From assembly GCF_006475605.1 (NCBI RefSeq), contig NZ_ML636837.1, positions 1 to 64,000 on the forward strand: a stretch of 64,000 bases of DNA. The letters run 5' to 3'. The position numbers and the translations under genes were made by a program. Positions 1-64,000 of this stretch are shown here, piece by piece. The DNA is from Asticcacaulis tiandongensis. Lineage in GTDB: Bacteria; Pseudomonadota; Alphaproteobacteria; Caulobacterales; Caulobacteraceae. Below the pieces are notes generated by a model, which saw nothing but the letters and a program-made list of their open reading frames with translations, was not told where the DNA came from and did no database searches. The stretch's first letter is position 1. Each line of letters opens with the position of its first letter.

Positions 1-38
1 GACTACCGCCGCCTGCGTTTCCCTTTCCAATCTCACAA

Positions 39-48
39 TGTCAAAGAC
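39..48 (-). promoter_or_regulatory. boxA-like element in an rRNA leader
   Basis: Read on the minus strand this is GTCTTTGACA, close to the boxA antitermination element that precedes bacterial 16S genes (E. coli core GCTCTTTAACA). It continues leftward into an AAAGGGAAACGCAGGCGGCG stretch of the kind found in alphaproteobacterial 16S leaders. Together with the promoters to its right it suggests that a 16S rRNA gene begins beyond the left edge. The rRNA itself is not in the window. Confidence 0.55.
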
Positions 49-115
49 CCAAACAACCAGACCAGCCTAGCCGACCCGGCGAACAACTTATCCTAAGCTG
101 TCAGAAGGAGCGGCG

Positions 116-143
116 TATATAACCGCTATTTTTTTCCAGTCAA
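116..143 (-). promoter_or_regulatory. leftward rRNA-type promoter, proximal
   Basis: The minus strand reads TTGACT (138-143), a 16-bp spacer, then TATATA (116-121), followed by a GC-rich CGCCGCTC discriminator. An A/T-rich run lies just upstream of the -35, as in UP elements of rRNA promoters. It is the most promoter-proximal of three similarly built units pointing out of the left edge. Confidence 0.7.
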
Positions 144-222
144 GCCGTTTTATAAAAAACTTCTAAACCAGATCGCCTCAATTCTCGTCGTTGCCTCAGA
201 GCCTTTTTAGCGAAGAGCGGCG

Positions 223-250
223 CTTATAACCGCTCCAAATTCTCAGTCAA
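223..250 (-). promoter_or_regulatory. leftward rRNA-type promoter, middle
   Basis: The minus strand reads TTGACT (245-250), a 16-bp spacer, then TATAAG (223-228), with the same GCGCCGCTC discriminator as the proximal promoter and an A/T-rich upstream block. The repeated -35, spacer and discriminator show that the two promoters are duplicates of one unit. Confidence 0.7.
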
Positions 251-344
251 GTCCTTATTTTAAAAATGTTTTTCAACACCAAAACCAGAAACTTAACCCC
301 GCCAGATCCAACACCTCAAAGGCACCGTCTCCGCCAGAGCGGCG

Positions 345-373
345 TAACTACGCCCCACCCAACTCAGAGTCAA
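345..373 (-). promoter_or_regulatory. leftward rRNA-type promoter, distal, weaker
   Basis: The minus strand reads TTGACT (368-373), a 17-bp spacer and a weaker TAGTTA (345-350), then CGCCGCTC. The unit is more diverged than the two to its left but keeps the -35 and discriminator. The whole 1-430 stretch is explained by these promoters and the leader, and I see no gene in it. Confidence 0.5.
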
Positions 374-430
374 TCAAAGAAAATCACTTCCCCGATTCAG
401 TCCACAAGAAGTCCAAATAAGCCAGACAGG

Positions 431-862
431 CTAACCCGCCGCTATATATTGCTTGAGTGTATGGGCCTCATGTTCTGCCTGTGCGATCTTGGCCTTAACG
501 AGATCACCAATAGAGACGATACCAGCCAGACGCTGACCCTCCATAACCGGAAGATGGCGGATACGACGATCCGTCATACGCTCCAATAAGGAATCCACGG
601 TTTCACCCAGAGAGGCGACAATAACGTCCTTAGTCATAATTTCCTGCACGGGACGCTCAAGGGCGCTGGCACCATATTGTGCGAGCGCTCTAATGACGTC
701 GCGCTCCGATACAATGCCAACCACGCGCCCAAGCCGATCCGCCACAACAAAGGCACCGACCTTACGCGCATATAGAAGTGCCGTTATAGAAGACACTGTT
801 TCATCGGGCGTCGCGGTAAAGACCTGATGACCCTTGGCGTTCAGCAATTGATTTATCAGCAT
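431..862 (-). CDS. CBS-domain pair protein
   Basis: A 143-residue protein made almost entirely of two CBS domains (roughly residues 8-65 and 75-135). CBS pairs bind adenosyl ligands such as AMP, ATP or SAM and act as energy or redox sensors, either alone or on partner proteins. The repeated pattern 'VGIVSERDVIRAL' and 'LAGIVSIGDLVKAK' marks the end of each domain. The ATG at 862 is preferred because AGAGG lies six bases upstream; an in-frame GTG at 868 sits too close to it. It is a stand-alone single gene with its start facing the rhomboid gene and its end facing the rRNA promoters. The ligand and partner cannot be told from sequence. Confidence 0.85.
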   Translation of the reverse strand: MLINQLLNAKGHQVFTATPDETVSSITALLYARKVGAFVVADRLGRVVGIVSERDVIRALAQYGASALERPVQEIMTKDVIVASLGETVDSLLERMTDRRIRHLPVMEGQRLAGIVSIGDLVKAKIAQAEHEAHTLKQYIAAG

Positions 863-941
863 AGCCACCCTCTCCCATAGCGCTATACAACAAGAGAGGC
901 AGAATTACCCACAGGGAGCAGACTGACAAGCACTAATTTGA

Positions 942-1589
942 CTAAAATGTCAAATCTGCGTGAAAGAACGATTTGTGAAAGAGTTTAAGCCAGATGCCTA
1001 TGGTCAGAAGACCGAAGACATAGCCGAAAATATGCGCTTCCCAGGCAATAGGCCCGCTGCCCGGCGTTATAACCACAAAGGCCGACAATATATTGATAAG
1101 CCCCCAGGCCAGTGTCATACCTACCACACGTGGATGCGTTAATGGCAGGAGGTAGCCGCGCCCAAGACGGATAGCCGCCCCCATCAGGCCGGACACAGCA
1201 CCGGAAGCCCCAATCAGATAGACATAACGATCCGGATAGACCGCACAGTACATCAGGCCCGCCGCTATCCCACAGACTATATAATATATAAAGAATGAGG
1301 CGGCGCCCGAAGGTCCCGTACCAAAAGCGCGTGCCACACCGCTGGCGAAGGCCAGTGCGAAGAACCCGTTAAGCAGCGCGTGCCCCCAGTTACCGTGCAG
1401 AAACAGCGACGTCACCAGATTGTATGAGGTTGGCACAGAGAGCTGCGCCGGATTAAGGCCGAACAGATAGACCAGATGCTCATCTGTGCCAAAAGTGGAT
1501 TGCAGCGCATAGAGCCCCAAAATGAGCCCGATCAGCGTCATGGCTGGCCAGGGCGCGGTAAAAATAGGCTCTTTCACAGGGTGATTCAT
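942..1589 (-). CDS. rhomboid family intramembrane serine protease
   Basis: A 215-residue multi-pass membrane protein with the rhomboid signature: an HGNWGH segment near residue 65, the catalytic serine in GASG (Ser129) and the catalytic histidine in the AHIFGY segment (His186). Rhomboids cleave transmembrane segments of other membrane proteins within the bilayer. About six hydrophobic helices are visible, matching the basic six-helix bacterial form without extra domains. The ATG at 1589 starts just before the first helix; an ATG at 1628 would add 13 basic residues and has no clear ribosome-binding site. The substrate is unknown. Its 5' end faces the holdfast operon, separated by about 190 bp that holds the hfaA promoter. 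Confidence 0.85.
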   Translation of the reverse strand: MNHPVKEPIFTAPWPAMTLIGLILGLYALQSTFGTDEHLVYLFGLNPAQLSVPTSYNLVTSLFLHGNWGHALLNGFFALAFASGVARAFGTGPSGAASFFIYYIVCGIAAGLMYCAVYPDRYVYLIGASGAVSGLMGAAIRLGRGYLLPLTHPRVVGMTLAWGLINILSAFVVITPGSGPIAWEAHIFGYVFGLLTIGIWLKLFHKSFFHADLTF

Positions 1590-1721
1590 TACGGATTTTC
1601 GCTCTCTGGCCGATATTCGTAGCGGCATATAGACCACATTTAACCTTAAAGGACTGAATTTTAAGCCCGCATGCCACTTTTTCCTGAAAAATATACCTAA
1701 TTTTTAAGGTTCCGCACGAGA

Positions 1722-1738
1722 TTGGCACTCTTATTGCT
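1722..1738 (+). promoter_or_regulatory. sigma-54 (RpoN) promoter of hfaA
   Basis: The sequence TTGGCAC-TCTTA-TTGCT matches the -24/-12 consensus TGGCAC-N5-TTGCA at all but the last base, with GG at 1724-1725 and GC at 1736-1737. Transcription would start near 1750, about 33 bases before the hfaA start codon, and an AGGAG site follows. In Caulobacter many polar-organelle genes are RpoN-dependent. I see no convincing enhancer palindrome upstream. Confidence 0.7.
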
Positions 1739-1782
1739 TTCCCCTTTCAAGCGAAGGGGACTGCCCCCGACAGGAGTGTTCC

Positions 1783-2229
1783 ATGTCTTTTGGTAAAATT
1801 TCGGCCATCGCCCTCATGGGGGTAATGATCGGATCCGGTGTACAGGCCCAGTCGATGTCGACGGCATCGGCAGGTTTTGAGACCGGTTATGGCCGCGCAC
1901 GTGGCGCGGAAGAACGCGCCATCAACCCATCCACGCGCGATGCCAACGGCAATCGTCTGATGCTTGACGGTGTGATTGTGACGGGTTCGGACAATAGTGT
2001 TTATTCCCAATCGCGCACCTATGGGGCGGGCGATTCCTATTCCGGCGCAGGTGCGCTCGGCGGGGCCACGGCGATCGGTAACTATCTCTCGGTCGTGGTT
2101 CAAGGCAACTACAACACCGTGATCATCGACTCCACACAGATTAATAACGGTGACATCACCGCGACCAACAAGAACCAGACCGCGACTGCCGGTGCTGAAA
2201 CGGATATTACAGGAAGCCTAGCATGGTAA
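1783..2229 (+). CDS. hfaA: holdfast anchor protein HfaA
   Basis: A 148-residue exported protein with a signal peptide ending near residue 22 (VQA-QS). The C-terminal half carries a curlin-like Asn/Gln pattern ('VVVQGNYNTVIIDSTQINNG'), as in HfaA of Caulobacter, a cell-surface protein that helps tether the polysaccharide holdfast to the stalk or pole. AGGAG lies seven bases before the ATG. It is the first gene of hfaABD; its last codons overlap the start of hfaB by 7 bp (ATGGTAA), implying translational coupling. Length and composition fit the family. The assignment rests on both the sequence and the following CsgG-family gene. Confidence 0.88.
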   Translation: MSFGKISAIALMGVMIGSGVQAQSMSTASAGFETGYGRARGAEERAINPSTRDANGNRLMLDGVIVTGSDNSVYSQSRTYGAGDSYSGAGALGGATAIGNYLSVVVQGNYNTVIIDSTQINNGDITATNKNQTATAGAETDITGSLAW

Positions 2230-3275
2230 CCCCCAAGACAAGAAAATCTTTTGCCCGCACCCGCACAGGCCTGAGCCTGATTGCCCTGGCTGCCGGTGCC
2301 ATGACCTTAAGCGCCTGTGTGTCACCAACGGCTGGCCCAAGCGGCCTCTATGCCCGTCCTATCGGCAATGCGCCGGTAACTGCCAACCCGACGGCCTATT
2401 CTGACGCACTGGTCTGCCTTGGCACCTACGCCCGTCAGCACCGTCTGGCCTCGCCGCGTATGGCCGTTGGTCGGATTTCTGACTATACGGGTAAGGTCGA
2501 ATATGAAGGTGGTCGCAAGATCACGCAGGGTGCATCCCTGATGGCCATGACCGCACTGGCCAAGTCCGGTGCTCGTCAGGTCGAGCGTTTCGACACTTCG
2601 GTCTCCGAGCTTGAGCTGAAATATGCCAACAATAAGCTGATTACCGATGCCCCTATGGCCAACCCGCTTGAGGCCGGTGATTATCGCCGCATCATGGCCG
2701 GTCAGATTGCCGGTTCCGATTTCCATATCGTCGGCGGCATTACCGAACTGAACTACAATATCCGCTCAAGCGGCATTGATGCCTATGTCGGCGATGCCGA
2801 TCCGCGTGACACCAAGGGCATTTTCAACGGTCGTCTTTATGTGATGAACGTTGCCCTTGACCTGCGTCTGGTCGATACCCGCACGCTTGAGGTTGTGGAC
2901 GTCATTTCCTATCAGAAGCAGATTATTGGCCGCGAAATCAAGGCCGGTGTATTTGACTTCTTTAACGGCAACATCTTCGACATCTCTGCCGGTGAAGGCG
3001 GCCTTGAGCCGATGCAATTGGCGGTACGCGCCCTTATTGAACGCGCCACCCTTGAGTTCATGGCCAATCTCTATGGTGCTTCCGGCCCCGAAGTCTGCCT
3101 GAGCGCCGATAACGACTTCCTTAATTACGATGACCCGACCATTGGTCGCACCGGCGCTCTGACGCCCGCCTATGATAATCTGGAGCAGAACAATGCTGGC
3201 ACGCGCGAAGATCCTAACCGTTGGCACAATACTCGTAGCCGCTCCGGTTCTTCTGAGCGCAACAGCCGCTACTAG
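2223..3275 (+). CDS. hfaB: holdfast anchor secretion lipoprotein HfaB (CsgG family)
   Basis: A 350-residue outer-membrane lipoprotein precursor: a basic N-terminus, a hydrophobic stretch and lipobox LSAC with Cys32. The body follows the CsgG/HfaB family, with 'VGRISDYTGKVEYEGG', a conserved ER(F)DT segment and the 'HIVGGITELNYNI' strand. CsgG forms the outer-membrane pore for curli; HfaB is the matching component needed for HfaA and HfaD to reach the surface. It overlaps hfaA by 7 bp and hfaD by 83 bp. The C-terminal tail (last 35 residues) is polar and low in complexity, and it is the part that overlaps hfaD. Confidence 0.9.
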   Translation: MVTPKTRKSFARTRTGLSLIALAAGAMTLSACVSPTAGPSGLYARPIGNAPVTANPTAYSDALVCLGTYARQHRLASPRMAVGRISDYTGKVEYEGGRKITQGASLMAMTALAKSGARQVERFDTSVSELELKYANNKLITDAPMANPLEAGDYRRIMAGQIAGSDFHIVGGITELNYNIRSSGIDAYVGDADPRDTKGIFNGRLYVMNVALDLRLVDTRTLEVVDVISYQKQIIGREIKAGVFDFFNGNIFDISAGEGGLEPMQLAVRALIERATLEFMANLYGASGPEVCLSADNDFLNYDDPTIGRTGALTPAYDNLEQNNAGTREDPNRWHNTRSRSGSSERNSRY

Positions 3276-4446
3276 TCAGGTCGTTATCGACAACGTTCAG
3301 TTGGAATCCGGCGATATCTTCGCCAATAACCAGTTGGATGTCGTCGAGAACAATGGCCTGACGCAAGCCCTGACGACGGCGCATGGCAATACGGTGAGTG
3401 GCGGCAATAGCTTTGTCGACGCCACCGTCACCTCGCGTCAGACCCTTGAAGGCAATGCCAGTGCCCGCACGGTCATTAATGGCACAGCCGCGCCTGAGGA
3501 TTACCGCAGCTCTCTGGGCACCGGTGTGCATGTCACGACCCAGACAACGGGTAACTATGGGGCGCATACGGCCTGGCAGGGCAATGCCGTGACGGATACA
3601 CAACAGACCGTTGACACGGCCACTGTTCACGCCGGCACGCAGATCAATTCGGATAATAATTCGATTTACCGCAGCGGCGAAGTCAACACACTGGCCATCG
3701 CCAACCATCAGGCCTATCAGGTCGATCAGGGTCGTCTGGAAAGCACAGCCGTTCAGACATCAAACGCTGAAACCCGCGCCCGCACAGGTGTTGTGCTGCG
3801 CTATTCGCCGTCGCCTAATCTCTATACGGCCAGCGCAACCAGCAACAACTACACATCCAATAGCGATGATCGCGGATCGCAGGAACATGTAGTGACGCAA
3901 GACGTAACCGGTCGCACCGAAGCTTATGTCTCGGCCAATCTGGGCAACTCCTGGCACGTCGCCAATCAGTCTGCGGCCACCGGCAATAGTGTGAGCCTCT
4001 ATAATACCGGAGGGTCTCTGGTTACCGAAACGGCCCAGACCAATGAAGGTCAGGTGCAATCCACCAGCGTCATGACCGCCTATCAGTATGGCGAAGCCCA
4101 TTCACAGGCCTATGGCGTCGGCAACACTATGTCCGCAGGTAATGGCGATATCTATCTTAATATCGACAACAACCAGTTCAATTCCGGCCCTATCGATGTC
4201 CTGGCTTCGTTCGAAAGTCAGGGCAGCGGTTATGACACCTACGTCACCGCCGATGCCGTGGGCAACTCAGCCACGGGCTATGCCTGCGGCGACTGCCGCG
4301 CGGACATGACGGTCACCAACCGTCAGACCAATACCGCAGGCGTCAACGCAACCGCAGACGTTAGTGTAAACTCGGGACGCTCGATTGTCTCCACTGCCCG
4401 CGCAGTCGGCAATTCGGCCACCTATTATGTTACGGGCAACCGCTAA
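3193..4446 (+). CDS. hfaD: holdfast anchor protein HfaD
   Basis: A 417-residue exported protein with a signal peptide to about residue 28, rich in Asn, Ser, Thr and Gly, with recurring 'GN(S/T)V/A' and 'QTN' motifs typical of surface beta-structured adhesins. In Caulobacter HfaD is the third surface component anchoring the holdfast. The ATG at 3193 has GGAG seven bases upstream and lies inside the 3' end of hfaB in another frame, giving an 83-bp overlap. The hfaC (ABC ATPase) gene that follows hfaD in Caulobacter is absent here: the next gene is an M16 peptidase. Identification is from gene order plus composition. Confidence 0.82.
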   Translation: MLARAKILTVGTILVAAPVLLSATAATSQVVIDNVQLESGDIFANNQLDVVENNGLTQALTTAHGNTVSGGNSFVDATVTSRQTLEGNASARTVINGTAAPEDYRSSLGTGVHVTTQTTGNYGAHTAWQGNAVTDTQQTVDTATVHAGTQINSDNNSIYRSGEVNTLAIANHQAYQVDQGRLESTAVQTSNAETRARTGVVLRYSPSPNLYTASATSNNYTSNSDDRGSQEHVVTQDVTGRTEAYVSANLGNSWHVANQSAATGNSVSLYNTGGSLVTETAQTNEGQVQSTSVMTAYQYGEAHSQAYGVGNTMSAGNGDIYLNIDNNQFNSGPIDVLASFESQGSGYDTYVTADAVGNSATGYACGDCRADMTVTNRQTNTAGVNATADVSVNSGRSIVSTARAVGNSATYYVTGNR

Positions 4447-4452
4447 CAGCCT

Positions 4453-4477
4453 GTCTGAGATTTAACTTTATTCAGAC
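4453..4477 (+). terminator. weak hairpin after hfaD
   Basis: GTCTGA (4453-4458) pairs with TCAGAC (4472-4477) across a 13-base A/T-rich loop, just after the hfaD stop codon. There is no proper T-run, so it may be only a weak or factor-assisted terminator. Confidence 0.25.
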
Positions 4478-4524
4478 ACAAAACTTTGTAAGGGTCGCGT
4501 CCATATTTAATGGAGGCGGCCCTT

Positions 4525-7407
4525 ATGTTTTCGCGCAAACTGTTTGTTTGTACCCTTATAAGCTTTGCAATGGCCTCAACGGCCCTGACGCCCGTAAGCG
4601 CTTATAGCGCCCCTCCTGCGAAATCCACATTGGTTGCCGCGCCCAAGGGCGGGATTGAGTTCCCCCATGACCATAGCGACATAGCGCCGGATCCGGCCAC
4701 CCGTTTCGGTCGCCTGCCGAACGGTTTTACCTATATCATCTATCCCAACAAAACACCGCCAGGCGTGGTGTCCGTGCGTTTGCGTGTTGCCGCCGGTTCG
4801 TTGCAGGAATCCGATCAGCAACTCGGTCTGGCCCACTTTGTCGAGCACATGGCCTTTAACGGCTCAAAGAATGTGCCCGAAGGCGAGATGGTGAAAATCC
4901 TCGAGCGTCATGGTCTACAGTTCGGGCCGGACACCAATGCCTATACGTCTTTCGGCGAGACGGTCTATATGCTCGACCTACCGAAAAATGACGCGGAAAT
5001 CGTCGATACCGCCCTGTTCCTGATGCGTGAAACGGCGGGCAATCTGAACATGGATATTGCCGCCATTGATAAGGAGCGCGGTGTGGTTCTGGGCGAAGAA
5101 CGTGTGCGCGATACGCCACCGCTCAGAGCCTATGTCGATTTCATCAAGACCGCTTTCCCGAACCAGCGCCTGTCGAAACGACTGCCGATCGGCTCGGTGG
5201 ACACCATCCGCACCGCACCAGCTCAAGCCTTCGTCGACTATTATAATGACTTTTACCGGCCTGAGCTGACCACCCTGATTGTGGCTGGAGACATCAATCC
5301 TGATGAAATCGAAGCCAAGATCAAAGACCGCTTCACCGATCTTGAGGCGCGTTCCGACCGTCCGCTTCAGGATACGGATTTCGGCCCCTATACGCCTCTG
5401 CCCCTGACGGCACACAGCTATACCGAAGCGGGTTTGCGAAAATCCATTCAGATCAACTGGTTCAAACCGTTTGATGATCGCTATGAAACCCAGTCAGTGC
5501 TTGAGGAAACCCTGCTCGACAATCTCACCCTAAGCATTCTCAATCAACGCCTTGAGCGACTGGCCACCAGTGATACCGCCGAATTTATTTCGGCTGGCGC
5601 AGGTCAATCCGGCCTGCCGCACACCGCCGACAGCGTGTCACTGGCGGTTATTCCGAAGCCCGGCCGTGACCGTGAATCCTTTGAACAGGCCTTCACGACC
5701 TTGCGCCAGTTTGAAGCCTTCGGCGTGACTGACGCAGAAATTGAACGGGTTCTGAGTAACTGGGACGCCAGTTACGAGGCTGCGGCCAAGGGGGAAAACA
5801 CCCGCAATACAGGCAGCATTGTCAGCGGCCTGACCGGTGGCCTTGAGGATCGCAGCGTCTATAATTCGCCCTCTCAGGCGCTGGCATTATATAAACAGTT
5901 GCGTCCCAAACTGACGCGCGATGCGGTCAATGGCCGTGCCAAAACGCTGTTTGCCGGCGATGGCCCTATGATTACCCATACGGCAGACGACCTGAAAGGC
6001 TTTGACAAGCCCGCCATGATCGCCAGTTTCAATGCGGTGCGCAGCCTGGCCCTTGAGGCGCCGATAGCCGTTGAGAAAAAGGCCTGGCCCTATACCGATT
6101 TCGGACAAGGCTCGGCTCTGGTGAGCGAAACCCAGCTGGCCGATTTAGGGGTCACCCAACTCAGCTACGCCAATGGCGTCCGCGTCAATATCAAACCCAC
6201 GGACTTCAAGGATAACGAAATTCTGGTTTCGGTACGTTTGGGTAAGGGCGTTCGTGATTTCGGCACAGCCGATGCCGCCCCCATCACCGCCGCCAACTGG
6301 ACGGGCATAACCGATGGCGGTCTGGGGCAGCTTGAGGCCGAAGAAATCCGCGAAAGCCTGTCGGGCCATATCTACGGCACCAGCTTTAACATAGGTAATG
6401 ATGCCACGACCCTTTCGGGTACCACTACGCCTAACGATTTTGCCCTTCAGCTTCAGTATATGGCGGCTTTCCTGACCGATGCCGCCTTCCGTCCGTCAGC
6501 GTTTGAACGCATCAAAGGCCTGCTGCCTGACTATTATGCCAGCCTGTCGACCACCCCTAATGGCGTCTTCAGTCGTTACGGCAGTGTCATTTTGCATGGC
6601 GGGGATAAACGCTTCGGAATGCCGGAACCCTCAGAGGTTCTGGCGCTTGAAAATCAGACCCTGAAAACACTGGTTAGCGGCATATTCACCGGTGCTCCCC
6701 TTGAGATTACAATAGTCGGTGACATCACCCCCGAAGCGGTCAAGGCACAACTGGGTGACACCTTTGCCGCCCTGCCTCCGCGTCCTGCACCCGCCACAAA
6801 GGACATGTCTGCGGATGTGCGCTTCCCGCGTGACGGACTGCATCAGGTACTGACCCATCAGGGCCGTGACGATCAGAACCTGAGTCTGCTGGTCTGGCCC
6901 GCAACGGATTTTTACGCCAACATCCCCGAAAGCTATGCCACGGAGCTTTTGTCAGCGGTTCTGACCTTACATCTGACCGAGGAAATCCGTGAAAAACAAG
7001 GTGCGGCCTATGGCTCAACCTCAAGCGCCAGCCTGTCCGGCACCTTTAAGGACTTTGGTTACATCACCGCTTCGGCCACGGTCAAACCCGATATGGACCA
7101 GACCTTTTACGATTCCGTGGTCGCCATTGCCGAAGACCTGAAAGCCAGACCGATCAGCGATGACGACCTGCTGCGCGCCCGCAAGCCGGTGCTTGATCGT
7201 CAGGAGGTTCAGATCAAGACCAATGGCTACTGGCTCGGGGCCTTAAGCGGCATTCAGTCTGATCCGCGTCGCCTCGATAATATCCGTGAGCGCAAACAAC
7301 GGCTTGAGCAGGTGACGCCTGCCGAGATTCAGGCCGTCGCCCAAAAGTGGCTACAGTCTGACCGCCTGCTGCGCATTCAGGTGAAACCCGCTGAAAAGGC
7401 AGAATAG
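4525..7407 (+). CDS. secreted M16 family zinc metallopeptidase
   Basis: A 960-residue precursor with a signal peptide and two M16 halves, as in pitrilysin and PqqL-type periplasmic peptidases. The active half holds the inverted zinc motif HFVEH (residues 104-108) and the third ligand Glu184 in 'KERGVVLGEER', spaced as expected for HXXEH-X76-E. The C-terminal half contains the R/Y-type substrate-binding region ('EIREKQGAAYGSTSSAS'). It would degrade peptides in the periplasm. The start at 4525 follows GGAGG by eight bases; an ATG at 4510 is part of that Shine-Dalgarno region. It is followed by a strong terminator, so it is probably monocistronic or transcribed together with hfaABD. Confidence 0.88.
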   Translation: MFSRKLFVCTLISFAMASTALTPVSAYSAPPAKSTLVAAPKGGIEFPHDHSDIAPDPATRFGRLPNGFTYIIYPNKTPPGVVSVRLRVAAGSLQESDQQLGLAHFVEHMAFNGSKNVPEGEMVKILERHGLQFGPDTNAYTSFGETVYMLDLPKNDAEIVDTALFLMRETAGNLNMDIAAIDKERGVVLGEERVRDTPPLRAYVDFIKTAFPNQRLSKRLPIGSVDTIRTAPAQAFVDYYNDFYRPELTTLIVAGDINPDEIEAKIKDRFTDLEARSDRPLQDTDFGPYTPLPLTAHSYTEAGLRKSIQINWFKPFDDRYETQSVLEETLLDNLTLSILNQRLERLATSDTAEFISAGAGQSGLPHTADSVSLAVIPKPGRDRESFEQAFTTLRQFEAFGVTDAEIERVLSNWDASYEAAAKGENTRNTGSIVSGLTGGLEDRSVYNSPSQALALYKQLRPKLTRDAVNGRAKTLFAGDGPMITHTADDLKGFDKPAMIASFNAVRSLALEAPIAVEKKAWPYTDFGQGSALVSETQLADLGVTQLSYANGVRVNIKPTDFKDNEILVSVRLGKGVRDFGTADAAPITAANWTGITDGGLGQLEAEEIRESLSGHIYGTSFNIGNDATTLSGTTTPNDFALQLQYMAAFLTDAAFRPSAFERIKGLLPDYYASLSTTPNGVFSRYGSVILHGGDKRFGMPEPSEVLALENQTLKTLVSGIFTGAPLEITIVGDITPEAVKAQLGDTFAALPPRPAPATKDMSADVRFPRDGLHQVLTHQGRDDQNLSLLVWPATDFYANIPESYATELLSAVLTLHLTEEIREKQGAAYGSTSSASLSGTFKDFGYITASATVKPDMDQTFYDSVVAIAEDLKARPISDDDLLRARKPVLDRQEVQIKTNGYWLGALSGIQSDPRRLDNIRERKQRLEQVTPAEIQAVAQKWLQSDRLLRIQVKPAEKAE

Positions 7408-7410
7408 GCA

Positions 7411-7452
7411 AAACAAAACCCCCGCCTCGGAAACGAAGCGGGGGTTTTGTTT
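7411..7452. terminator. bidirectional intrinsic terminator
   Basis: AAACAAAACCCCCGC pairs with GCGGGGGTTTTGTTT around a short loop, giving A/T tails on both sides. It lies between the convergent M16 peptidase gene and the gene at 7472-8266 and can serve both. Confidence 0.9.
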
Positions 7453-7471
7453 AGACTAAGGTTTTTTGCGC

Positions 7472-8266
7472 TTACTGGACGAAGCCACCGACCCCACCGT
7501 CAAACACCATGTTCGACGAATAGGAGGCTGAGGATTGTTTGACGATCTCGCGTTGCGCCATATAGCTCTCGGTGGTCGTCAGTGTCAGAAGCTTAGTGCC
7601 TGCGCCGAATTTACGCAGCAGCGAGCGCTCATTACAGGCGCGGGCCGACTTCTGACGGCGGCATTCCAGACGACCGCCTTCGTGCCAAAGGGCATCGTTT
7701 TTGGCGCAGTCATAGCTCTTGCCATCGGCAATATATTGCAGGCGTGTACCGGCAATGCAGCGATAGACTTCGCCGGTATAGTTGCCATTGACGTCACGGC
7801 CACCAAAGACCTGTGAGGCCGGATGCGGCACACCCTTATCGTCAATACAGGATGCCTGAAGCAGCACTTCGCGGGTCACGATGCGTGAGGCTTCGTAGGA
7901 TTCAAAGCCGCGCTCTTCCGCGCCCTGTACATTCAGGCCCATGCTGGACGGGATGCCTTGCGCCTGTGACCAGTTGCCATAGCCGCCGCCATAATAGACC
8001 GCGCCGGAACCGGAACCGTTATAGGAACCGGGACCTGCGTGTGCATTGGCATTGGCGCGGACGTTCACGTTGACATTGACGTTGACATTGCCACCGCATT
8101 TACCGCCACCGCAGCCCGGCATGTTCGGCCCACCCGGATGCACCGGTGGTGATGGCGGAGGCGGAGGCGCACAACCGTTTGAACACTGAGCCTGAGCCAC
8201 CCCTGCGCCGCCAATGATGGCCACGACTGCCAGAGCGGCAAAAAAACTAAAAGGCTTCACGCGCAT
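7472..8266 (-). CDS. secreted protein of unknown function with Pro and Asn-Val tracts
   Basis: A 264-residue exported protein that I do not recognise. A signal peptide ends near residue 26 (AQA-QC). Then follow a proline run (about 34-41), a Gly/Cys-rich patch (51-58), an (Asn-Val) repeat at about 60-68, and a Gly/Ser/Tyr-rich linker. The C-terminal 150 residues look folded and hold eight or so cysteines ('QASCIDDKG', 'EVYRCIAG', 'SYDCAKN', 'RLECRRQ', 'SARACNER'), suggesting disulfides. The ATG at 8266 has GGAG six bases upstream. It is convergent with the peptidase gene. A cell-surface or periplasmic role is inference only. Confidence 0.75.
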   Translation of the reverse strand: MRVKPFSFFAALAVVAIIGGAGVAQAQCSNGCAPPPPPSPPVHPGGPNMPGCGGGKCGGNVNVNVNVNVRANANAHAGPGSYNGSGSGAVYYGGGYGNWSQAQGIPSSMGLNVQGAEERGFESYEASRIVTREVLLQASCIDDKGVPHPASQVFGGRDVNGNYTGEVYRCIAGTRLQYIADGKSYDCAKNDALWHEGGRLECRRQKSARACNERSLLRKFGAGTKLLTLTTTESYMAQREIVKQSSASYSSNMVFDGGVGGFVQ

Positions 8267-8590
8267 ATGACGCTCCATAAAAGTCCAAATCCGTCAGATG
8301 TTCCAAATCAGTGCAAACGCATCTGTGGACATCCCTATCCGGACGATCTTAGCAAGAACCGTACCGGACTAATCCCCGTCAACTTATCCTGCTAAACTTG
8401 TCGTTTCCTTAAATTCAGACGTAAAATGCGAAAGAGTTTTCACTTTTTACGCGTTTTCAATGCCAATTTTCGGGCCTTTTGTGCCCCCCGGGGGATAAGA
8501 CGCCCCCCAAGATGGTCCAAGATGACACAGAGACGCGGGCTTTGCGCCGGTCTCTTGATCAGCCCGCCTGACTGCGTCATGCTCAGGGTC
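8267..8590. other. 324-bp divergent intergenic region
   Basis: This stretch separates the secreted-protein gene (minus) from the PPK2 gene (plus) and must hold both promoters, though neither is clear to me. The notable element is an imperfect hairpin at 8420-8451: CGTAAAA and GAAA on one arm pair with TTTC and TTTTACG on the other, with a symmetric three-base internal bulge. It could be an operator or a terminator. I see no gene. Confidence 0.4.
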
Positions 8591-9355
8591 ATGACAGACA
8601 CAAAAGACACCCATCAGAAACGGCTTGAGCAGCTTCAGGTATCATTGGTTGATGCCCAGATATGGTCGCAGGCCGAAGGCAAGAAGATCATTATAGTGTT
8701 TGAAGGCCGAGATGCCGCCGGTAAGGACGGCGCCATCAAGCGGATCATTGAGCCTCTGTCCATACGCCAGACCCGTGTCGTTGCCCTGCCGAAACCGTCT
8801 GATCATGAAAAGAGCCAATGGTGGTTTCAGCGCTATGTCGCGCACCTGCCGGCGTCAGGTGAATGGGCCCTGTTTAACCGGTCATGGTATAATCGCGCCG
8901 GTGTCGAGCGGGTCATGGGATTTTCAAGCGCCCATGAGCAGGAGATCTTTCTGCGCGATGTCAGGCCGTTTGAGACCATGCTGCACGATTCCGATATCAC
9001 CCTGATCAAGTTCTGGCTCGATATCTCAAAGGATGAGCAGAAGGCGCGTCTGGAGGCGCGGCGTTCCGATCCGCTGAAGCGCCTTAAGGTGTCCGATCTC
9101 GATAAGGTGGCGCAGGATAAATGGGCGGATTATTCCAAGGCCCGCGATGTCATGCTGGCGCGGTCGCACCATGATGAAGGGGCCTGGTACTGCGTTAAGA
9201 CCAACAACAAGAAAAAGGCGCGGGAAAATATCATCCGGCACATCCTGACGGCCATTGGCTGCCCGGCCTACAGCCAGACGCCGGAACCACCTGACCCTGA
9301 GGTGGTCTTCAGTTATGACGAGGTCATTGCCGGTAATAAAACCCTGTTCAAATAG
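8591..9355 (+). CDS. ppk2: polyphosphate kinase 2 family protein
   Basis: A 254-residue PPK2-family kinase, which uses polyphosphate to phosphorylate nucleotides or the reverse. Walker A is GRDAAGKDG (about residues 39-47), the Walker B-like segment is 'NRSWYNRAGVERVMGF', and the lid contains 'RRSDPLKRLK'. The 'FNRSWYN' where most members have 'FDRSWYN' changes the usual Asp to Asn, and this is worth noting because that Asp is widely conserved. The ATG at 8591 is chosen to match the family N-terminus; upstream in-frame ATGs exist (8579) and none has a strong Shine-Dalgarno. Length fits single-domain class I PPK2. The nucleotide specificity cannot be assigned. Confidence 0.85.
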   Translation: MTDTKDTHQKRLEQLQVSLVDAQIWSQAEGKKIIIVFEGRDAAGKDGAIKRIIEPLSIRQTRVVALPKPSDHEKSQWWFQRYVAHLPASGEWALFNRSWYNRAGVERVMGFSSAHEQEIFLRDVRPFETMLHDSDITLIKFWLDISKDEQKARLEARRSDPLKRLKVSDLDKVAQDKWADYSKARDVMLARSHHDEGAWYCVKTNNKKKARENIIRHILTAIGCPAYSQTPEPPDPEVVFSYDEVIAGNKTLFK

Positions 9356-9448
9356 AGGGTTTAATGGACGTTAACCTTGTTTGGTAACGCTTTCTTGACT
9401 CTGTTTAACCATCATGGCGCGACTGTGTCCTGCTGAGAACAGCGGGCG

Positions 9449-10045
9449 ATGAACAAAAGGTTCCGAGTTAAGTTTACCGTGATGACCGAAGCCCCCCTGC
9501 ATTCCCCCCGTTCAAGGGCCGCATTGAAAGTGTGCGGTGAATGCAATCTGTGCTGCACGGTGTACGACACCCCCGACATGGGCAAGAAGGCAGGCCAGAC
9601 CTGTCAGCATTCAAAGTCTGATGGCGGATGCGGCATTTGGGGCCTGCATCCCGAAAGCTGTCAGGATTTTAAGTGCCTGTGGCTCAAGCATGATGACCTG
9701 AACGGTCTGTGGCGACCGGATACCGCCGGTTTTGTCATGCGCTTTGAGGCCGAAGGCAACAGCCTGTGTGTCGATGTGGATCCTCAGCGCCCGAACCACT
9801 GGCGACGCGAACCCTATTATGATCAGCTAAAACTATGGTCAGAAGGCATCAGACGCGGCGACAGCCGTGTGCTGGTCTATGCGGTCGAAGGCCTCTATGT
9901 CGTGACGCCTGACGAAGACCTGCTGCTGCGCAAACCGCGTCGCGGGGATCGTCTCGAAACCGGTATGGAATATACGCTGTTTGGCCTGACACCCTTCGCG
10001 CGCATTGTACCGGCGGCACAGATCCGGCAGTTAAAACGCGCCTGA
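9449..10045 (+). CDS. cysteine-cluster (YkgJ-like) protein
   Basis: A 198-residue soluble protein with an N-terminal metal-binding pattern, CGECNLCC (Cys29, 32, 35, 36), followed by Cys at 'GQTCQH', 'GGCGIW', 'PESCQDFKC'. This resembles the YkgJ zinc/iron-chelating family, whose function is largely unknown. The rest of the protein is a mixed alpha/beta region with no motif I can name. The start could be the ATG at 9449 or at 9482, and neither has a strong ribosome-binding site. It is followed by ubiA after 57 bp on the same strand. Confidence 0.7.
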   Translation: MNKRFRVKFTVMTEAPLHSPRSRAALKVCGECNLCCTVYDTPDMGKKAGQTCQHSKSDGGCGIWGLHPESCQDFKCLWLKHDDLNGLWRPDTAGFVMRFEAEGNSLCVDVDPQRPNHWRREPYYDQLKLWSEGIRRGDSRVLVYAVEGLYVVTPDEDLLLRKPRRGDRLETGMEYTLFGLTPFARIVPAAQIRQLKRA

Positions 10046-10102
10046 TTCCAAAAAGACCTGATCCTACTCGACTTTTGATACGGGCCGGTTCATCAAGGCA
10101 TT

Positions 10103-11029
10103 ATGAGCGAATCCGATCCCCTGTCCTTACCTGATGCGGCCCGAAAGAACTGGGTCGACGCCTATGCGCCCGCCTCTGTGCGCCCGTGGCTGCGGCTGGG
10201 GCGCTTTGATCGTCCTGCCGGTATCTGGCTCCTGTTTTTGCCGGGTATGATGGGGCTGCTTTATGGTGCAACGACACCGTCATGGGAGCTGGCCTATAAG
10301 CTGGTGCTGTTCCTGATCGGGGCCGCCCTGATGCGCGCCGCCGGATGCGCCTATAATGATATTGTTGACCGCGATATTGACCTTAAGGTCGCGCGCACGC
10401 GCCTGAGGCCGATTCCGTCCGGTCAGATTAGCATTAAACAGGCCGCCGCCTTTATTGTCGCCTGTTCGCTTATCAGTTTCCTGATCCTCATTCAGTTAGG
10501 CACCACGGCTATCTGGCTCGGGTTCGCGTCGTTGGGATTAGTGGCCGCCTATCCGTTTATGAAGCGCATCACCTGGTGGCCGCAGGCCTGGCTTGGCCTG
10601 ACCTTTAACTGGGGCTTTCCCATGGGCTATGCGGCGATTACCGGACATATCACGGTCGCCGCCATGATATTTTACAGCGGTCTTATCTTCTGGACCATCG
10701 GTTATGACACCATCTACGCCTTGCAGGATCGTGAGGATGACGCCCTGATCGGTGTTAAGTCCAGCGCCCGTATTATGGGGGACAAGGTGCATCTTGGGGT
10801 CGGCATCTGTTATGCCATTGCCGTCGCCCTTACCGGATTAAGCGCCTATCTCGGCGGCCTGTCGCCCCTGTTCTATATTGGGCTTGCGGGTGTAGCGGTG
10901 CATCTGTGGCGTCTGGTGGCGACACTGGATACAGGCGATGGAGCCGGTGCGCTGAAACGTTTCAAGGCCAGTGGCCTTACCGGCCTGATCTGGGCCATAG
11001 CCATTATTCTGGGTCATCAGGGAGTATAA
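10103..11029 (+). CDS. ubiA: 4-hydroxybenzoate polyprenyltransferase
   Basis: A 308-residue integral membrane enzyme of the UbiA family that attaches the polyprenyl tail to 4-hydroxybenzoate in ubiquinone synthesis at the inner membrane. The first Asp-rich motif is NDIVDRDID (Asn85 onward) and the second is 'DTIYALQDREDD', which together bind the Mg-prenyl-diphosphate. About eight to nine hydrophobic helices are visible, and 'RPIPSGQIS' is the usual segment after motif one. AAGG lies four bases before the ATG. The next gene starts two bases after its stop codon, so the two are probably cotranscribed. Confidence 0.93.
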   Translation: MSESDPLSLPDAARKNWVDAYAPASVRPWLRLGRFDRPAGIWLLFLPGMMGLLYGATTPSWELAYKLVLFLIGAALMRAAGCAYNDIVDRDIDLKVARTRLRPIPSGQISIKQAAAFIVACSLISFLILIQLGTTAIWLGFASLGLVAAYPFMKRITWWPQAWLGLTFNWGFPMGYAAITGHITVAAMIFYSGLIFWTIGYDTIYALQDREDDALIGVKSSARIMGDKVHLGVGICYAIAVALTGLSAYLGGLSPLFYIGLAGVAVHLWRLVATLDTGDGAGALKRFKASGLTGLIWAIAIILGHQGV

Positions 11030-11031
11030 CC

Positions 11032-11832
11032 ATGCGCATCGCCCCTAAACTTATATCTACGCTGATGGCGACCGGTCTTTTAGTGACCGGTGTCGTTTCC
11101 TGCTCAAAGCCAAAAGACGAAGCCGCGGCAACAAGCACCCTGCCCCTGAGCTATAGTCACGGGGATGAAAATGCCGAGGTCAGCCTGACCCTGCCTGTGG
11201 ATTTCCGACGCTTTCCGGCCCTGCATGAAACCCTTTATAGCGAAACCGAAACCGAGCTTAAGGCCTTCGTTGAGAATGCCACCAAGACCCGCGCCGACCT
11301 TAAGAGCGAAGGCTTTGACTCACCGCCCTATTTCCGCACGACCGTCTGGCACCTAAGCGGTGAAAGCCCGCAACTGGCCTCCTTCTATGCCGAGCATATG
11401 GAGTTTAGTGGCGGCGCGCATGGCAATATGAACTTCCAGACCATTTTGTGGAACAAGACGGACAATCAGCCGCTCGACTCCGCGGCCCTGTTCGTTCCCA
11501 ATGCCGATTTCAGGGCGGTAGATACCTATCTCTGTACGCAGATTGAGGTCGAACGGTCGCGCCGCAACGAAACCCCGACACGTCAGAACCCCTCTGGCTT
11601 TCCTTGCCCGAAATTGCTTGAAAGCCGGATCATCCTGATCCCGTCAACAATAGCCGATAAATTCGGGGCGGTCGAAGCGCTTTACGCTCCTTATGATGTT
11701 GGCCCCTATGCCGAAGGTGCCTATCAGATCCGCATCCCGCAAAACCTGCTGCGTGAAGTGATTGCGCCTGATTATCGCGCCAATTTCGCCGGTGAGGCCG
11801 TGCCGCCAGTGGCCAAAGATAATGCGGGCTGA
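11032..11832 (+). CDS. lipoprotein with DUF3298-like domain
   Basis: A 266-residue lipoprotein precursor: hydrophobic N-terminus and lipobox VVSC with Cys24. The body resembles DUF4163/DUF3298 (PdaC/RsiV-like) proteins, including the 'GGAHGNMNFQT' segment and a C-terminal 'VGPYAEGAYQIRIP' motif typical of DUF3298. The domain occurs in extracytoplasmic proteins that bind cell-wall sugars or lysozyme; its role here is unknown. GGGAG sits seven bases upstream of the ATG at 11032, only two bases after ubiA. It overlaps the following methyltransferase gene by 11 bp. Confidence 0.8.
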   Translation: MRIAPKLISTLMATGLLVTGVVSCSKPKDEAAATSTLPLSYSHGDENAEVSLTLPVDFRRFPALHETLYSETETELKAFVENATKTRADLKSEGFDSPPYFRTTVWHLSGESPQLASFYAEHMEFSGGAHGNMNFQTILWNKTDNQPLDSAALFVPNADFRAVDTYLCTQIEVERSRRNETPTRQNPSGFPCPKLLESRIILIPSTIADKFGAVEALYAPYDVGPYAEGAYQIRIPQNLLREVIAPDYRANFAGEAVPPVAKDNAG

Positions 11833-12472
11833 TAGGCGCGAGACCTTTATTCGTCATCATACCGAGGCCTTGCCGGTACCGGCTCTGGCCGATATCCGGC
11901 TCTATCAGGCGCATGAGGTCACCGGCCTGTGGCAGATGACCGAAGCAGAGCTTGAGGCCCATAATCTGCCGCCGCCCTTCTGGGCCTTTGCCTGGGCTGG
12001 CGGTCAGGGTCTTGGGCTTTATATTCAGGACCATCCGCATATTGTTAGAGGTAAGCGCGTGCTTGATCTGGCCTGTGGGTCAGGGTTGGTCGGCATTGTT
12101 GCGGCCAAGTGTGGCGCAGCCGAGGTTACGGTCAATGATATTGATCCGTTCACGGAGGCGGCCTGTGCGCTCAATGCCGAACTGAACGGCGTGACGTTAC
12201 GCTTTGACGGCTCTGATCGGCTGTCAGATGATATTCCTGAGGTCGATGTCATACTGGCCGGTGATATCTTCTACGAAAAAGGCATGAGCTCCGCCATGCT
12301 GACATTTTTACGCCGTGCACACGATAAGCATATTGCCATCTTTCTGGGTGACCCGCACCGTAGCTATCTGCCGCGTGAAGGCTTAAGGCGTGAAGCGCAC
12401 TATGAGGTCGCCACCCAGACCACGATTGAGGACAGCCCCACAAAAACGGTCAGCATCTGGAGCCTGATATGA
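11822..12472 (+). CDS. class I SAM methyltransferase, ETFB-lysine methyltransferase type
   Basis: A 216-residue cytoplasmic methyltransferase. Motif I is LDLACGSGLVG (about 81-91), followed by the acidic 'VNDIDP' that holds the SAM ribose, and a 'DIFYEK' motif. The 'PPPFWAFAWAGGQGL' segment ahead of motif I and the D-x-FY motif are hallmarks of the family that includes METTL20 and its alphaproteobacterial relatives, which methylate lysines of the electron transfer flavoprotein beta subunit. That substrate is inference here. The start at 11822 overlaps the lipoprotein gene by 11 bp, and the stop overlaps the next start as ATGA, so the three or four genes form an operon with ubiA. Confidence 0.8.
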   Translation: MRADRRETFIRHHTEALPVPALADIRLYQAHEVTGLWQMTEAELEAHNLPPPFWAFAWAGGQGLGLYIQDHPHIVRGKRVLDLACGSGLVGIVAAKCGAAEVTVNDIDPFTEAACALNAELNGVTLRFDGSDRLSDDIPEVDVILAGDIFYEKGMSSAMLTFLRRAHDKHIAIFLGDPHRSYLPREGLRREAHYEVATQTTIEDSPTKTVSIWSLI

Positions 12473-12813
12473 GTAAACACCACAAGATTGACTATATCGA
12501 ATGGCCTGCCGGTGATCTGGGGCCGGTGCGTGAATTTTACGCTCAGGCCTTTGGCTGGGGCTTTGTTGATTATGGCCCGACCTATACCGCCCTTAGTGGG
12601 GCGGGTCTGGATGGCGGGTTTGACGCCGATGTGACGCACGCGACACCCAAACCGCTGGTGATCCTGTATAGCGACAACCTTGAGCAAAGCCGTGAGGCCG
12701 TGATTAAGGCCGGTGGCATCCTGACGCAGGATATTTTTGACTTTCCCGGCGGGCGGCGCTTTCAGTTTTCTGACCCGTCCGGCAATGAGCTTGGGGTCTG
12801 GAGTGATAAATAA
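12469..12813 (+). CDS. VOC (glyoxalase-fold) family protein
   Basis: A 114-residue single-module vicinal-oxygen-chelate protein. It shows the paired beta-alpha-beta-beta-beta pattern, 'DYIEWPAGDLGPVREFYAQ' at the N-terminus and 'FQFSDPSGNELGVWS' at the C-terminus, the latter containing the usual metal-ligand Glu. Such proteins include lyases, dioxygenases and antibiotic-binding proteins; the substrate cannot be assigned. Its start overlaps the methyltransferase stop by ATGA, so it is translationally coupled to it. Confidence 0.82.
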   Translation: MSKHHKIDYIEWPAGDLGPVREFYAQAFGWGFVDYGPTYTALSGAGLDGGFDADVTHATPKPLVILYSDNLEQSREAVIKAGGILTQDIFDFPGGRRFQFSDPSGNELGVWSDK

Positions 12814-12881
12814 TTCACTTTGACCGGCAGGGCGATCAGGCCATAAGAGGATAATTTTCATATCCTCAATTTTACGGCCCT

Positions 12882-14432
12882 ATGTCCGAACGCCTGATCA
12901 CACAGTTAAATATGCGTCTCAAACCGTTTATGACTGATCGCACCCTGCGCTGGGGTTTGGGCGCGCTGGTGCTGGTACTGGCGCTGTTTAATTTCATGCG
13001 CGATCTCAATGATCCCAACAAGGCGTTCTGGGACGAAAGCTATTACGTCACCGCCGCCCAGCGCTATGAGGAACAGACGGCGCAATATGCCTCGCACCCG
13101 CCGCTGGGCTTCATGCTGATGGTCACGGGACGGGCAATTCTCAATGATAATAAACATATAGATGCCCATGAGGTCGCACGGGTCAAGAAGATAGACACGC
13201 GCGAAATCCCCAAAGGCTACAGCTTTGCCGGTATCCGCCTGATGGGGGCGCTGTTCGGGGTAGCCGGTGCGGTGCTGTTTTATCTTATCTGCCTGACCCT
13301 GACGCGTGAGGCCTTTTCGGCGTTTATTTTCAGTCTGTTATATGTTTTTGAAAACGCCTTCATTGTGCATTTTCGGGCGGCGCATCTTGATCCGTTTCAG
13401 ATTACCTTTGCGCTGGCGGGGATTCTGGTGTGGCTCAGGGCCTTTGACGACAAAAGGCATGACGGGCTTAAGTCTGTGGCCCTGTTTGGGGTGCTGATCG
13501 GCCTGTCGTTCATGGTCAAGGTCAATACACTGGTGCTGCTGGTGCTGCCCGGACTTACGGTGCTGAGGGACATACTCAGGGCGGGCAAGTCATTGCCAAA
13601 GGTGATTGCTGACGGCCTGATGAAAGGCGCGGTGATGGTTGCGTCCTTTGCCGCCGTGGCCGTGGCGGTGTTTGCGCTCCATACCCTGATCAACCCAAAG
13701 GCGCCTGATTTTGCGTCCGAGTCCGGCAGACGCGACAAGGCCTATATGAGCGAGGCCTATATTGGCTGGCTTGAGGGGCGTGAACCCTTGAGTGCCACGG
13801 TGATGATCGATGCCACCAAGGGCTATTATGCCTATATGAAATACGATTTCACCGGCATCGTAAAGACGGAGAAAAACGGCTCGCGTCCGGCGGCCTGGCC
13901 GGTGATGTCAAAGATCATCAATTACCGCTGGGATTCCGGCGGCGGTCAGACCAGCTATGTGCAGATGGTGGGTAATATCTTAAGCTGGACGCTGGGCTTG
14001 CTGGCGCTTGGGGGCGCGGCTGTGTTGCTGATCCTCAGGTTTTATCGGTCACGCCCCTGGCTTGAGACGCGCGAGATGGACATGATGGCCGCCGTCTTTG
14101 GGATGTATCTCATCTTTATGGGGCTGCATATCTGGCTGGGCACCCAGCGGGTCATGTATATCTATCATTATTTTACCGGCCTGATCTTAAGCTATATGCT
14201 GTTGCCGCTGATCTGGCAGGTGCTTAAGGGGCGGTTTGTCGTGCTCGAAAAGCAGAAGGATTACGTCCTCGGTGGCCTGTGTGTCGGCATAGGGCTTTGC
14301 TTTTTGTGGCTAAGCCCCCTGACCTATCATTACCCGCTGACCCGCGCCGAGTGCGAGGCGAAGAACATCCCGTTCAGGATTGTGATCTGTCAGCCGATAG
14401 CTAAGCCAAATACCCCACCACCCCAATCCTGA
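12882..14432 (+). CDS. PMT-family membrane glycosyltransferase
   Basis: A 516-residue polytopic membrane protein of the dolichyl/polyprenyl-phosphate-sugar glycosyltransferase (PMT/ArnT-like, GT-C) superfamily. The first periplasmic loop carries the DE motif in 'FWDESYY' (Asp51-Glu52), and about 10-12 transmembrane helices follow, with 'HPPLGFML' in the first loop region as in PMTs. It likely transfers a sugar from a lipid carrier to a protein or glycan in the periplasm; the acceptor is unknown. The start codon lacks a strong Shine-Dalgarno site. The last codons (NTPPPQS) and the stop lie inside a dispersed GC-rich repeat that begins near 14409, so the natural C-terminus appears to be supplied by the repeat. 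Confidence 0.85.
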   Translation: MSERLITQLNMRLKPFMTDRTLRWGLGALVLVLALFNFMRDLNDPNKAFWDESYYVTAAQRYEEQTAQYASHPPLGFMLMVTGRAILNDNKHIDAHEVARVKKIDTREIPKGYSFAGIRLMGALFGVAGAVLFYLICLTLTREAFSAFIFSLLYVFENAFIVHFRAAHLDPFQITFALAGILVWLRAFDDKRHDGLKSVALFGVLIGLSFMVKVNTLVLLVLPGLTVLRDILRAGKSLPKVIADGLMKGAVMVASFAAVAVAVFALHTLINPKAPDFASESGRRDKAYMSEAYIGWLEGREPLSATVMIDATKGYYAYMKYDFTGIVKTEKNGSRPAAWPVMSKIINYRWDSGGGQTSYVQMVGNILSWTLGLLALGGAAVLLILRFYRSRPWLETREMDMMAAVFGMYLIFMGLHIWLGTQRVMYIYHYFTGLILSYMLLPLIWQVLKGRFVVLEKQKDYVLGGLCVGIGLCFLWLSPLTYHYPLTRAECEAKNIPFRIVICQPIAKPNTPPPQS

Positions 14433-14475
14433 CGGATTGCGGTCCCCCTCCCCGCCAAAGGCAGGGAGGAGATTT
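14409..14475. repeat. REP-like intergenic repeat, family A copy 1
   Basis: It has the layout ATACCCCACC - hairpin - GGTCCCCCTCCCC - loop - GGGAGG shared with copies at 22331 and 45781. It overlaps the 3' end of the PMT gene and the end of virB11. The first hairpin is the most decayed of the three copies. Confidence 0.75.
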
Positions 14476-15442
14476 AGTCGAGTTGCGGGAAGGCGATATC
14501 GCTGATGACCCGTTCGCCGCCGTGACGTGACAACTGCACCACCACATCAATCAGCGATGAGGCATAGGCCAGGGTTTCGCGGCGGGTTAGTTGCGTGCCG
14601 GACTGCATGACCATCAGGGCAATCTGTTCCAACGCCCCCTGAGGCGTATTGGCGTGCACGGTGGTAAACGACCCCGGATGGCCGGTGTTGATGGCGCGCA
14701 GGAAGGTGGTCGCCTCCTCGCCCCTGATTTCACCGACAATGATACGGTCAGGGCGCAGACGGAGGCTAGCCTGCAACAGATCATTGATCGTGACGCGGGC
14801 TTCACCGGTTTCGCCCTTCACGGCCACCAGCCCCAGCGCGTTTTCATGCGGACAGGCAATTTCCGGCGTATCCTCGACCATGATGATGCGTTCATGCAGC
14901 GGCACGGTTTTCAGGAGCGCATTGAGAAAGGTCGTCTTGCCCGATGACGTACCGCCGGAAATCAGGATGGTCTTGCGCGCTGCAACGGCTTCGGTGAGGA
15001 ACTTCACCGGCTCACGGCGGGCATAGTCAAGGTCTTCGTCGCGGTTTATCGTCGGCACGGGGACGATCGGGCCGCGATCATAGGCCGACAGGTCGAGATC
15101 AACCATCACATGACGCCGGATGGCCAGCGCCCAGTGTTTGCGTGTGGCGGGTGGCCCTGCCAGTTGTACGCGCTCACCGCCGGGGAGACTGGCCGACAAC
15201 AAGGGGGTTTCACGGCTGATGCCCTGATGGGTCAGGCGCGCAATCTGTGCCGCCAGACGCCCCAGAAGGACGTCATCGACCTCAGGGGCGGCAACCTTCA
15301 GCATCTGCGGCTGACCGGAGATTTCGACCCACATTTCACCGGGGCGATTGACGAGGATTTCCGTTACGTCTTCACGCTCAAGCCAGTGCGCAAACGGCTT
15401 AAGCCATGTGCGCAGATAAACGCCGTCAACAGGTGTAGCCAT
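14474..15442 (-). CDS. virB11: VirB11-type secretion ATPase
   Basis: A 322-residue hexameric traffic ATPase of the VirB11/GspE class. Walker A is GGTSSGKT (163-170), the Asp box is 'MVEDTPEI', Walker B is 'RIIVGEIRGEE' and the His box is 'HPGSFTTVHA'. It powers assembly and substrate transfer in type IV secretion systems from the cytoplasmic side. The start overlaps the virB10 stop as TAATG. It is the last gene of the virB operon, and its stop abuts a REP-like repeat. Confidence 0.92.
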   Translation of the reverse strand: MATPVDGVYLRTWLKPFAHWLEREDVTEILVNRPGEMWVEISGQPQMLKVAAPEVDDVLLGRLAAQIARLTHQGISRETPLLSASLPGGERVQLAGPPATRKHWALAIRRHVMVDLDLSAYDRGPIVPVPTINRDEDLDYARREPVKFLTEAVAARKTILISGGTSSGKTTFLNALLKTVPLHERIIMVEDTPEIACPHENALGLVAVKGETGEARVTINDLLQASLRLRPDRIIVGEIRGEEATTFLRAINTGHPGSFTTVHANTPQGALEQIALMVMQSGTQLTRRETLAYASSLIDVVVQLSRHGGERVISDIAFPQLD

Positions 15443-16527
15443 TAGTCAGCCACCGAGAAATCAAGGTCGCGGGCGACGAAGACCTGAACCGGCGTGCCCT
15501 GCGCGACCTTGATGGTCGGTGGGATGCGCATGTTTTCCTGCAAGGCTGAAGTCGCCGCATTGGTCGCATCGCTTGAGGAGCCGATGACGATCGTATTATT
15601 GCGCGAGCCGCCGGAGGCCACGACGCCATTGATCACCGACATCAGTATGGCCGAGCCGAAACGCTTGGCAAAATGGGTATCGACCGATCCTGACAAGCCC
15701 GCCTGCCCCATATCATCGGTGGCCGGAGACCCCAGTTGCACCGACACGCCATCGGGACGGATGACACGGTTCCAGATGACAAAGGCGCGGGTCACGCCCA
15801 GTGACAGGCCGCTTTTATACTGACCGATCAGGCGGCTGCCGCGCGGGATAAGTACGGTCTTGCCGTCAAAGCTGCGGACATCGCGTGTCACCAGCGCCCG
15901 TGCATAACCCGGCAGATCGGAGTTCAGCGCCGTCTCAAGGACCGCCGGAATGATTGCCCCTTGCGGCAGGGTTTCGGACGGGTTTTCCATGCGGCTGGCG
16001 CGGTTGGACAGGTTCGAGGTCTGGTTCGAGAAAAACTGATCATCGCCACTCAGCATCGGGGCGTTACCGCCCGTCGCGGCAGCGGCCACCGGTGTGCCAT
16101 CAGGTGCCAGTTGAATGGGGATGGAATTATCAAACACCATGACCGCTGCATTGGAACCACCCGCCACACCCTCGGCGCGAGACGGCGATTCAGGGGGCAT
16201 GGGCTGCGGTGGTAAGGGCTGCGGCGGCAGGGCCTCACCTTCGGGCAGAGGGGTTGCCGGAAAATCCATAGTCCCGTCAGGTGCAGCCGGCGCAGGGGCT
16301 ACAGCGACAGGGGCGGCCGGTGGTGGCGGCTGGCGATTGCCGGACATACTAAAAAGCGTTATCCCACCGAGCACACAGGCCCCCAGAACGCCTGCGGCCA
16401 GCCCCAGACTATCGCCCACGGTTGAGGATTTGGCGACGGCAGGCATGGCATTGACCGAGGCGGCTTCAAGCGCTTCGGGCGGCAGGTCGCGGCGCGGGTC
16501 TGAACCGGTTTTATCCTTGCCCAGCAT
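15442..16527 (-). CDS. virB10: VirB10-type T4SS core protein
   Basis: A 361-residue envelope-spanning T4SS core component. A short cytoplasmic N-terminus, a single transmembrane helix (about 41-62), a proline-rich periplasmic stretch (about 66-115) and the VirB10/TrbI beta-barrel domain ('VLIPRGSRLIGQYKSG', 'VSVQLGSPATDDMGQAG') are all present. VirB10 links the inner-membrane ATPases to the outer-membrane channel. Adjacent virB9 and virB11 overlap it by one base each, showing a tight operon. Length is slightly short for the family. Confidence 0.93.
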   Translation of the reverse strand: MLGKDKTGSDPRRDLPPEALEAASVNAMPAVAKSSTVGDSLGLAAGVLGACVLGGITLFSMSGNRQPPPPAAPVAVAPAPAAPDGTMDFPATPLPEGEALPPQPLPPQPMPPESPSRAEGVAGGSNAAVMVFDNSIPIQLAPDGTPVAAAATGGNAPMLSGDDQFFSNQTSNLSNRASRMENPSETLPQGAIIPAVLETALNSDLPGYARALVTRDVRSFDGKTVLIPRGSRLIGQYKSGLSLGVTRAFVIWNRVIRPDGVSVQLGSPATDDMGQAGLSGSVDTHFAKRFGSAILMSVINGVVASGGSRNNTIVIGSSSDATNAATSALQENMRIPPTIKVAQGTPVQVFVARDLDFSVAD

Positions 16528-17378
16528 CAGTTACGTCCTCCGAACCATGACTTTTTCGCCTTGGCTGTACCGAGCTTTTCACCATCGGCGACCGGATCAC
16601 CGGGACGCGGCGCACGCGGTTGCGGCGACAGGGCATCGAGCGAGGGCACAATGAAGGCGTCGTTGTAAAGTACCGCCGTCTGATCGCCGCTGCGGAGCGT
16701 AAAGGCGCGCGCCACCACATCGGCGACCATATAGTCGCCGCGACTGGCATAGTTGATCAGGCTTTCGGTATTACCCGACGTCACGGCATAGACCGCCGGT
16801 GCGGCCACGCCGTCGGCCCATAGAAAATAGGTCGAGGTGCCGTCATCAAACACCCTGAGCGGCACCAGTTCTTTCTGGCCGGAATAGGTGTAGCTTGAGT
16901 TGCGTTTTACCGGCAGCGGCAGGTCGCCTTCGGGATCAACCGGGGCGGCCAGACTTTGCAGCGCCGTCAGATCGACCGGTTCATCCTTATAGGTAAAGCG
17001 CAGGTCATAGACGACATCGCCCCGTCGGCAGGCCGCATTTGAGGCGGTGCGCAGTTCGAAATTATAGCGGTGCCGGTCAGTGACCACGCTCATATTGGAA
17101 AAGGCGTTTGGTGAGGTCGGCTTCAGGAACAGAAGATCGCCGCGTTTGTTCGGCGCGACCTGCCATTGTGAGGCGTCCCCCAGACCGATATTTTCCACAC
17201 GTTCACCGGCACCAAAGGTCACCATGGTCTGAAAATTGACGCAGGCCTCAAGGCGCACCACCGCCCCTTCGTTATGTTCAACCGTGCGGATACGCGGCTC
17301 TGACGACGCCTGTAACGGCAAGGCCAGAAGCCCGGCGGCACACAAACCGGTGACGATAAAAGAGGAAGATTTCATCAT
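16527..17378 (-). CDS. virB9: VirB9-type T4SS core protein
   Basis: A 283-residue periplasmic/outer-membrane T4SS core protein with a signal peptide of about 24 residues. The VirB9/TrbG pattern is clear: 'SQWQVAPNKRGDLLFLKP' and 'NMSVVTDRHRYNFEL' in the N-terminal domain and 'STYFLWADGVAAPAVYAV' in the C-terminal one that normally contacts VirB7 and VirB10. No VirB7 lipoprotein gene lies next to it. The start overlaps the virB6 stop by four bases. Confidence 0.92.
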   Translation of the reverse strand: MMKSSSFIVTGLCAAGLLALPLQASSEPRIRTVEHNEGAVVRLEACVNFQTMVTFGAGERVENIGLGDASQWQVAPNKRGDLLFLKPTSPNAFSNMSVVTDRHRYNFELRTASNAACRRGDVVYDLRFTYKDEPVDLTALQSLAAPVDPEGDLPLPVKRNSSYTYSGQKELVPLRVFDDGTSTYFLWADGVAAPAVYAVTSGNTESLINYASRGDYMVADVVARAFTLRSGDQTAVLYNDAFIVPSLDALSPQPRAPRPGDPVADGEKLGTAKAKKSWFGGRN

Positions 17379-18577
17379 GAACTGCTTAAAGGCTTGGTGA
17401 CGGTGGTTGTGGCGGGGCGGTTGGCAGAGCGGAAACGTTGTCCCAGTCCCTGAGTGCGGCGGGGTGTGGCGGTGGCTGGTGCCGTGCCGCCTTCGGTAAA
17501 GACGAGGCGTTCACCGCTTTCGCGGGAAGCCGCGCTGGCGTTTTCGCGGTCGATCGCTGTGACCAGCGTATCGCTGCGGCGATCCGTGCTGCCTTCGGCG
17601 GTGGCGGCGACGGTTTGAGCGGCCTGACCGGCGGCGACAAAGGCCGACAGGGTTTGCGCCTCCTGCGTCTGGCGGTCGGAGCTTGTTTTGTCACGCAGAG
17701 CCGCCTGCCAGTCGCGCACCAGCGAACCAGCCACCCACATCAGCACGGCTAAGAAAGCGGCATAGATCAGCGACCCCATAAAGAGGATAACCATCGGCTG
17801 CACCATGCGCACCGAACGCATCGGGTCTTCGGCTATGAAATCGATCAAGGGGATAAACAGGCTTAGGGCCGTTGTACCGCCTAAGACCGCCAGCATGGGG
17901 GCCAGGGCAAAGACTACGCTTGTCCGGAGCCAGCCATTGAACAGGCCACGGGTCTGACCGAACAGGGCCATAACGATAAAGATCGGCCCGAGTATCAGAA
18001 GCAGGTTCAACACCATGCGCGACAGGATCAAAACCCCAAGCGTCGAAAAGAGCAAAAACAGGCCGCTGAGCCAGAAAAGCGTGACCGGCATGGACTTGGC
18101 GGCGAGGAAACCGGTTTGCTGCCCGTCTGCCTGATTCTGTACCGTTTCAAGGCTTTGGGCGATTTCAGCAAAGCGCACGAACAGGGCATCAAGCCGTTCG
18201 GCGAAGTTCATGACGGCGCTGCCTTTTTGCCCAAGAAGCGCGGCAGCGATCTGATCCGGGCCGCCCATCAGGAGCCCGTAGAAAATCGCATTGTAAAAGG
18301 GCCAGAATGAGACAAAAACCAACACCAGCACCATGGTTATGATGCGCGGGGACATCATAGGCAGTGTCAGACGCGTACGTCCGGTCAGGAAGCCATAGGC
18401 CAGTAGCGCGACATAGATGATCAACAACAGGGTCAGGGCATAGCTGAAGGCCCCGCCCGCACCGAACAGACGGTTATAGCCTGTGGCGACTGCCTCACCG
18501 ATCTGGCAGTCCATGGCCCGCAAGGAGCCTGAAACCGAGGTTTCGCCTACAAGTGTGATCGGCGGGCAGTTGCTCAT
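17375..18577 (-). CDS. virB6: VirB6/TrbL-type T4SS inner-membrane protein
   Basis: A 400-residue polytopic protein with about six to seven hydrophobic helices between residues 30 and 290 and a long polar, Ala/Thr-rich cytoplasmic tail. Position between virB4 and virB9, helix layout and the conserved 'LLLILGPIFIVMALFGQTRG' segment support VirB6/TrbL, the inner-membrane channel component. It starts with an ATGA overlap on virB4. Its stop directly overlaps virB9, so the virB8 gene that usually sits here is missing. Confidence 0.85.
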   Translation of the reverse strand: MSNCPPITLVGETSVSGSLRAMDCQIGEAVATGYNRLFGAGGAFSYALTLLLIIYVALLAYGFLTGRTRLTLPMMSPRIITMVLVLVFVSFWPFYNAIFYGLLMGGPDQIAAALLGQKGSAVMNFAERLDALFVRFAEIAQSLETVQNQADGQQTGFLAAKSMPVTLFWLSGLFLLFSTLGVLILSRMVLNLLLILGPIFIVMALFGQTRGLFNGWLRTSVVFALAPMLAVLGGTTALSLFIPLIDFIAEDPMRSVRMVQPMVILFMGSLIYAAFLAVLMWVAGSLVRDWQAALRDKTSSDRQTQEAQTLSAFVAAGQAAQTVAATAEGSTDRRSDTLVTAIDRENASAASRESGERLVFTEGGTAPATATPRRTQGLGQRFRSANRPATTTVTKPLSSS

Positions 18578-21003
18578 GAAGCCGCCTTTTGGGCCGCCAG
18601 AGGGTTACCCGGATAGGGGTAACCGACCAGATGGGGCCACCACAGTGACGGATGATCGCCATATTGCGCCCGAAGCTCATCGAGATGGCGCACCGTGGCT
18701 TCGCGGCCCGACAGCAGGGTAATGACATCGGGCTGTGCCGACAGGTCAAGGCGGGCGACAACGCTATGGTTGCCGTGCTTGACGAGAAAGGCGCGCGAAT
18801 GGGCCGGAAGGGCGCGGATAAGTTCCAGCTCATGCTCGGTCAGGCCAAAGCCTTCGCAATAGTCTTCGAACTGGGCGCGGGGATTAGGCATGAAAATCTG
18901 GGTCGCCGACTGTTCGATGATCGCGGTCGAAATACGGCTGTCCAGCGCATCGCGCGCTGATTGCGTACCAAAGCCCAGAATGGCGTTGCGTTTACGCAAG
19001 GTCTTCATCCAGTTACGGATTGCGGCGGCGAACACCTCATCATCAAGCGCCTTCCAGCCTTCGTCGATGATCAGAATTGTCGGCGTCCCGTCAAGGCCTT
19101 CCTCCACGCGATGGAACAGATACAGCATGCACGGCGTGCGCAGGATCGGATCATTGAGCAGCTGGGTCATGTCGAAACCCAGCGTGCGGGCATTCATGTC
19201 CAGCCGGTCGGTGGCGTTGTCGAACAGCCAGGCCTTATCCCCGTCACCAGTCCACGACGAAAGCCGTGCGGCCAGATCCCCGTGCGTGGGTCTGCGTATC
19301 CCCCCAAGCAGTTCGCGGAAATAACGCAGGCGGCGATATTGCGGGTCCTGTTCGTAATTGGATTCAACGGCTTCGGCGATAATCGCCTCTTCTTCGGCGC
19401 TCAGGGGCTGGTCGGGTTTATGTACCAGCTGGGCGATAAAACTGCGCAAAAAAGCGCGGTTTGAGGGCGAATCCGGTAGCTGGAGGGGATTAAAGCCGGA
19501 AGGCTCACCCGCACGCAGGGTATCGTAGTGGCCATCAATGGCGCGAACGAAAATTTCTGCCCCGCGATCCTTGTCGAAGATGACGGTGCGCGGTTTGAAT
19601 TTCTGCGCCTGCGCCGCCAGAAAATTCAGCACCACCGTCTTGCCGGAACCGGACGGGCCTATGACGGTGAAATTGCCAAGGTCGGCCTTATGGAAGTTAA
19701 AGAAGTACGGCGTGCCGGAGGTGGTTTCAAACACCGTCACCGCCTGCCCCCAGTGGTTGCCTTCGGCCTGACCTATGGGGAAACCGTGGAGGGAGGCAAA
19801 GCTCGCGTAGGCACTGGTGGAGATCACCGCCTTGCGGGCAATATAGGCTTCGTTGCCGGGGAACTGCGCCCAGAAGGCCGGTTCGAGGTTGATGTCTTCG
19901 CGCACCGCCACGGCCCCAAGATCGGCCAGCGCTGCCAGTGCCTGAGCCGCAGCCGGATCAAGACCATTTAAGGTCGGGGTGCGGACACAGAGGCTCAGGT
20001 GGTGTTCGCCCAGCCCCAGAGAACCGGTGGTCAGGTCGTCTCTGGCCTTCATCAGGCCCTGCCGCAGGCTTTGGGCCTCTTCGTTGGCGGCACGCAGACG
20101 GCGCAGGGCCAGACTGATGCGCTCCTGACCGATCTGACGGTCAATAAAGCCATAGCTTTCGGTCAGGGTCATTTCAAACGGCAGACGTAAGAGGGCATCG
20201 CACATGCCCGGCGTGGCGTGCGGCGGATAGTCCTTGAGCGAGAGCATGGCCGCATATGTCTTGCCTTCAGTAGCAGCGGATTGCTCTATGGCCTCAAGGC
20301 CGAAACTGGTGCGGCGATAGGGGATATATTGGCCGATGTCGCTGGTGGGACGCAGCACAGGGCGCAGTTCGCCATTATAGAGCGCCGACAGAAGTTCCAG
20401 CGGCTCCGAGCAGCGGCCCGCAGCGGATTCGTAGCCGCCCAGTACACGCGGGCCATAGGCCGAGAGTGCCGCCAGAAGCGCATCGGTGGCCGCCTGAATC
20501 TCACGATGGTCGCGCGCAAGGCCTGCGGCCTGAGCGTCTTCGCCCACACCCTGCCCTAACAGACGTAAGATGCCTTCGGCAAAACCGACCTTCCCCTTGG
20601 GGTTACGGCGCACCACCGTCAGGAACAGGTCATTGACGAACATCTGACGCGAGGACAGGCGTTCCTGCCATTTGTCGTGGATCAGGCCACAGATGGCGTC
20701 ATCATAATGCGCGTTCTGGGTGACGCTGACGCGGCGGCGGATGATGTGGTGATAGAGGACAAACCGCGAAGAGCCTATGGCCCTGAGGGCGGCGGCGCGG
20801 ACGATCTGGCGGTGATTGACCTCATCGGTGTCTGCCGTCTCAAAGGCAAAGCCTTCGAGGTGGATCGACTGCATTAAGGAACCGTCGCGCAAGACGACCG
20901 TGCGGTCATCATACAGACGGTCATAAGGGAGGCGGTCCCCCGCCCGCTGTTCTTTGGCGAACCAGCGGCTGAAACCTTGGGAGGGGGCGGGTTTTGCACT
21001 CAT
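18574..21003 (-). CDS. virB4: VirB4-type T4SS ATPase
   Basis: An 809-residue VirB4/TrbE ATPase, the largest and most conserved T4SS energy unit at the cytoplasmic face of the inner membrane. Walker A is GPSGSGKT (about residue 450) and Walker B is 'ILIIDEGWKALDD' (about 640). The N-terminal CagE/TrbE domain and C-terminal 'ESATQIFMPNP' type segment are present. Full length for the family. It is seven bases from virB3 and overlaps virB6. Confidence 0.95.
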   Translation of the reverse strand: MSAKPAPSQGFSRWFAKEQRAGDRLPYDRLYDDRTVVLRDGSLMQSIHLEGFAFETADTDEVNHRQIVRAAALRAIGSSRFVLYHHIIRRRVSVTQNAHYDDAICGLIHDKWQERLSSRQMFVNDLFLTVVRRNPKGKVGFAEGILRLLGQGVGEDAQAAGLARDHREIQAATDALLAALSAYGPRVLGGYESAAGRCSEPLELLSALYNGELRPVLRPTSDIGQYIPYRRTSFGLEAIEQSAATEGKTYAAMLSLKDYPPHATPGMCDALLRLPFEMTLTESYGFIDRQIGQERISLALRRLRAANEEAQSLRQGLMKARDDLTTGSLGLGEHHLSLCVRTPTLNGLDPAAAQALAALADLGAVAVREDINLEPAFWAQFPGNEAYIARKAVISTSAYASFASLHGFPIGQAEGNHWGQAVTVFETTSGTPYFFNFHKADLGNFTVIGPSGSGKTVVLNFLAAQAQKFKPRTVIFDKDRGAEIFVRAIDGHYDTLRAGEPSGFNPLQLPDSPSNRAFLRSFIAQLVHKPDQPLSAEEEAIIAEAVESNYEQDPQYRRLRYFRELLGGIRRPTHGDLAARLSSWTGDGDKAWLFDNATDRLDMNARTLGFDMTQLLNDPILRTPCMLYLFHRVEEGLDGTPTILIIDEGWKALDDEVFAAAIRNWMKTLRKRNAILGFGTQSARDALDSRISTAIIEQSATQIFMPNPRAQFEDYCEGFGLTEHELELIRALPAHSRAFLVKHGNHSVVARLDLSAQPDVITLLSGREATVRHLDELRAQYGDHPSLWWPHLVGYPYPGNPLAAQKAAS

Positions 21004-21009
21004 GTGAAA

Positions 21010-21294
21010 TCAGGGTCTGTAGGAATTACAACGCCAGAAGCGCCAGTTGGGAATACGCGGGCAGCGCGACACCTTGGCCATCCACAGGTCAAAGATGCGT
21101 GGCTCACGCAGACAGGCCAGATAACCGATGACATGCACCAGTAGCGCTACACCCAGAGCCCAGAAAGAACGGGTAATGAGGAAGGCCTGCGTCGTTACCA
21201 CGCCATTGATGATGAAATAGCTGTAGGTGACACCCGCAAACATCTGCGGCTGGGTCAGGGCCTTGAAGACCGGTGTCCTTATAAGATCGGCCAC
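21010..21294 (-). CDS. virB3: VirB3-type T4SS protein
   Basis: A 94-residue inner-membrane protein with two close hydrophobic helices and the diagnostic C-terminus 'EPRIFDLWMAKVSRCP...FWRCNSYRP'. VirB3 works with VirB4. It starts with GTG at 21294, immediately after the virB2 TAA, with no gap between the two genes. Confidence 0.93.
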   Translation of the reverse strand: MADLIRTPVFKALTQPQMFAGVTYSYFIINGVVTTQAFLITRSFWALGVALLVHVIGYLACLREPRIFDLWMAKVSRCPRIPNWRFWRCNSYRP

Positions 21295-21630
21295 TTAACC
21301 GCCCGCCGCCTGACGGATACCGCCAACAATGGTCGCCGCGCCAAACAGGATAAAGCAGCCAAGGATTACCGTCGCGCCAAACTTCCAGTTCAGGCGTCCG
21401 GTCAGCATCATGAAGCCGATCATGGCGACGGCAATGACAGCGACGGCGGTGGCGACATTACCGAGCAGTGAACCTTGAATCCACAACAGGGCATTGAGGA
21501 TCGGGCCGGAACCTTGCGGGTCCTGCGCGAAGGCCTGCGTGGCCATTGCATTCAGCCCGGCCGCCAGCGCAAACCCGAACGCCGTCCGTTTCAGGGAAAC
21601 TGGCTTAAGCTGAAATGTGGTGTGAAACAT
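21295..21630 (-). CDS. virB2: VirB2-type T4SS pilin
   Basis: A 111-residue pilin precursor: a long signal peptide ending at AFA-QDP, then two hydrophobic helices separated by a short polar turn (VirB2/TrbC architecture). It is the first gene of the virB operon and would form the extracellular pilus or channel lining. A GGATCGGGG stretch precedes the ATG. Upstream, TTGACA at 21686-21691 on the minus strand may be the -35 of the operon promoter, but the matching -10 is poor. Confidence 0.9.
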   Translation of the reverse strand: MFHTTFQLKPVSLKRTAFGFALAAGLNAMATQAFAQDPQGSGPILNALLWIQGSLLGNVATAVAVIAVAMIGFMMLTGRLNWKFGATVILGCFILFGAATIVGGIRQAAGG

Positions 21631-21929
21631 ACCCGACCCCGATCCTTATAGTTGATTAGGCGACACTTAAGTAACTGACCCGCACTGTCAAGACAGTCTG
21701 TTGAACCCTGAGGTCGCGCTTCGGTATCATGGGTATATGACAGTCATGTAACTATCAAAAAATATTCCGTTGGCGGTAAATTATTTTGTGGGTGGTCAGG
21801 GGCGCGGAGGCCGCATTTCGCGCCTTAAGTGTGCACACGGGTGTTTGGCACAAGGTTTGAAACCAGACAGGCGAGGCGTACCGAAACGGCACGCCGCATT
21901 CAGGGAAAAAATCCCGATAGGAGCGCCTG

Positions 21930-22313
21930 ATGGCTACTGATATTGACCTGCATCTGGGTAAGCGTCTTCGCCGCCGCCGTCGTCTGCTGGGCCTGACGCA
22001 ACAACAACTGGCGCTGGCTGTCGGCATTCGCTTTCAGCAAATCCAGAAATATGAGTGCGGGGCCAACCGCATCTCTGCCGCCCGCCTGTTCCAGCTGGCC
22101 AAGGCGCTGGAAACACCGGTCAACTATTTCTATGACGGGCTTTCGGATGAAAGCGTCGAAGCGGCACCGGTTCAGAATGACGGCATCGAAGTGTTTTCAC
22201 GCAAAGAAACCCTTGATCTCATTCAGGCCTATTATCGCCTGTCGGAGCGTCCACGCCGCCGTTTGCTCGATCTGGCCAAGTCGCTGAATGGCGAGAGCGA
22301 ACTGCCGCAGTAA
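21930..22313 (+). CDS. XRE family transcriptional regulator
   Basis: A 127-residue DNA-binding protein with one HTH_3 domain (residues 10-65): 'LGLTQQQLALAVGIRFQQIQKYECGANRIS' carries the recognition helix. The C-terminal segment 'LIQAYYRLSERPRRRLLDL' is the helical tail common in short alphaproteobacterial XRE regulators of the PraR/SinR-like group. ATAGGAGCG lies before the ATG. It is divergent from virB2, with about 300 bp between the starts, so it may regulate the virB operon, itself or neither; that is inference. Confidence 0.85.
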   Translation: MATDIDLHLGKRLRRRRRLLGLTQQQLALAVGIRFQQIQKYECGANRISAARLFQLAKALETPVNYFYDGLSDESVEAAPVQNDGIEVFSRKETLDLIQAYYRLSERPRRRLLDLAKSLNGESELPQ

Positions 22314-22330
22314 GCGATAATTGCAAAAGA

Positions 22331-22402
22331 AAGTAAGATACCCCACCACCCCGCCGGTAAACCGGCGCGGTCCCCCTCCCCATTAAAATGGGGAGGCATG
22401 AA
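22331..22402. repeat. REP-like intergenic repeat, family A copy 2
   Basis: AAGTAAGAT, then ACCCCACCACC, a perfect GCCGGTaaACCGGC hairpin, GGTCCCCCTCCCC and a CCCCATtaaaATGGGG hairpin, ending AGGCATGAA. It lies between the XRE gene and hisN. Confidence 0.85.
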
Positions 22403-22473
22403 AAAGGGGACGATTGCGGTTTTGAACGGAAGTCTCTACACACTCAGGAAATATAATATTTTCGGGGTGAACC

Positions 22474-23292
22474 ATGGCGTCTCTTTCAACCGCAGAGCTG
22501 AAAGCGCTCGAACTCTTTGCGCTGCAACTGGCTGAGGCCGCCGCCAAGGTGGCCCTGCCGCTGTTTCGTGTCGCCGATCAGGGGGAAGTGTCAAAAGACG
22601 GCCATTCGCAGGGCTTTGATCCCGTTACCGAAGCTGATCGCGGAGCTGAACGGGCCATACGCGCCCTGATTAACACCCATTATCCTGACCACGGCATCAT
22701 CGGTGAGGAATATGGCGAAGAGCGCTCAGATGCCGAATTTGTCTGGGTGCTTGATCCGGTCGATGGCACCCGCGCCTTTATTTCCGGCCTGCCGTTGTGG
22801 ACGACACTGATTGCCCTTAGGCATCACGGGCGCCCTGTGTTGGGGATTATTTCCCAGCCGTTCCTGAAAGAAATTTTCCTTGGCTCGCCGCTGGGGTCGC
22901 GCCTGATTACCCCTGAGGGGGAGACGCCGCTTAAGGTTCGCGATGGTGGCACACTGGAAAATGCGGTGTTTGCGACCACCGATCCTGATCTTTATTATGA
23001 TGGCGAACATGCGGCGTTTTATAACTTACGCAACAAGGTACGCCTGATGCGGTATGGCTGTGACGCCTATGCCTTTGCCATGGTCGCTCTGGGGACGATG
23101 GATGCGGTGGTTGAGACCGGCCTCAAGGCCTGGGATATCGAAGCGGTTATTCCGGTGATTGAAAATGCCGGTGGTGTGGTGAGCAACTGGCATGGCGAGA
23201 CGGTAGGCCAAAACGGCGGTCAGGTGATTGCCGCCGGTAGTCGGGCGATACTGGACGCGGCGGTTGGGTATCTGAAGCCGGTGGCGGATTAG
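22474..23292 (+). CDS. hisN: histidinol-phosphatase, inositol-monophosphatase fold
   Basis: A 272-residue Mg-dependent phosphatase of the inositol monophosphatase superfamily. Metal ligands are visible in 'GEEYGEE', 'LDPVDGTRAF' and 'KAWDIEAVIPV'. Overall similarity from memory is to the HisN-type histidinol-phosphatases of alphaproteobacteria, which remove the phosphate in the eighth step of histidine synthesis, rather than to SuhB. GGGG sits six bases before the ATG. A second superfamily member is at 27014. Specificity between histidinol phosphate and inositol phosphates cannot be proved by sequence alone. Confidence 0.8.
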   Translation: MASLSTAELKALELFALQLAEAAAKVALPLFRVADQGEVSKDGHSQGFDPVTEADRGAERAIRALINTHYPDHGIIGEEYGEERSDAEFVWVLDPVDGTRAFISGLPLWTTLIALRHHGRPVLGIISQPFLKEIFLGSPLGSRLITPEGETPLKVRDGGTLENAVFATTDPDLYYDGEHAAFYNLRNKVRLMRYGCDAYAFAMVALGTMDAVVETGLKAWDIEAVIPVIENAGGVVSNWHGETVGQNGGQVIAAGSRAILDAAVGYLKPVAD

Positions 23293-23307
23293 GAAGATAC
23301 CGCAAGA

Positions 23308-23370
23308 AGTAAGATTCCCCCTCCGGCGGGCAAGCCCGCCACCTCCCCCGGCAAGCCAGGGGAGTATGAA
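23308..23370. repeat. REP-like intergenic repeat, family B copy 1
   Basis: AGTAAGAT, CCCCCTCC, a GGCGGGcaaGCCCGCC hairpin, ACCTCCCCCGGCAAGCCAGGGGAG hairpin region, ending TATGAA. The B type is shared with copies at 27871 and 48629. Confidence 0.85.
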
Positions 23371-23387
23371 ACACACAGGTTGGCCAC

Positions 23388-23427
23388 CCCTCACCCCAAC
23401 CCTCTCCCCTCAGGGGAGAGGGAGCTA
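23388..23427. repeat. short CCCTCTCCCC/GGGGAGAGGG palindromic repeat
   Basis: CCTCACCCCAACCCTCTCCCC tca GGGGAGAGGG, a compact hairpin that abuts the 3' end of the quinone oxidoreductase gene. This motif type is widespread in proteobacterial intergenic regions. It may also act as a weak terminator. Confidence 0.7.
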
Positions 23428-24411
23428 TAGGGCGAGAACGACCTTGCCGGTGTGGGTACCGCTATCGAGATATTCATGGGCGGCAGCAACCTGAGGGAAG
23501 TCAAACACCTTATCCAGCAAGGGCCTGATGCGGCCCGACAGGATATGCGGCCAGACATGGGTGCGCACCTCTGAGACCAGACGGGCTTTTTCGTCGGCGC
23601 TGCGGGGTCTGAGCATCGAGCCGGTGATCACGGCCTGTTTTTGCATGACCCGCGCCAGATCAATCTCGACCCTTGACCCACGCGCCATGCCGACCTGAAC
23701 GATGCGGCCTTTGGGGTTCAGGCACAGGATGTTTTTTGCCGTATAGTCACCGGCAATAATATCGAGCACCACATCCGCGCCGCCAAAGGCTTTGGCGGGC
23801 GCTACGAAATCTTCGGTTTGGGTATCAATCACCAGATCGGCCCCAAGTGCGGTGATCCATTCCATGCGTTCTGCGCCGCGTACTGTGGCGATGACCTGTG
23901 CGCCGAAGGCTTTGGCCATCTGAACCGTCATGGCCCCGATGCCGGAATTGGCTCCATGCACCAGCACGGTTTCACCGGCCTTAAGACCGCCATGTTCGAT
24001 CAGATTGGCATAGACCGTCAGGCAGACCTCAGGCAGGGCGGCGGCCTCGGCTGGGCTCCAGCCTTCAGGTATCGGCAACAGGTGGCGGGCATCGATCCGC
24101 ACATAGTCGGCATAGCCACCGCCATTAACCAGCGCACAGACCAGATCACCGGTTTTCCACAGCACATCATCGCCATAGGTCGGTTCGGGGTGGATGGTTT
24201 CAATCACACCGGCCACCTCAAGGCCCAGAACCGGTGAGGCCCCTGCCGGTGGCGGATAAAGTCCCTGTCTTTGCAGTATATCCGGGCGGTTAACCCCTGC
24301 GTGGGTGACCCGTAACAGCACATCTCCGGCTTCGGTTTGCGGCAGGGCTGCCTCGGTTATAAACAGGCTGGCGGCAGTTTTCCCGTCACCTTGCACAGCT
24401 ACGATACGCAT
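23425..24411 (-). CDS. NAD(P)H quinone oxidoreductase, zeta-crystallin/PIG3 type
   Basis: A 328-residue medium-chain reductase without catalytic zinc ligands. The N-terminal catalytic domain has 'RVTHAGVNRPDILQRQGLYPPP', and the Rossmann domain contains 'VHGANSGIGAMTVQMAKAFGA', where the usual GGxxGVG is GANSGIG. It resembles the PIG3 family of quinone oxidoreductases. It stands divergent from the DUF1192 gene, a pairing with rcdA that is common in alphaproteobacteria. The quinone substrate is inferred. Confidence 0.87.
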   Translation of the reverse strand: MRIVAVQGDGKTAASLFITEAALPQTEAGDVLLRVTHAGVNRPDILQRQGLYPPPAGASPVLGLEVAGVIETIHPEPTYGDDVLWKTGDLVCALVNGGGYADYVRIDARHLLPIPEGWSPAEAAALPEVCLTVYANLIEHGGLKAGETVLVHGANSGIGAMTVQMAKAFGAQVIATVRGAERMEWITALGADLVIDTQTEDFVAPAKAFGGADVVLDIIAGDYTAKNILCLNPKGRIVQVGMARGSRVEIDLARVMQKQAVITGSMLRPRSADEKARLVSEVRTHVWPHILSGRIRPLLDKVFDFPQVAAAHEYLDSGTHTGKVVLAL

Positions 24412-24523
24412 GGCTGATTCGTTTTCCTTGATTTCTTCGCCTGAGAAGCGTTTTACTATGCCACCCTAACGGCAGGTGCGGCTGACGCACAATGCCTCTT
24501 TTTGTACAGGACGGAGGTGTCAG

Positions 24524-24745
24524 ATGTCAGACGATGATTCAAACCAAGACTATGACACCGGTGCGGAAGCCGGTTCGGCCCTGCACGCCCTGACGCACGA
24601 AGACCTTAGTATATATAGTGTTGAAGATTTAACGGAACGATTATCGTATCTTGGGGCCGAAACAGAGCGCACCCGCGCCGCGCTTGAGAAAAAGAAAAGC
24701 GGACGTTCGGCAGCCGACTCCCTGTTCTCCTTCAAGGGGAACTAA
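24524..24745 (+). CDS. DUF1192 small protein
   Basis: A 73-residue protein of the DUF1192 family, defined by 'LTHEDLSIYSVEDLTERLSYL' and a following helix. Function unknown; it is regularly next to rcdA (DUF1465) in alphaproteobacteria, as here. GGAGG lies six bases before the ATG. The C-terminus 'RSAADSLFSFKGN' is basic then hydrophobic. Confidence 0.85.
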   Translation: MSDDDSNQDYDTGAEAGSALHALTHEDLSIYSVEDLTERLSYLGAETERTRAALEKKKSGRSAADSLFSFKGN

Positions 24746-24863
24746 GCGTTTTTAAAATACCGGCTGAAATCCTGCCGCAAGGACAACTGGCACAGCGGTT
24801 GCATGTGCTTTTCACCGGTTAGAGGGCGTGATAAATTGCCCGCCTGTATTATGGAATATGTTG

Positions 24864-25382
24864 ATGTCTGACAGCGTTGCCCGTCCGTTTGCTCCACGCG
24901 TGGATATAGTCCGTGACTTTGCCCGCTCGGATCTGTTTGACCGTACCTTCAAGGAGGGTATGGCACTGGTTGAAGAAACCGCCGCCTATCTCGATGGCGA
25001 CGGACGACGTGACTCACGCATACTGAGCCGTGAAGACGCGCTGGTCTATGCCGGTGAAAGCATGCGACTGACGACCCGCCTGATGCAGATTGCCTCCTGG
25101 CTTCTGGTGCAGCGTGCCGTGCGTGAAGGGGATATGGACGCGCAGGACGCCTGTGACGAGAAATATCGCCTGTCGCCGGTCAATGCGGTGCATCTGGGGG
25201 AAATGCAGGAGACCTTACCCGAAGGTTTGCTGCACCTTCTTGATCGATCGAACCGCCTCTATGAGCGTATCTCGCACATGGACAAGCGCATGTTCATCGA
25301 TGAGGACACCGATACGCCTGCGGTTAATGCCGTGCTCGATCAGATGCAGCGCCTGAAGAACGCCTTCGCGCTGAAGGATTGA
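24864..25382 (+). CDS. rcdA: RcdA, adaptor for CtrA degradation (DUF1465)
   Basis: A 172-residue protein of the DUF1465/RcdA family. In Caulobacter RcdA is a ClpXP adaptor that, with CpdR and PopA, delivers the cell-cycle master regulator CtrA to the protease at the stalked pole. Hallmark segments are 'RSDLFDRTFKEGMALVEETA', 'ESMRLTTRLMQIASWLLVQ' and 'DEKYRLSP'. The start at 24864 matches the family N-terminus (MSDSVARPF); in-frame starts at 24828 (GTG) and 24858 also exist. This gene is a strong pointer to the Caulobacterales or a near relative. Confidence 0.9.
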   Translation: MSDSVARPFAPRVDIVRDFARSDLFDRTFKEGMALVEETAAYLDGDGRRDSRILSREDALVYAGESMRLTTRLMQIASWLLVQRAVREGDMDAQDACDEKYRLSPVNAVHLGEMQETLPEGLLHLLDRSNRLYERISHMDKRMFIDEDTDTPAVNAVLDQMQRLKNAFALKD

Positions 25383-25474
25383 TTTATCTGACGCCCTGGG
25401 GCATGGCATAGGCTCTCGGCCTGTCACGCATTTTTATCCGAAAAGTGCGTCACACCTTTCGGAATGCGTTTGCC

Positions 25475-26101
25475 ATGTCACATAGCTGCCAGCTTTATCT
25501 TATTACGCCGCCTCAGATTGCCGATCATGCGGCCTTTGCCCGTGAGTTGGAGGCCGCCCTTTCGGCTGGGCCCGTGGCGGCCTTGCAGATCAGGCTCAAA
25601 GACACGTCGCTGGATGAAATCCGCAGCCTGTCGCGCCTGATAGCCCCCATTGCCCATGCGCATGGCGTGGCGGTTCTGATGAATGATCATGTGGAACTGG
25701 TGCGCGAACTGGGGCTTGATGGCGCGCATGTCGGGCAATCGGATATGGCGCTTAAGGACGCGCGCCGCCTTCTGGGGCCTGAGGCCATGATCGGTGTCAC
25801 CTGCCACAACAGCCGCCATCTTGGGTTTGCCGCTTCTGAAGGGGGGGCAGATTATGTGGCCTTCGGGGCGTTTTTCCCGACCTCGACCAAAGAGGTCGAA
25901 CATATGGCCGAGCCGGAAGTGCTCACCATCTGGCAGGAAAGCATGGAAGTGCCGTGCGTGGCCATTGGCGGTATTACGGCGGATAATGCCGCAGAGATGG
26001 CGGCGGCAGGCGCTGATTTTATCGCCGTATCCGGTGCGGTCTGGAACCATAAGGACGGTCCCGCAGCGGGCGTTAAGGCATTGATCGGGGCTTTGGGTTA
26101 G
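25475..26101 (+). CDS. thiE: thiamine-phosphate synthase family protein
   Basis: A 208-residue TIM-barrel enzyme of the ThiE family, which joins the thiazole and pyrimidine moieties. Visible family elements are 'LQIRLKDTS' (diphosphate-binding strand), '[20 protein letters not shown]', 'IGVTCHNS', '[11 protein letters not shown]' and '[13 protein letters not shown]'. The start at 25475 (ATG) is preferred; a GTG at 25445 would add ten residues. No THI-box riboswitch (CUGAGA core) is visible upstream. A repeat follows the gene. Confidence 0.85.
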
Positions 26102-26131
26102 GACTCTGCTCTTCCAGACGATAGGTCGCAG

Positions 26132-26201
26132 AGACCCTCCCGTCACTTTGCTTTCGCAAAGCGCCACCCTCCCGCAAGCAGGAGGGAGAAGAAAGTAAGA
26201 T
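26132..26201. repeat. REP-like intergenic repeat, family C copy 1
   Basis: CCCTCCCGTCACTTTGCTTT, CGCAAAGCG, CCACCCTCCCGCAAGCAGGAGGGAG, then AAGTAAGAT at the far end. Nearly identical to the copy at 51587. Confidence 0.85.
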
Positions 26202-26320
26202 CACTACGCCAGCCTATCCCCTTGCGCGGGCGCGCTTAAAAGCGTACTAACGCGCCCGAGCTTTCCGAGTGCCGCTAAATGGCGCTTGTTTTCCTGCACC
26301 CTTTTGACAAGTCGTATCCT

Positions 26321-26890
26321 ATGCCCAAAATCAACGCCAATACCATCAAGCCCGGCATGGTGCTTGAATACCAGAACGGCCTGTGGACGGTCGTTAAAAC
26401 CGAGCATGTGAAACCCGGCAAGGGTGGCGCTTTTGCTCAGGTCGAGATGAAAAATCTCGTGACCGGCACCAAACTGAATGAACGCTTCCGCTCTGATGAC
26501 TCGGTTGACCGCGTTACGCTTGAGCAGCGCGACCATTCTTTCCTGTATGAAGACGGCGACATGCTGGTGTTCATGGATCAGGAAAACTATGAGCAGATCA
26601 GCCTGTCGAAAGAATGGGTGGGCGAGGATCAGGTGCGCTTCCTGCATGACGGCATGGTCGTCATCATCGAATCGCACGACGAAAAGCCGATTGGCATGTC
26701 CCTGCCGGACACGGTTGTGCTTGAGGTTGTTGAAACCGAGCCGACCATCAAGGGTCAGACCGCTTCGTCTTCCTATAAGCCCGCCAAGGCATCGAATGGT
26801 ATGCGCGTCATGATCCCGCCATTCATGGGTGTGGGTGAACGCATCATCGTTTCGACCGAAACCGGCGAATATATGAAGCGCGCGGACTAA
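26321..26890 (+). CDS. efp: translation elongation factor P
   Basis: A 189-residue three-domain translation factor that relieves ribosome stalling at polyproline stretches. The loop KPGKGGAF carries Lys34, the residue that EpmA beta-lysylates in organisms with that pathway. Domain I-III order and length are standard, ending '[13 protein letters not shown]'. The ATG at 26321 is chosen because it gives the canonical [13 protein letters not shown]-terminus; an upstream start at 26279 would add 14 residues. Proline-rich proteins such as TolA (38477) and Pal (36215) in this window are the kind of clients that need EF-P. Confidence 0.94.
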
Positions 26891-26898
26891 ATCAGATA

Positions 26899-26938
26899 CG
26901 CAAAAAAGTTTCACCTTATGGTGAATACATTTTTTGCG
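26899..26938 (+). terminator. hairpin after efp
   Basis: CGCAAAAAA (26899-26907) pairs with TTTTTTGCG near 26930-26938, and an inner TCACC/GGTGA stem lies between. It looks like a terminator in either direction and precedes a second, stronger one. Confidence 0.65.
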
Positions 26939-26950
26939 ATCCATTACGGT

Positions 26951-26996
26951 CACATCAGGACTTGGGGCAGCCCTTCGTCCTGATGTGTCTTTTTTA
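26951..26996 (+). terminator. strong intrinsic terminator
   Basis: CACATCAGGAC (26951-26961) pairs with GTCCTGATGTG (26977-26987), followed by a T-run on the plus strand. It ends efp transcription, 18 bases before the IMPase start codon. Confidence 0.85.
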
Positions 26997-27013
26997 CTTT
27001 CAGGTGTTTTGTC

Positions 27014-27808
27014 GTGATCCTTCAATCTTCGCTCATTCAGGTTATGGTCGCCTCCATCCGCAAGGCGTGCAAGGGCGTAGCCCGCGACTTCGGTGAGGTC
27101 AGCGAACTTCAGGTATCGCGCAAAGGCCCCGGTGATTTCGTTACCGCCGCCGACAAGCGTGTTGAAGGCGTACTGTTTGAGGAATTGTTGCGTGTTCGTC
27201 CCGGTTACGGTTTTTTAGGCGAAGAACAAGGCGCGTTTGAAGGCACCGACAAGACGCATCGCTGGATCGTTGACCCGATCGATGGCACCACCAACTTCAT
27301 GCACGGCATCCCCGTATTTGCCTGCACCGTGGCGCTGGAGCGTGATGGTGAAATCGTCGCCGGTGTGACCTTCAACCCCGTGACCAATGATCTGTACTGG
27401 GCAGAAAAGGGTAAGGGCGCCTATCATAACGACCGTCGCCTGCGCGTTTCGGCGCGCAAGAACCTTGAGGACTGCCTGATTGCTACCGGTGCGCCGTTTA
27501 TCGGCAAGCCCGGACATGCCCAGTTCCTGAAAGACCTGCACCAGATCATGCAGCGCACCTGTGGCATTCGCCGTCTGGGGGCCTGTTCGCTTGATCTGGC
27601 CATGGTCGCCGCCGGTCGGGTCGATGGCTACTGGGAACGCGGTCTGAAGCCGTGGGATATGGCGGCGGGTCTTTTGCTGATCACCGAAGCCGGTGGCAAG
27701 ATCAGCTCGATTGATACGGACGAAAGCCCGATGGTAACCGGCGAACTGATTGCCTGTAATCTGGATCTCTATCCGGCGTTTCTGGAAAAGCTGCATATGG
27801 CGAAGTGA
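27014..27808 (+). CDS. suhB: inositol monophosphatase family protein (SuhB-like)
   Basis: A 264-residue Mg-dependent sugar/inositol phosphatase. Metal sites are 'GEEQG', 'VDPIDGTTNFMHGIP' (Asp, Asp in DPIDGTTN) and the C-terminal 'KPWDMAAG'. It resembles SuhB more than HisN because of the DGTTNF stretch. SuhB can also act as a transcription-antitermination co-factor in gammaproteobacteria; whether that holds here is unknown. The start is GTG at 27014 with AGG seven bases upstream; an ATG at 27047 is an alternative. A clear terminator follows the gene. Confidence 0.86.
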   Translation: MILQSSLIQVMVASIRKACKGVARDFGEVSELQVSRKGPGDFVTAADKRVEGVLFEELLRVRPGYGFLGEEQGAFEGTDKTHRWIVDPIDGTTNFMHGIPVFACTVALERDGEIVAGVTFNPVTNDLYWAEKGKGAYHNDRRLRVSARKNLEDCLIATGAPFIGKPGHAQFLKDLHQIMQRTCGIRRLGACSLDLAMVAAGRVDGYWERGLKPWDMAAGLLLITEAGGKISSIDTDESPMVTGELIACNLDLYPAFLEKLHMAK

Positions 27809-27831
27809 TCGCCTGACAGGTCAGGAAAATA

Positions 27832-27870
27832 AAAAACGCCGGTCTGAGGAATCAGGTCGGCGTTTTGTTT
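27832..27870 (+). terminator. intrinsic terminator after the IMPase gene
   Basis: AAAACGCCG (27833-27841) pairs with CGGCGTTTT (27858-27866), followed by GTTT. It is symmetric enough to act in both directions. Confidence 0.85.
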
Positions 27871-27935
27871 AGTAAGATGCCCCCTCTGTCACGGCTTTGC
27901 CGCGACATCTCCCCCGGCAAGCCAGGGGAGTATGA
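27871..27935. repeat. REP-like intergenic repeat, family B copy 2
   Basis: AGTAAGAT, GCCCCCTC, a GTCACGGctttGCCGCGAC hairpin, ATCTCCCCCGGCAAGCCAGGGGAG, ending TATGA. It starts right after the terminator and ends 13 bp from the tetR-type gene end. Confidence 0.85.
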
Positions 27936-27947
27936 CCAGATAGTGTG

Positions 27948-28619
27948 TCAGGCTTCGAGCCAGACTTCCTCATCGCCCGGTTTGGGCGGCGGACGGAAGC
28001 CTCGGAACACAGTGGCCACCAGATGCTCGGCTTCCCATTCCTGCATATTAGCCACGCGACCGGTCAGGAAGCGGAACATCAGGGGGCCATAGAGAATATC
28101 CAGCCCCATCTGCATATCGATATCCGGACGGATTTCGCCGCGTTCAACCCCGCGCTTCCACATCACCGCGACTTCCATGCGGCGGGTGGTCAGAAACTGT
28201 TCCAGCAACACCTTATGGAAGGCTTCGTCGCCATGGCTTTCAGCCAGAATCATGCCGAGGGTGCGTCCGGCCGGGCTTTGGTAGAAACGCACAGCCTCAA
28301 GCAGTTGCAGCACAAAATCGCGCTCGGCAGAGCCGGTGTCCGGTGTCGCCACATCTGATTTGAGTTGCGACATGAAGGCGTCAAAGGCGATATGCACCTT
28401 GTTGGGCCACCACTTATAGAGCGTGGCCTTTGACACTCCGGCTTTTTTGGCGATGGCCTCAGCCGTGATGTCACGCACGTGGCTGTCCTGCAAAAGCTCA
28501 AGCGTGACGTTCAGTATATTGGTACGTGCGCTTTCCGAACGCGGCCGCCCCCTGCCCCTTTTGGCTGGCGAAGGCTCAATGTCGTCAATAATGACATTAT
28601 CACTCATATAGACCGTCAT
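27948..28619 (-). CDS. TetR family transcriptional regulator
   Basis: A 223-residue repressor. The N-terminal HTH (about residues 32-80) reads 'TAEAIAKKAGVSKATLYKWW', and the C-terminal ligand domain begins near 95 with the 'LQLLEAVRFY' helix. GGAGG is four to five bases before ATG 28619; an ATG at 28607 is possible. The N-terminal tail is rich in Asp and Arg ('KRGRGRPRSE'). It is in the same orientation as the upstream SDR gene, 70 bp away, so they may share a transcript. The ligand is unknown. Confidence 0.87.
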   Translation of the reverse strand: MTVYMSDNVIIDDIEPSPAKRGRGRPRSESARTNILNVTLELLQDSHVRDITAEAIAKKAGVSKATLYKWWPNKVHIAFDAFMSQLKSDVATPDTGSAERDFVLQLLEAVRFYQSPAGRTLGMILAESHGDEAFHKVLLEQFLTTRRMEVAVMWKRGVERGEIRPDIDMQMGLDILYGPLMFRFLTGRVANMQEWEAEHLVATVFRGFRPPPKPGDEEVWLEA

Positions 28620-28689
28620 AACCCCTCCGGCATCCCTGATGCTCTAATGTTGTTTGCGCTGATTCTGTTTATGTTTCCGGCGCATTTTT

Positions 28690-29451
28690 TCAAGCGGCTC
28701 TGTCAGACGACAAACTGATGCGCGCCCAGTTACGCATTTCGGTCTGGGCTTTCTCAAGGCACGACAGGGTGCGTTCGTAGGTTTTCTGACCCAGCACCAG
28801 ACGCAAGGGCGGTTTCGTCGCATCCACCAGCTGCAAGGTGGCGTCTACCGCCCCTTGCCAGCCATTCTGTTGCAGGTTCTGGGCGTTACCCACCGCCACA
28901 ATCGTCACCTGAATACCTGTGGCCTCCAGTTCATGGGACAGGGCCTCGGACACACCGTCTATGGCGCGGCGCGCGGCGTTGTACAGGCCGGAAGTACCCT
29001 GCTCCGGCATGGCGGAAACATTGATCACATGCCCCTGACGGCGATCGCGCATACAGGGCAATATGGTGCGGGTGACGTTCAGCATACCAAACAGATTAAC
29101 ATCAAAAATCCGGCGGACTTCGCTGTCGCCCGTGGTTTCAACGGCACCGGTCAGGCCGCAAACCGCCGTATTATTGACCAGCACATCTATCTGACCAAAG
29201 CAGCTGATAGCGGTTTGCACCGCCGCGGTCACTGAAGCGGGCTTCGACGTATCCATCCCGATGCACACCAGCGCATGTTCATAGCCGGACAGTTTGGTGC
29301 GCAGGCGTTCGGGCTGTGCCGACACCGCCAGCACAAAACCACCTTCCGACAGAACCTTCTGGGTCAGGGTGAAACCATACGGGCAATCAGCATCGGTGAT
29401 AAACCACACCCGCTGGCGGGTAGCCTCGTTATCTTCAATTAAATTCGTCAC
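28690..29451 (-). CDS. SDR family protein with degenerate cofactor and catalytic motifs
   Basis: A 253-residue protein of short-chain dehydrogenase/reductase fold: 'RVWFIT...', 'VLVNNTAVCG' (NNAG position), 'HVINVSAMPEQG' (Ser) and 'LYNAARRAIDG' (Tyr). Two hallmark sites are altered: the glycine-rich TGxxxGIG loop reads TDADCPYG, and the YxxxK lysine is Arg. The remaining length and order are standard. Either the enzyme has atypical activity or it is a non-catalytic relative. The GTG at 29451 has AGG eight bases upstream; an in-frame TTG at 29484 is less likely. It precedes the tetR-type gene on the same strand. Confidence 0.8.
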   Translation of the reverse strand: MTNLIEDNEATRQRVWFITDADCPYGFTLTQKVLSEGGFVLAVSAQPERLRTKLSGYEHALVCIGMDTSKPASVTAAVQTAISCFGQIDVLVNNTAVCGLTGAVETTGDSEVRRIFDVNLFGMLNVTRTILPCMRDRRQGHVINVSAMPEQGTSGLYNAARRAIDGVSEALSHELEATGIQVTIVAVGNAQNLQQNGWQGAVDATLQLVDATKPPLRLVLGQKTYERTLSCLEKAQTEMRNWARISLSSDRAA

Positions 29452-29740
29452 GATAAATACCTGATATCTGGGCGGCCTGCGCAATCGTTAGATCGATCGT
29501 CAGGTTAAAAATAGGCAGATGATTACGCGCTAACGCAACAGGGTACTATTTGCGATCATATAAAACCAAACGTTCAGTATCTCAAGAAATAAGATCGTGA
29601 TCGACGATAAAAAGGTCACAAAACGTTGTAAAATTACAAAATAAATTATCTTTGGGCGGCATAATACAACCGCACCCGTCATAATTGCACGGTATTATAA
29701 TGCAGTAATGAAACAATCTGACATTGATGTGACCGATCAG
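29452..29740. other. A/T-rich intergenic stretch upstream of the SDR gene
   Basis: Apart from the candidate promoter and the small inverted repeat I see no gene. The stretch is markedly A/T-rich compared with its neighbours, with several TATAAT-like words on both strands (for example near 29690). Confidence 0.5.
29557..29585 (-). promoter_or_regulatory. candidate promoter of the SDR-tetR pair
   Basis: On the minus strand, TTGAGA (29580-29585), a 17-bp spacer and TATATG (29557-29562). Just upstream, ATCGT-gatcg-ACGAT at 29594-29608 is a small inverted repeat that could be the operator of the linked TetR protein. Both are predictions from pattern alone. Confidence 0.4.
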
Positions 29741-29779
29741 AAACGCAAAACGGGAGGCAAGCGCGAACCTGCCTCCCGT
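29741..29779 (-). terminator. intrinsic terminator of ftsH
   Basis: ACGGGAGGCA (29750-29759) pairs with TGCCTCCCGT (29770-29779). Read on the minus strand, the hairpin is followed by TTTTGCGTTT. It lies 22 bases after the ftsH stop codon. Confidence 0.85.
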
Positions 29780-29801
29780 GTATTAAGTTATCGACGAAGC
29801 C

Positions 29802-31757
<1,956 letters not shown>

Positions 31758-31837
31758 TATTTACCTCAATGCTCAGTGCAATCTGTATACGTATATAGTA
31801 GGCCTTAGGCCTGTGCGCCAGAAATACCGTTCCGGCA

Positions 31838-33121
31838 TTATGTATTAATCTCTGCCTCATGACGCCAAAGCCCCGCATGGGCGCAAAAACGTCTGTGAAC
31901 CAGACTTTTAACCTCACCGCCCGTGGGCGAAAGGTGCAAAACCCCGCTCACGTCGCGCCAGACCGGCACACCGGCACGCAAGGCGGCCGGTAAGGCCTTC
32001 AGGGCCTGCACATCCTGTGCCGCCAGATGGCGCATCTGGCCCTTGAGCGGCATAATATCTCCGTCTATGCCGCCCGCCGTAATCTCAAAGCGACCGTCCC
32101 AGATCACGGTTTCACCCGCCCGAAGCGTCACCGGCGGCAACGGATTACGGGCAAATTCGCCGCTGTTTCGGCCAAATATCACCTGATCGGACAGCCTCCA
32201 GACTCGCGCGCCGCACAGGCTGTGATTCAGGCTGTCCAGCAAACGCAGGGCTTCATAAATTGTCCATAGGGAGTCCTGACGCGGCAGGCGAATACCCCCG
32301 CCTGCACAGACCAGTGCGCAGGCAATGACATGGCGCGCATCCGCCATCGGCATGTCGAGCAAGGCTTTATATTCAAAGCGCAGACTGCCGCTTATGAGGT
32401 CATGGGCGGGTACAGGAGGGCGCGCACCGGCGGGGCTTTGATTTTCGGGTATGATGACGGGGGTTTCGGTCAATGTGCGCCGCGCCAGCGACCGCAGATA
32501 GGCCGGATTATCATTGGCCGGATCATCAATATAGGCAATGCCCGCCACCTTGAGCCATTCCCGCAATCGGGCGCGACCAACCCCCAGAACCGGCCGCAGG
32601 TAAAACAGGTCACGGCCTTCGGGCCACAGGGGCGACGGCCCCCAGGCTTTGGGGGCGCTGACGCTTGAGCCCATATCGCGCATCAGGGCCGCTTCCTGAC
32701 CATCATCGGCATTATGCCCAAGGCACAGAATCTGAATGTTCTTTGCCCGCGCCGCCTGATTAATCAGGGTGTGACGGGCCTGTCGCGCCGCCGCCTGAAT
32801 GCCGGTAACGGGTTTGTCGCCCTGCCATTTGAGCGGTGTAAAGCCTAGCCTGAGGTCTGTGCACAGGGCTTGGACCGTTTGCGTCCAATGGGCGCTTTGC
32901 GGGTTAAGGCCGTGGTCAACGCAGAAGACGTGCAGGGGTCTTTGCCCCCAGAACCACAGCAGGTGCAAAAGGGCTATCGAATCCCCGCCACCGGACACCA
33001 TCACGCCGAGCGGCGTCTGACAGGCGGCATCGAGAGGATTGAGGCCACGTAAAAAACCTGCCCACACATCGGGGCAGGTTTGATTGGCCTTATCAATACG
33101 GGCTTTGAGGCTTAGGTGCAC
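31838..33121 (-). CDS. tilS: tRNA(Ile)-lysidine synthetase
   Basis: A 427-residue cytoplasmic enzyme that converts C34 of the AUA-reading tRNA-Ile to lysidine with ATP and lysine. The PP-loop is SGGGDS (43-48), and 'LGHNADDGQEAALMR' and 'NDNPAYLRSLARR' are present, as is a C-terminal domain. Essential in nearly all bacteria. It starts with GTG at 33121 inside the end of cpoB, a 10-bp overlap with GGGG just upstream. Confidence 0.92.
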   Translation of the reverse strand: MHLSLKARIDKANQTCPDVWAGFLRGLNPLDAACQTPLGVMVSGGGDSIALLHLLWFWGQRPLHVFCVDHGLNPQSAHWTQTVQALCTDLRLGFTPLKWQGDKPVTGIQAAARQARHTLINQAARAKNIQILCLGHNADDGQEAALMRDMGSSVSAPKAWGPSPLWPEGRDLFYLRPVLGVGRARLREWLKVAGIAYIDDPANDNPAYLRSLARRTLTETPVIIPENQSPAGARPPVPAHDLISGSLRFEYKALLDMPMADARHVIACALVCAGGGIRLPRQDSLWTIYEALRLLDSLNHSLCGARVWRLSDQVIFGRNSGEFARNPLPPVTLRAGETVIWDGRFEITAGGIDGDIMPLKGQMRHLAAQDVQALKALPAALRAGVPVWRDVSGVLHLSPTGGEVKSLVHRRFCAHAGLWRHEAEINT

Positions 33122-34008
33122 TTGCCCCGGGCCGCCAGCGCCCTGGCTTCGGACTTCATGGGTGTCGAAGCCAGCGTGCCGTAGCGTTTATCAAACTCCG
33201 TCAGGGCGGCGCAGGATTGCTTCGCCTGATTGGTTTCCGCCAGTGCCGAGGCCAGTTTCACAGTCGCTTCGGGGGCCCAGGTCGTCTTGGGCCAGCCCTT
33301 GAGCGAGGTGGCATAGGCACCGACCGAGCCAGTCTTGTCGCCTTTGAGCGAACGGATCTGTCCGAGACGGAACCAGGCTTCGGGCGTTTGGGCGGCATTC
33401 GGCCAGTTGGTGGTGAAGGCTTCGAAAGCGCTGCCGGCGGCATCGACATCGCCATTGGTCAGCAGGCTGTAGGCCTGATCGAAATCGCCATCGGCGCTGC
33501 CGGTAGAAATGGGGGGGGGTGGCGGCGGGCCGTACTGGGCCTCAATGTCTTTCAGGTGGGCTTCGTTCTGATCGACGCGCTTGGTCAGGGTGTCCAGACG
33601 CGCGGCCATGTTTTCATTTTCACGCTTGAGCTGGACATTGGCGTGATTGGCTTCCTCAAGCTGGCCGGTCAGGCGGGTGATCTGGTTTTCCTGATCATCA
33701 AGCTTACGCGACAGGATATCGACCGTCGCCTGAAGGGCCACAACTTCGGGGTCCGGCTCAATGAGGATCGGCGGCGCATTCTTGTTTTCAACCTTTTGCA
33801 CCGCGCGTTCCAGACGGCGCAGATTACGGTCAAGGCGTTCAAGGCGCTTCTTGTCCCATTCAATGCCCGGAACGGTTTCTTCCTGACGGGTCGAAAACAC
33901 CTGAGCTTCGGCGGGACTATGCGCCATCCCAAGCGGTGCAATGACCGCGAAGGATAAGACTGTTGCCATTAACAGCCCTTTAGAGCGAGAAGACGTCCCT
34001 GTTTTCAT
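33112..34008 (-). CDS. cpoB: Tol-Pal system coordinator CpoB/YbgF
   Basis: A 298-residue periplasmic protein with a signal peptide to about residue 36. The middle is a heptad-rich coiled coil (about 70-150, 'LSRKLDDQENQITRLTGQLE') that trimerises, then a proline run and a TPR domain ('AYSLLTNGDVDAAGSAFEAF', 'AWFRLGQIRSLKGD'). In gammaproteobacteria CpoB links Tol activity with peptidoglycan synthesis at division. The gene is normally directly behind pal; here a reductase and a CsgG-SH3 gene intervene. It overlaps tilS by 10 bp. Confidence 0.9.
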   Translation of the reverse strand: MKTGTSSRSKGLLMATVLSFAVIAPLGMAHSPAEAQVFSTRQEETVPGIEWDKKRLERLDRNLRRLERAVQKVENKNAPPILIEPDPEVVALQATVDILSRKLDDQENQITRLTGQLEEANHANVQLKRENENMAARLDTLTKRVDQNEAHLKDIEAQYGPPPPPPISTGSADGDFDQAYSLLTNGDVDAAGSAFEAFTTNWPNAAQTPEAWFRLGQIRSLKGDKTGSVGAYATSLKGWPKTTWAPEATVKLASALAETNQAKQSCAALTEFDKRYGTLASTPMKSEARALAARGKCT

Positions 34009-34144
34009 ACTGCCTGTCCTGTTTACTGTAATCTGTGGTCGCCCAAACCGGCTGAAACCCGTTTGTCTATTGATAACCGTGGTTATCCAGACTGTCGAGG
34101 CTACAGATTCAAACAGGCTAAAATAAGACTGAGGCCTTAAGGAC

Positions 34145-34190
34145 AGCGGGCCGAACCCCGCAAGGAGTCCGGCCCGTTTTCGTATTTTTA
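34145..34190 (+). terminator. plus-strand hairpin with T-run between two minus-strand genes
   Basis: CGGGCCG (34147-34153) pairs with CGGCCCG (34170-34176), followed on the plus strand by TTTTCGTATTTTTA. The T-run is on the plus side, but both flanking genes are on the minus strand. It could end an unannotated plus-strand transcript or work weakly for the minus-strand CsgG-SH3 gene. Confidence 0.6.
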
Positions 34191-34203
34191 AGCCGCAATC
34201 GGC

Positions 34204-35148
34204 CTATTGTGCCGCCGTCAGCTTGTCGTTTTGAACCCAGCCGACATTGTCATTGTCGTCAATGACTTCCCACCACATGCCTTCCTTGTTACCCGTTGGG
34301 TATAGCAGCAGCCCTACAGGCAAGGCGCGCACGACACCGCCGCCGGTGGGTGCACTGCGCAGGGTCGTGGCGGTGGCCACCGTAAAGCTGCGGCTTGGGG
34401 CAGCAGCCTTACCGCCGACATCAATGCCGCCAAGCTCGGCAACCATGTTGCCGTAAGCAACAATAAAAGCCTGCGTGACAATGCGGCCGATTTCGGTGTC
34501 TTCGTAGCCGCCGCCAACGGCGCCGCCCAGACCAAAACCGCCACCACCGGCACCCCAGCTCAGGTCGTTTTTCGCCGCTGTGCCTTCAAAGGAAAAGGAT
34601 TCCGTTGTGCGCACGTCGGTCAGGGACAAGACCGTGTTGGCCTCAAGCTTCTTGGTGCGTAAACCGCCGACAACGGCACCGGCACGACCGCCAATAAGCC
34701 CGCCTACGATGCCTGCCGCAGCATTACCACCGGTGTTAGAATCGGCAGCGGCCACTTCGGCCACCAGCACGAAATCGGCGGCCTTGACCTGATTCTGGCC
34801 GACATTCGAACCGCGTTGCAGGCCGAGGTTCTGATTGAGGTTACGTTCGGCCTGAGCGGCATTCAGACCCGCCCCGCGATCCACCAGAGTGAAGCAGCCG
34901 GATTTCTGAACGATCACGCGCAGCAGCTTTTGCGGCGGGGCCAGATTGCTTTGGGTCCAGCCATAGGCGTCATCGCCATTGACGATGCTTATCGTTCCGA
35001 GGCTTTTGCTACAACGCGGAATCTCGGCAACCATCTTGTCCTGTTGCTGTTGCGCCTTGGACGCCTTGGCTTGCGCCATGACCGAGGGAGCAAGTGAAAC
35101 TAACGCCAGGGCTGTTCCGACAGCCAGCAATGAAGATTTCTGCATCAT
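34204..35148 (-). CDS. CsgG-family secreted protein with C-terminal SH3-like domain
   Basis: A 314-residue exported protein, signal peptide ending near AMA/Q. The main body follows the CsgG/HfaB curli-assembly family ('IPRCSKSLGTISIVNGDD', 'KAADFVLVAEVAAADSNTGG', Gly-rich 'IVGGLIGGRAGAVVGG' hairpin). The last ~60 residues ('LRSAPTGGGVVRALPVGLLL...WWEVIDDNDNVGWV') look like a bacterial SH3 domain, often binding cell wall. I know no well-studied member with this layout. GGGG sits six bases before the ATG at 35148. It is distinct from HfaB at 2223. Role in envelope assembly is inference. Confidence 0.75.
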   Translation of the reverse strand: MMQKSSLLAVGTALALVSLAPSVMAQAKASKAQQQQDKMVAEIPRCSKSLGTISIVNGDDAYGWTQSNLAPPQKLLRVIVQKSGCFTLVDRGAGLNAAQAERNLNQNLGLQRGSNVGQNQVKAADFVLVAEVAAADSNTGGNAAAGIVGGLIGGRAGAVVGGLRTKKLEANTVLSLTDVRTTESFSFEGTAAKNDLSWGAGGGGFGLGGAVGGGYEDTEIGRIVTQAFIVAYGNMVAELGGIDVGGKAAAPSRSFTVATATTLRSAPTGGGVVRALPVGLLLYPTGNKEGMWWEVIDDNDNVGWVQNDKLTAAQ

Positions 35149-35253
35149 GATAATCCCCGCTATTTCCCGCTTTGTAATGAAAAATAAATGGCCCTTCGCA
35201 CTATGCGCGGCGCACAAAATCGCGGCATGTTTTCGCAGCGTTTGCCCGAGGGG

Positions 35254-36135
35254 TCAAGGCCGTTGCGCCGCCAAAAGCGGCACCAGAATGCCGCTGACGG
35301 GTGTGGCTATGCCATGCTGTCTGCCTTTGCGCACAATGACGCCATTACGGGCATCCCATTCCGTTTCCAGTCCCGCCCGCCAGTCCTCATACATGGAATT
35401 GGTGGCGTTCGTATCTTCGGCAAGAAAGCGCGCCATTTGCTGCTCAATCAGTTCATCCGGCAATCTGGCCCCTTCGGCGCGACCGACCGCAACACATTCC
35501 TCAAGCACGGCGCGAGCAATTGCCGCCACCTCTGGGCGATGCAGAACGCCCATGGGCTGTCCGGTCAGCGCCATGACCGCGCCCGCCGGGGCATTGACAC
35601 AGAGCTTTTTCCAGTTTTCGGTCACGTAATCGGACGTAGGCGTGGCGTCAACGAAGCTTGCGGCAAACAAGGCGCACAGATCGCGGCCATCATGTGTATC
35701 TGCGACCGTCAATCTGGCGCGACTGTGCCATTCAACCACACCTGCCGACGAACGGACGGCCGGAAGATCGACAATCACCGGCACGACCGTGGTGCGGGCA
35801 TCGATCCACGGGGCCACACGGGCTGCATGTTCGACACCGTTTTGCAGAACCGCCAGTCGTGTGTCCGGCCCAAGCGTCGCCTTAAGCCAGTCGGCAGCAC
35901 CGGCAACCTGATGGGATTTCACACACAGAAAGACCCAATCGGCGTCATTCGTGGCCTCAGCAGGCGTGATTATGACCTGTGCGGGCCAGACCTGAGCGGG
36001 TGTACCGGTTTTGGTGACGCTTAGGCAGTCAAAATGGCTGCGGGCCGCAAAGGTGACGGCGTGGCCCGCCTGAAGTAGGCCACCGCCGACACTCAGGCCC
36101 ACAGCGCCCGGCCCGATGAGGATAATCTTTGCCAT
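35254..36135 (-). CDS. ketopantoate reductase family protein (PanE-like)
   Basis: A 293-residue NADPH-dependent reductase of the 2-dehydropantoate 2-reductase fold. The Rossmann motif is GPGAVGLSVGG at the N-terminus, and the C-terminal helical domain contains 'ENWKKLCVNAPAGAVMALTG' (the catalytic Lys) and 'NSMYEDWRAGLETEWDARNG'. PanE makes pantoate for coenzyme A, but this family also contains other reductases, so the substrate is uncertain. It follows pal after a terminator, so it is probably transcribed separately. Confidence 0.82.
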   Translation of the reverse strand: MAKIILIGPGAVGLSVGGGLLQAGHAVTFAARSHFDCLSVTKTGTPAQVWPAQVIITPAEATNDADWVFLCVKSHQVAGAADWLKATLGPDTRLAVLQNGVEHAARVAPWIDARTTVVPVIVDLPAVRSSAGVVEWHSRARLTVADTHDGRDLCALFAASFVDATPTSDYVTENWKKLCVNAPAGAVMALTGQPMGVLHRPEVAAIARAVLEECVAVGRAEGARLPDELIEQQMARFLAEDTNATNSMYEDWRAGLETEWDARNGVIVRKGRQHGIATPVSGILVPLLAAQRP

Positions 36136-36163
36136 TACGTACGTCCTGCGTTGAAAAACTCAT

Positions 36164-36193
36164 AAAAAAAGCCCGGCATGACGCCGGGCTTTC
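36164..36193 (-). terminator. intrinsic terminator of pal
   Basis: AAAGCCCGGC and GCCGGGCTTT pair around ATGAC, with seven further A residues on the left that read as a T-run on the minus strand. It lies 22 bases after the pal stop. Confidence 0.88.
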
Positions 36194-36214
36194 TGTGTAT
36201 TTTCCACAAAAGGC

Positions 36215-36772
36215 TTATTGAGCGCCTTCGGTGAGGGTCGTCTTGGCGTTACGGTTTTGCGCCCAGGACTCTTCGTTAGAGCCGGAAGCAATCGGGTTTT
36301 CCTTACCGTAAGAGATGGTCGAGATGCGGCTTGGGACAACGCCCTTGGAGACCAGATACTGCGATACCGACTCAGCGCGGCGTGCGCCGAGGGCAAAGTT
36401 GTATTCACGGGTGCCGCGTTCGTCGGCATTGCCTTCGATACGGATCTTTACGTTCGGATAACGCACCAGCCATGCGGCCTGAGCGTCAAGGATAGCGCGG
36501 GCATCAGCGCGAACCGAAGACTGGTCAAGGTCGAAATAGATGCGGTCGCCGACATTAACAACGAAGTCCTGCTGCGAGCCAGGCACCACACCGACCGGTG
36601 CCGGCGCAGGGGTTGGAGTCGGTGCAGGGGTCGGCGCAGGCGTAGGTGCCGGTGCAGGAGTCGGCACTGGAGCGATCACTTCTTCCTTAGGCTTCGACGA
36701 ACAGGCCGCAATCGAAATAGCTGCTAGAGACACCACCGCGAACTTCACAACGGTTTTTTTAGAGATGGACAT
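36215..36772 (-). CDS. pal: peptidoglycan-associated lipoprotein Pal
   Basis: A 185-residue outer-membrane lipoprotein: lipobox IAAC with Cys24, then an Ala/Pro/Thr repeat region ('PAPTPAPTPAPTPTPAPAPV') as a flexible tether, and an OmpA-like domain (about 75-180) with 'NADERGTREYNFALGARRAE', which binds meso-diaminopimelate in peptidoglycan. Pal anchors the outer membrane to the wall and is recruited by TolB. The ATG at 36772 gives the basic MSISKK start; two more ATGs lie upstream. It lies downstream of tolB, with 344 bp between them. Confidence 0.95.
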   Translation of the reverse strand: MSISKKTVVKFAVVSLAAISIAACSSKPKEEVIAPVPTPAPAPTPAPTPAPTPTPAPAPVGVVPGSQQDFVVNVGDRIYFDLDQSSVRADARAILDAQAAWLVRYPNVKIRIEGNADERGTREYNFALGARRAESVSQYLVSKGVVPSRISTISYGKENPIASGSNEESWAQNRNAKTTLTEGAQ

Positions 36773-37115
36773 CGAATGTAATTCCTTCATCACGGAGAAA
36801 ATGTTTGCGGCCTTTGAGGCCGGATTGGTAAAAATCTATACACCAGAAGCGATTAACGCCTACTATTGATACGACTTGATTATTTGTCAAACCCATAAGT
36901 CGCGTAATGTAAGCGATTGTTACTAAAATCACACGTAAATTTCCGTTATAGATTTACCGCCTAAAAATAAACAGACAACCAATGTCTGGAAATACGGTAA
37001 CGCCTCAGGAGGGAGGTCCGTCCTCGTCCGCTCAGGCTTAGGCTATTTTCGCTACAGTGTTGCGACAGTAACGGGTGCCTCCGCATTCAAGGGCGGCACC
37101 GCGTCACGGTAAGGC
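36773..37115. other. 343-bp intergenic region between tolB and pal
   Basis: An A/T-rich half (36800-36970) adjoins pal and probably holds its promoter, though I cannot fix the boxes. The half near tolB is GC-rich, with GGTGCC and GGCACC arms near 37073 and 37094 that may form a weak hairpin. I see no gene. Confidence 0.45.
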
Positions 37116-38447
37116 CTATTTCAGGCGCGGTGACCATGCCGGATCAGAGGCACCGCCGGAATAGGGTACGGGGCGCTCGATTCGGCCGGACACCTCAACC
37201 ATCCACAGGGAGGGCATTGCTCCCGGAGGTTCACGGAAGAACATGATGTATCGACCATTGGGTGCCCATGTCGGGCCTTCTTCGAGGTAGGACGAGGTCA
37301 GAAGGCGCTCACCCGATCCGTCGGGGCTCATGACACCAATCGAGAAGCGCCCGCCCTGTTGCTTGGTGAAGGCGATCAGGTCACCCTTTGGGCTATAGAC
37401 CGGCGTGGAATAGATGCCGCCGCCAAACGAGATACGCTTAACGCCGGAGCCATCAAGGTTCATGGTGTAGATTTGCGGTGAACCGCCACGGTCGGAATTG
37501 AACACGATCTTTGAGCCATCGGCTGAGAAAGAGGCCGAGGTATCAATCGCCGGATCACGTGTCAGGCGCGTAGTGGCGCGCGACCGCAGGTCCATAAGAT
37601 AGATGTCGGTGTTACCGCCCTGAGCGACCGAATAGGCGAGCTTCGTGCCATCAGGTGAGAAGCGCGGCGAGAAGACCATGCCCTGAATCTGACCGACCGA
37701 TTCCTGACGGCCGGTTTCAATATTGAAGATAAAGATACGCGCCGAATCTTCACGCAGCACCATATAGGCGACTTCCTGAGAATCTGCCGAGAAACGCGGC
37801 GTCATCACCTTATAGGAGCCATCGGTCAGGTAGGAGGGATTGGCCCCGTCCTGATCCATGATCGCCAGACGTTTGATGCGGTTACCGCGTCCACCGCTTT
37901 CGGCAACAAAGACGATGCGCGTATCGAAATAGCCTTCTTCGCCGGTCAGGCGCTCATAGATGGCGTCGGCGATCTTGTGGGCGACACGACGCCAGTTTTC
38001 CGGCGTGGCGGTCAGGGATTGCCCCAGAAGCTGGCGCTCGGAAAAAACATCCCACAGACGGAAATCAACCGTCAGACGCCCTTCGGCATCAACGCGGGCC
38101 ATGCCGTTGGCCAGAGCCTGTGCGTTAATGGTCTTCCAGCTGGCAAAGGTCGGTGAGGCATTGATATCAACGCTTTGTTCGATAAAGGCCGCCGGATTGA
38201 TCGGCTTGAAGAAACCCGAACGTTCAAGGTCAGCCATAACGACCGAAGAAATCTTGCTGCCGATATCTGAGCCATCCGCCGAGCCGATCTGGATAGCGAT
38301 AGGCATGGGCTCAATGACGCCGGAATCGACCTCAGCACGCAGGGGCGCATTCTGGGCCATGACCGCAGGGGCGCTCAGGCTGGTTACAGCCAGACACAGG
38401 GCAGCCCCCCATGCCAGCAACTTACCGATTGTCTTCGACGGTTTCAT
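37116..38447 (-). CDS. tolB: Tol-Pal system protein TolB
   Basis: A 443-residue periplasmic protein: signal peptide (about 1-32), an N-terminal alpha/beta domain and a six-bladed beta-propeller with repeated '[13 protein letters not shown]', '[15 protein letters not shown]', '[13 protein letters not shown]' motifs. TolB binds Pal and TolA and couples outer-membrane constriction to division. GAGG is five bases before the ATG. It is downstream of tolA by 29 bp in the same operon. Confidence 0.96.
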
Positions 38448-38476
38448 TGTTTCCTCGTACATTTTAACACCAGAGC

Positions 38477-39310
38477 CTACAGACCCTGACAGGCTTTTTC
38501 CGCGTTGAAGGTAATTTCCAGCGGCTGATTATACAGCCCATCCGGCAGACCTTCGTATAGTTCACCGCGCTTGACCGCCAGCTGCGCACGGGCGGCAGCG
38601 GCCTCCCATACCGGATCATTACGCCTATTCTTCCAATCCGGCCCTTTTATGACGCGGCCATTGGGCGAAATGGTAAAGCCCATGACCGGCTTAACCGTAT
38701 TGCCGCCCGGCACATCGCAGTTCGGCGACCAAAGTCTTTGCAGACGTGAGGTCAGGGCATTAAGCGCCGGCCCTGTATCGCGCGCATCCGCACCGCGATT
38801 GGAGGCACCGTCCGTCGCCGTGGTCGAAGGCCGCGCCGGTGTGCGGGTATTTGACCGCGAGGGCGTGGACTGGGTACGGCTCAGGCTGTCGAGGTCCAGA
38901 CCGCTTGAGGGCGGCTTTTTCGGTTCGGCCTTCTTGGGTTCCGGTTTTTTGGGCTCAGGTTTGGGCGTGGGCTTCGGTTCCGGCTTTGGCGCAGGTTTTG
39001 GCGTTGGGGTGGGTTTAGGTGTTGGCTTAGGCTCAGGTTTGGGTTCCGGCTTAGGCGCAGGTACCGGCGCGGGTTCAGGCTCTGCGGGGGCAGCCGGTTC
39101 CGGCATGGGTTCCGGCTCAGGCGGCAGCACCGCCGTCTCATCAACCGGCGACGGAGCCTGAGCGAAGGTCGGAATTTCCGAGACGATCTGCACCGGCACG
39201 GAGGAGACTTTCAGGGTCTCAGGTTCGCTGCCCCAGCGCAGCAAGGCAAACAGAACCACACCGGCATGCAGCGCAATCGATCCCAGTAATGCGGGGCCCA
39301 TACGTCTCAT
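38477..39310 (-). CDS. tolA: Tol-Pal system protein TolA
   Basis: A 277-residue inner-membrane protein: a single transmembrane helix (about 9-25), a long Pro/Lys/Glu-rich stretch of 'PKPEPKP' type repeats (about 60-140), and a C-terminal folded domain with 'CDVPGG' and '[16 protein letters not shown]' as in TolA/TonB-like C-domains. It spans the periplasm, driven by TolQR proton motive force. The repeat region differs from the Ala/Lys helical domain II of E. coli TolA and is highly repetitive in DNA too, so it could vary in length between strains. Confidence 0.85.
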
Positions 39311-39313
39311 GGC

Positions 39314-39802
39314 TTAGGGGGTCACCTCTGGCTGGGTTTGCGGCGCGACGGCTTCGGGTGCTCCCATGCCTTCGGTCATCAGGTTGATCTTGCCATAGCC
39401 TGAGGTCGACAGACGCGCCATAACACGCGCTACGGTTTCGTAAGAGGCGGCGCCTTCGGCACGCACATAGATCGCCTTTGAGGTGTCGCCGCGGCTGATG
39501 GCTTCGATACGTGGCACAAGCTGATCAAAGGTCGCCGGATCATTTTGCACATAGATCGCGCCGTCACGCTGAATGGAGACGGTGAGCGGATCACCTTCGT
39601 CCTGCATCGAGGCGGCTTCGGTTTTGGGCAGTTCAAGCTTGATGCCCGACGCCAGAAGCGGGGCCGAGATCATGAAGATGATCAGCAGCACCAGCATCAC
39701 ATCGACCATCGGCGTGACGTTGATTTCAGACAGCGCCCCGCGTCTGCGTGAGCGCCTGCCGCGTCTTGAGCGTCCGCCGGAGGAGGTTGAACCCATTGCC
39801 AT
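39314..39802 (-). CDS. tolR: Tol-Pal system protein TolR
   Basis: A 162-residue ExbD/TolR-type protein: a basic start, one transmembrane helix with 'VDVMLVLLIIFMISAP' carrying the proton-path Asp, and a periplasmic domain. GGGGAG precedes the ATG by eight bases. It lies 3 bp upstream of tolA and 14 bp after tolQ. Confidence 0.95.
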   Translation of the reverse strand: MAMGSTSSGGRSRRGRRSRRRGALSEINVTPMVDVMLVLLIIFMISAPLLASGIKLELPKTEAASMQDEGDPLTVSIQRDGAIYVQNDPATFDQLVPRIEAISRGDTSKAIYVRAEGAASYETVARVMARLSTSGYGKINLMTEGMGAPEAVAPQTQPEVTP

Positions 39803-39816
39803 GGTCTGCGCTCCCC

Positions 39817-40518
39817 TTAGCCGCTGATCTTGTCGGCCAGACGGCGCGTCACAGACACCAGCAGCTCGTCGGAGAAGTTTTCCATGCGCGACGTAAAGCG
39901 GCCGACCTGCGTATTATAGATGTTATAGGCGGCATAGGCCGGAATAGCGGCGGCCAGACCGATGGCCGTGGCAAACAGGGCTTCGGAAATGGCCGGTGCT
40001 ACGGTCGCCAGATTGGTGTCGCCTTGTGCCGCAATGGCGGAAAAGGCATTCATGATGCCCCATACCGTACCGAACAGACCGAGGAACGGCGAGGCCGTAG
40101 CCACCACCGCCAGAACACTAAGGCCCTGCTCAAGCTCATCCGATTCGGAGGCGATGACGTGGTTCACTTCGCGGTCAATCTGACCGAGCAGCAGATCGCC
40201 CTGCGCCGGTGAGATGGCGCGGCCCTTATGGTCACGCCAGGCCGAGGTCACCGCGACCAGAAGCTTCGGGAACGGCTCTTTGGGGTGATCACCGAGAGAC
40301 ACGGCAATATCATCGAGGGCGCGGCCCGAAGACAGGGTCTGTTCAAAGGCGGTCGCTTCCTTGTTGAGGCGCGACAACTGGAAAGCCTTTTGAATGATGA
40401 TGGCCCACGACCATAAAGACGCCACCGTCAGCATGATCATTACTGACTTTACCACCCAGTCGGCGTGCAGGAACAGTTCGATAAAGCTCAAAGATTCGGC
40501 GACAGGGGCGGCGGCCAT
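39817..40518 (-). CDS. tolQ: Tol-Pal system protein TolQ
   Basis: A 233-residue three-helix inner-membrane protein of the MotA/TolQ/ExbB family, the stator-like proton channel of the Tol system. Helix 1 is near residues 20-40; helices 2 and 3 contain 'FLGLFGTVWGIMNAF' and 'EALFATAIGLAAAIPAYAAYN', both highly typical. GGGAG lies eight bases before the ATG. It is the first gene of tolQRAB. Confidence 0.96.
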   Translation of the reverse strand: MAAAPVAESLSFIELFLHADWVVKSVMIMLTVASLWSWAIIIQKAFQLSRLNKEATAFEQTLSSGRALDDIAVSLGDHPKEPFPKLLVAVTSAWRDHKGRAISPAQGDLLLGQIDREVNHVIASESDELEQGLSVLAVVATASPFLGLFGTVWGIMNAFSAIAAQGDTNLATVAPAISEALFATAIGLAAAIPAYAAYNIYNTQVGRFTSRMENFSDELLVSVTRRLADKISG

Positions 40519-40721
40519 AAATGTAGCTCCCAGAAGAATAGGTTTCCAAAGCCCGCAACAGGCAAAATATCTTTACAAACCATAAATGATTAATGAAGGG
40601 TCAAGGCGCAGCCATATCCCTCGCAAAACGCACCTTGCCTGAGGCATGACGACATTTCTATGGCAGCAAAGGCACAAGTAGATACTTTTCTGCCGCATTG
40701 GCTATAAACGCGGCGTAAAAG

Positions 40722-41237
40722 CTACAGACTGCCAAGCTTCTCTGCTTCGGCACGGGCGCGGATGTCGCTGTGGTGTTCGGGCAGGAACTTGGTTTTGACA
40801 ATATCCAGCAGGCTTTTGGGCAGGCGGCGCGGACGGGCGGCCATGTCGATGCACACCAGTTGCAGCTTACCGCTGCACAGAAGCTTGCCCTTACATTCGA
40901 TACGCTGGGTCAGGTAGAATCTGGCCCCCTGCCCGTGGTCGATTTCACTGCGTACCCACAAAACATCATCAATACGCGCCGGGGCTTTGTATTGCACCAG
41001 AACTTCAGAAACCGCGAAGGCCAGAGGGTCCTGCCCCCGCGCCAGTTCGGAATGGTGGATATCGAGGCAGCGCATGAAATCCGAGCGGCCCCGTTCAAAA
41101 TATTTCAGATAGTTGGCGTAATAGACGACACCGGAAAAATCGGTATCTTCGTAATAGACGCGGATAGGCAAGGAGTGGGTACGCCCGTCGATAAAACCCG
41201 ACAAAGCCCCTTCGACCAGATAATCGATGTCTTTCAT
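40722..41237 (-). CDS. ybgC: tol-pal-associated acyl-CoA thioesterase
   Basis: A 171-residue hot-dog fold thioesterase of the YbgC family. The signature is 'VYYEDTDFSGVVYYANYLKYFERGR' with the catalytic Asp in EDTD. It cleaves short-chain acyl-CoA or acyl-ACP thioesters in the cytoplasm and is a conserved neighbour of tol genes. A 16-residue N-terminal extension precedes the fold. The gap to tolQ is 203 bp, so the tol operon probably has its own promoter. Confidence 0.92.
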   Translation of the reverse strand: MKDIDYLVEGALSGFIDGRTHSLPIRVYYEDTDFSGVVYYANYLKYFERGRSDFMRCLDIHHSELARGQDPLAFAVSEVLVQYKAPARIDDVLWVRSEIDHGQGARFYLTQRIECKGKLLCSGKLQLVCIDMAARPRRLPKSLLDIVKTKFLPEHHSDIRARAEAEKLGSL

Positions 41238-41368
41238 CTCTTGCCCCGCTCAGTTCGCACCTGCGGCATAAGAGAATGGGTTGAAACGCCCGCCCTGTCG
41301 ATAACAAAATTAACCATAAGGCAATTTTTGCGCGTAGCTAAAACTAACCCACTATCGTCAGGCGAGTT

Positions 41369-42409
41369 TCAGTCGAACATATCCCCTTGCGGGGCGATAC
41401 GACCATCGGGCGGCGGCGTCAGACCAAGATGCACATAGGCCCGCGCACAGGCCATGCGCCCGCGCGGTGTGCGTTGAATAAAGCCCTGCTGCATCAGGTA
41501 AGGCTCGATCATGTCCTCGACGGCATCGCGTGATTCGGCAATGGCGGCAGCAATGGTTTCGACGCCCACCGGCCCGCCGCCGTAGTTTTCGATCATCGCC
41601 GCCAGATAACGGCGATCCAGCTGATCCAGACCCGAAGGATCAACCTCAAGGCGGGCCAGAGCCTTGGCGGCGGCTTTTTTGTCGATGCGCTCGACATTAT
41701 CCGCCGTGGCGAAATCCCTGACGCGGCGGAGCAGGCGTCCGGCAACGCGGGGCGTACCACGTGAACGGGTCGCGACCTCTAAGGCGCCATCTTCGGTCAG
41801 GTGCGCCCCAAGCTTTCTTCCGGTCGAGACCACGACCTTGACCAGTTCTTCGGGCGTATAGAATTCAAGCCGCAGCGGAATGCCGAAACGGTCACGTAGG
41901 GGCTGAGACAACAGGCCCGCCCGCGTCGTTGCCCCCACCAGCGTAAAGGGTGCAATATCGATACGCACGGTGCGTGCCGCTGGCCCCTCGCCGATAATCA
42001 GGTCGAGCACATAGTCTTCCATCGCCGGATAGAGGATTTCCTCAACCACCGGACTGAGGCGGTGAATTTCGTCGATGAACAGGACGTCATTGGGTTCAAG
42101 ATTCGACAGGATCGCCGCGAGATCACCGGCCTTAGCCAGCATCGGGCCGGAAGTGGCGCGAAACCCTACCCCCAGCTCGCGGGCGACGATCTGTGCCAGT
42201 GTCGTCTTGCCAAGACCCGGCGGGCCGTAGAACAGGACGTGATCCAGCGCCTCCTTGCGCGCGGCGGCGGCGGCGACAAAGACCTTGAGATTGGCCTTGA
42301 GGGGGGCCTGACCGACGAAATCATCGAAGCTTTGGGGGCGCAGGGCCCGGTCGGCGGCGAAGTTGTCCACCTCATAGTCTGTTGCCTCACCCGATACGAT
42401 ACGTGACAT
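41369..42409 (-). CDS. ruvB: Holliday junction branch-migration ATPase RuvB
   Basis: A 346-residue AAA+ motor that drives Holliday-junction branch migration with RuvA. Walker A is GPPGLGKT, Walker B '[12 protein letters not shown]', and the C-terminal winged helix ends '[18 protein letters not shown]'. It is six bases downstream of ruvA. Length and motifs are standard. Confidence 0.97.
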
Positions 42410-42415
42410 GAGCGA

Positions 42416-43039
42416 TTACCGTCCCAGCACTTTGAGCGAGGCGCGGATAACCGCCGCCAGTTCGGCTTCGGGGCCAAGCTCACGCAGGGCGTTTTCTACG
42501 GCCACACGCGACTGGGTTTCGGAAATGCCCAGCCCCATCAGGGCCGCAACGCTCTCGCCATTGACGCTGACCGGTGCCGAAGCGGCGGCGGTCGACGCAG
42601 AGGCCACACCAGTCGGCGGCACAAACACACCGCCGGTCGTCAGGGCCTTGCCCTTAAGCTCGATGACAATGCGTTGCGCCAGTTTCGGCCCGACGCCATT
42701 GGCCTTGCCCACCCGTGTCTTGTCTTCGTTAGCCACGGCAATGGTCAGGTCTTCGGGGGTCAGAATATCGAGCACCGACAGGGCCGCCTTGGGGCCAACC
42801 CCCTGAACGTCCAGCAGTTTGCGGAAAGCCTGACGTTCATCCTTACTGAGGAAACCATAGAGGCGTGTGCCATCTTCGCGGGTCTGACTTTCGATGTGCA
42901 GGATGATCTCGGCACCCGCCTCAGGCAGGGCCGCCAGAGTGCGTACACCGCAGCGGACATTATAGCCGACGCCGCTGACCTCAATCAGCAGTTCCTCATC
43001 ATCGCTTTCGAGCAGCGCGCCTCTTAAACGTCCGATCAT
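42416..43039 (-). CDS. ruvA: Holliday junction DNA-binding protein RuvA
   Basis: A 207-residue protein with the OB-fold N-terminus ('MIGRLRGALLESDDEELLIE'), two HhH motifs ('LLDVQGVGPKAALSVLD', 'ANGVGPKLAQRIVIELKGK') and a flexible linker to a C-terminal RuvB-binding domain. AAAGG precedes the ATG by six bases. Its start overlaps the ruvC stop as ATGA. Confidence 0.97.
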   Translation of the reverse strand: MIGRLRGALLESDDEELLIEVSGVGYNVRCGVRTLAALPEAGAEIILHIESQTREDGTRLYGFLSKDERQAFRKLLDVQGVGPKAALSVLDILTPEDLTIAVANEDKTRVGKANGVGPKLAQRIVIELKGKALTTGGVFVPPTGVASASTAAASAPVSVNGESVAALMGLGISETQSRVAVENALRELGPEAELAAVIRASLKVLGR

Positions 43040-43554
43040 GCGGCACCTTTTGTCAGTTGTTTCATCTTACGTTTATGCGCGTGAGTTATGGCACAGGCCA
43101 GAGCATCGGCGGCATCAGCATTCAGGCCGCCTTCGGCTGTGGCCGCGCGCGGCAGGAGCCGCCTGACCATAAAGCCTATCTGTTCCTTGTCGGCGCGACC
43201 GGCCCCGACGACGGATTTTTTGATATCAAGGGCGGCATATTCCGCAACGCTCAGGCCCGCCTTGGCCGGTGCAAGCATGGCGGCGGCCCGCGCATGACCC
43301 AGTTTCAGCGTCGAGGACGGGTTCATATTGACGAAGGTTTCCTCAATCGCCGCTTCGTGCGGGCGATACTGATGGATGACCTCGGACAGGCCTTCGAACA
43401 GGTGCAGAAGGCGGTGCGCCAGTTCCGCCTTATCATCCGGCAGGATGACGCCGTGCGCCACCCAGTTGAGGCGCGCGCCCTGCGTATCGATCACGCCCCA
43501 GCCGAGGCGACGCAATCCCGGATCCAGCCCGATAATTCGAATCGTGTTCTGCAT
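43036..43554 (-). CDS. ruvC: Holliday junction resolvase RuvC
   Basis: A 172-residue endonuclease that resolves Holliday junctions. Acidic catalytic residues are in 'IIGLDPGLRRLGWG' (Asp11), 'AAIEETFVNMNPSSTLKLG' and 'GLNADAADALACAITHAH'. The ATG at 43554 gives the canonical start before the first strand; an earlier in-frame ATG at 43590 is unlikely. First gene of ruvCAB. Confidence 0.95.
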   Translation of the reverse strand: MQNTIRIIGLDPGLRRLGWGVIDTQGARLNWVAHGVILPDDKAELAHRLLHLFEGLSEVIHQYRPHEAAIEETFVNMNPSSTLKLGHARAAAMLAPAKAGLSVAEYAALDIKKSVVGAGRADKEQIGFMVRRLLPRAATAEGGLNADAADALACAITHAHKRKMKQLTKGAA

Positions 43555-43730
43555 TCGTTCATATGTACCCGTGAGAGGCCACCAAGGCAATCATCAAGCC
43601 TGCGCTTTGGCCGCTGTTTTGCAGGATAATTGTCATTTCCCCTGCGCGTGAGAGATAGATTGTCAAAAAGGGCTATTCGGGGTTAAGGTTCTATTAAGGG
43701 TGCCGGGTAAGGGCGAGTGAGGGGGCTGTG

Positions 43731-45260
43731 ATGAGACAGGCAGGTTTACCGCAAAACGGAAAGACACATCGCATCGGGGGTCTGATCGGTTTCGGGCTTC
43801 TGGCGATTATAGGCATCGGTGCGTGCGGGCTGGCGCTCAGCTATGGCAAGGCTCCGTTCAATGCCGGTCTGCAACTGAGCGACTGGGTCAAATGGGTGCA
43901 GATCGAAGGCACCGCCTCAGGGCTTTCGGCGTTTTTTGGCATATTGGGGCTGATAGGCCTGACGGGGTTTGTTAAGTCGCTCCTGCCCACAGGCGCACGG
44001 GTTGCGCCGGTGAGGGCTGAGACGCCCCCTGTTGCGGAAGCCATTATACCTGATGACTTTGTTGAGCCTGATAGCTTCGTTGCACAGGCGGCAGATATCC
44101 CGCCGCCGCAACCCACCGCAGAAATCATCCCCTTTCGTCAGGAACCGGTGGCCGTTGAGGCCGCACCAGAGATCCCTGCGCATACTGAGCCAACGCATAC
44201 TGAAATAGCCGATCCTATTGCGCAGGCCCTGCTGGCGGAAGCGCCGGATACGGAAATTCAGGCCCCTGCCGCCGATATTGATGCCGTGATCCATTCGGCC
44301 ATGCGCTTCATTGAAACGCCTGATCCGGCCCCCCAAAGCGTCACCAGCATTGCCGAGGTGCATTCGTTGCGGGAGATAGCCGAGGAAAGCGATACGCCGC
44401 CGCCTTGCCCGCTGTCGGAAGCACTTATCGACCGTATTGAGCCGGAACACGAAGCGCCCGTCACGCCCCCTGCGGCGGGGATCAGTGAAAACGCGCAAGC
44501 CCTGATTGTTGCAGCCACTCAGGTCGCCCTGTCGCAATGGCCGGAAACAACCCGCCCTATTGCCGAGGCGGAACTGAGCACACGGCTGGCGCAACTTTAT
44601 TATGACCCTTCGCCGGATTGTCGCGAGGTGTTTGAAACCATTGGCGCCGGAGACCTTAGCGGGGCCGCCGAAAAGCTGAAGGCGCAGGCAGGGCTTGTGG
44701 CGAACACCGTTCCGGCACGGGCCGCCGATTTGTGGCGCATATATGGCGCGCTGCATATGGGACGTGAAGACGATCAGGCCATGTATGCCTATGAGCAGGT
44801 ATCGCTGCTTGATTCGTCCGATGCCAATATTCACCTCTATCTGGTGCGCCGCTATGAAATGGCCGGTCAATCTGAGGCCCTGTTGCCGGTGATCGCGCGG
44901 GCCCTGGCGGTGACGGATGACGCGAGCTTGCAGAATGATCTGCTCACCCGTCAGGCCGAACTGGCGCAGGCCGCTGAGGATTGGGGTACCACCGCCAGCG
45001 CCCTTGAGGGCTTAAGCGTCATTCGCGCGCGTGAGGCCGAGGCCGATCCGGACAATCTTCAGAAGCGTTCGGCCCATGCCATAGCCATGGCCAAACTGGC
45101 GCAGGTGCGTGAGCGTCTGGGAGATTTCCCCAAGGCCGGGCCGCTTTATGAACATGCCCATGAGGTGTTTGCCGAGCTGTCGGCCAAGGTGCCAGATCAT
45201 GCGGGCCTTAGGGCCATGGCGGAAAATGCCCTGCGCGATGCCCGGCGTTTCAGGGCCTAG
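43731..45260 (+). CDS. membrane-anchored protein with acidic linker and TPR-like C-terminus
   Basis: A 509-residue protein I do not recognise. Two transmembrane helices (about 19-38 and 65-82) are followed by a long Pro/Glu/Ile-rich, low-complexity acidic linker (about 90-245) and then a predicted all-helical region (about 250-509) with TPR-like repeats ('AADLWRIYGALHMGREDDQAMY', 'ALEGLSVIRAREAEADPDN'). AGGGGG sits five bases before the ATG. It overlaps the convergent Gre-type gene by four bases. A scaffold or assembly role is inference. Confidence 0.75.
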   Translation: MRQAGLPQNGKTHRIGGLIGFGLLAIIGIGACGLALSYGKAPFNAGLQLSDWVKWVQIEGTASGLSAFFGILGLIGLTGFVKSLLPTGARVAPVRAETPPVAEAIIPDDFVEPDSFVAQAADIPPPQPTAEIIPFRQEPVAVEAAPEIPAHTEPTHTEIADPIAQALLAEAPDTEIQAPAADIDAVIHSAMRFIETPDPAPQSVTSIAEVHSLREIAEESDTPPPCPLSEALIDRIEPEHEAPVTPPAAGISENAQALIVAATQVALSQWPETTRPIAEAELSTRLAQLYYDPSPDCREVFETIGAGDLSGAAEKLKAQAGLVANTVPARAADLWRIYGALHMGREDDQAMYAYEQVSLLDSSDANIHLYLVRRYEMAGQSEALLPVIARALAVTDDASLQNDLLTRQAELAQAAEDWGTTASALEGLSVIRAREAEADPDNLQKRSAHAIAMAKLAQVRERLGDFPKAGPLYEHAHEVFAELSAKVPDHAGLRAMAENALRDARRFRA

Positions 45261-45736
45261 GCTATAGCGGTGATCTCAATCACGGTGTCGGATATCGTCA
45301 CCTCGTCACCCGTTTCACGGCCCATGAGGACGCGTGCCAGTGGCGAGACATAGGAGAGGCTGCCTTTGGCGGGGTCGGCCTCGTCTTCGCCGACAATGCG
45401 GAAGCTTTGGCGGCGGCCATCCTCACGCAGTATGTCCACCCGACAGCCGAACACGACCCGATCCGGCGAGGCGACCGGCTCAATCTTTTGTGCCGACCCG
45501 AGACGCGCCGTATAATAGCGCAGATCACGCGTGGCGCGCGCCATAGCGGTGCGGTCGTCACTGACCTCACCGGAGGCTTGCGCGGCGGTATAGGCGGCGC
45601 GGGCCTCAGTGAAGGCGGCCTCAAGCTGCGCCAGCCCTTCGGGTGTCACATAGTTGGGATGTGGCGATATCGGCCGGTCGGGCAGATTGGCCGCTGCGGC
45701 TTCGTGATCTTCGTCTTTGGTAAAGGCTACACTCAT
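45257..45736 (-). CDS. GreA/GreB-family transcription elongation factor
   Basis: A 159-residue protein with an N-terminal coiled coil and a C-terminal FKBP-like domain ('VVFGCRVDILREDGRRQSF', 'YVSPLARVLMGRETGDEVT'). The length equals GreA/GreB. The coiled-coil tip, which in GreA carries two acids that place Mg in the polymerase active centre, reads GEVSDDRTAM, so the acids may still be there but the context is unusual. It could also be an Rnk-like regulator. The ATG at 45736 follows AAGAGAG; the family-A repeat at 45781 lies upstream. Confidence 0.8.
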   Translation of the reverse strand: MSVAFTKDEDHEAAAANLPDRPISPHPNYVTPEGLAQLEAAFTEARAAYTAAQASGEVSDDRTAMARATRDLRYYTARLGSAQKIEPVASPDRVVFGCRVDILREDGRRQSFRIVGEDEADPAKGSLSYVSPLARVLMGRETGDEVTISDTVIEITAIA

Positions 45737-45780
45737 GGCTCTCTTACTAGGGTTTGTCGGGTTATGATTCAATGCAGGGA

Positions 45781-45850
45781 AGATACCCCACCCCCACAAA
45801 GGCAAGCCTTTGTGGTCCCCCTCCCCATCACAGATGGGGAGGTATGAAGG
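45781..45850. repeat. REP-like intergenic repeat, family A copy 3
   Basis: AGATACCCCACC, CCACAAAGGCaagCCTTTGTGG hairpin, TCCCCCTCCCCATcacagATGGGGAGG hairpin, ending TATGAA. It lies between the divergent Gre-type and Lrp genes. Confidence 0.85.
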
Positions 45851-45977
45851 CAAGGCGCGGCCGGAAAAGGTAAATCATTCTGAAAAAATACGTAAAAAAT
45901 ACGGTTTCGAGGTGGAAATTATTTCCAAACCGGCTTTTATGAGGTTATTTTTACCCAAAAGCATGAGGGGGACTGCC

Positions 45978-46469
45978 TTGTCAGGTGTCATTGACGAACT
46001 CGATGCCCGTATTCTCGATCTGGTGCAGGACGACGCCAGCCTGTCGGTGGCGGAAATTGCCGAGAGGGTCAATCTGTCGCCGTCTCCGTGCTGGCGACGC
46101 ATCAAACGCCTTGAGGAAGCGGGGATTATTACCCGTCGTGTGACCCTGCTTGATCCGGATATTCTCGGGCTGGGGTTCGAGGTCTATGCCGCCGTCAAGC
46201 TGTCGCATCCGACGCGCGCCAATCTTGAGGCGTTTGAGGCGAGACTGGTTGACTGGCCCGAAGTTGTGTCCTGCGCTACTGTGACAGGCCGCGAAGACTA
46301 TATGCTCCGGATCGTGACGCGTGACATGCACGCCTATGATGATTTTATGCGCGATCAGCTTCTGGCATCGGATCTGGTGGCGGCCATCGAAAGCCGCATT
46401 GTCATCCGGCCCGTTAAAGCCACCTCTGCCCTGCCGCTGAAGCTGGTGGTGCCCACTATTGATAATTGA
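45978..46469 (+). CDS. Lrp/AsnC family transcriptional regulator
   Basis: A 163-residue regulator with an N-terminal winged helix ('LSVAEIAERVNLSPSPCWRRIKRLEEAGII') and a C-terminal RAM/ligand domain ('EVVSCATVTGREDYMLRIVT'). A TTG at 45978 has GAGGGGG six bases upstream and gives the canonical 'LDxxD' start; an ATG at 45963 lies within that Shine-Dalgarno region and is less likely. It probably senses an amino acid. No operator is obvious. Confidence 0.87.
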   Translation: MSGVIDELDARILDLVQDDASLSVAEIAERVNLSPSPCWRRIKRLEEAGIITRRVTLLDPDILGLGFEVYAAVKLSHPTRANLEAFEARLVDWPEVVSCATVTGREDYMLRIVTRDMHAYDDFMRDQLLASDLVAAIESRIVIRPVKATSALPLKLVVPTIDN

Positions 46470-46528
46470 TTTCGCCTCAGCCTTTCTGACGGCCCCCATT
46501 GTATAATTGCATATAAGGTCTTCTTTTT

Positions 46529-47803
46529 ATGAAAAAGCCACTCGTCGCCGCCCTTTTCGCCACGCTGGGTTTAGGTCTGTCCGGTAACGCTCTGGCGCAG
46601 AAGACTCATACGGTGGCGAATGGCTCTGACCTGTCGCAATTTCGCAGTCTGCGCGCTGAGGGTATGGCGGCCTTAGAGAAAAATGACCGACAGAACGCCT
46701 TGCGGCTGTTTACAGAAGCCGGAAACATCCTGCCGGATTCGCCGTCTATTCTGCTTCTTAAGGCGCAAGCCGAGCTTGAGCTTAACCGCCGCCCCAATGC
46801 CAAGGCCCTGCTGAGCGAATATGTCCGGCGCGGCCTGACGCTTGATCTGGGGCGACATTCGGAATTTATTCCAATCTGGGATGAAACGCTTGAGGCGAAG
46901 CTGGCGGAAAATCGCAGTGCGAAGGGGGCCGTCAATATCCTGCACACCCTGCCCGATCTCAATCTGATTGAAGCCCTGACCGTGACCGATGAGGGCGTGA
47001 TCATTGTGTCGGCCATTCATACCGGCTCCATCAGCCGTGTAACGGATGCGGGATTAGAGAAAATTGTCGCTTTCCGGCCCGGCGTGGCGGCGCAAGGGGT
47101 GACCTGGCGCAACGGGCAGCTTTGGGCGACCACAGCGGCCACGCGCCAAACCAAAGGCTTCGACGGGCCGGGAAAAATCACCTCAAAGATTATTCGCATT
47201 GATCCGGCAAACGGCACGATTGCCGAGACGTTTAATACCGATATCAAGCGTCGCCTGTCGGATATTCATGCCGGTGCCGAAGACCTCTATGTGGCTGATT
47301 TTGATACCGGCGAGGTGCTGCGGCTCAATGGCTATAAAGGCACACCTGAGGTTCTGATCCCCGAAGGCTATCTGGAGGCCCCGCAAGGGCTGGTCGAAAG
47401 CGCGGACGGGCGCTACCTGATGGTCGCCGATCACAGTTCGGGCCTGTACCGCGTTGATCTGCACGAAGGCAGCCTGATCCGCCTGATGGCACCGAACGAA
47501 ACGGTGCTGATGGGGATGGACAGCCTACTGCTCTATGGCAACGACATTATCGCCGTTCAGAATGGTCTTAAGCCGGAGCGCATTCTGCGTCTCAGAATGC
47601 AGCCTGACTGGGGCGGCATTGACAGCGCCGAAGTCATCCTGCGCGGCGGGCCGGATGTGCAGGAGCCTTCGGGCGCGCAGATTGTCGGGGATCGCCTGAT
47701 CTTTGTCGCCCGCAGCCAGTGGTCGGAATTTAATGCACAGGGTCTGTCGGATAATGACACGCCGAAACCGGCCCTTATTGGTGAGATCAGGCTTCAGCCC
47801 TAA
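46529..47803 (+). CDS. exported protein with TPR-like N-terminus and six-bladed-propeller-like domain
   Basis: A 424-residue exported protein, signal peptide ending ALA-Q (about residue 23). Residues 30-120 hold TPR-like helices ('GMAALEKNDRQNALRLFTEAG', 'LLLKAQAELELNRR'). Residues 130-420 look like an SMP-30/NHL-type beta-propeller ('GVIIVSAIHTGSISRVTD', 'QGLVESADGRYLMVADHSSGL'). I cannot name the family. It stands alone on the plus strand after the Lrp gene. The substrate of the propeller is unknown. Confidence 0.75.
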   Translation: MKKPLVAALFATLGLGLSGNALAQKTHTVANGSDLSQFRSLRAEGMAALEKNDRQNALRLFTEAGNILPDSPSILLLKAQAELELNRRPNAKALLSEYVRRGLTLDLGRHSEFIPIWDETLEAKLAENRSAKGAVNILHTLPDLNLIEALTVTDEGVIIVSAIHTGSISRVTDAGLEKIVAFRPGVAAQGVTWRNGQLWATTAATRQTKGFDGPGKITSKIIRIDPANGTIAETFNTDIKRRLSDIHAGAEDLYVADFDTGEVLRLNGYKGTPEVLIPEGYLEAPQGLVESADGRYLMVADHSSGLYRVDLHEGSLIRLMAPNETVLMGMDSLLLYGNDIIAVQNGLKPERILRLRMQPDWGGIDSAEVILRGGPDVQEPSGAQIVGDRLIFVARSQWSEFNAQGLSDNDTPKPALIGEIRLQP

Positions 47804-47848
47804 ACCCGATTTTATGTCCTGCGGTCTGTGAATTGACTCCCGAAGCAC

Positions 47849-47874
47849 AATATGCAAAGTTTACTTTGCATATT
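47849..47874. promoter_or_regulatory. perfect 11+11 palindrome, candidate operator
   Basis: AATATGCAAAG and CTTTGCATATT flank TTTA. A further TTGCAAAAT half-site follows. It lies 42 bases before the membrane/XRE gene pair, so the XRE protein encoded there may bind it. Confidence 0.6.
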
Positions 47875-47915
47875 GCAAAATAAACTGGGCAATTACCTAC
47901 CTCTGGGAGACTGAA

Positions 47916-48392
47916 ATGACACCGCGCCCTCAATCCCGCCCACGCCTTTATCTGCTCTTTCTGGCCTTTTGTATTATTCCCGGCCTCTCGGTCATCGCCG
48001 CCATTCCATGGCTGAAGACACAGCCGGACAATCTGGTGTTTCTGCTGACCGGAATTGCTGCGGCTATCACTATTCTGGCCAGTCTGGCACTTGCCATTCT
48101 TCATGATCGCTCAATGGGAGAATGGGAGCGAAGCAATTCACGTTTTTCCGTCTTTTGGGGCGATGCGATTGGCACATCTCTGGTGGGTTTGCTGCTTGCG
48201 GTACCTGTATTCCGCGATTGGGTCGTGTCCATAGTCACCGCTTTCTCCGGGACAGCCAACATAGATGCGCAATCTGTCATCCTCGCTTTCGTGGGCGGCT
48301 TCATCACGGTTGTCATGGCGCGCGTCCTGTGTATGGCGTTGATCAGCATCGGCTGGACATTCTGGAAGTCACGACCGGCCCGCGAAGTATGA
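47916..48392 (+). CDS. four-helix membrane protein of unknown function
   Basis: A 158-residue protein with four hydrophobic helices (about 10-30, 40-62, 85-105, 120-142), short loops and a basic N-terminus. I do not recognise it. GGGAG precedes the ATG. Its stop overlaps the start of the small XRE gene (ATGA), the layout seen where a short HTH protein regulates a membrane partner. The operator-like palindrome just upstream supports joint autoregulation. Confidence 0.75.
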   Translation: MTPRPQSRPRLYLLFLAFCIIPGLSVIAAIPWLKTQPDNLVFLLTGIAAAITILASLALAILHDRSMGEWERSNSRFSVFWGDAIGTSLVGLLLAVPVFRDWVVSIVTAFSGTANIDAQSVILAFVGGFITVVMARVLCMALISIGWTFWKSRPAREV

Positions 48393-48595
48393 AAAACCGC
48401 ATCCGTGTGCTTCGTGCTGAGCGCCGCTGGAGTCAGGCCGATCTGGCGGCTCAGGTTGGGGTATCGCGCAACTCAATCATTTCAATCGAGAATGGCCACT
48501 TCGACCCATCACTTACGCTCGCTTTCGATATTGCCGCAGCATTCGAAATGAAAATCGAGGACATTTTCGAGCGCGAACGGGGCAAAAGCGCGTAA
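48389..48595 (+). CDS. small XRE family regulator
   Basis: A 68-residue protein that is a single HTH_3 domain ('RRWSQADLAAQVGVSRNSIISIENG') with a short C-terminal helix ('EMKIEDIFERERGK'), like the YgzD-type compact regulators. It starts inside the end of the membrane-protein gene by the ATGA overlap. The palindrome at 47849 is its likely binding site. Confidence 0.85.
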   Translation: MKNRIRVLRAERRWSQADLAAQVGVSRNSIISIENGHFDPSLTLAFDIAAAFEMKIEDIFERERGKSA

Positions 48596-48628
48596 GGGCA
48601 TAACTGAAAGTCACACACTTTAGCCTTT

Positions 48629-48685
48629 ATGCCCCCTCCGGCCAGACAAGCTGGCCACCTCCCCCGCTATGCAGGGGAGGATGAA
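48629..48685. repeat. REP-like intergenic repeat, family B copy 3
   Basis: ATGCCCCCTCC, GGCCAGacaaGCTGGCC hairpin, ACCTCCCCC, GCTATGCAGGGGAGGATGAA. It has lost the AAGTAAGAT leader present in other B copies. Confidence 0.8.
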
Positions 48686-48739
48686 AGAGGCCGCTTCGCA
48701 AAATTGTGAACGCGGCCAGGAGATCGGCGCTTGCCATTC

Positions 48740-48765
48740 TATAATTGCGAGTTATTCTCATTATC
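48740..48765 (+). promoter_or_regulatory. TATAAT with overlapping Fur-box-like sequence
   Basis: A consensus -10 (TATAAT, 48740-48745) is directly followed by TGCGAGTTATTCTCATTATC (48746-48765), whose complement GATAATGAGAATAACTCGCA resembles the Fur consensus GATAATGATAATCATTATC. No good -35 is visible. A repressor here would block transcription of the small ORF at 48791. Confidence 0.45.
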
Positions 48766-48790
48766 GGAATCGCACAATGAGGTCACGATC

Positions 48791-48931
48791 ATGATTTTAC
48801 TGACACTTGGGGCGCAGAACATGGCGCAGCTGATGACCCCCAGACCTGACCCTGCCCGCCCTCAGTCAAACGGCGTGGTTGCGTTTGTAAAACCGACCAC
48901 GCCCCGCAATGGCACAGTCAAGACGGGCTGA
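48791..48931 (+). CDS. short ORF (46 residues) behind the Fur-box-like promoter
   Basis: A 46-residue ORF, start ATG at 48791 with GAGG eight bases upstream. The first half is hydrophobic (MILLTLGAQNMAQLM) and the second is Pro/Arg/Ser-rich. I do not recognise it. It does not match the HemP family that commonly follows Fur boxes in this size range. Only the promoter and Shine-Dalgarno support it as real. Confidence 0.4.
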   Translation: MILLTLGAQNMAQLMTPRPDPARPQSNGVVAFVKPTTPRNGTVKTG

Positions 48932-49157
48932 TCTGACCCGATCACCTGCGCGTTAACCTTCTGACACTTAAAAGCGCCAATATTACCGCCTTTTCAACTG
49001 TGTTTATGGTTAACAAAAGTCTTTACGCAAATTAACCTTTGTGCCACCACTGGCATTCTTCGTGCGTATAAACACGCAGAAGGTTCAGGTCTGTGCCGTT
49101 TAAGGACAATAGTCCATTGACGCAGACCGGACGCCAGACAGGGAATGATGGTTTAAG

Positions 49158-49667
49158 ATGCGTGCGGTTTTCAAAGCGACGACTATAGTTTTGGGTGTTC
49201 TGGGCGCGTTGTACGCGCCGCTGGCTCAGGCCGCGCACCTTTCGTTTGACCGCGTCACCGCCCCCGCTGCGCCCACTGATACCCGCCTCAGTGCCGACCT
49301 GAATGGGGACGGCCTCAAGGACGAGGTCTGGTTCAGCCATAATGGTCAGGATCGTCTTCATCTGCATGTGCGCTTTGCCGGTGCTGATTTTGGCGACGAC
49401 CAGATCGTCACCGGCCTTGATGCCGCACAGGCGCATCAGCTTCAGAGCACCCCTGCGGGGATTTACCGGCTGGATTGTGGTGATTTCGCCAGCGCCTGCG
49501 ATCAGGAAATTGTCCGTACCGATCATGACGGACTTATCCTCAGCTTAGATGAAGGCCTGACCATCCTCATTCACTGGAACGGTGAGGCTTTCGAGCAGGA
49601 TTTCGTTGCCAGCAATGAGGTGCGTCTACGTCGCGCCATGGCCGTCCGCTTTGCGCTTAATCTCTGA
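49158..49667 (+). CDS. exported protein with EF-hand-like calcium motif
   Basis: A 169-residue exported protein, signal peptide ending AQA-AH (about residue 25). The segment DLNGDGLKDEVWF at about 47-60 has the D-x-N-x-D-G-x-x-D pattern of an EF-hand or dockerin calcium loop, next to a FG-GAP-like repeat. The rest is mixed beta with 'YRLDCGDFASACDQE'. No motif for an enzymatic function. It stands alone between the short ORF and the HxlR gene. Confidence 0.7.
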   Translation: MRAVFKATTIVLGVLGALYAPLAQAAHLSFDRVTAPAAPTDTRLSADLNGDGLKDEVWFSHNGQDRLHLHVRFAGADFGDDQIVTGLDAAQAHQLQSTPAGIYRLDCGDFASACDQEIVRTDHDGLILSLDEGLTILIHWNGEAFEQDFVASNEVRLRRAMAVRFALNL

Positions 49668-49769
49668 TTAACCGAAAACCTTAGGCAATCGTAAGTTTCT
49701 TGACATTAGACCCTTGGGGCAAGGGGTGGCTTACGCGGGGTAAGCTTTAAAAAAACATGTCGGAAACAA

Positions 49770-50273
49770 ATGGGACGATCTGCAGATTATTCTAATGAGA
49801 AGTGCGCCATAGCCGGTGCGTTGGATCTGGTTGGGGAACCCTGGACATTACTGATTATCCGCGATGCCTTTCGCGGGTTCAGCCGGTTTGAGCAATGGCA
49901 GAAAAATACCGGTATTGCGCGCAATGTGCTGGCGGCGCGGCTGAAGCGGCTGGTGGCCATGGGCATCTTACAGGCGCGTCCCTATCATGAGAAACCGTTG
50001 CGGCATGAATATGTGCTCACCGATCGCGGGCGCAGCCTTAAGGGCGTGCTATTGGCGCTCTATGGCTGGGGGCAGGAGCATGTCTACAAGGACCGGCAGC
50101 CGGTGCTGACCTTCCGCCACCGTCAGACCGAAGAAACCCTCAGGCCGCGCATATATGATGAAGGCACAGGGTCACGCATTTTCCTTCAGGATATTGTGTT
50201 TGACTATAATCCCGAAGCGCCCAGTCTGGCGGAAATCTATGCAGAGATAGACGTATCAGACAATAAGGGCTGA
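49770..50273 (+). CDS. HxlR family transcriptional regulator
   Basis: A 167-residue winged-helix regulator of the HxlR type: '[21 protein letters not shown]' is the family's N-terminal signature, followed by '[20 protein letters not shown]' and '[17 protein letters not shown]'. Its 3' end overlaps the convergent mnmA gene by 37 bp. Ligand and targets unknown. CGGAAAC lies before the ATG. Confidence 0.88.
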
Positions 50274-51448
50274 GTGCGTTCAATAAAGCCGCCACCCAAG
50301 ACGCGGTCTTCGTCCTCGGCATCATAAAGCACGCAGGCCTGACCGGGTGCGACGCCTTCTTCGCCATCGGCAAACACAATCTTTAAGGCACCGGCTTCGA
50401 AGGCCAGATGCGCCGGAATCGGCGGGCGGGTCGAGCGCACACGCGCACGCACCGGCAGAGCTTTTTCAGCCGCCGCTTGCAAACTGTCTTCGTCCCCAAG
50501 CCAGTTGGTTTCCTTGAGGATCAGGGCCTTGGTCAGCAGCGCCTCACGCGGGCCGACAATGACACGACGCGTTTCCGCCTCAAGACGGATAACAAACAGA
50601 GGCTCACCCACGGCGATATTGAGGCCGCGCCTCTGACCGATCGTATAGCCGATAATGCCCTCGTGCTGACCGAGCACCCGCCCGTCGATATGGACAATTT
50701 CGCCGGTTTCGCGGCCCTGAGGGCGCAGACGGTCGATGAGGTTGGTATATTTGCCCTCAGGGACGAAGCAGATGTCCTGACTGTCGGGCTTATGGGCGAT
50801 GTTCAGTCCCAGTTGGCGGGCAATGTCGCGCACCTGCGGCTTGGGGATCTGCGCCAGCGGGAAGCGCAGGAAATCAAGCTGTTCCGACGTTGTGGCAAAC
50901 AGGAAATAGGACTGGTCACGGCTCTTGTCGATAGCGCGGCGCATCTCAATGCGGTTGCCGGTGTCGGCGCGTTCGACATAATGGCCCGTGGCCATGGCTT
51001 CGGCCCCGAGATCGCGGGCGACATCGAGAAGATCGCGGAACTTGACCGTCTGATTGCAGCGGATACAGGGTACAGGGGTTTCACCGCGCAGGTAGGAATC
51101 GGCAAATTCCTCGATGACCGAATCCCTGAAGCGGCTTTCATAATCGAGGACGTAATGGGCGATGCCGATCTTTTCCGCCGCCACGCGGGCGTCATGAATA
51201 TCCTGACCGGCGCAGCAGGCCCCCGTCTTTTTCAGAGCCTGACCATGATCATAAAGTTGCAGGGTGACGCCGATAACTTCGTATCCGGCGACATGCAGAA
51301 GGGCGGCAACGACGCTTGAGTCCACCCCGCCGGACATGGCCGCCACAATACGCGCACCCACGGGTAAGCCGACGCTTGCGCGTGTGGCCTCAATCGCAGA
51401 CGTCAGATCGGCGGATTCGAGCGCAGGAATGGGACAGGCGATGGTCAT
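50237..51448 (-). CDS. mnmA: tRNA-specific 2-thiouridylase
   Basis: A 403-residue enzyme that thiolates U34 of tRNA-Lys, -Glu and -Gln. The PP-loop is SGGVDSS (39-45), one catalytic Cys is in '[10 protein letters not shown]' and the second in '[10 protein letters not shown]'. The tRNA-binding 'KPDSQD' and '[12 protein letters not shown]' segments are present. About 30 N-terminal residues precede the PP-loop strand, slightly longer than E. coli MnmA. Its 3' end overlaps the HxlR gene. Confidence 0.94.
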
Positions 51449-51510
51449 ACGCGCCTAAATAGGCGCTTTATCGTCAAATGAGTAGGGGTTGAGGGAAAAA
51501 ATGCACTACG

Positions 51511-51575
51511 CCCTTCTCCTCCCTGCTTGCGGAGAGGTGGCCCTAAGGGCCGGAGGGGTATTCTTCTTTGTGCTT
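51511..51575. repeat. REP-like repeat, family B in inverted orientation
   Basis: The minus strand reads ATACCCCTCCGG, CCCTTAGGG, CCACCTCTCC, GCAAGCAGGGAGGAGAA, the reverse of the B layout. It sits next to a family C copy, forming a composite head-to-head pair, and covers the 3' end of the gene at 51543. Confidence 0.75.
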
Positions 51576-52055
51576 CAAGTAAGAAACCCTCCCGTCACTT
51601 TGCTTTTTCGCAAAGCGCCACCCTCCCGCAAAGCAGGAGGGAGGAAGGCAGATTTCAGGTGGCATCCTGTCAGGGCGACGGACGAGCCAGGCTACCGTTC
51701 CGGCAATAAGGCCGCATATGGCTACGAGTACAATATCTCCCCACGATAGCCATGAAAGAAAACCGCCCATAACAAATGCGGGCAAACTATGCCAGACAAG
51801 TGCAGTAATGCTGCGTTTCTGCATCTGCCATTGTATCGGCAAGCCGATCAGACACAGGGCGAGAAAGAACCCAATCCCCGCAAAAATACCCCACCAAAAG
51901 GTCATACCCCATGTGCTGCGATAAATTTGCAGGCTGGGCTGGCGAACATAGTTTGTGACCAGATCATAGAGAAACAAAAAGGCCGTTGCGATTATGGCCC
52001 CGACAAGACAGGCAAAAACTGACTTTGCGAGTTTTGCAGCGCGGTCTTTAGTCAT
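51543..52055 (-). CDS. membrane protein of unknown function, repeat-derived C-terminus
   Basis: A 170-residue protein with four hydrophobic helices (about 12-32, 47-70, 80-100, 103-125). I do not recognise it. The ATG at 52055 has AGG a few bases upstream; an ATG at 52076 would overlap the neighbouring gene by 11 bp. From about residue 137 the coding sequence runs through family C and B repeats, giving a low-complexity tail 'PSCFAGGWRFAKKQSDGRVS' and ending YPSGP, which is unlikely to be ancestral. It forms a probable operon with the gene at 52066. Confidence 0.7.
   Translation of the reverse strand: MTKDRAAKLAKSVFACLVGAIIATAFLFLYDLVTNYVRQPSLQIYRSTWGMTFWWGIFAGIGFFLALCLIGLPIQWQMQKRSITALVWHSLPAFVMGGFLSWLSWGDIVLVAICGLIAGTVAWLVRRPDRMPPEICLPPSCFAGGWRFAKKQSDGRVSYLKHKEEYPSGP
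51577..51645. repeat. REP-like intergenic repeat, family C copy 2
   Basis: AAGTAAGAAACCCTCCCGTC, ACTTTGCTTTTTCGCAAAGCG hairpin, CCACCCTCCCGCAAAGCAGGAGGGAGG hairpin. It matches the family C copy at 26132 almost base for base over 55 bp and lies inside the coding sequence of the gene at 51543. Confidence 0.85.
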
Positions 52056-52065
52056 CAACCTGATC

Positions 52066-52521
52066 TCATTTGGCATCAAGGAATGCTGTTTGCGGACGAA
52101 TAATGAGCCATGCCAGACCGGCATATATAGCGCCCGCGCAAATGCCGAATACTGACGCATGTAAGAACAAACCACTGTCAAAAGTTCCGCTCAGCCAAAC
52201 ATATAACAAGGGAGAGATTTGTAAAATCAATGCGCCTATGCTTGCCCCCAAGAGCATGGTGCGCCAAAAATCGGTTATCTTACGGCGTATTAAGGCATCC
52301 ATGACAGGCGTCCCTATCATTAAAAGAAGTATCAGGGATGTAAGCGCTGATGCGATATAAATAATAAGGGGGCCGAGGCTAACAAAAGGCCAGAAAATCA
52401 CCTTGGTCAGACCTATAAATCCAGTATGCGGATTTATTATCTCAAAAGTAACAACAAACGGCCCAACTATATAGCTGCCGATCAATGCGCTGAACAGATA
52501 GCCAAGAAAAACCCTCTTCAT
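52066..52521 (-). CDS. four-helix membrane protein of unknown function
   Basis: A 151-residue protein with four hydrophobic helices and short polar loops; I do not recognise it. GGGGGG is four bases before ATG 52521, and the RBS overlaps the upstream edge of accD's neighbourhood. Its A/T content is above that of the window average. It overlaps or touches the downstream membrane-protein gene and resembles it in layout, so the two may be diverged paralogues; sequence identity is too low for me to say. Confidence 0.7.
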   Translation of the reverse strand: MKRVFLGYLFSALIGSYIVGPFVVTFEIINPHTGFIGLTKVIFWPFVSLGPLIIYIASALTSLILLLMIGTPVMDALIRRKITDFWRTMLLGASIGALILQISPLLYVWLSGTFDSGLFLHASVFGICAGAIYAGLAWLIIRPQTAFLDAK

Positions 52522-52557
52522 ACTGCCCCCCTTAACCGCCCCCAACGGATGCAGGGC

Positions 52558-53496
52558 TTAGCCTGCGCGGCGTTTGCCATCCATCAGCATCGACATCAGC
52601 GCCCCCAGAACCGCAGACAGTTCGTGGCGGTGGACGACACGATCGACCATACCTTTTTCCACCAGATATTCCGCCCGCTGGAAGCCTTCGGGCAGTTTTT
52701 CGCGGATGGTGGTTTCGATGACGCGCGGCCCTGCGAAGCAAATCAGGGCATTGGGTTCAGCCAGATGGATATCACCAAGCATGGCATAGGAGGCCGAAAC
52801 CCCGCCGGTCGTCGGGTCAGCCAGCACCACAATATAGGGCAGTTGCGCGGCCTTGAGTTCCTGAATGGCCAGCGTCGTCCGCGCCAGCTGCATCAGGCTC
52901 AGGGTGCCTTCCTGCATACGCGCACCGCCGGAAGCCGTAATGGCCACGAGTGGACATTTACGTTCAATGGCGTAGCGGGCCGCGGCGATAAAGGCCTCAC
53001 CGGCCGCCATACCGAGTGACCCGCCCATAAAGGTAAAGTCCTGCACCAGCACGACGCAAGGCACGTCCTGCACCTTACCATAGCCGATCTGCATGGTGTC
53101 CTTGGCGCCGGTTGAGGCGCGAGCGGCCTTCAGGCGGTCGGCATAGGGCTTGCCGTCAGAAAAGTGCAGGGGGTCTTCGGGGACGTTGGGCGTGTCGAGG
53201 GCTTCGTATTCGCCGTCATCGAACGTATAGCTCAGGCGCGTTTGCGCATTGAGGCGCATATGCCGACCGGTCGGCGTCACCCACTGGGCGGCCTCAAGGT
53301 CGGGGCGGTAGATCATCTCACCGGTGTCAGGGTCCTTGACCCAGAGGTTTTCCGGCGTCTCACGCTTGGGCGACACCAGTTTGGACACGCCGGGGGCGAT
53401 CTTGGCAAGCCAGCCACCGCCTTCGCGGCGCTCAGGAGTATTACGGGCGTTTGGCAATGGACGTCTGCTTTTTTCCAGTTTATCGGCAATGGCCAT
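52558..53496 (-). CDS. accD: acetyl-CoA carboxylase carboxyltransferase beta subunit, without zinc ribbon
   Basis: A 312-residue AccD, the beta half of the carboxyltransferase that makes malonyl-CoA. The crotonase-like core is intact ('[21 protein letters not shown]', '[16 protein letters not shown]', '[13 protein letters not shown]'). The N-terminal zinc ribbon, normally four cysteines in two CxxC pairs, here reads '[11 protein letters not shown]' and '[10 protein letters not shown]', so all four Cys are replaced. Alphaproteobacterial AccDs often lack some; total loss suggests no zinc binding. The start could be GTG 53508 or ATG 53496. It follows trpA at 75 bp, as in other Caulobacterales. 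Confidence 0.93.
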
Positions 53497-53583
53497 ATGT
53501 TCAGTCACTCCGTCGGCGAGTCATTAATCTGCTGCCTCATGTTATCCAAAAACCGGCACCCACTTTTTGGCATGAGGCACGTA

Positions 53584-54402
53584 TTACACACGCGCCTGAT
53601 GTACAGCCTGAGCCAAAACGCGCGCGGTTTCCAGCACTTTTGTTACAGCCTGAGCGTTTTCAGGTAAAGATTTCTTGATTTCATCCACCAGAGCCGAACC
53701 GACCACGGCGGCATCGGCAATGCGGGCCACTTCGGCGGCGCGTTCCGGTGTACGTATGCCAAAGCCGACCACGACCGGCAGACCTGACGCCGCCTTGACC
53801 TTGGCCACTTCGGCGGCGATGCCACCGGCATCGACTTCCTTGACGCCGGTCACACCGGCGACCGAGACATAATAGATGAAGCCCTTGGTGCGTTTAATGA
53901 GTGTCTGGAGACGCGCGGCATCGGTCGTAGGCGTCGCCAGACGGATCAGGGCCACATCGGCGGCATCGAGCGCATCGCTCAGGCCATCGGCTTCTTCGGG
54001 CGGGCAATCGACCACGATCAGGCCGTCAATACCAGCCTCAGCGCAGGCATTGGCAAAGCCTTCATAGCCCATGTTCTCAACGGGATTCATATAGCCCATC
54101 AGAATCAGCGGAGTGTCCTGATCGGTTTCGCGGAACCGCCGCGCCAGTTCAAACACCTGAGCGATCTTTGTTCCGGCCTTCAGCGAGCGTTCTGCCGCCA
54201 GCTGAATGGTCGGGCCTTCGGCCATCGGATCAGAGAAGGGAAAGCCCAGCTCAATGATATCGACACCGGCAGCGGGCAAGCCTTTGAGGATTTCAAAGGA
54301 CGTTTCCACATCGGGATCACCGGCCATGATATAGGACACAAAGGCCGATTTGTTTTCCGCCTTCAGCTTGGCGAAACGGGCATCAATACGGGCGACGCTC
54401 AT
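53584..54402 (-). CDS. trpA: tryptophan synthase alpha subunit
   Basis: A 272-residue TIM barrel that cleaves indole-3-glycerol phosphate. The catalytic Glu is in 'IIELGFPFSDPMAEGPTIQ'. The acid that follows (Asp60 in Salmonella, in a DPLADGP context) is Glu here, a conservative change at a catalytic position. The phosphate-binding 'VAGVTGVK', 'VVGFGIRTPE' and 'VVGSALVDEI' segments are normal. It lies two bases after trpB in the operon trpF-trpB-trpA. Confidence 0.95.
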   Translation of the reverse strand: MSVARIDARFAKLKAENKSAFVSYIMAGDPDVETSFEILKGLPAAGVDIIELGFPFSDPMAEGPTIQLAAERSLKAGTKIAQVFELARRFRETDQDTPLILMGYMNPVENMGYEGFANACAEAGIDGLIVVDCPPEEADGLSDALDAADVALIRLATPTTDAARLQTLIKRTKGFIYYVSVAGVTGVKEVDAGGIAAEVAKVKAASGLPVVVGFGIRTPERAAEVARIADAAVVGSALVDEIKKSLPENAQAVTKVLETARVLAQAVHQARV

Positions 54403-54404
54403 GC

Positions 54405-55637
54405 TCAGAGGCCTCCCATTTGCTGACCCAGCGCATTGGCGACAGTGAAAATGTCCTTATCACCGCGTCCTGACAGATTAAGCACCACTATACCGCCCTT
54501 ACCCACTTCCTTAGCCAGATCGCCGACACGGGCAATGGCATGGGATGATTCGAGTGCCGGAATAATGCCCTCAAGCTTCGAGGTCAACTGGAAGGCTTCG
54601 AGGGCCTCTTTGTCGGTCGCTGTCACGTAGCGGGCGCGGCCCGTGTCAAACAGGTGCGCATGTTCCGGCCCGATGCCCGGATAATCAAGGCCTGCCGAAA
54701 TGGAATGCCCCTCAAGAATCTGGCCGTCATCGTCCTGAAGCAAATAGGTACGATTGCCATGCAGGACGCCCGGACGACCGCCATTGAGCGAGGCGGCGTG
54801 GCCGTTATAGACCTCAAGGCCATGACCGGCGGCTTCGACGCCGACGATTTTCACGCTGTCGTCGTCAATAAAGGGGTGGAACAGGCCGATGGCGTTCGAG
54901 CCACCCCCCACAGCGGCGATCACCGCATCCGGCAGACGGCCTTCGAGTTCGAGAATCTGTTCTTTCGTTTCCTTGCCGATCACCGACTGGAAATCGCGCA
55001 CCATCACGGGATAGGGGTGCATGCCTGCCGCCGTACCGATCATGTAATAGGTGTCGTGGACATTGGTCACCCAGTCACGCAGGGCTTCGTTCATCGCGTC
55101 TTTCAGCGTACCATTACCGTTGGTCACAGGGCGAACCTCTGCCCCCAGCAGGTTCATGCGGAAGACGTTGGGCTTTTGGCGCTCAACATCAAGCGCACCC
55201 ATATAGACGATGCACGGCAGGTCAAAACGCGCACAGACGGTGGCCGAGGCCACGCCATGCTGACCGGCACCGGTTTCCGCGATGATGCGCTTACGGCCCA
55301 TACGCTTGGCCAGAAGGATCTGGCCGATGCAGTTATTGATCTTGTGCGCGCCGGTGTGGTTCAGCTCTTCGCGCTTGAAGTAAATCTTTGCACCACCGAA
55401 ATGCTGAGTCAGGCGCTCAGCATAATAGAGCGGTGACGGACGACCGACGAAATATTTCAGCAGGCTGTGGAACTCGGCCCAGAAGGCTTCGTCTTTTTTG
55501 GCGTCTTCCCACGCCTCATTCAGTTCCAGCACCAGCGGCATCAGGGTTTCAGGGACATAGAGCCCGCCGAAATCACCAAACCGGCCCTTGGCGTCCGGCA
55601 TGTCATAGTGGTTGGGAATGGAATGTGTGTCGGTCAT
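54405..55637 (-). CDS. trpB: tryptophan synthase beta subunit
   Basis: A 410-residue PLP enzyme that joins indole and serine. The PLP lysine is in 'HTGAHKINN', followed by '[10 protein letters not shown]' and the phosphate-cradle '[11 protein letters not shown]'. Length and C-terminus ('[12 protein letters not shown]') are standard. The start overlaps the trpF stop by four bases. Confidence 0.97.
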
Positions 55638-56296
55638 GTCTGCTTGGCGTTGTTAATGAACTGCGTAATCAGGGACGGGTCTTTTAAGCCGGGTGCGCGC
55701 TCAACACCAGAGGAAACGTCCACTAAAGGGGCTTTTGACAGGGAAATAGCCGATGAAACATTGTCGGGATTAAGCCCACCCGCCAGAAACCACGGCTTAT
55801 GGCCTCTGTAATGCTGCATCAGGCTCCAGTCGAAGCGCGCGCCGACACCGCCGGGCAGCGCCGCCCCTGCCGGGGGTTTGGCGTCAAACATCAGGTAGTC
55901 AACATAGGGTTCATAGGCCTTTGCAGATGCTACGTCCGAAGCGTCGGAAACGCTTATAGCCTTTATCAGTGGCGTATTGAAACGCGCATGGATGTCACGC
56001 ACCCGCTCAGGGGTTTCATGACCGTGCAGCTGAATGACATCGGGTGACAGGGCCTCGATGATCAGCTTAAGGAGAGAATCATCGGGATTGACCATTACAC
56101 TGACCATCTTTGGTCTTACTGTAGCGGCGGTAGTATAGGCCCGTGCGTTTGTGATCACATTTCGCGCAACATCAATAGGCAAATGGCGCGGGCTTTTGGG
56201 GAAAAAGACAAAGCCGAGCATGTCAGCGCTGTCATCTATGGCCCTGTGAGCGATAACATCATCGACTATACCACAAATTTTAACCAATACCGTCAT
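55634..56296 (-). CDS. trpF: phosphoribosylanthranilate isomerase
   Basis: A 220-residue TIM-barrel enzyme of tryptophan synthesis. The catalytic Cys is in 'VKICGIVD' and the catalytic Asp in '[11 protein letters not shown]', with '[11 protein letters not shown]' and 'AGGLNPDNV' at the expected strands. AAGG is six bases before the ATG. It is the first gene of trpFBA-accD. The region upstream shows no leader peptide or attenuator that I can recognise. Confidence 0.95.
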
Positions 56297-56473
56297 AATA
56301 AGCCTTGTTTTTTCTGATAAATGTGCGGCACTTTAATAAAAATCAAGAATTAACAGCTAAACCGTGTTCTGCAAAAGATCAGACCTGCCTCCCCGCCGCG
56401 TACAGGGCGGATAAGCTGGCTTAAAAAACAATACCGGAAAACAAAGTCCGGACATACAGGAATAGAGGAAATT

Positions 56474-57421
56474 ATGGCGTCCTGGGTTCTGCTTAGTGAC
56501 TTATCAAACACGGCGACAATCAGTCTGGCACTGGTGAGGCCAGGGGGACGGCCCGATGCGACCACCCAGTATCCGTGTGATTCGCTTGAGTCGTTTAAGC
56601 GATCGGTTGAGGACTTCCTGAAGCTCAATGATGATCCCAAACTGATGGGGGCCGCCGTTTCCGCCTGTGGCTGGGAAACCGAAGCGGGCATATCCATGCC
56701 CAACCATCAGTTCCGCCTTCATCGCAACGATCTGCGGGAACTGCTGAATATCCAGCGCCTGCACATCGTCAATGACTGTGTGTCCCGCGCCATGGCGGTG
56801 CCGCGCCTTTATGACACCGAGGTTGTCAAAATCTGTGGCGGCGAAGGCGATGAAACCCTCGCCCGCGCCATGATCGGTGCCGGTACGGGCCTTGGTATGG
56901 CCGGTATTATTACCGATGAATTCAACCGTGCGACCGTCCTGCCCTGCGAAGGCGGACACACTGATCTGGCGGTGACCAATGATCGCGAACAGGCGGTTTT
57001 CGATCAGCTGAGGAAAAAATACGGCCACGTCTCGCGGGAACGCGTCGCGTCCTTACAAGGCCTGACTGAAATCTATTATGCGCTTGGCCTTCTGGGTGAG
57101 AACACGGGCCAGACATTGACCGCTGCGGAAATCCTCACCCTCGCCCATAAGGGCGAGGCCCGCGCCGTGGAAACGATTGATCTGTGTACAGGCTGGCTGG
57201 CGGCCATGGCTTCGGATGTCGCCCTGATGCTAGGCGCACGCGGGGGGATTTATCTGTCGGGGCACCTGATCAATCATCTTGAGGGGCTGCTGAACTGGCA
57301 GACCTTTGCCGACCGCTTTACGGATAAGGGGCGGCTCAGAGCGTTTCTGGAGGATATACCGGTCTATATTACGCGGGTGCCGGATATAGAACTTGTGGGC
57401 CTTACGACCCTGTTTGAATAA
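56474..57421 (+). CDS. glucokinase-family protein with altered phosphate loop
   Basis: A 315-residue member of the Glk (PF02685-type) sugar kinase family. Conserved elements are 'IVNDCVSRAMAVPRL' (the catalytic Asp), 'IGAGTGLGMAGII' and 'CEGGHTDLAV'. The N-terminal phosphate-1 motif, normally DIGGTN, reads DLSNTA here, losing both glycines. It may be a second, atypical glucokinase or a non-catalytic sugar sensor rather than the main Glk. GAGGA lies six bases before the ATG. The gene faces trpF and is followed by a bidirectional terminator. Confidence 0.72.
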   Translation: MASWVLLSDLSNTATISLALVRPGGRPDATTQYPCDSLESFKRSVEDFLKLNDDPKLMGAAVSACGWETEAGISMPNHQFRLHRNDLRELLNIQRLHIVNDCVSRAMAVPRLYDTEVVKICGGEGDETLARAMIGAGTGLGMAGIITDEFNRATVLPCEGGHTDLAVTNDREQAVFDQLRKKYGHVSRERVASLQGLTEIYYALGLLGENTGQTLTAAEILTLAHKGEARAVETIDLCTGWLAAMASDVALMLGARGGIYLSGHLINHLEGLLNWQTFADRFTDKGRLRAFLEDIPVYITRVPDIELVGLTTLFE

Positions 57422-57423
57422 AC

Positions 57424-57456
57424 AAAAAAGCCGCCGGAATGTCCGACGGCTTTTTT
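57424..57456. terminator. bidirectional intrinsic terminator
   Basis: AAAAAAGCCG pairs with CGGCTTTTTT around the loop, with an A-run on one side and a T-run on the other. It separates the convergent glucokinase-like gene and mscL. Confidence 0.88.
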
Positions 57457-57457
57457 G

Positions 57458-57868
57458 CTATTTTTCCTGCTTTTTCAGCTGGGCCAGAATATCGGCCAGA
57501 AGCTCGATTTCCGTTGGCCCTGCTGGTGCCGCGGGGGCTGCGGGCGGCGGCGGGAAAGCTTTGTTGACCAGCTTGACGACCATGAAAATGGCAAAGCCGA
57601 TAATCACAAACTGAATGACCGCATTGATGAACAGGCCGTAGGAGATGGCCGCTTCAGCCGTGCCTGCGGCCTCATTGGCCGGCACCATAACCCACTTCAG
57701 GTCAGAGAAATCCACACCGCCGGTCAGCACGCCAATCGGCGGCATAATGATATGATCAACCAGCGAGGAAACGATATTACCAAAGGCGGCACCGATGACC
57801 ACACCGACCGCCAGATCAAGCGCATTGCCGCGCGCCAGAAAGGTTTTGAATTCTGAAATAATGCTCAT
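57458..57868 (-). CDS. mscL: large-conductance mechanosensitive channel
   Basis: A 136-residue channel that opens under membrane tension to release osmolytes. The N-terminal amphipathic helix, TM1 'ALDLAVGVVIGAAFGNIVSS' and TM2 'VIQFVIIGFAIFMVVKLVN' are clear, followed by the Pro/Ala linker 'PPPPAAPAAPAGPTEIEL' and C-terminal helical bundle. GAGGA is six bases before the ATG. Confidence 0.96.
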   Translation of the reverse strand: MSIISEFKTFLARGNALDLAVGVVIGAAFGNIVSSLVDHIIMPPIGVLTGGVDFSDLKWVMVPANEAAGTAEAAISYGLFINAVIQFVIIGFAIFMVVKLVNKAFPPPPAAPAAPAGPTEIELLADILAQLKKQEK

Positions 57869-57899
57869 AAAAAATCCTCAGGACCCATCTACAGCGGGC

Positions 57900-58196
57900 C
57901 TATTCGTTATCGTCGCCGGTCAGGTTCAGACGCTCACGCAGTTCCTTGCCGCTTTTGAAAAAGGGCACATGTTTGGCTGGCACAGATACCGCTTCGCCGG
58001 TGCGCGGATTACGACCCGCACGCGCCGGACGCGAGCGCACCGATAAGGCCCCGAAGCCACGCAACTCAACGCGTCCGCCCTTTTCAAGGGTGTCGATCAT
58101 GGATTCGAGAATCAGGTTTACCACCCGCTCCACATCCTTTTGCGTCATGTGCGGATACTCGGACGCCAATCGCTCAATAAGCTCAGATTTTAACAT
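57900..58196 (-). CDS. ihfB: integration host factor beta subunit
   Basis: A 98-residue HU/IHF-family DNA-bending protein. The arm motif '[19 protein letters not shown]' with the Pro that intercalates DNA and the N-terminal '[20 protein letters not shown]' identify the IHF beta type. The ATG at 58196 has GGGGGA four bases upstream. It follows rpsA with a leader of about 160 bp, the conserved rpsA-ihfB order seen also in gammaproteobacteria. IHF co-activates sigma-54 promoters, as at hfaA. Confidence 0.92.
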
Positions 58197-58318
58197 CGTA
58201 TCCCCCGGAAAGTGGAGTTTTCGTCGACTCAACATGATTGAAAATGAATGACGGATCAAGGGGTTGTTGGTAAATTAACTTAATGATAGCGCTACCAATT
58301 CATAGTTGTGATCAGACG

Positions 58319-58353
58319 CCACAGCCTTAAACCCTTACAGACTAAGGCTGTGG
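58319..58353 (-). other. hairpin in the rpsA-ihfB intergenic region
   Basis: CCACAGCCTTA (58319-58329) pairs with TAAGGCTGTGG (58343-58353), a perfect 11-bp stem with a 13-base loop and no T-run on the minus strand. It lies between the rpsA terminator and ihfB and could sit in the ihfB leader. Confidence 0.6.
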
Positions 58354-58362
58354 GCAAAAAAT

Positions 58363-58410
58363 AAGCCCCTGTAGCGGCCAGACAATAAAGTCCTTTTGCT
58401 ACAGGGGCTT
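58363..58410 (-). terminator. intrinsic terminator of rpsA
   Basis: AAGCCCCTGTAGC (58363-58375) and GCTACAGGGGCTT (58398-58410) pair perfectly. On the minus strand the hairpin is followed by ATTTTTTG. It lies about 60 bp after the first rpsA stop codon. Confidence 0.88.
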
Positions 58411-58440
58411 AAATTCAAGCCGGACTATGCGTCCGGTTCA

Positions 58441-58485
58441 AACTATTCTTTGGTCGACTATTCCTTGGCCAACTACTCCTTGGAC
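58441..58485 (-). repeat. 15-bp tandem triplication over the rpsA stop codon
   Basis: Three 15-bp units on the plus strand: AACTATTCTTTGGTC, GACTATTCCTTGGCC, AACTACTCCTTGGAC. On the minus strand each unit encodes a short Lys-Glu then TAG in the rpsA frame, so the first stop is followed by two more in-frame stops 15 bases apart. The first unit in transcription order is the rpsA end itself. Confidence 0.85.
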
Positions 58486-60158
58486 TGGCGAAGCGCCGCA
58501 CCCAGAATGTCGCCGAGCGATGCGCCGGAATCCTGCGAGCCGTACTGCTCAATGGCTTCCTTTTCCGCCGACATTTCCAGAGCCTTTACCGAAACGCTGA
58601 CCTTACGGGCGGCCTTGTCGACATTGGTGATCTGGGCATCGAGACGGTCGCCGACGGCGAAACGCTCAACGCGTTGTTCGTTACGGTCACGCGACAGGTC
58701 AGACTTACGGATGAAGGCCGACACAGGTGCGTCGTCTTCACCGAACTTCACTTCGATACCACCCGAAGTCACTTCGGTTACGGTTACGGTGACAGTCTGG
58801 CCCTTCTTGAAGGTGTCGCCCGTCATCGGATCGCCGCCCAGTTGCTTAACGCCGAGCGAGATGCGTTCCTTTTCGACGTCAACGTCCAGAACCTTGGTCT
58901 TGATGACATCACCCTTCTTGTACTTGGTGATGGCTTCTTCGCCAGCCACGTTCCAGTCGAGGTCAGACAGGTGAACCATGCCGTCGATGTCGTTTTCAAA
59001 GCCGATGAACAGACCGAATTCGGTCGCATTCTTGACTTCACCTTCGATCGTCGAACCGACAGGGTGCTTCGAGAGGAAGTCATCCCATGGGTTGGCCTGA
59101 GCCTGCTTGAGGCCGAGCGAAACGCGACGCTTTGCGGCGTCAACTTCGAGAACAACCACTTCAACTTCCTGCGAAGTCGAAACGATCTTGCCCGGATGGA
59201 CGTTCTTCTTGGTCCATGACATTTCGGAAACGTGCACCAGACCTTCAACGCCTGATTCCAGCTCAACGAAGGCGCCGTAGTCAGTGATGTTGGTGATACG
59301 GCCCGAGAACTTGCCGCCGACCGGATATTTCAGGTCAACACCATCCCACGGATCGGACTGAAGCTGCTTCATGCCGAGCGAGATACGTTGCGTGTCGGGG
59401 TTGATCTTGATGATCTGAACCTTGACGCTGTCGCCGACGTTGAGGACTTGTGACGGATGCGAAACGCGCTTCCACGACATGTCGGTAACGTGCAGCAGGC
59501 CGTCGATGCCGCCGAGGTCAACGAACGCACCGTAATCGGTGATGTTCTTGACGACGCCGTCACGGATTTCGCCTTCGGCCAGCTGACCGACCAGCTCGGT
59601 GCGCTGCTCAGCACGGGCTTCTTCGAGGATCGCACGACGCGACACAACGATATTGCCACGCGGACGGTCCATCTTAAGGATGGCGAAAGGCTGTTCCTTG
59701 CCCATCAGAGGCGCGATGTCGCGTACCGGACGGATGTCCACCTGAGAACCAGGCAGGAAGCCCGAAGCGCCGTCCATATCAACCGTGAAGCCGCCCTTAA
59801 CGCGACCAACGATCGTACCCATGACCGGCTCGCCTTTGTTGAACACGACTTCGAGGCGTGTCCAGGCTTCTTCGCGGCGGGCCTTTTCACGGCTGATGAC
59901 GGCTTCGCCAACAGCGTTTTCAACGCGCTCAAGGAAGACTTCGACGGTGTTGCCGACCTTCAGGCCAGCGGCGTCGGAACCGAATTCCTTAAGGGGGATG
60001 CGGCCTTCGGTCTTCAGACCGACGTCAACGATGACGTAATCTTTTTCAACGCCAACGACCAGACCGTGTACGACCTGACCTTCAAGCATGTCGCGGCCGT
60101 GCAGGCTCTCGTCCAGCAGGGCAGCAAAATCGTCACGTGACGGATTATATTCGCTCAT
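58473..60158 (-). CDS. rpsA: 30S ribosomal protein S1
   Basis: A 561-residue protein with six S1 RNA-binding repeats, each marked by motifs such as '[20 protein letters not shown]' and '[21 protein letters not shown]', which anchors mRNA to the 30S subunit. The C-terminus is acidic-to-basic helical and ends at 'RQSKE'. The ATG at 60158 gives the canonical [11 protein letters not shown] start. It is followed by two more in-frame stops produced by a 15-bp triplication, then a strong terminator. It lies downstream of cmk, as in most proteobacteria. Confidence 0.97.
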
Positions 60159-60362
60159 AAAGTTCTCAGTTTGGTTGGCGACCGGCACGGCGGAATTGAC
60201 GGGGCACGCATCAGGGCGCGGGACACACATCAGGCCGTAACGGGCGGCTTTGGGATAAAAAGGAGATATTCAGATAGAGTCAGCCGGATACGAGAATCCG
60301 CAAAGGCAAGAATCGTGATCCCTGATCATCTTCGATAAGATCGCCGGTTAGATTTAGCTCCT

Positions 60363-61004
60363 TTAATGGGAGCCACGGCGGTCTTTCACGATACGTCGCG
60401 CATGTTCTATGGCGGCCTCTATACCTAAATCGGTGGTATCTAGCAAGACCGCATCTTTGGCCATTTCCAGTGGCGCGGATGAGCGCGACGAATCGCGCTC
60501 GTCCCTCAGGCGGATATCGGCCAGAACCTCATCAGGCGTAAGATCGGGCGTATCCTTCACCAGTTGCAGCCAGCGGCGGTGTGCGCGCACCTCAGGGGCG
60601 GCGGTGACAAATATTTTCACATCGGCATCCGGCGCAATGACCGTGCCTATATCACGGCCATCAAGTATCGCACCCGAAGGCTGCTGCGCGAAATCGATCT
60701 GAAACTGTTTCAGGGCCGTGCGCACCTCAGGAATGGCGGCGACCTGAGAGGCCCACTCGCCGGCCCCTCTGCCGCGAAGTGACGGATTTTCCAGAAGTTC
60801 AGGCGTAATATCAGAGGCCAGCGCGGCAACAGCGGCGGCATCGGCCATATCGCCCTGAGCCTCAGCGCGCAGGAAGCCAATGGCGCGATACAGGAGGCCG
60901 GTGTCCAGCATCGGCAGGCCATAGTCAGTGGCAATGCGCGAGGCGAGCGTGCCCTTGCCCGACGCAGCGGGGCCATCAAAAGCAATAATCAGCGGCTTGG
61001 TCAT
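60363..61004 (-). CDS. cmk: cytidylate kinase
   Basis: A 213-residue kinase that phosphorylates CMP and dCMP. The P-loop is GPAASGKG (11-18), followed by 'LDTGLLYRAIGF', the CMP-binding 'GRDIGTVIAPDADVKIFVTA', and 'RDERDSSRSSAPL' in the lid. GGTCTG precedes the ATG at 61004. It lies upstream of rpsA by about 205 bp. Confidence 0.93.
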   Translation of the reverse strand: MTKPLIIAFDGPAASGKGTLASRIATDYGLPMLDTGLLYRAIGFLRAEAQGDMADAAAVAALASDITPELLENPSLRGRGAGEWASQVAAIPEVRTALKQFQIDFAQQPSGAILDGRDIGTVIAPDADVKIFVTAAPEVRAHRRWLQLVKDTPDLTPDEVLADIRLRDERDSSRSSAPLEMAKDAVLLDTTDLGIEAAIEHARRIVKDRRGSH

Positions 61005-61128
61005 AATCAGACCGATTACACCGCTTACAGACCTGACGTAACAAAAAAGCACAAAGCTTTAGTCAAATTTTACAATGGGTCTGTTATACAGGCCACCAAT
61101 TATCATCAGGAAGACCGCAGGAATATCT

Positions 61129-62472
61129 ATGAGCCAACGCAAGTATTTCGGCACCGACGGCATCCGTGGCCGTGCCAATACCTTTCCCATGACCGCCGAG
61201 GTCGCTTATCGCGTCGGTATGGCGGCTGGAAAGATGTTCATGTCGGAAAGCGACCGGCGGCATCTGGTGGTTATCGGCAAGGATACGCGCCTTTCGGGCT
61301 ATATGATCGAACCGGCACTGGTGGCGGGTTTTACTTCTGTGGGCATGGATGTGCGCCTGTTCGGGCCGCTGCCTACACCGGGCGTGGCCATGATGACACG
61401 TACCATGCGTGCCGATCTGGGGGTGATGATCTCGGCCTCGCATAATGCCTTTGCCGATAATGGTATCAAGCTGTTCGGGCCGGATGGCTATAAGCTGTCG
61501 GATGAGGTCGAGCTTGAGATCGAAGCGCGCATGGACGGCAATATCCTTGAGGGTGTGGCCGATGCCCACAAGCTCGGTCGGGTGCAGCGCGTTGATGACG
61601 CCCAGTGGCGCTATGTCGAAATTGCCAAGGCCACCTTCCCGCGCGACCTGCGCCTGAATGGTCTGCGCATTGTCATCGATTGCGCCAATGGCGCTGCTTA
61701 TAAGGTGGCACCGACCGCGCTTTATGAACTGGGGGCCGAGGTGTTTTCCATCGGCGTGGCGCCTGATGGTGTAAATATCAACGAGAAATGCGGTTCGACC
61801 CGCCCTGAAGCCATGATCGAAAAGGTCAGGGAACTGCGCGCCGATATCGGGATCGCGCTCGATGGCGATGCCGACCGTGTGGTGGTCTGTGACGAAAAGG
61901 GCCAGATCGTCGATGGTGATCAGATCATGGCCATTATTGCCTCTCACTGGGCATCCAAAGGCCAGCTTAAGGGCGGCGGGGTTGTGGCGACGGTCATGTC
62001 AAACCTTGGGTTTGAGCGCCTGATGCAGTCCAAGGGCTTAAGCCTTGAGCGCACCAAGGTGGGTGACCGCTATGTTATGGAGCGTATGCGCGAAGGCGGC
62101 TTTAATCTGGGGGGTGAGCAATCCGGCCATGTGATCATGCGCGACCATGCGACGACCGGTGACGGGCTTATGGCCGCGCTTCAGGTGCTGGCCGTGCGCG
62201 TGGAGTCGGGCAAGCCGGTCAGCGAACTGGCTCACCAGTTCAAGCCGGTGCCGCAATTGCTGAAGAACGTGCGTTTCAGCGGTGAAAGCCCGCTGAAATC
62301 AGAAGCCGTTCAGGCGGCTATCGCTGAGGCCGAAGAACTTTTGAAGGGCGAAGGCCGCGTTCTGGTGCGCCCCTCAGGCACCGAGCCCCTGATCCGCGTC
62401 ATGGCCGAGGGCGATGACGAAGCCAAGGTCAAGGCCGCCGTTCAGCAAATCGCAGACGCCATAGCCCACTAA
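61129..62472 (+). CDS. glmM: phosphoglucosamine mutase
   Basis: A 447-residue enzyme that converts glucosamine-6-phosphate to glucosamine-1-phosphate for UDP-GlcNAc and peptidoglycan. The catalytic serine is in '[15 protein letters not shown]' (about Ser104), the Mg loop is '[10 protein letters not shown]', the sugar loop 'GGEQSGHVI' and the phosphate loop '[12 protein letters not shown]'. The ATG at 61129 follows AGGAA and gives the standard [14 protein letters not shown]. In many alphaproteobacteria glmM is beside ftsH, but here it is 29 kb away, divergent from cmk. Confidence 0.95.
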
Positions 62473-62475
62473 AAG

Positions 62476-62513
62476 AAAAAGCCCCTTCCGATTTTTAACC
62501 GGAAGGGGCTTTT
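62476..62513. terminator. bidirectional intrinsic terminator
   Basis: AAAAGCCCCTTCCG and CGGAAGGGGCTTTT pair around ATTTTTAAC, with A and T tails on both sides. It separates convergent glmM and rhaM. Confidence 0.9.
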
Positions 62514-62517
62514 CATT

Positions 62518-62838
62518 TTAAGCCATATGGAACACGTGTTTTAGGTCAGTGGCGACCGGCGAATTATCAGGGTTAGAATCCATGATGTCTGCCATGTAGG
62601 CCCACCACTTTTTCATAACCGGATGGCTCGGCAGATCGGCCATGCCATGATCCGCCGTACGCTTAAGGACACCGAATAGGGTCAGGGTTTCCGTATCGAG
62701 AAAGATCGAATAGTCCGACACGCCGGCCTCATGCAGCAGGTCAGACAGTTCCGGCCAGATTTCATCATGGCGCTTTTGATATTCGGCCTCAAAGCCCGGC
62801 TTAAGCTGCATCTTGAAGGCATGGGTTTGCAAGGTCAT
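62518..62838 (-). CDS. rhaM: L-rhamnose mutarotase
   Basis: A 106-residue member of the RhaM/DUF718 family that interconverts alpha- and beta-L-rhamnopyranose. The signature '[19 protein letters not shown]' carries the catalytic His/Tyr region, and '[15 protein letters not shown]' is the usual C-terminal helix. AAGGAA is seven bases before the ATG. It follows the SGNH esterase gene by 21 bp, suggesting a rhamnose/rhamnogalacturonan locus that continues past the right edge. Confidence 0.88.
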
Positions 62839-62859
62839 GGTGAGATTCCTTTAAAAAGA

Positions 62860-64000
62860 TCAGTTACCTGAAACGGCGGTGACGACTTCGCGCATTTGCG
62901 GCCAGTCCGTCGGTTTCAGCTCGAAATTGCGAGGGTCAGCGGGCTTTGCCGGATCAAAGGCCACAAAATCAGGTGCAGGCTTAAGATCAAGGCCTGAGGC
63001 CGGATCCGTGATGACGGTGGCGACATAGTTGGCAATAACCCACGCGCCATAGGCATTATGGTGGGTTTTGTCCGCCCCGTTCTGACCGAAGGCCAGAGGG
63101 CTGATGTCCGGCCCGAGTGCCTCATAGAAGGTGGTGGTTTGTTGCGTCAGATCAACGAGCGGCAGCTTAAGCTCGGCGGCCACGTCGCGTACCGCCTGAT
63201 CATACTGACCGTGGGTATTCTCGATCTTACCGTCTTTGAAGAAGCGGCGCGCCACAGGGCTGATGAGCACCACCTGAGCGCCACGTGTCTGGGCGTCCGC
63301 AGCAAAGGCCTTAAGCCATGCCGGATAACCGGCTTCGGCGCTGACATAGGTGCGCGGCCACTGCTTTTTCTGGTCGTTATGGGCAAACTGAATGAGGACA
63401 ATATCGCCTTCGCGCACCTGACTGAGCAGCTTGTCCCAGCGCAGAGAAGTGACAAAGGATTTCATGGTTTCACCCGAACGGGCGTGATTGGCGACCGAAA
63501 CATCGTTGCTCAGGAAACGCGGCAGCATCTGGCCCCATGAGGCATAATCCGCGCCCCCCTGATCACTTACGGTCGAATCGCCCGCCAGAAAGACGCGACG
63601 CGGCTGTACGGCCTCAATGGTGATTGAACGCACCTGAGCAATGTCAGGCCCCGATGCGCTGATGGTCAGGCGGTTGTCCCAGTTGCGGCTGATATTTTCA
63701 TCTCCGCGCAAGCCGACCTTAGGGGCATTGACATCCTGCTCGGATTTTCCATCCAGAAAGGGCGTGCGCATATTGGCGATAAATTCGACGGTGCGCTTTT
63801 CCGAGCGTTTAAGCACGACGGGCGGCAGCATCAGGCGGCGGTCTTCGGACCACAGGCTGGTGCGGCTGGGGCGGTTGCCCGAGTCCAGCTCAATACGCAC
63901 CCGATAATCCCCGTCGGGTACACGCACGGAGAAAGCCTGTTCATTGCCATTAAGCTGGCTCGTGAAACCGTAACCCGCCGTGTCATTCCACGGCTCGGCC
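62860..64000 (-). CDS. SGNH-family rhamnogalacturonan acetylesterase-like protein, 5' end cut by the window
   Basis: The visible 380 codons include the SGNH hydrolase blocks: block I 'FLAGDSTVSDQGGADYASW' with the nucleophile Ser, the third-block 'IQFAHNDQKKQWP' (Asn) and the block V Asp-His pair in 'ADKTHHNAYGAWV'. Order and spacing match rhamnogalacturonan acetylesterases, which remove acetyl groups from pectin. An in-frame N-terminal beta domain runs to the window edge (reading AEPWNDTAGYGFTSQL...), so the true start lies beyond position 64000. It precedes rhaM by 21 bp. Confidence 0.85.
   Translation of the reverse strand, partial: AEPWNDTAGYGFTSQLNGNEQAFSVRVPDGDYRVRIELDSGNRPSRTSLWSEDRRLMLPPVVLKRSEKRTVEFIANMRTPFLDGKSEQDVNAPKVGLRGDENISRNWDNRLTISASGPDIAQVRSITIEAVQPRRVFLAGDSTVSDQGGADYASWGQMLPRFLSNDVSVANHARSGETMKSFVTSLRWDKLLSQVREGDIVLIQFAHNDQKKQWPRTYVSAEAGYPAWLKAFAADAQTRGAQVVLISPVARRFFKDGKIENTHGQYDQAVRDVAAELKLPLVDLTQQTTTFYEALGPDISPLAFGQNGADKTHHNAYGAWVIANYVATVITDPASGLDLKPAPDFVAFDPAKPADPRNFELKPTDWPQMREVVTAVSGN

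Follow-up and report, generated by a model that had tools for sequence, protein, structure and literature searches.

A VirB-type operon without VirB8 in Asticcacaulis tiandongensis and its relatives, and a possible link to exported proteins

VirB8 is usually counted as a core part of the T4SS, and a homologue of it is retained in Bartonella Trw and Helicobacter ComB, VirB-type machines without VirD4, of which ComB also has no VirB11. The pertussis toxin exporter Ptl likewise has no VirD4 and possesses a VirB8 homologue, PtlE; its substrate enters the periplasm first and the substrate genes lie beside the machine. Slam, an exporter of surface lipoproteins, is a single outer-membrane protein that is sometimes encoded beside a TonB-dependent receptor.

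Here we describe an operon from Asticcacaulis tiandongensis (GCF_006475605.1, NZ_ML636837.1, forward strand, positions 1 to 64,000; this whole stretch of 64,000 nucleotides is henceforth referred to as the window). The operon shares the absence of VirD4 with Trw and ComB but differs from both, and from Ptl, in that they keep a VirB8 homologue, and it differs from ComB in having virB11. Like the Agrobacterium/R388 VirB/D4-type systems (P-type, MPF-T), it encodes, in the customary order, homologues of VirB2, B3, B4, B6, B9, B10 and B11. It is without VirB8, VirB5 and VirD4 and has no recognised VirB7, a protein so short that its gene may have escaped notice. In the R388 model, as given in the part of the account used here, VirB4 is bound by 18 VirB8 tails and the arches are six trimers of the VirB8 periplasmic domain (PMC9259494). 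The chromosomal T4SS of Phenylobacterium zucineum, which belongs to the same bacterial family, has VirB2, B3, B4, B6, B9, B10 and B11 in this order but, going by its published table, includes VirB8 and VirD4, unlike the window operon (PMC2529317). A T4SS lacking VirB8 is already on record: a footnote to Table 1 of Persson et al. 2009 states that the T4SSs of Erythrobacter litoralis HTCC2594 and Erythrobacter sp. NAP1 lack VirB8, which is the same gap as in the window operon and is known here from that footnote only, and the methods of the same paper, which have all seven core genes in positive-scored genomes, conflict with it (PMC2702493). A full-text literature search, mostly at the level of titles and listings, brought to our notice no account of a VirB8-less family beyond this footnote.

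The operon and its virB6-virB9 junction

The locus contains the following features:

virB2, 21295..21630, minus strand: pilin subunit, 111 aa (Pfam TrbC 67.9 bits, cut-off 27.9)
virB3, 21010..21294, minus strand: 94 aa, GTG start (Pfam VirB3 90.6 bits)
virB4, 18574..21003, minus strand: ATPase, 809 aa (TIGR00929 744.7 bits, cut-off 643.1)
virB6, 17375..18577, minus strand: inner-membrane protein, 400 aa (Pfam TrbL 95.2 bits)
virB9, 16527..17378, minus strand: 283 aa (Pfam CagX 160.9 bits)
virB10, 15442..16527, minus strand: 361 aa (NF038091 229.4 bits, cut-off 220)
virB11, 14474..15442, minus strand: ATPase, 322 aa (TIGR02788 314.6 bits, cut-off 249.95)
ATGA overlap, 17375..17378, minus strand: virB6 stop and virB9 start, seen in the sequence; the VirB8 slot in sister operons
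virB11-PMT gap, 14433..14473: 41 bases
PMT, 12882..14432, plus strand: protein O-mannosyltransferase family (Pfam PMT 79.7 bits)
XRE-family regulator gene, 21930..22313, plus strand: a 91% identical protein is encoded without the operon in L201/G042

The first-pass annotation had described a complete and tightly packed virB2-B3-B4-B6-B9-B10-B11 order, and the seven vir frames are indeed present in this order, all on the minus strand, intact and of full length. All seven products exceeded their Pfam cut-offs (TrbC, VirB3, CagE_TrbE_VirB, TrbL, CagX, TrbI and T2SSE), as did the VirB4, VirB10 and VirB11 products those of the NCBIfam models, while VirB9 scored below the NCBIfam TIGR02781 cut-off (171.1 vs 217.7 bits) and VirB3 slightly below that for NCBIfam VirB3 (71.9 vs 74). 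The claim that virB8 is missing where virB6 meets virB9 was borne out by the 4-base ATGA overlap, which leaves no space for a gene. Genes for VirB8, VirB5, VirD4 or a transglycosylase were found neither inside nor adjoining the window operon, in agreement with the reported lack of a coupling ATPase and a lytic transglycosylase, and the operon leaves no space for a VirB5 gene.

We then compared the junction in 40 relatives picked by VirB9 likeness (L043-L082), 39 of which could be scored (L066 ends before virB6). The junction was closed in 33 of the 39 (gap of -25 to +35 bases) and held a VirB8 gene in the other six, the sister loci L069-L073 and L081. The VirB8-less junction proposed for a synteny check thus recurs across relatives, and this conservation excludes a chance absence. 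Fusion of VirB8 into VirB6, VirB9 or VirB10 was also considered and discarded, since the lengths of these proteins are alike in nine VirB8-bearing and 14 VirB8-less members (VirB6 is about 380-426 aa across the members measured). In at least 21 of the 40 relatives, several of which are truncated, a gene of a virB1 candidate cluster, whose L052 member is SLT by Pfam, lies directly before virB2.

The suggestion that virB2 shares its promoter region with an XRE regulator found no support. In G042 (locus L201) the same XRE gene adjoins HisN and PMT, and an M16 peptidase gene takes the place of the operon; on this synteny the XRE product was dropped as a regulator of the operon, and we judge the gene to be a positional neighbour outside the system.

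A separate T4SS and the distribution of the VirB8-less family

The first-pass annotation had also allowed that the missing parts might be encoded elsewhere. Contig C21 of the window genome does encode a separate T4SS with VirB8, VirD4, VirB5 and a transglycosylase; the single genomic match to PF04335 over the cut-off is part of this other system, and PF02534 (VirD4) matches occur on C21 and C17 only. Two weaker PF04335 matches, at C10:669506 (E 0.015) and C15:486216 (E 0.77), lie by eye inside a cytochrome b561/YceI-like protein and a TerC-like membrane protein, respectively, and were discarded as chance. The parts sought are therefore present in the genome, but as a distinct T4SS whose supply in trans is not needed by relatives: the one-contig relative G068 has zero VirB8 or VirD4 matches. 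The C21 gene content is consistent with a loan of VirB8, VirD4 and further components to the window operon, and yet such a loan is very improbable, given that the VirB9 of C21 shares only 26% identity with that of the window, that the same contig encodes a Tn3 transposase and HipA, and that relatives retain the operon although their genomes match neither VirB8 nor VirD4.

The VirB8-less operon is not confined to Asticcacaulis: Caulobacter, Phenylobacterium, Sphingomonadales and Parvularculaceae have it too, and the family is represented in several Erythrobacteraceae. In the VirB4 tree it occupies 73 of the 88 VirB4-bearing loci, and four of the remaining 15 are outgroups. VirB8 status changes three times on both VirB4 trees, which we read as three probable losses. 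No VirB8 match was detected in five of 25 Asticcacaulis genomes, three of which were also without a VirD4 match, and 34 of 44 genomes picked for presence of the operon and absence of VirB8 had no VirD4 (PF02534) match. VirD4 was encoded inside the fetched stretch at one of 80 named loci, the tree outgroup L120. Since many operon-bearing genomes are without a VirD4 match, conjugation is unlikely.

Values of dN/dS between 0.00 and 0.17, with one exceptional value, were obtained in eight close relative pairs, none of them close to the window, and indicate that in these pairs the VirB8-less operon evolves under purifying selection. This speaks against decay of the operon, which had been raised as a refutation; by the same selection, the conservation of the operon and its presence in genomes without VirB8 or VirD4, the view of it as a trimmed T4SS with an unknown task gained support. 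VirB9 matches spanned a stop codon in 13 of the 150 matches listed, and in one of these, G163, the locus shows a 254-aa VirB9 frame, so that the match probably overruns the gene end.

Exported-protein genes beside the operon

One of four sets of exported-protein genes adjoins the operon at 51 of the 59 family loci with enough flank, and none of the four does so at the other eight, counts that are to be read with the cargo families having been named from the very loci afterwards counted. The same four sets were found at 0 of 20 conjugative T4SS loci and 0 of 20 random loci. The neighbouring exported proteins are mainly lipoproteins with low-complexity linkers: by eye, a lipobox and such a linker are present in c2, c54, DUF3443 and most DUF1800 proteins, whereas no lipobox was seen in the sequence stretches inspected of DUF1501 and DUF4331 proteins or of the L070 DUF1800 protein. 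Some neighbours, namely TonB-dependent receptors and the strand-rich c54, resemble surface proteins.

The c2 gene encodes a dioxygenase-like lipoprotein and in some relatives, L043 and L049 among them, separates virB11 from PMT; it is present in 21 of 25 Asticcacaulis genomes and adjoins the operon in 18 of those 21. It is absent from G119, the sole genome of the 25 without a close operon; in three others, including the window genome, c2 is neither beside the operon nor in the genome (E 1e-8) and the operon is kept. The c54 lipoprotein was looked for in 13 genomes, all operon-bearing; each has a single c54 gene, which in 12 of them lies at the T4SS locus. The predicted c54 structure is rich in strands and gives weak matches to beta-helices, its first 49 residues being disordered; in Foldseek the best match to the model had an E of 0.007 (none <=0.001), the top matches being pectate-lyase-like beta-helices. 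The DUF1800-DUF1501 pair is independent of the T4SS, because DUF1501 occurs in 154 of 199 family genomes compared with 133 having a VirB9 match, most listed copies lie far from a listed VirB9, and the control genome Caulobacter vibrioides, checked for those two only, carries both DUF1501 and DUF1800. Beside the window operon there is neither such an exported-protein set nor virB1, and contig C10 of the window genome carries a DUF1800 gene with a lipobox followed by a DUF1501-like gene.

Possible functions of the reduced machine

We tentatively favour, at rather less than even confidence, a VirD4-independent reduced T4SS that would assemble without VirB8 and deliver cargo from the periplasm, chiefly lipoproteins, to the outer membrane or through it. 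At the level of sequence this reading rests on the composition and conservation of the gene set, on the purifying selection seen between closely related pairs, on the linkage to exported-protein genes and on the many whole operon-bearing genomes without VirB8 and VirD4 matches. VirB3, B4, B6 and B11 would form the inner-membrane motor, VirB9 and B10 the outer-membrane channel and VirB2 the pilin, and the machine would assemble and work lacking both VirB8 and the VirD4 coupling protein. Cargo, presumably mostly lipidated and tethered through a Gly/Ser/Pro-Thr linker, would first cross the inner membrane via Sec or Tat, after which its onward passage from the periplasm to the outer membrane, or across it, would be the task of the T4SS. 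In the window genome the likeliest client would be the C10 DUF1800 protein together with the DUF1501-like one. As in Ptl, VirD4 would be dispensed with, the substrate would be periplasmic first and its genes would adjoin the machine, but the Ptl cargo is unrelated to the mostly lipoprotein cargo proposed here. The likeness to Slam lies in the proposed outcome, a surface-displayed lipoprotein, and we claim no sequence relation. We know of no precedent for such a cargo route. The more specific reading, that a widespread stand-alone T4SS family without VirB8 and VirD4 serves to display tethered lipoproteins, along with partners exported by Tat, on the cell surface as interchangeable modules, seems to us somewhat unlikely as a whole.

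Among other functions, a VirB2 pilus or surface fibre serving adhesion or contact with no transport, the exported neighbours being co-regulated surface proteins, is consistent with the retention of the VirB2 pilin and both ATPases in the window and its relatives and with the surface-located look of the TonB-dependent receptors and c54; we consider it unlikely, as by itself it gives no account of unrelated exported sets swapping beside the same machine. Transport of DNA, by uptake as for ComB in Helicobacter or by release, is less probable still. ComB-type systems function without VirD4 but retain the VirB8 homologue. No competence gene was spotted by eye among the recurrent neighbours. In favour, DNA transport is compatible with a missing coupling protein (PMC13046425). 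There is a similarly slim chance that in the window lineage the operon is an orphan machine in the course of being lost, with c2 and virB1 already gone: both are missing beside it, as described above, but all seven window frames are of full length, and the pair of G133 (c2 present) and G145 (c2 absent), which is not close to the window, gave dN/dS of 0.00-0.11 for all seven genes.

If VirB8 was lost three times, with many members in VirD4-less genomes, the family would show which parts a T4SS truly needs, and a natural VirB8-less family provides a minimal system to work with. From the interchangeable exported neighbours follows a testable claim on the role of these chromosomal T4SSs in Caulobacterales and Sphingomonadales, and the surface-display reading, if true, would mean a new lipoprotein route over the outer membrane derived from a conjugation-type apparatus.

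A scan for promoters (5 vs 2.6 expected) and terminators (7 vs 7.0) was uninformative. Horizontal transfer, considered on the basis of G+C, was dropped, operon G+C being higher than that of the flanks in 13 of 13 relatives measured. The PMT gene is a recurring neighbour of the operon in some family members and is not a T4SS part, and the low-complexity tail of virB6 contains a GLGQRFR motif that, by alignment, is common to many relatives.

Gene order and distribution of the VirB8-less operon

Reading of the window's open reading frames against Pfam and NCBIfam models bore out the proposed order of the seven type IV secretion (T4SS) genes: virB2-B3-B4-B6-B9-B10-B11 is complete and tightly packed on the minus strand, with 4-base overlaps at virB4/virB6 and virB6/virB9 and 1-base overlaps at virB9/virB10 and virB10/virB11. 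All seven proteins pass Pfam models, and VirB4, VirB10 and VirB11 also pass their NCBIfam models; VirB9 and VirB3, which both pass Pfam, score under their NCBIfam cut-offs. The virB6/virB9 overlap was read directly from the sequence.

With the window's VirB9 as query, matches were found in 133 of 199 family genomes. Loci of 40 relatives were excerpted, and in the 39 that hold both virB6 and virB9 the junction is closed in 33 (gaps of -25 to +35 bases) and filled by a VirB8 gene in six (L069-L073 and L081). The first-pass annotation had VirB8 missing from exactly this place, and the overlap in the window and the 33 closed junctions confirm it. A wider scan with a VirB9 alignment gave 451 relatives, from which the best 80 were taken. 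Thirteen of these loci show a VirB8, and one (L120) has VirD4 inside the excerpted stretch; at least two of the 80 (L095 and L121) end before virB6 and are uninformative on VirB8. VirB8-less members among these best 80 belong to Caulobacterales, Sphingomonadales (including Novosphingobium, Croceicoccus, Tsuneonella, Aurantiacibacter and Pontixanthobacter), Parvularculaceae, two records labelled Rhizobium/Rhizobiales, and Xanthomonas bonasiae. A footnote in Persson et al. 2009 (PMC2702493) already notes, for two Erythrobacter genomes, a T4SS that lacks VirB8; searches of the open full-text literature, a scope outside which bioRxiv and most subscription journals lie, showed no other account of a family of this kind or of the genes beside it.

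A FastTree phylogeny of 88 VirB4 proteins (73 from VirB8-less loci, near-copies counted separately) requires three changes of VirB8 status, forced by the starred branches, and a 51-row IQ-TREE again gave three. We read these as three losses of VirB8; one loss and two regains is formally admissible. The three-loss reading is preferred because the outgroup bears VirB8, and because the VirB8 gene has a shared position, between virB6 and virB9. Across eight close Asticcacaulis pairs, dN/dS of the seven operon genes was 0.00-0.17, with the single exception of virB2 in G124/G080 (0.54), a value that probably stems from ORF starts placed too far upstream.

The gammaproteobacterial locus in Xanthomonas bonasiae (L100, contig NZ_JAFIWB010000009.1) carries a VirB8-less operon together with c2, a dioxygenase-like lipoprotein gene. 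Since it branches with Caulobacteraceae members despite its host, horizontal transfer is likely. The window's VirB6 (17375-18577) has a low-complexity C-terminal tail bearing a GLGQRFR motif, common to most aligned VirB8-less relatives and partly also to VirB8-bearing ones. The G+C content of the operon was about 2-5 points above its flanks in every genome measured (13 loci and the window).

VirB8 and VirD4 elsewhere in the genomes

The window lies at the start of contig C15 in a genome assembly of 3.22 Mb that is 99.98% complete. Profile searches of its contigs placed VirB8 (PF04335) over cut-off once, on contig C21, and VirD4 (PF02534) on C21 and at the end of contig C17. C21 (37.6 kb) holds a second system:

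L006 (C21), 4309-17818: second T4SS, with SLT, VirB4, VirB5, VirB6, VirB8, VirB9, VirB10, VirB11, VirD4 and an LPD7-domain protein

Here SLT, VirB5, VirB8 and VirD4 were assigned by Pfam, and VirB4, VirB6, VirB9, VirB10 and VirB11 by order and likeness. The same contig carries a Tn3 transposase and HipA, and this T4SS is probably mobile. The suggestion that the operon's missing parts might be encoded elsewhere holds insofar as VirB8, VirB5, VirD4 and SLT do occur on C21, but they belong to a separate T4SS, whose VirB9 is only 26% identical to the window's.

VirB8 scored over cut-off in 106 of 199 family genomes. PF04335 was unmatched in five of 25 Asticcacaulis genomes (G052, G068, G080, G124 and G129), and PF02534 likewise in three of these (G052, G068, G129); G068 is a single contig. 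We compared 105 of 150 listed VirB9 places, omitting 45 lower-scoring ones: a listed VirB8 lies no more than 2.5 kb away at 13 or more of them, and 41 (38 genomes) sit in genomes without a VirB8 match. Together with six of the 17 genomes behind named loci (the other 11 have a match), this gives 44 genomes without a VirB8 match, several of them fragmented or incomplete and so weaker evidence of absence. VirD4 is unmatched in 34 of the 44 and matched in 10; in the subset at least 90% complete (n=33), 29 have no match. PF04335 reaches the VirB8 of sister operons at E ~1e-50, and a strongly diverged VirB8 could escape the model.

Recurrent neighbours as putative cargo

Several gene families recur beside the operon. 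An SLT-type gene immediately precedes virB2 in at least 21 of 40 relatives and is absent there from the window. Signals and lipoboxes in these neighbours were read by eye and simple pattern. On that reading, the intradiol-dioxygenase-like c2 has a twin-arginine-like signal and a lipobox, with a Ser/Thr-rich linker. A mostly lipobox-bearing DUF1800 protein with DUF1501, and a TonB-dependent receptor paired with the lipoprotein c54 (no Pfam match), are further recurrent neighbours, as is DUF4331, observed beside VirB8-bearing operons only. At least one of c2, DUF1800/DUF1501, c54 and DUF4331 occurs at 51 of the 59 family loci, window included, that have at least 4 kb either side of the operon, a count that is descriptive since the families were picked from the same loci. 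None occurs at 20 conjugative T4SS loci (19 genomes) or in 20 random 20-kb stretches (ten genomes). The eight loci free of these families are the window, L045, L047, L055, L126, L143, L146 and L162; in G104, the genome of L055, c2 is matched in part close to the operon. At L126 (3596-4894), a DUF3443 lipoprotein with a poly-Gly linker and the same build as the lipoproteins above lies upstream of the operon and is possibly a further cargo type.

Copy number and place are fairer tests. In 13 of 13 genomes, all selected for carrying the operon, c54 is a single gene, at the T4SS locus in 12; in the thirteenth (G201) the operon is broken at a contig end. c2 occurs in 21 of 25 Asticcacaulis genomes, and in 18 of them it shares a contig with the operon and lies next to it (in G104 as the partial match); in G129, G149 and G153, c2 and a cut operon lie on different contigs. 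A second c2 match of some length elsewhere in G029, G137 and G104 means that c2 is not strictly single, and its dN/dS (0.09-0.41 in the seven pairs carrying it) indicates faster evolution than that of the operon genes. Of the 150 listed DUF1501 places, 14 are no more than 10 kb away from a VirB9 place among the 105 (about 0.56 expected by chance); the presence of DUF1501 in 154 of 199 family genomes, with most listed copies far from any listed VirB9, counts against linkage to the T4SS.

In the R388 structure (PMC9259494), VirB4 is bound by VirB8 tails, and the periplasmic domains of VirB8 build arches around a VirB5-VirB6 stalk. The operon family keeps a motor of VirB3, VirB4, VirB6 and VirB11, a channel of VirB9 and VirB10, and the pilin; VirB8, VirB5 and a coupling protein are absent from the operon. 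Without a coupling protein, the usual route for loading cargo from the cytoplasm would not be available to such a machine. Because the coupling protein is missing and the neighbours have export signals or are outer-membrane proteins, we propose that the VirB8-less T4SS may perform a second export step, from periplasm to surface. The predicted c54 model (pLDDT 76, pTM 0.83; confidence is low for residues 1-49) is strand-rich, its best structural matches are weak and are beta-helices, and this fold would suit a tethered surface protein.

The window's own locus

c2 was not found in the window's genome at E 1e-8. Here a gap of 41 bases separates the end of virB11 from a convergent protein O-mannosyltransferase (PMT) gene (12882-14432, plus strand); c2 occupies this interval in L043 and L049. 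Because another Asticcacaulis genome, G042, keeps the surrounding block (methyltransferase-VOC-PMT-M16 peptidase-XRE-HisN) without the operon, the window's operon occupies a slot that is filled differently there, and may have moved either in or out. The G042 PMT is 64.5% identical to the window's, and the operon-linked PMTs compared reach at most 54%. The most plausible putative client in this genome is a pair on contig C10: a DUF1800 gene with a lipobox and a poly-Gly/Pro linker, followed by an ORF that is DUF1501-like by eye; DUF1501 is counted once in this genome.

A PMT also lies by or near c2 in L043, L044, L046, L049, L057, L058 and L098, and the long Ser-rich linker of c2 might be a mannosylation target. 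In L058 and L064, virB11 is directly followed by two genes of shared clusters, one response regulator-like by eye and the other a sensor kinase (by Pfam, L058 copy only). At 1783-3275 the window carries a CsgG-like (curli assembly) gene and a neighbour, and L048 and L051 have homologues of this pair (63-74% identity) close to their T4SS-c2 locus.
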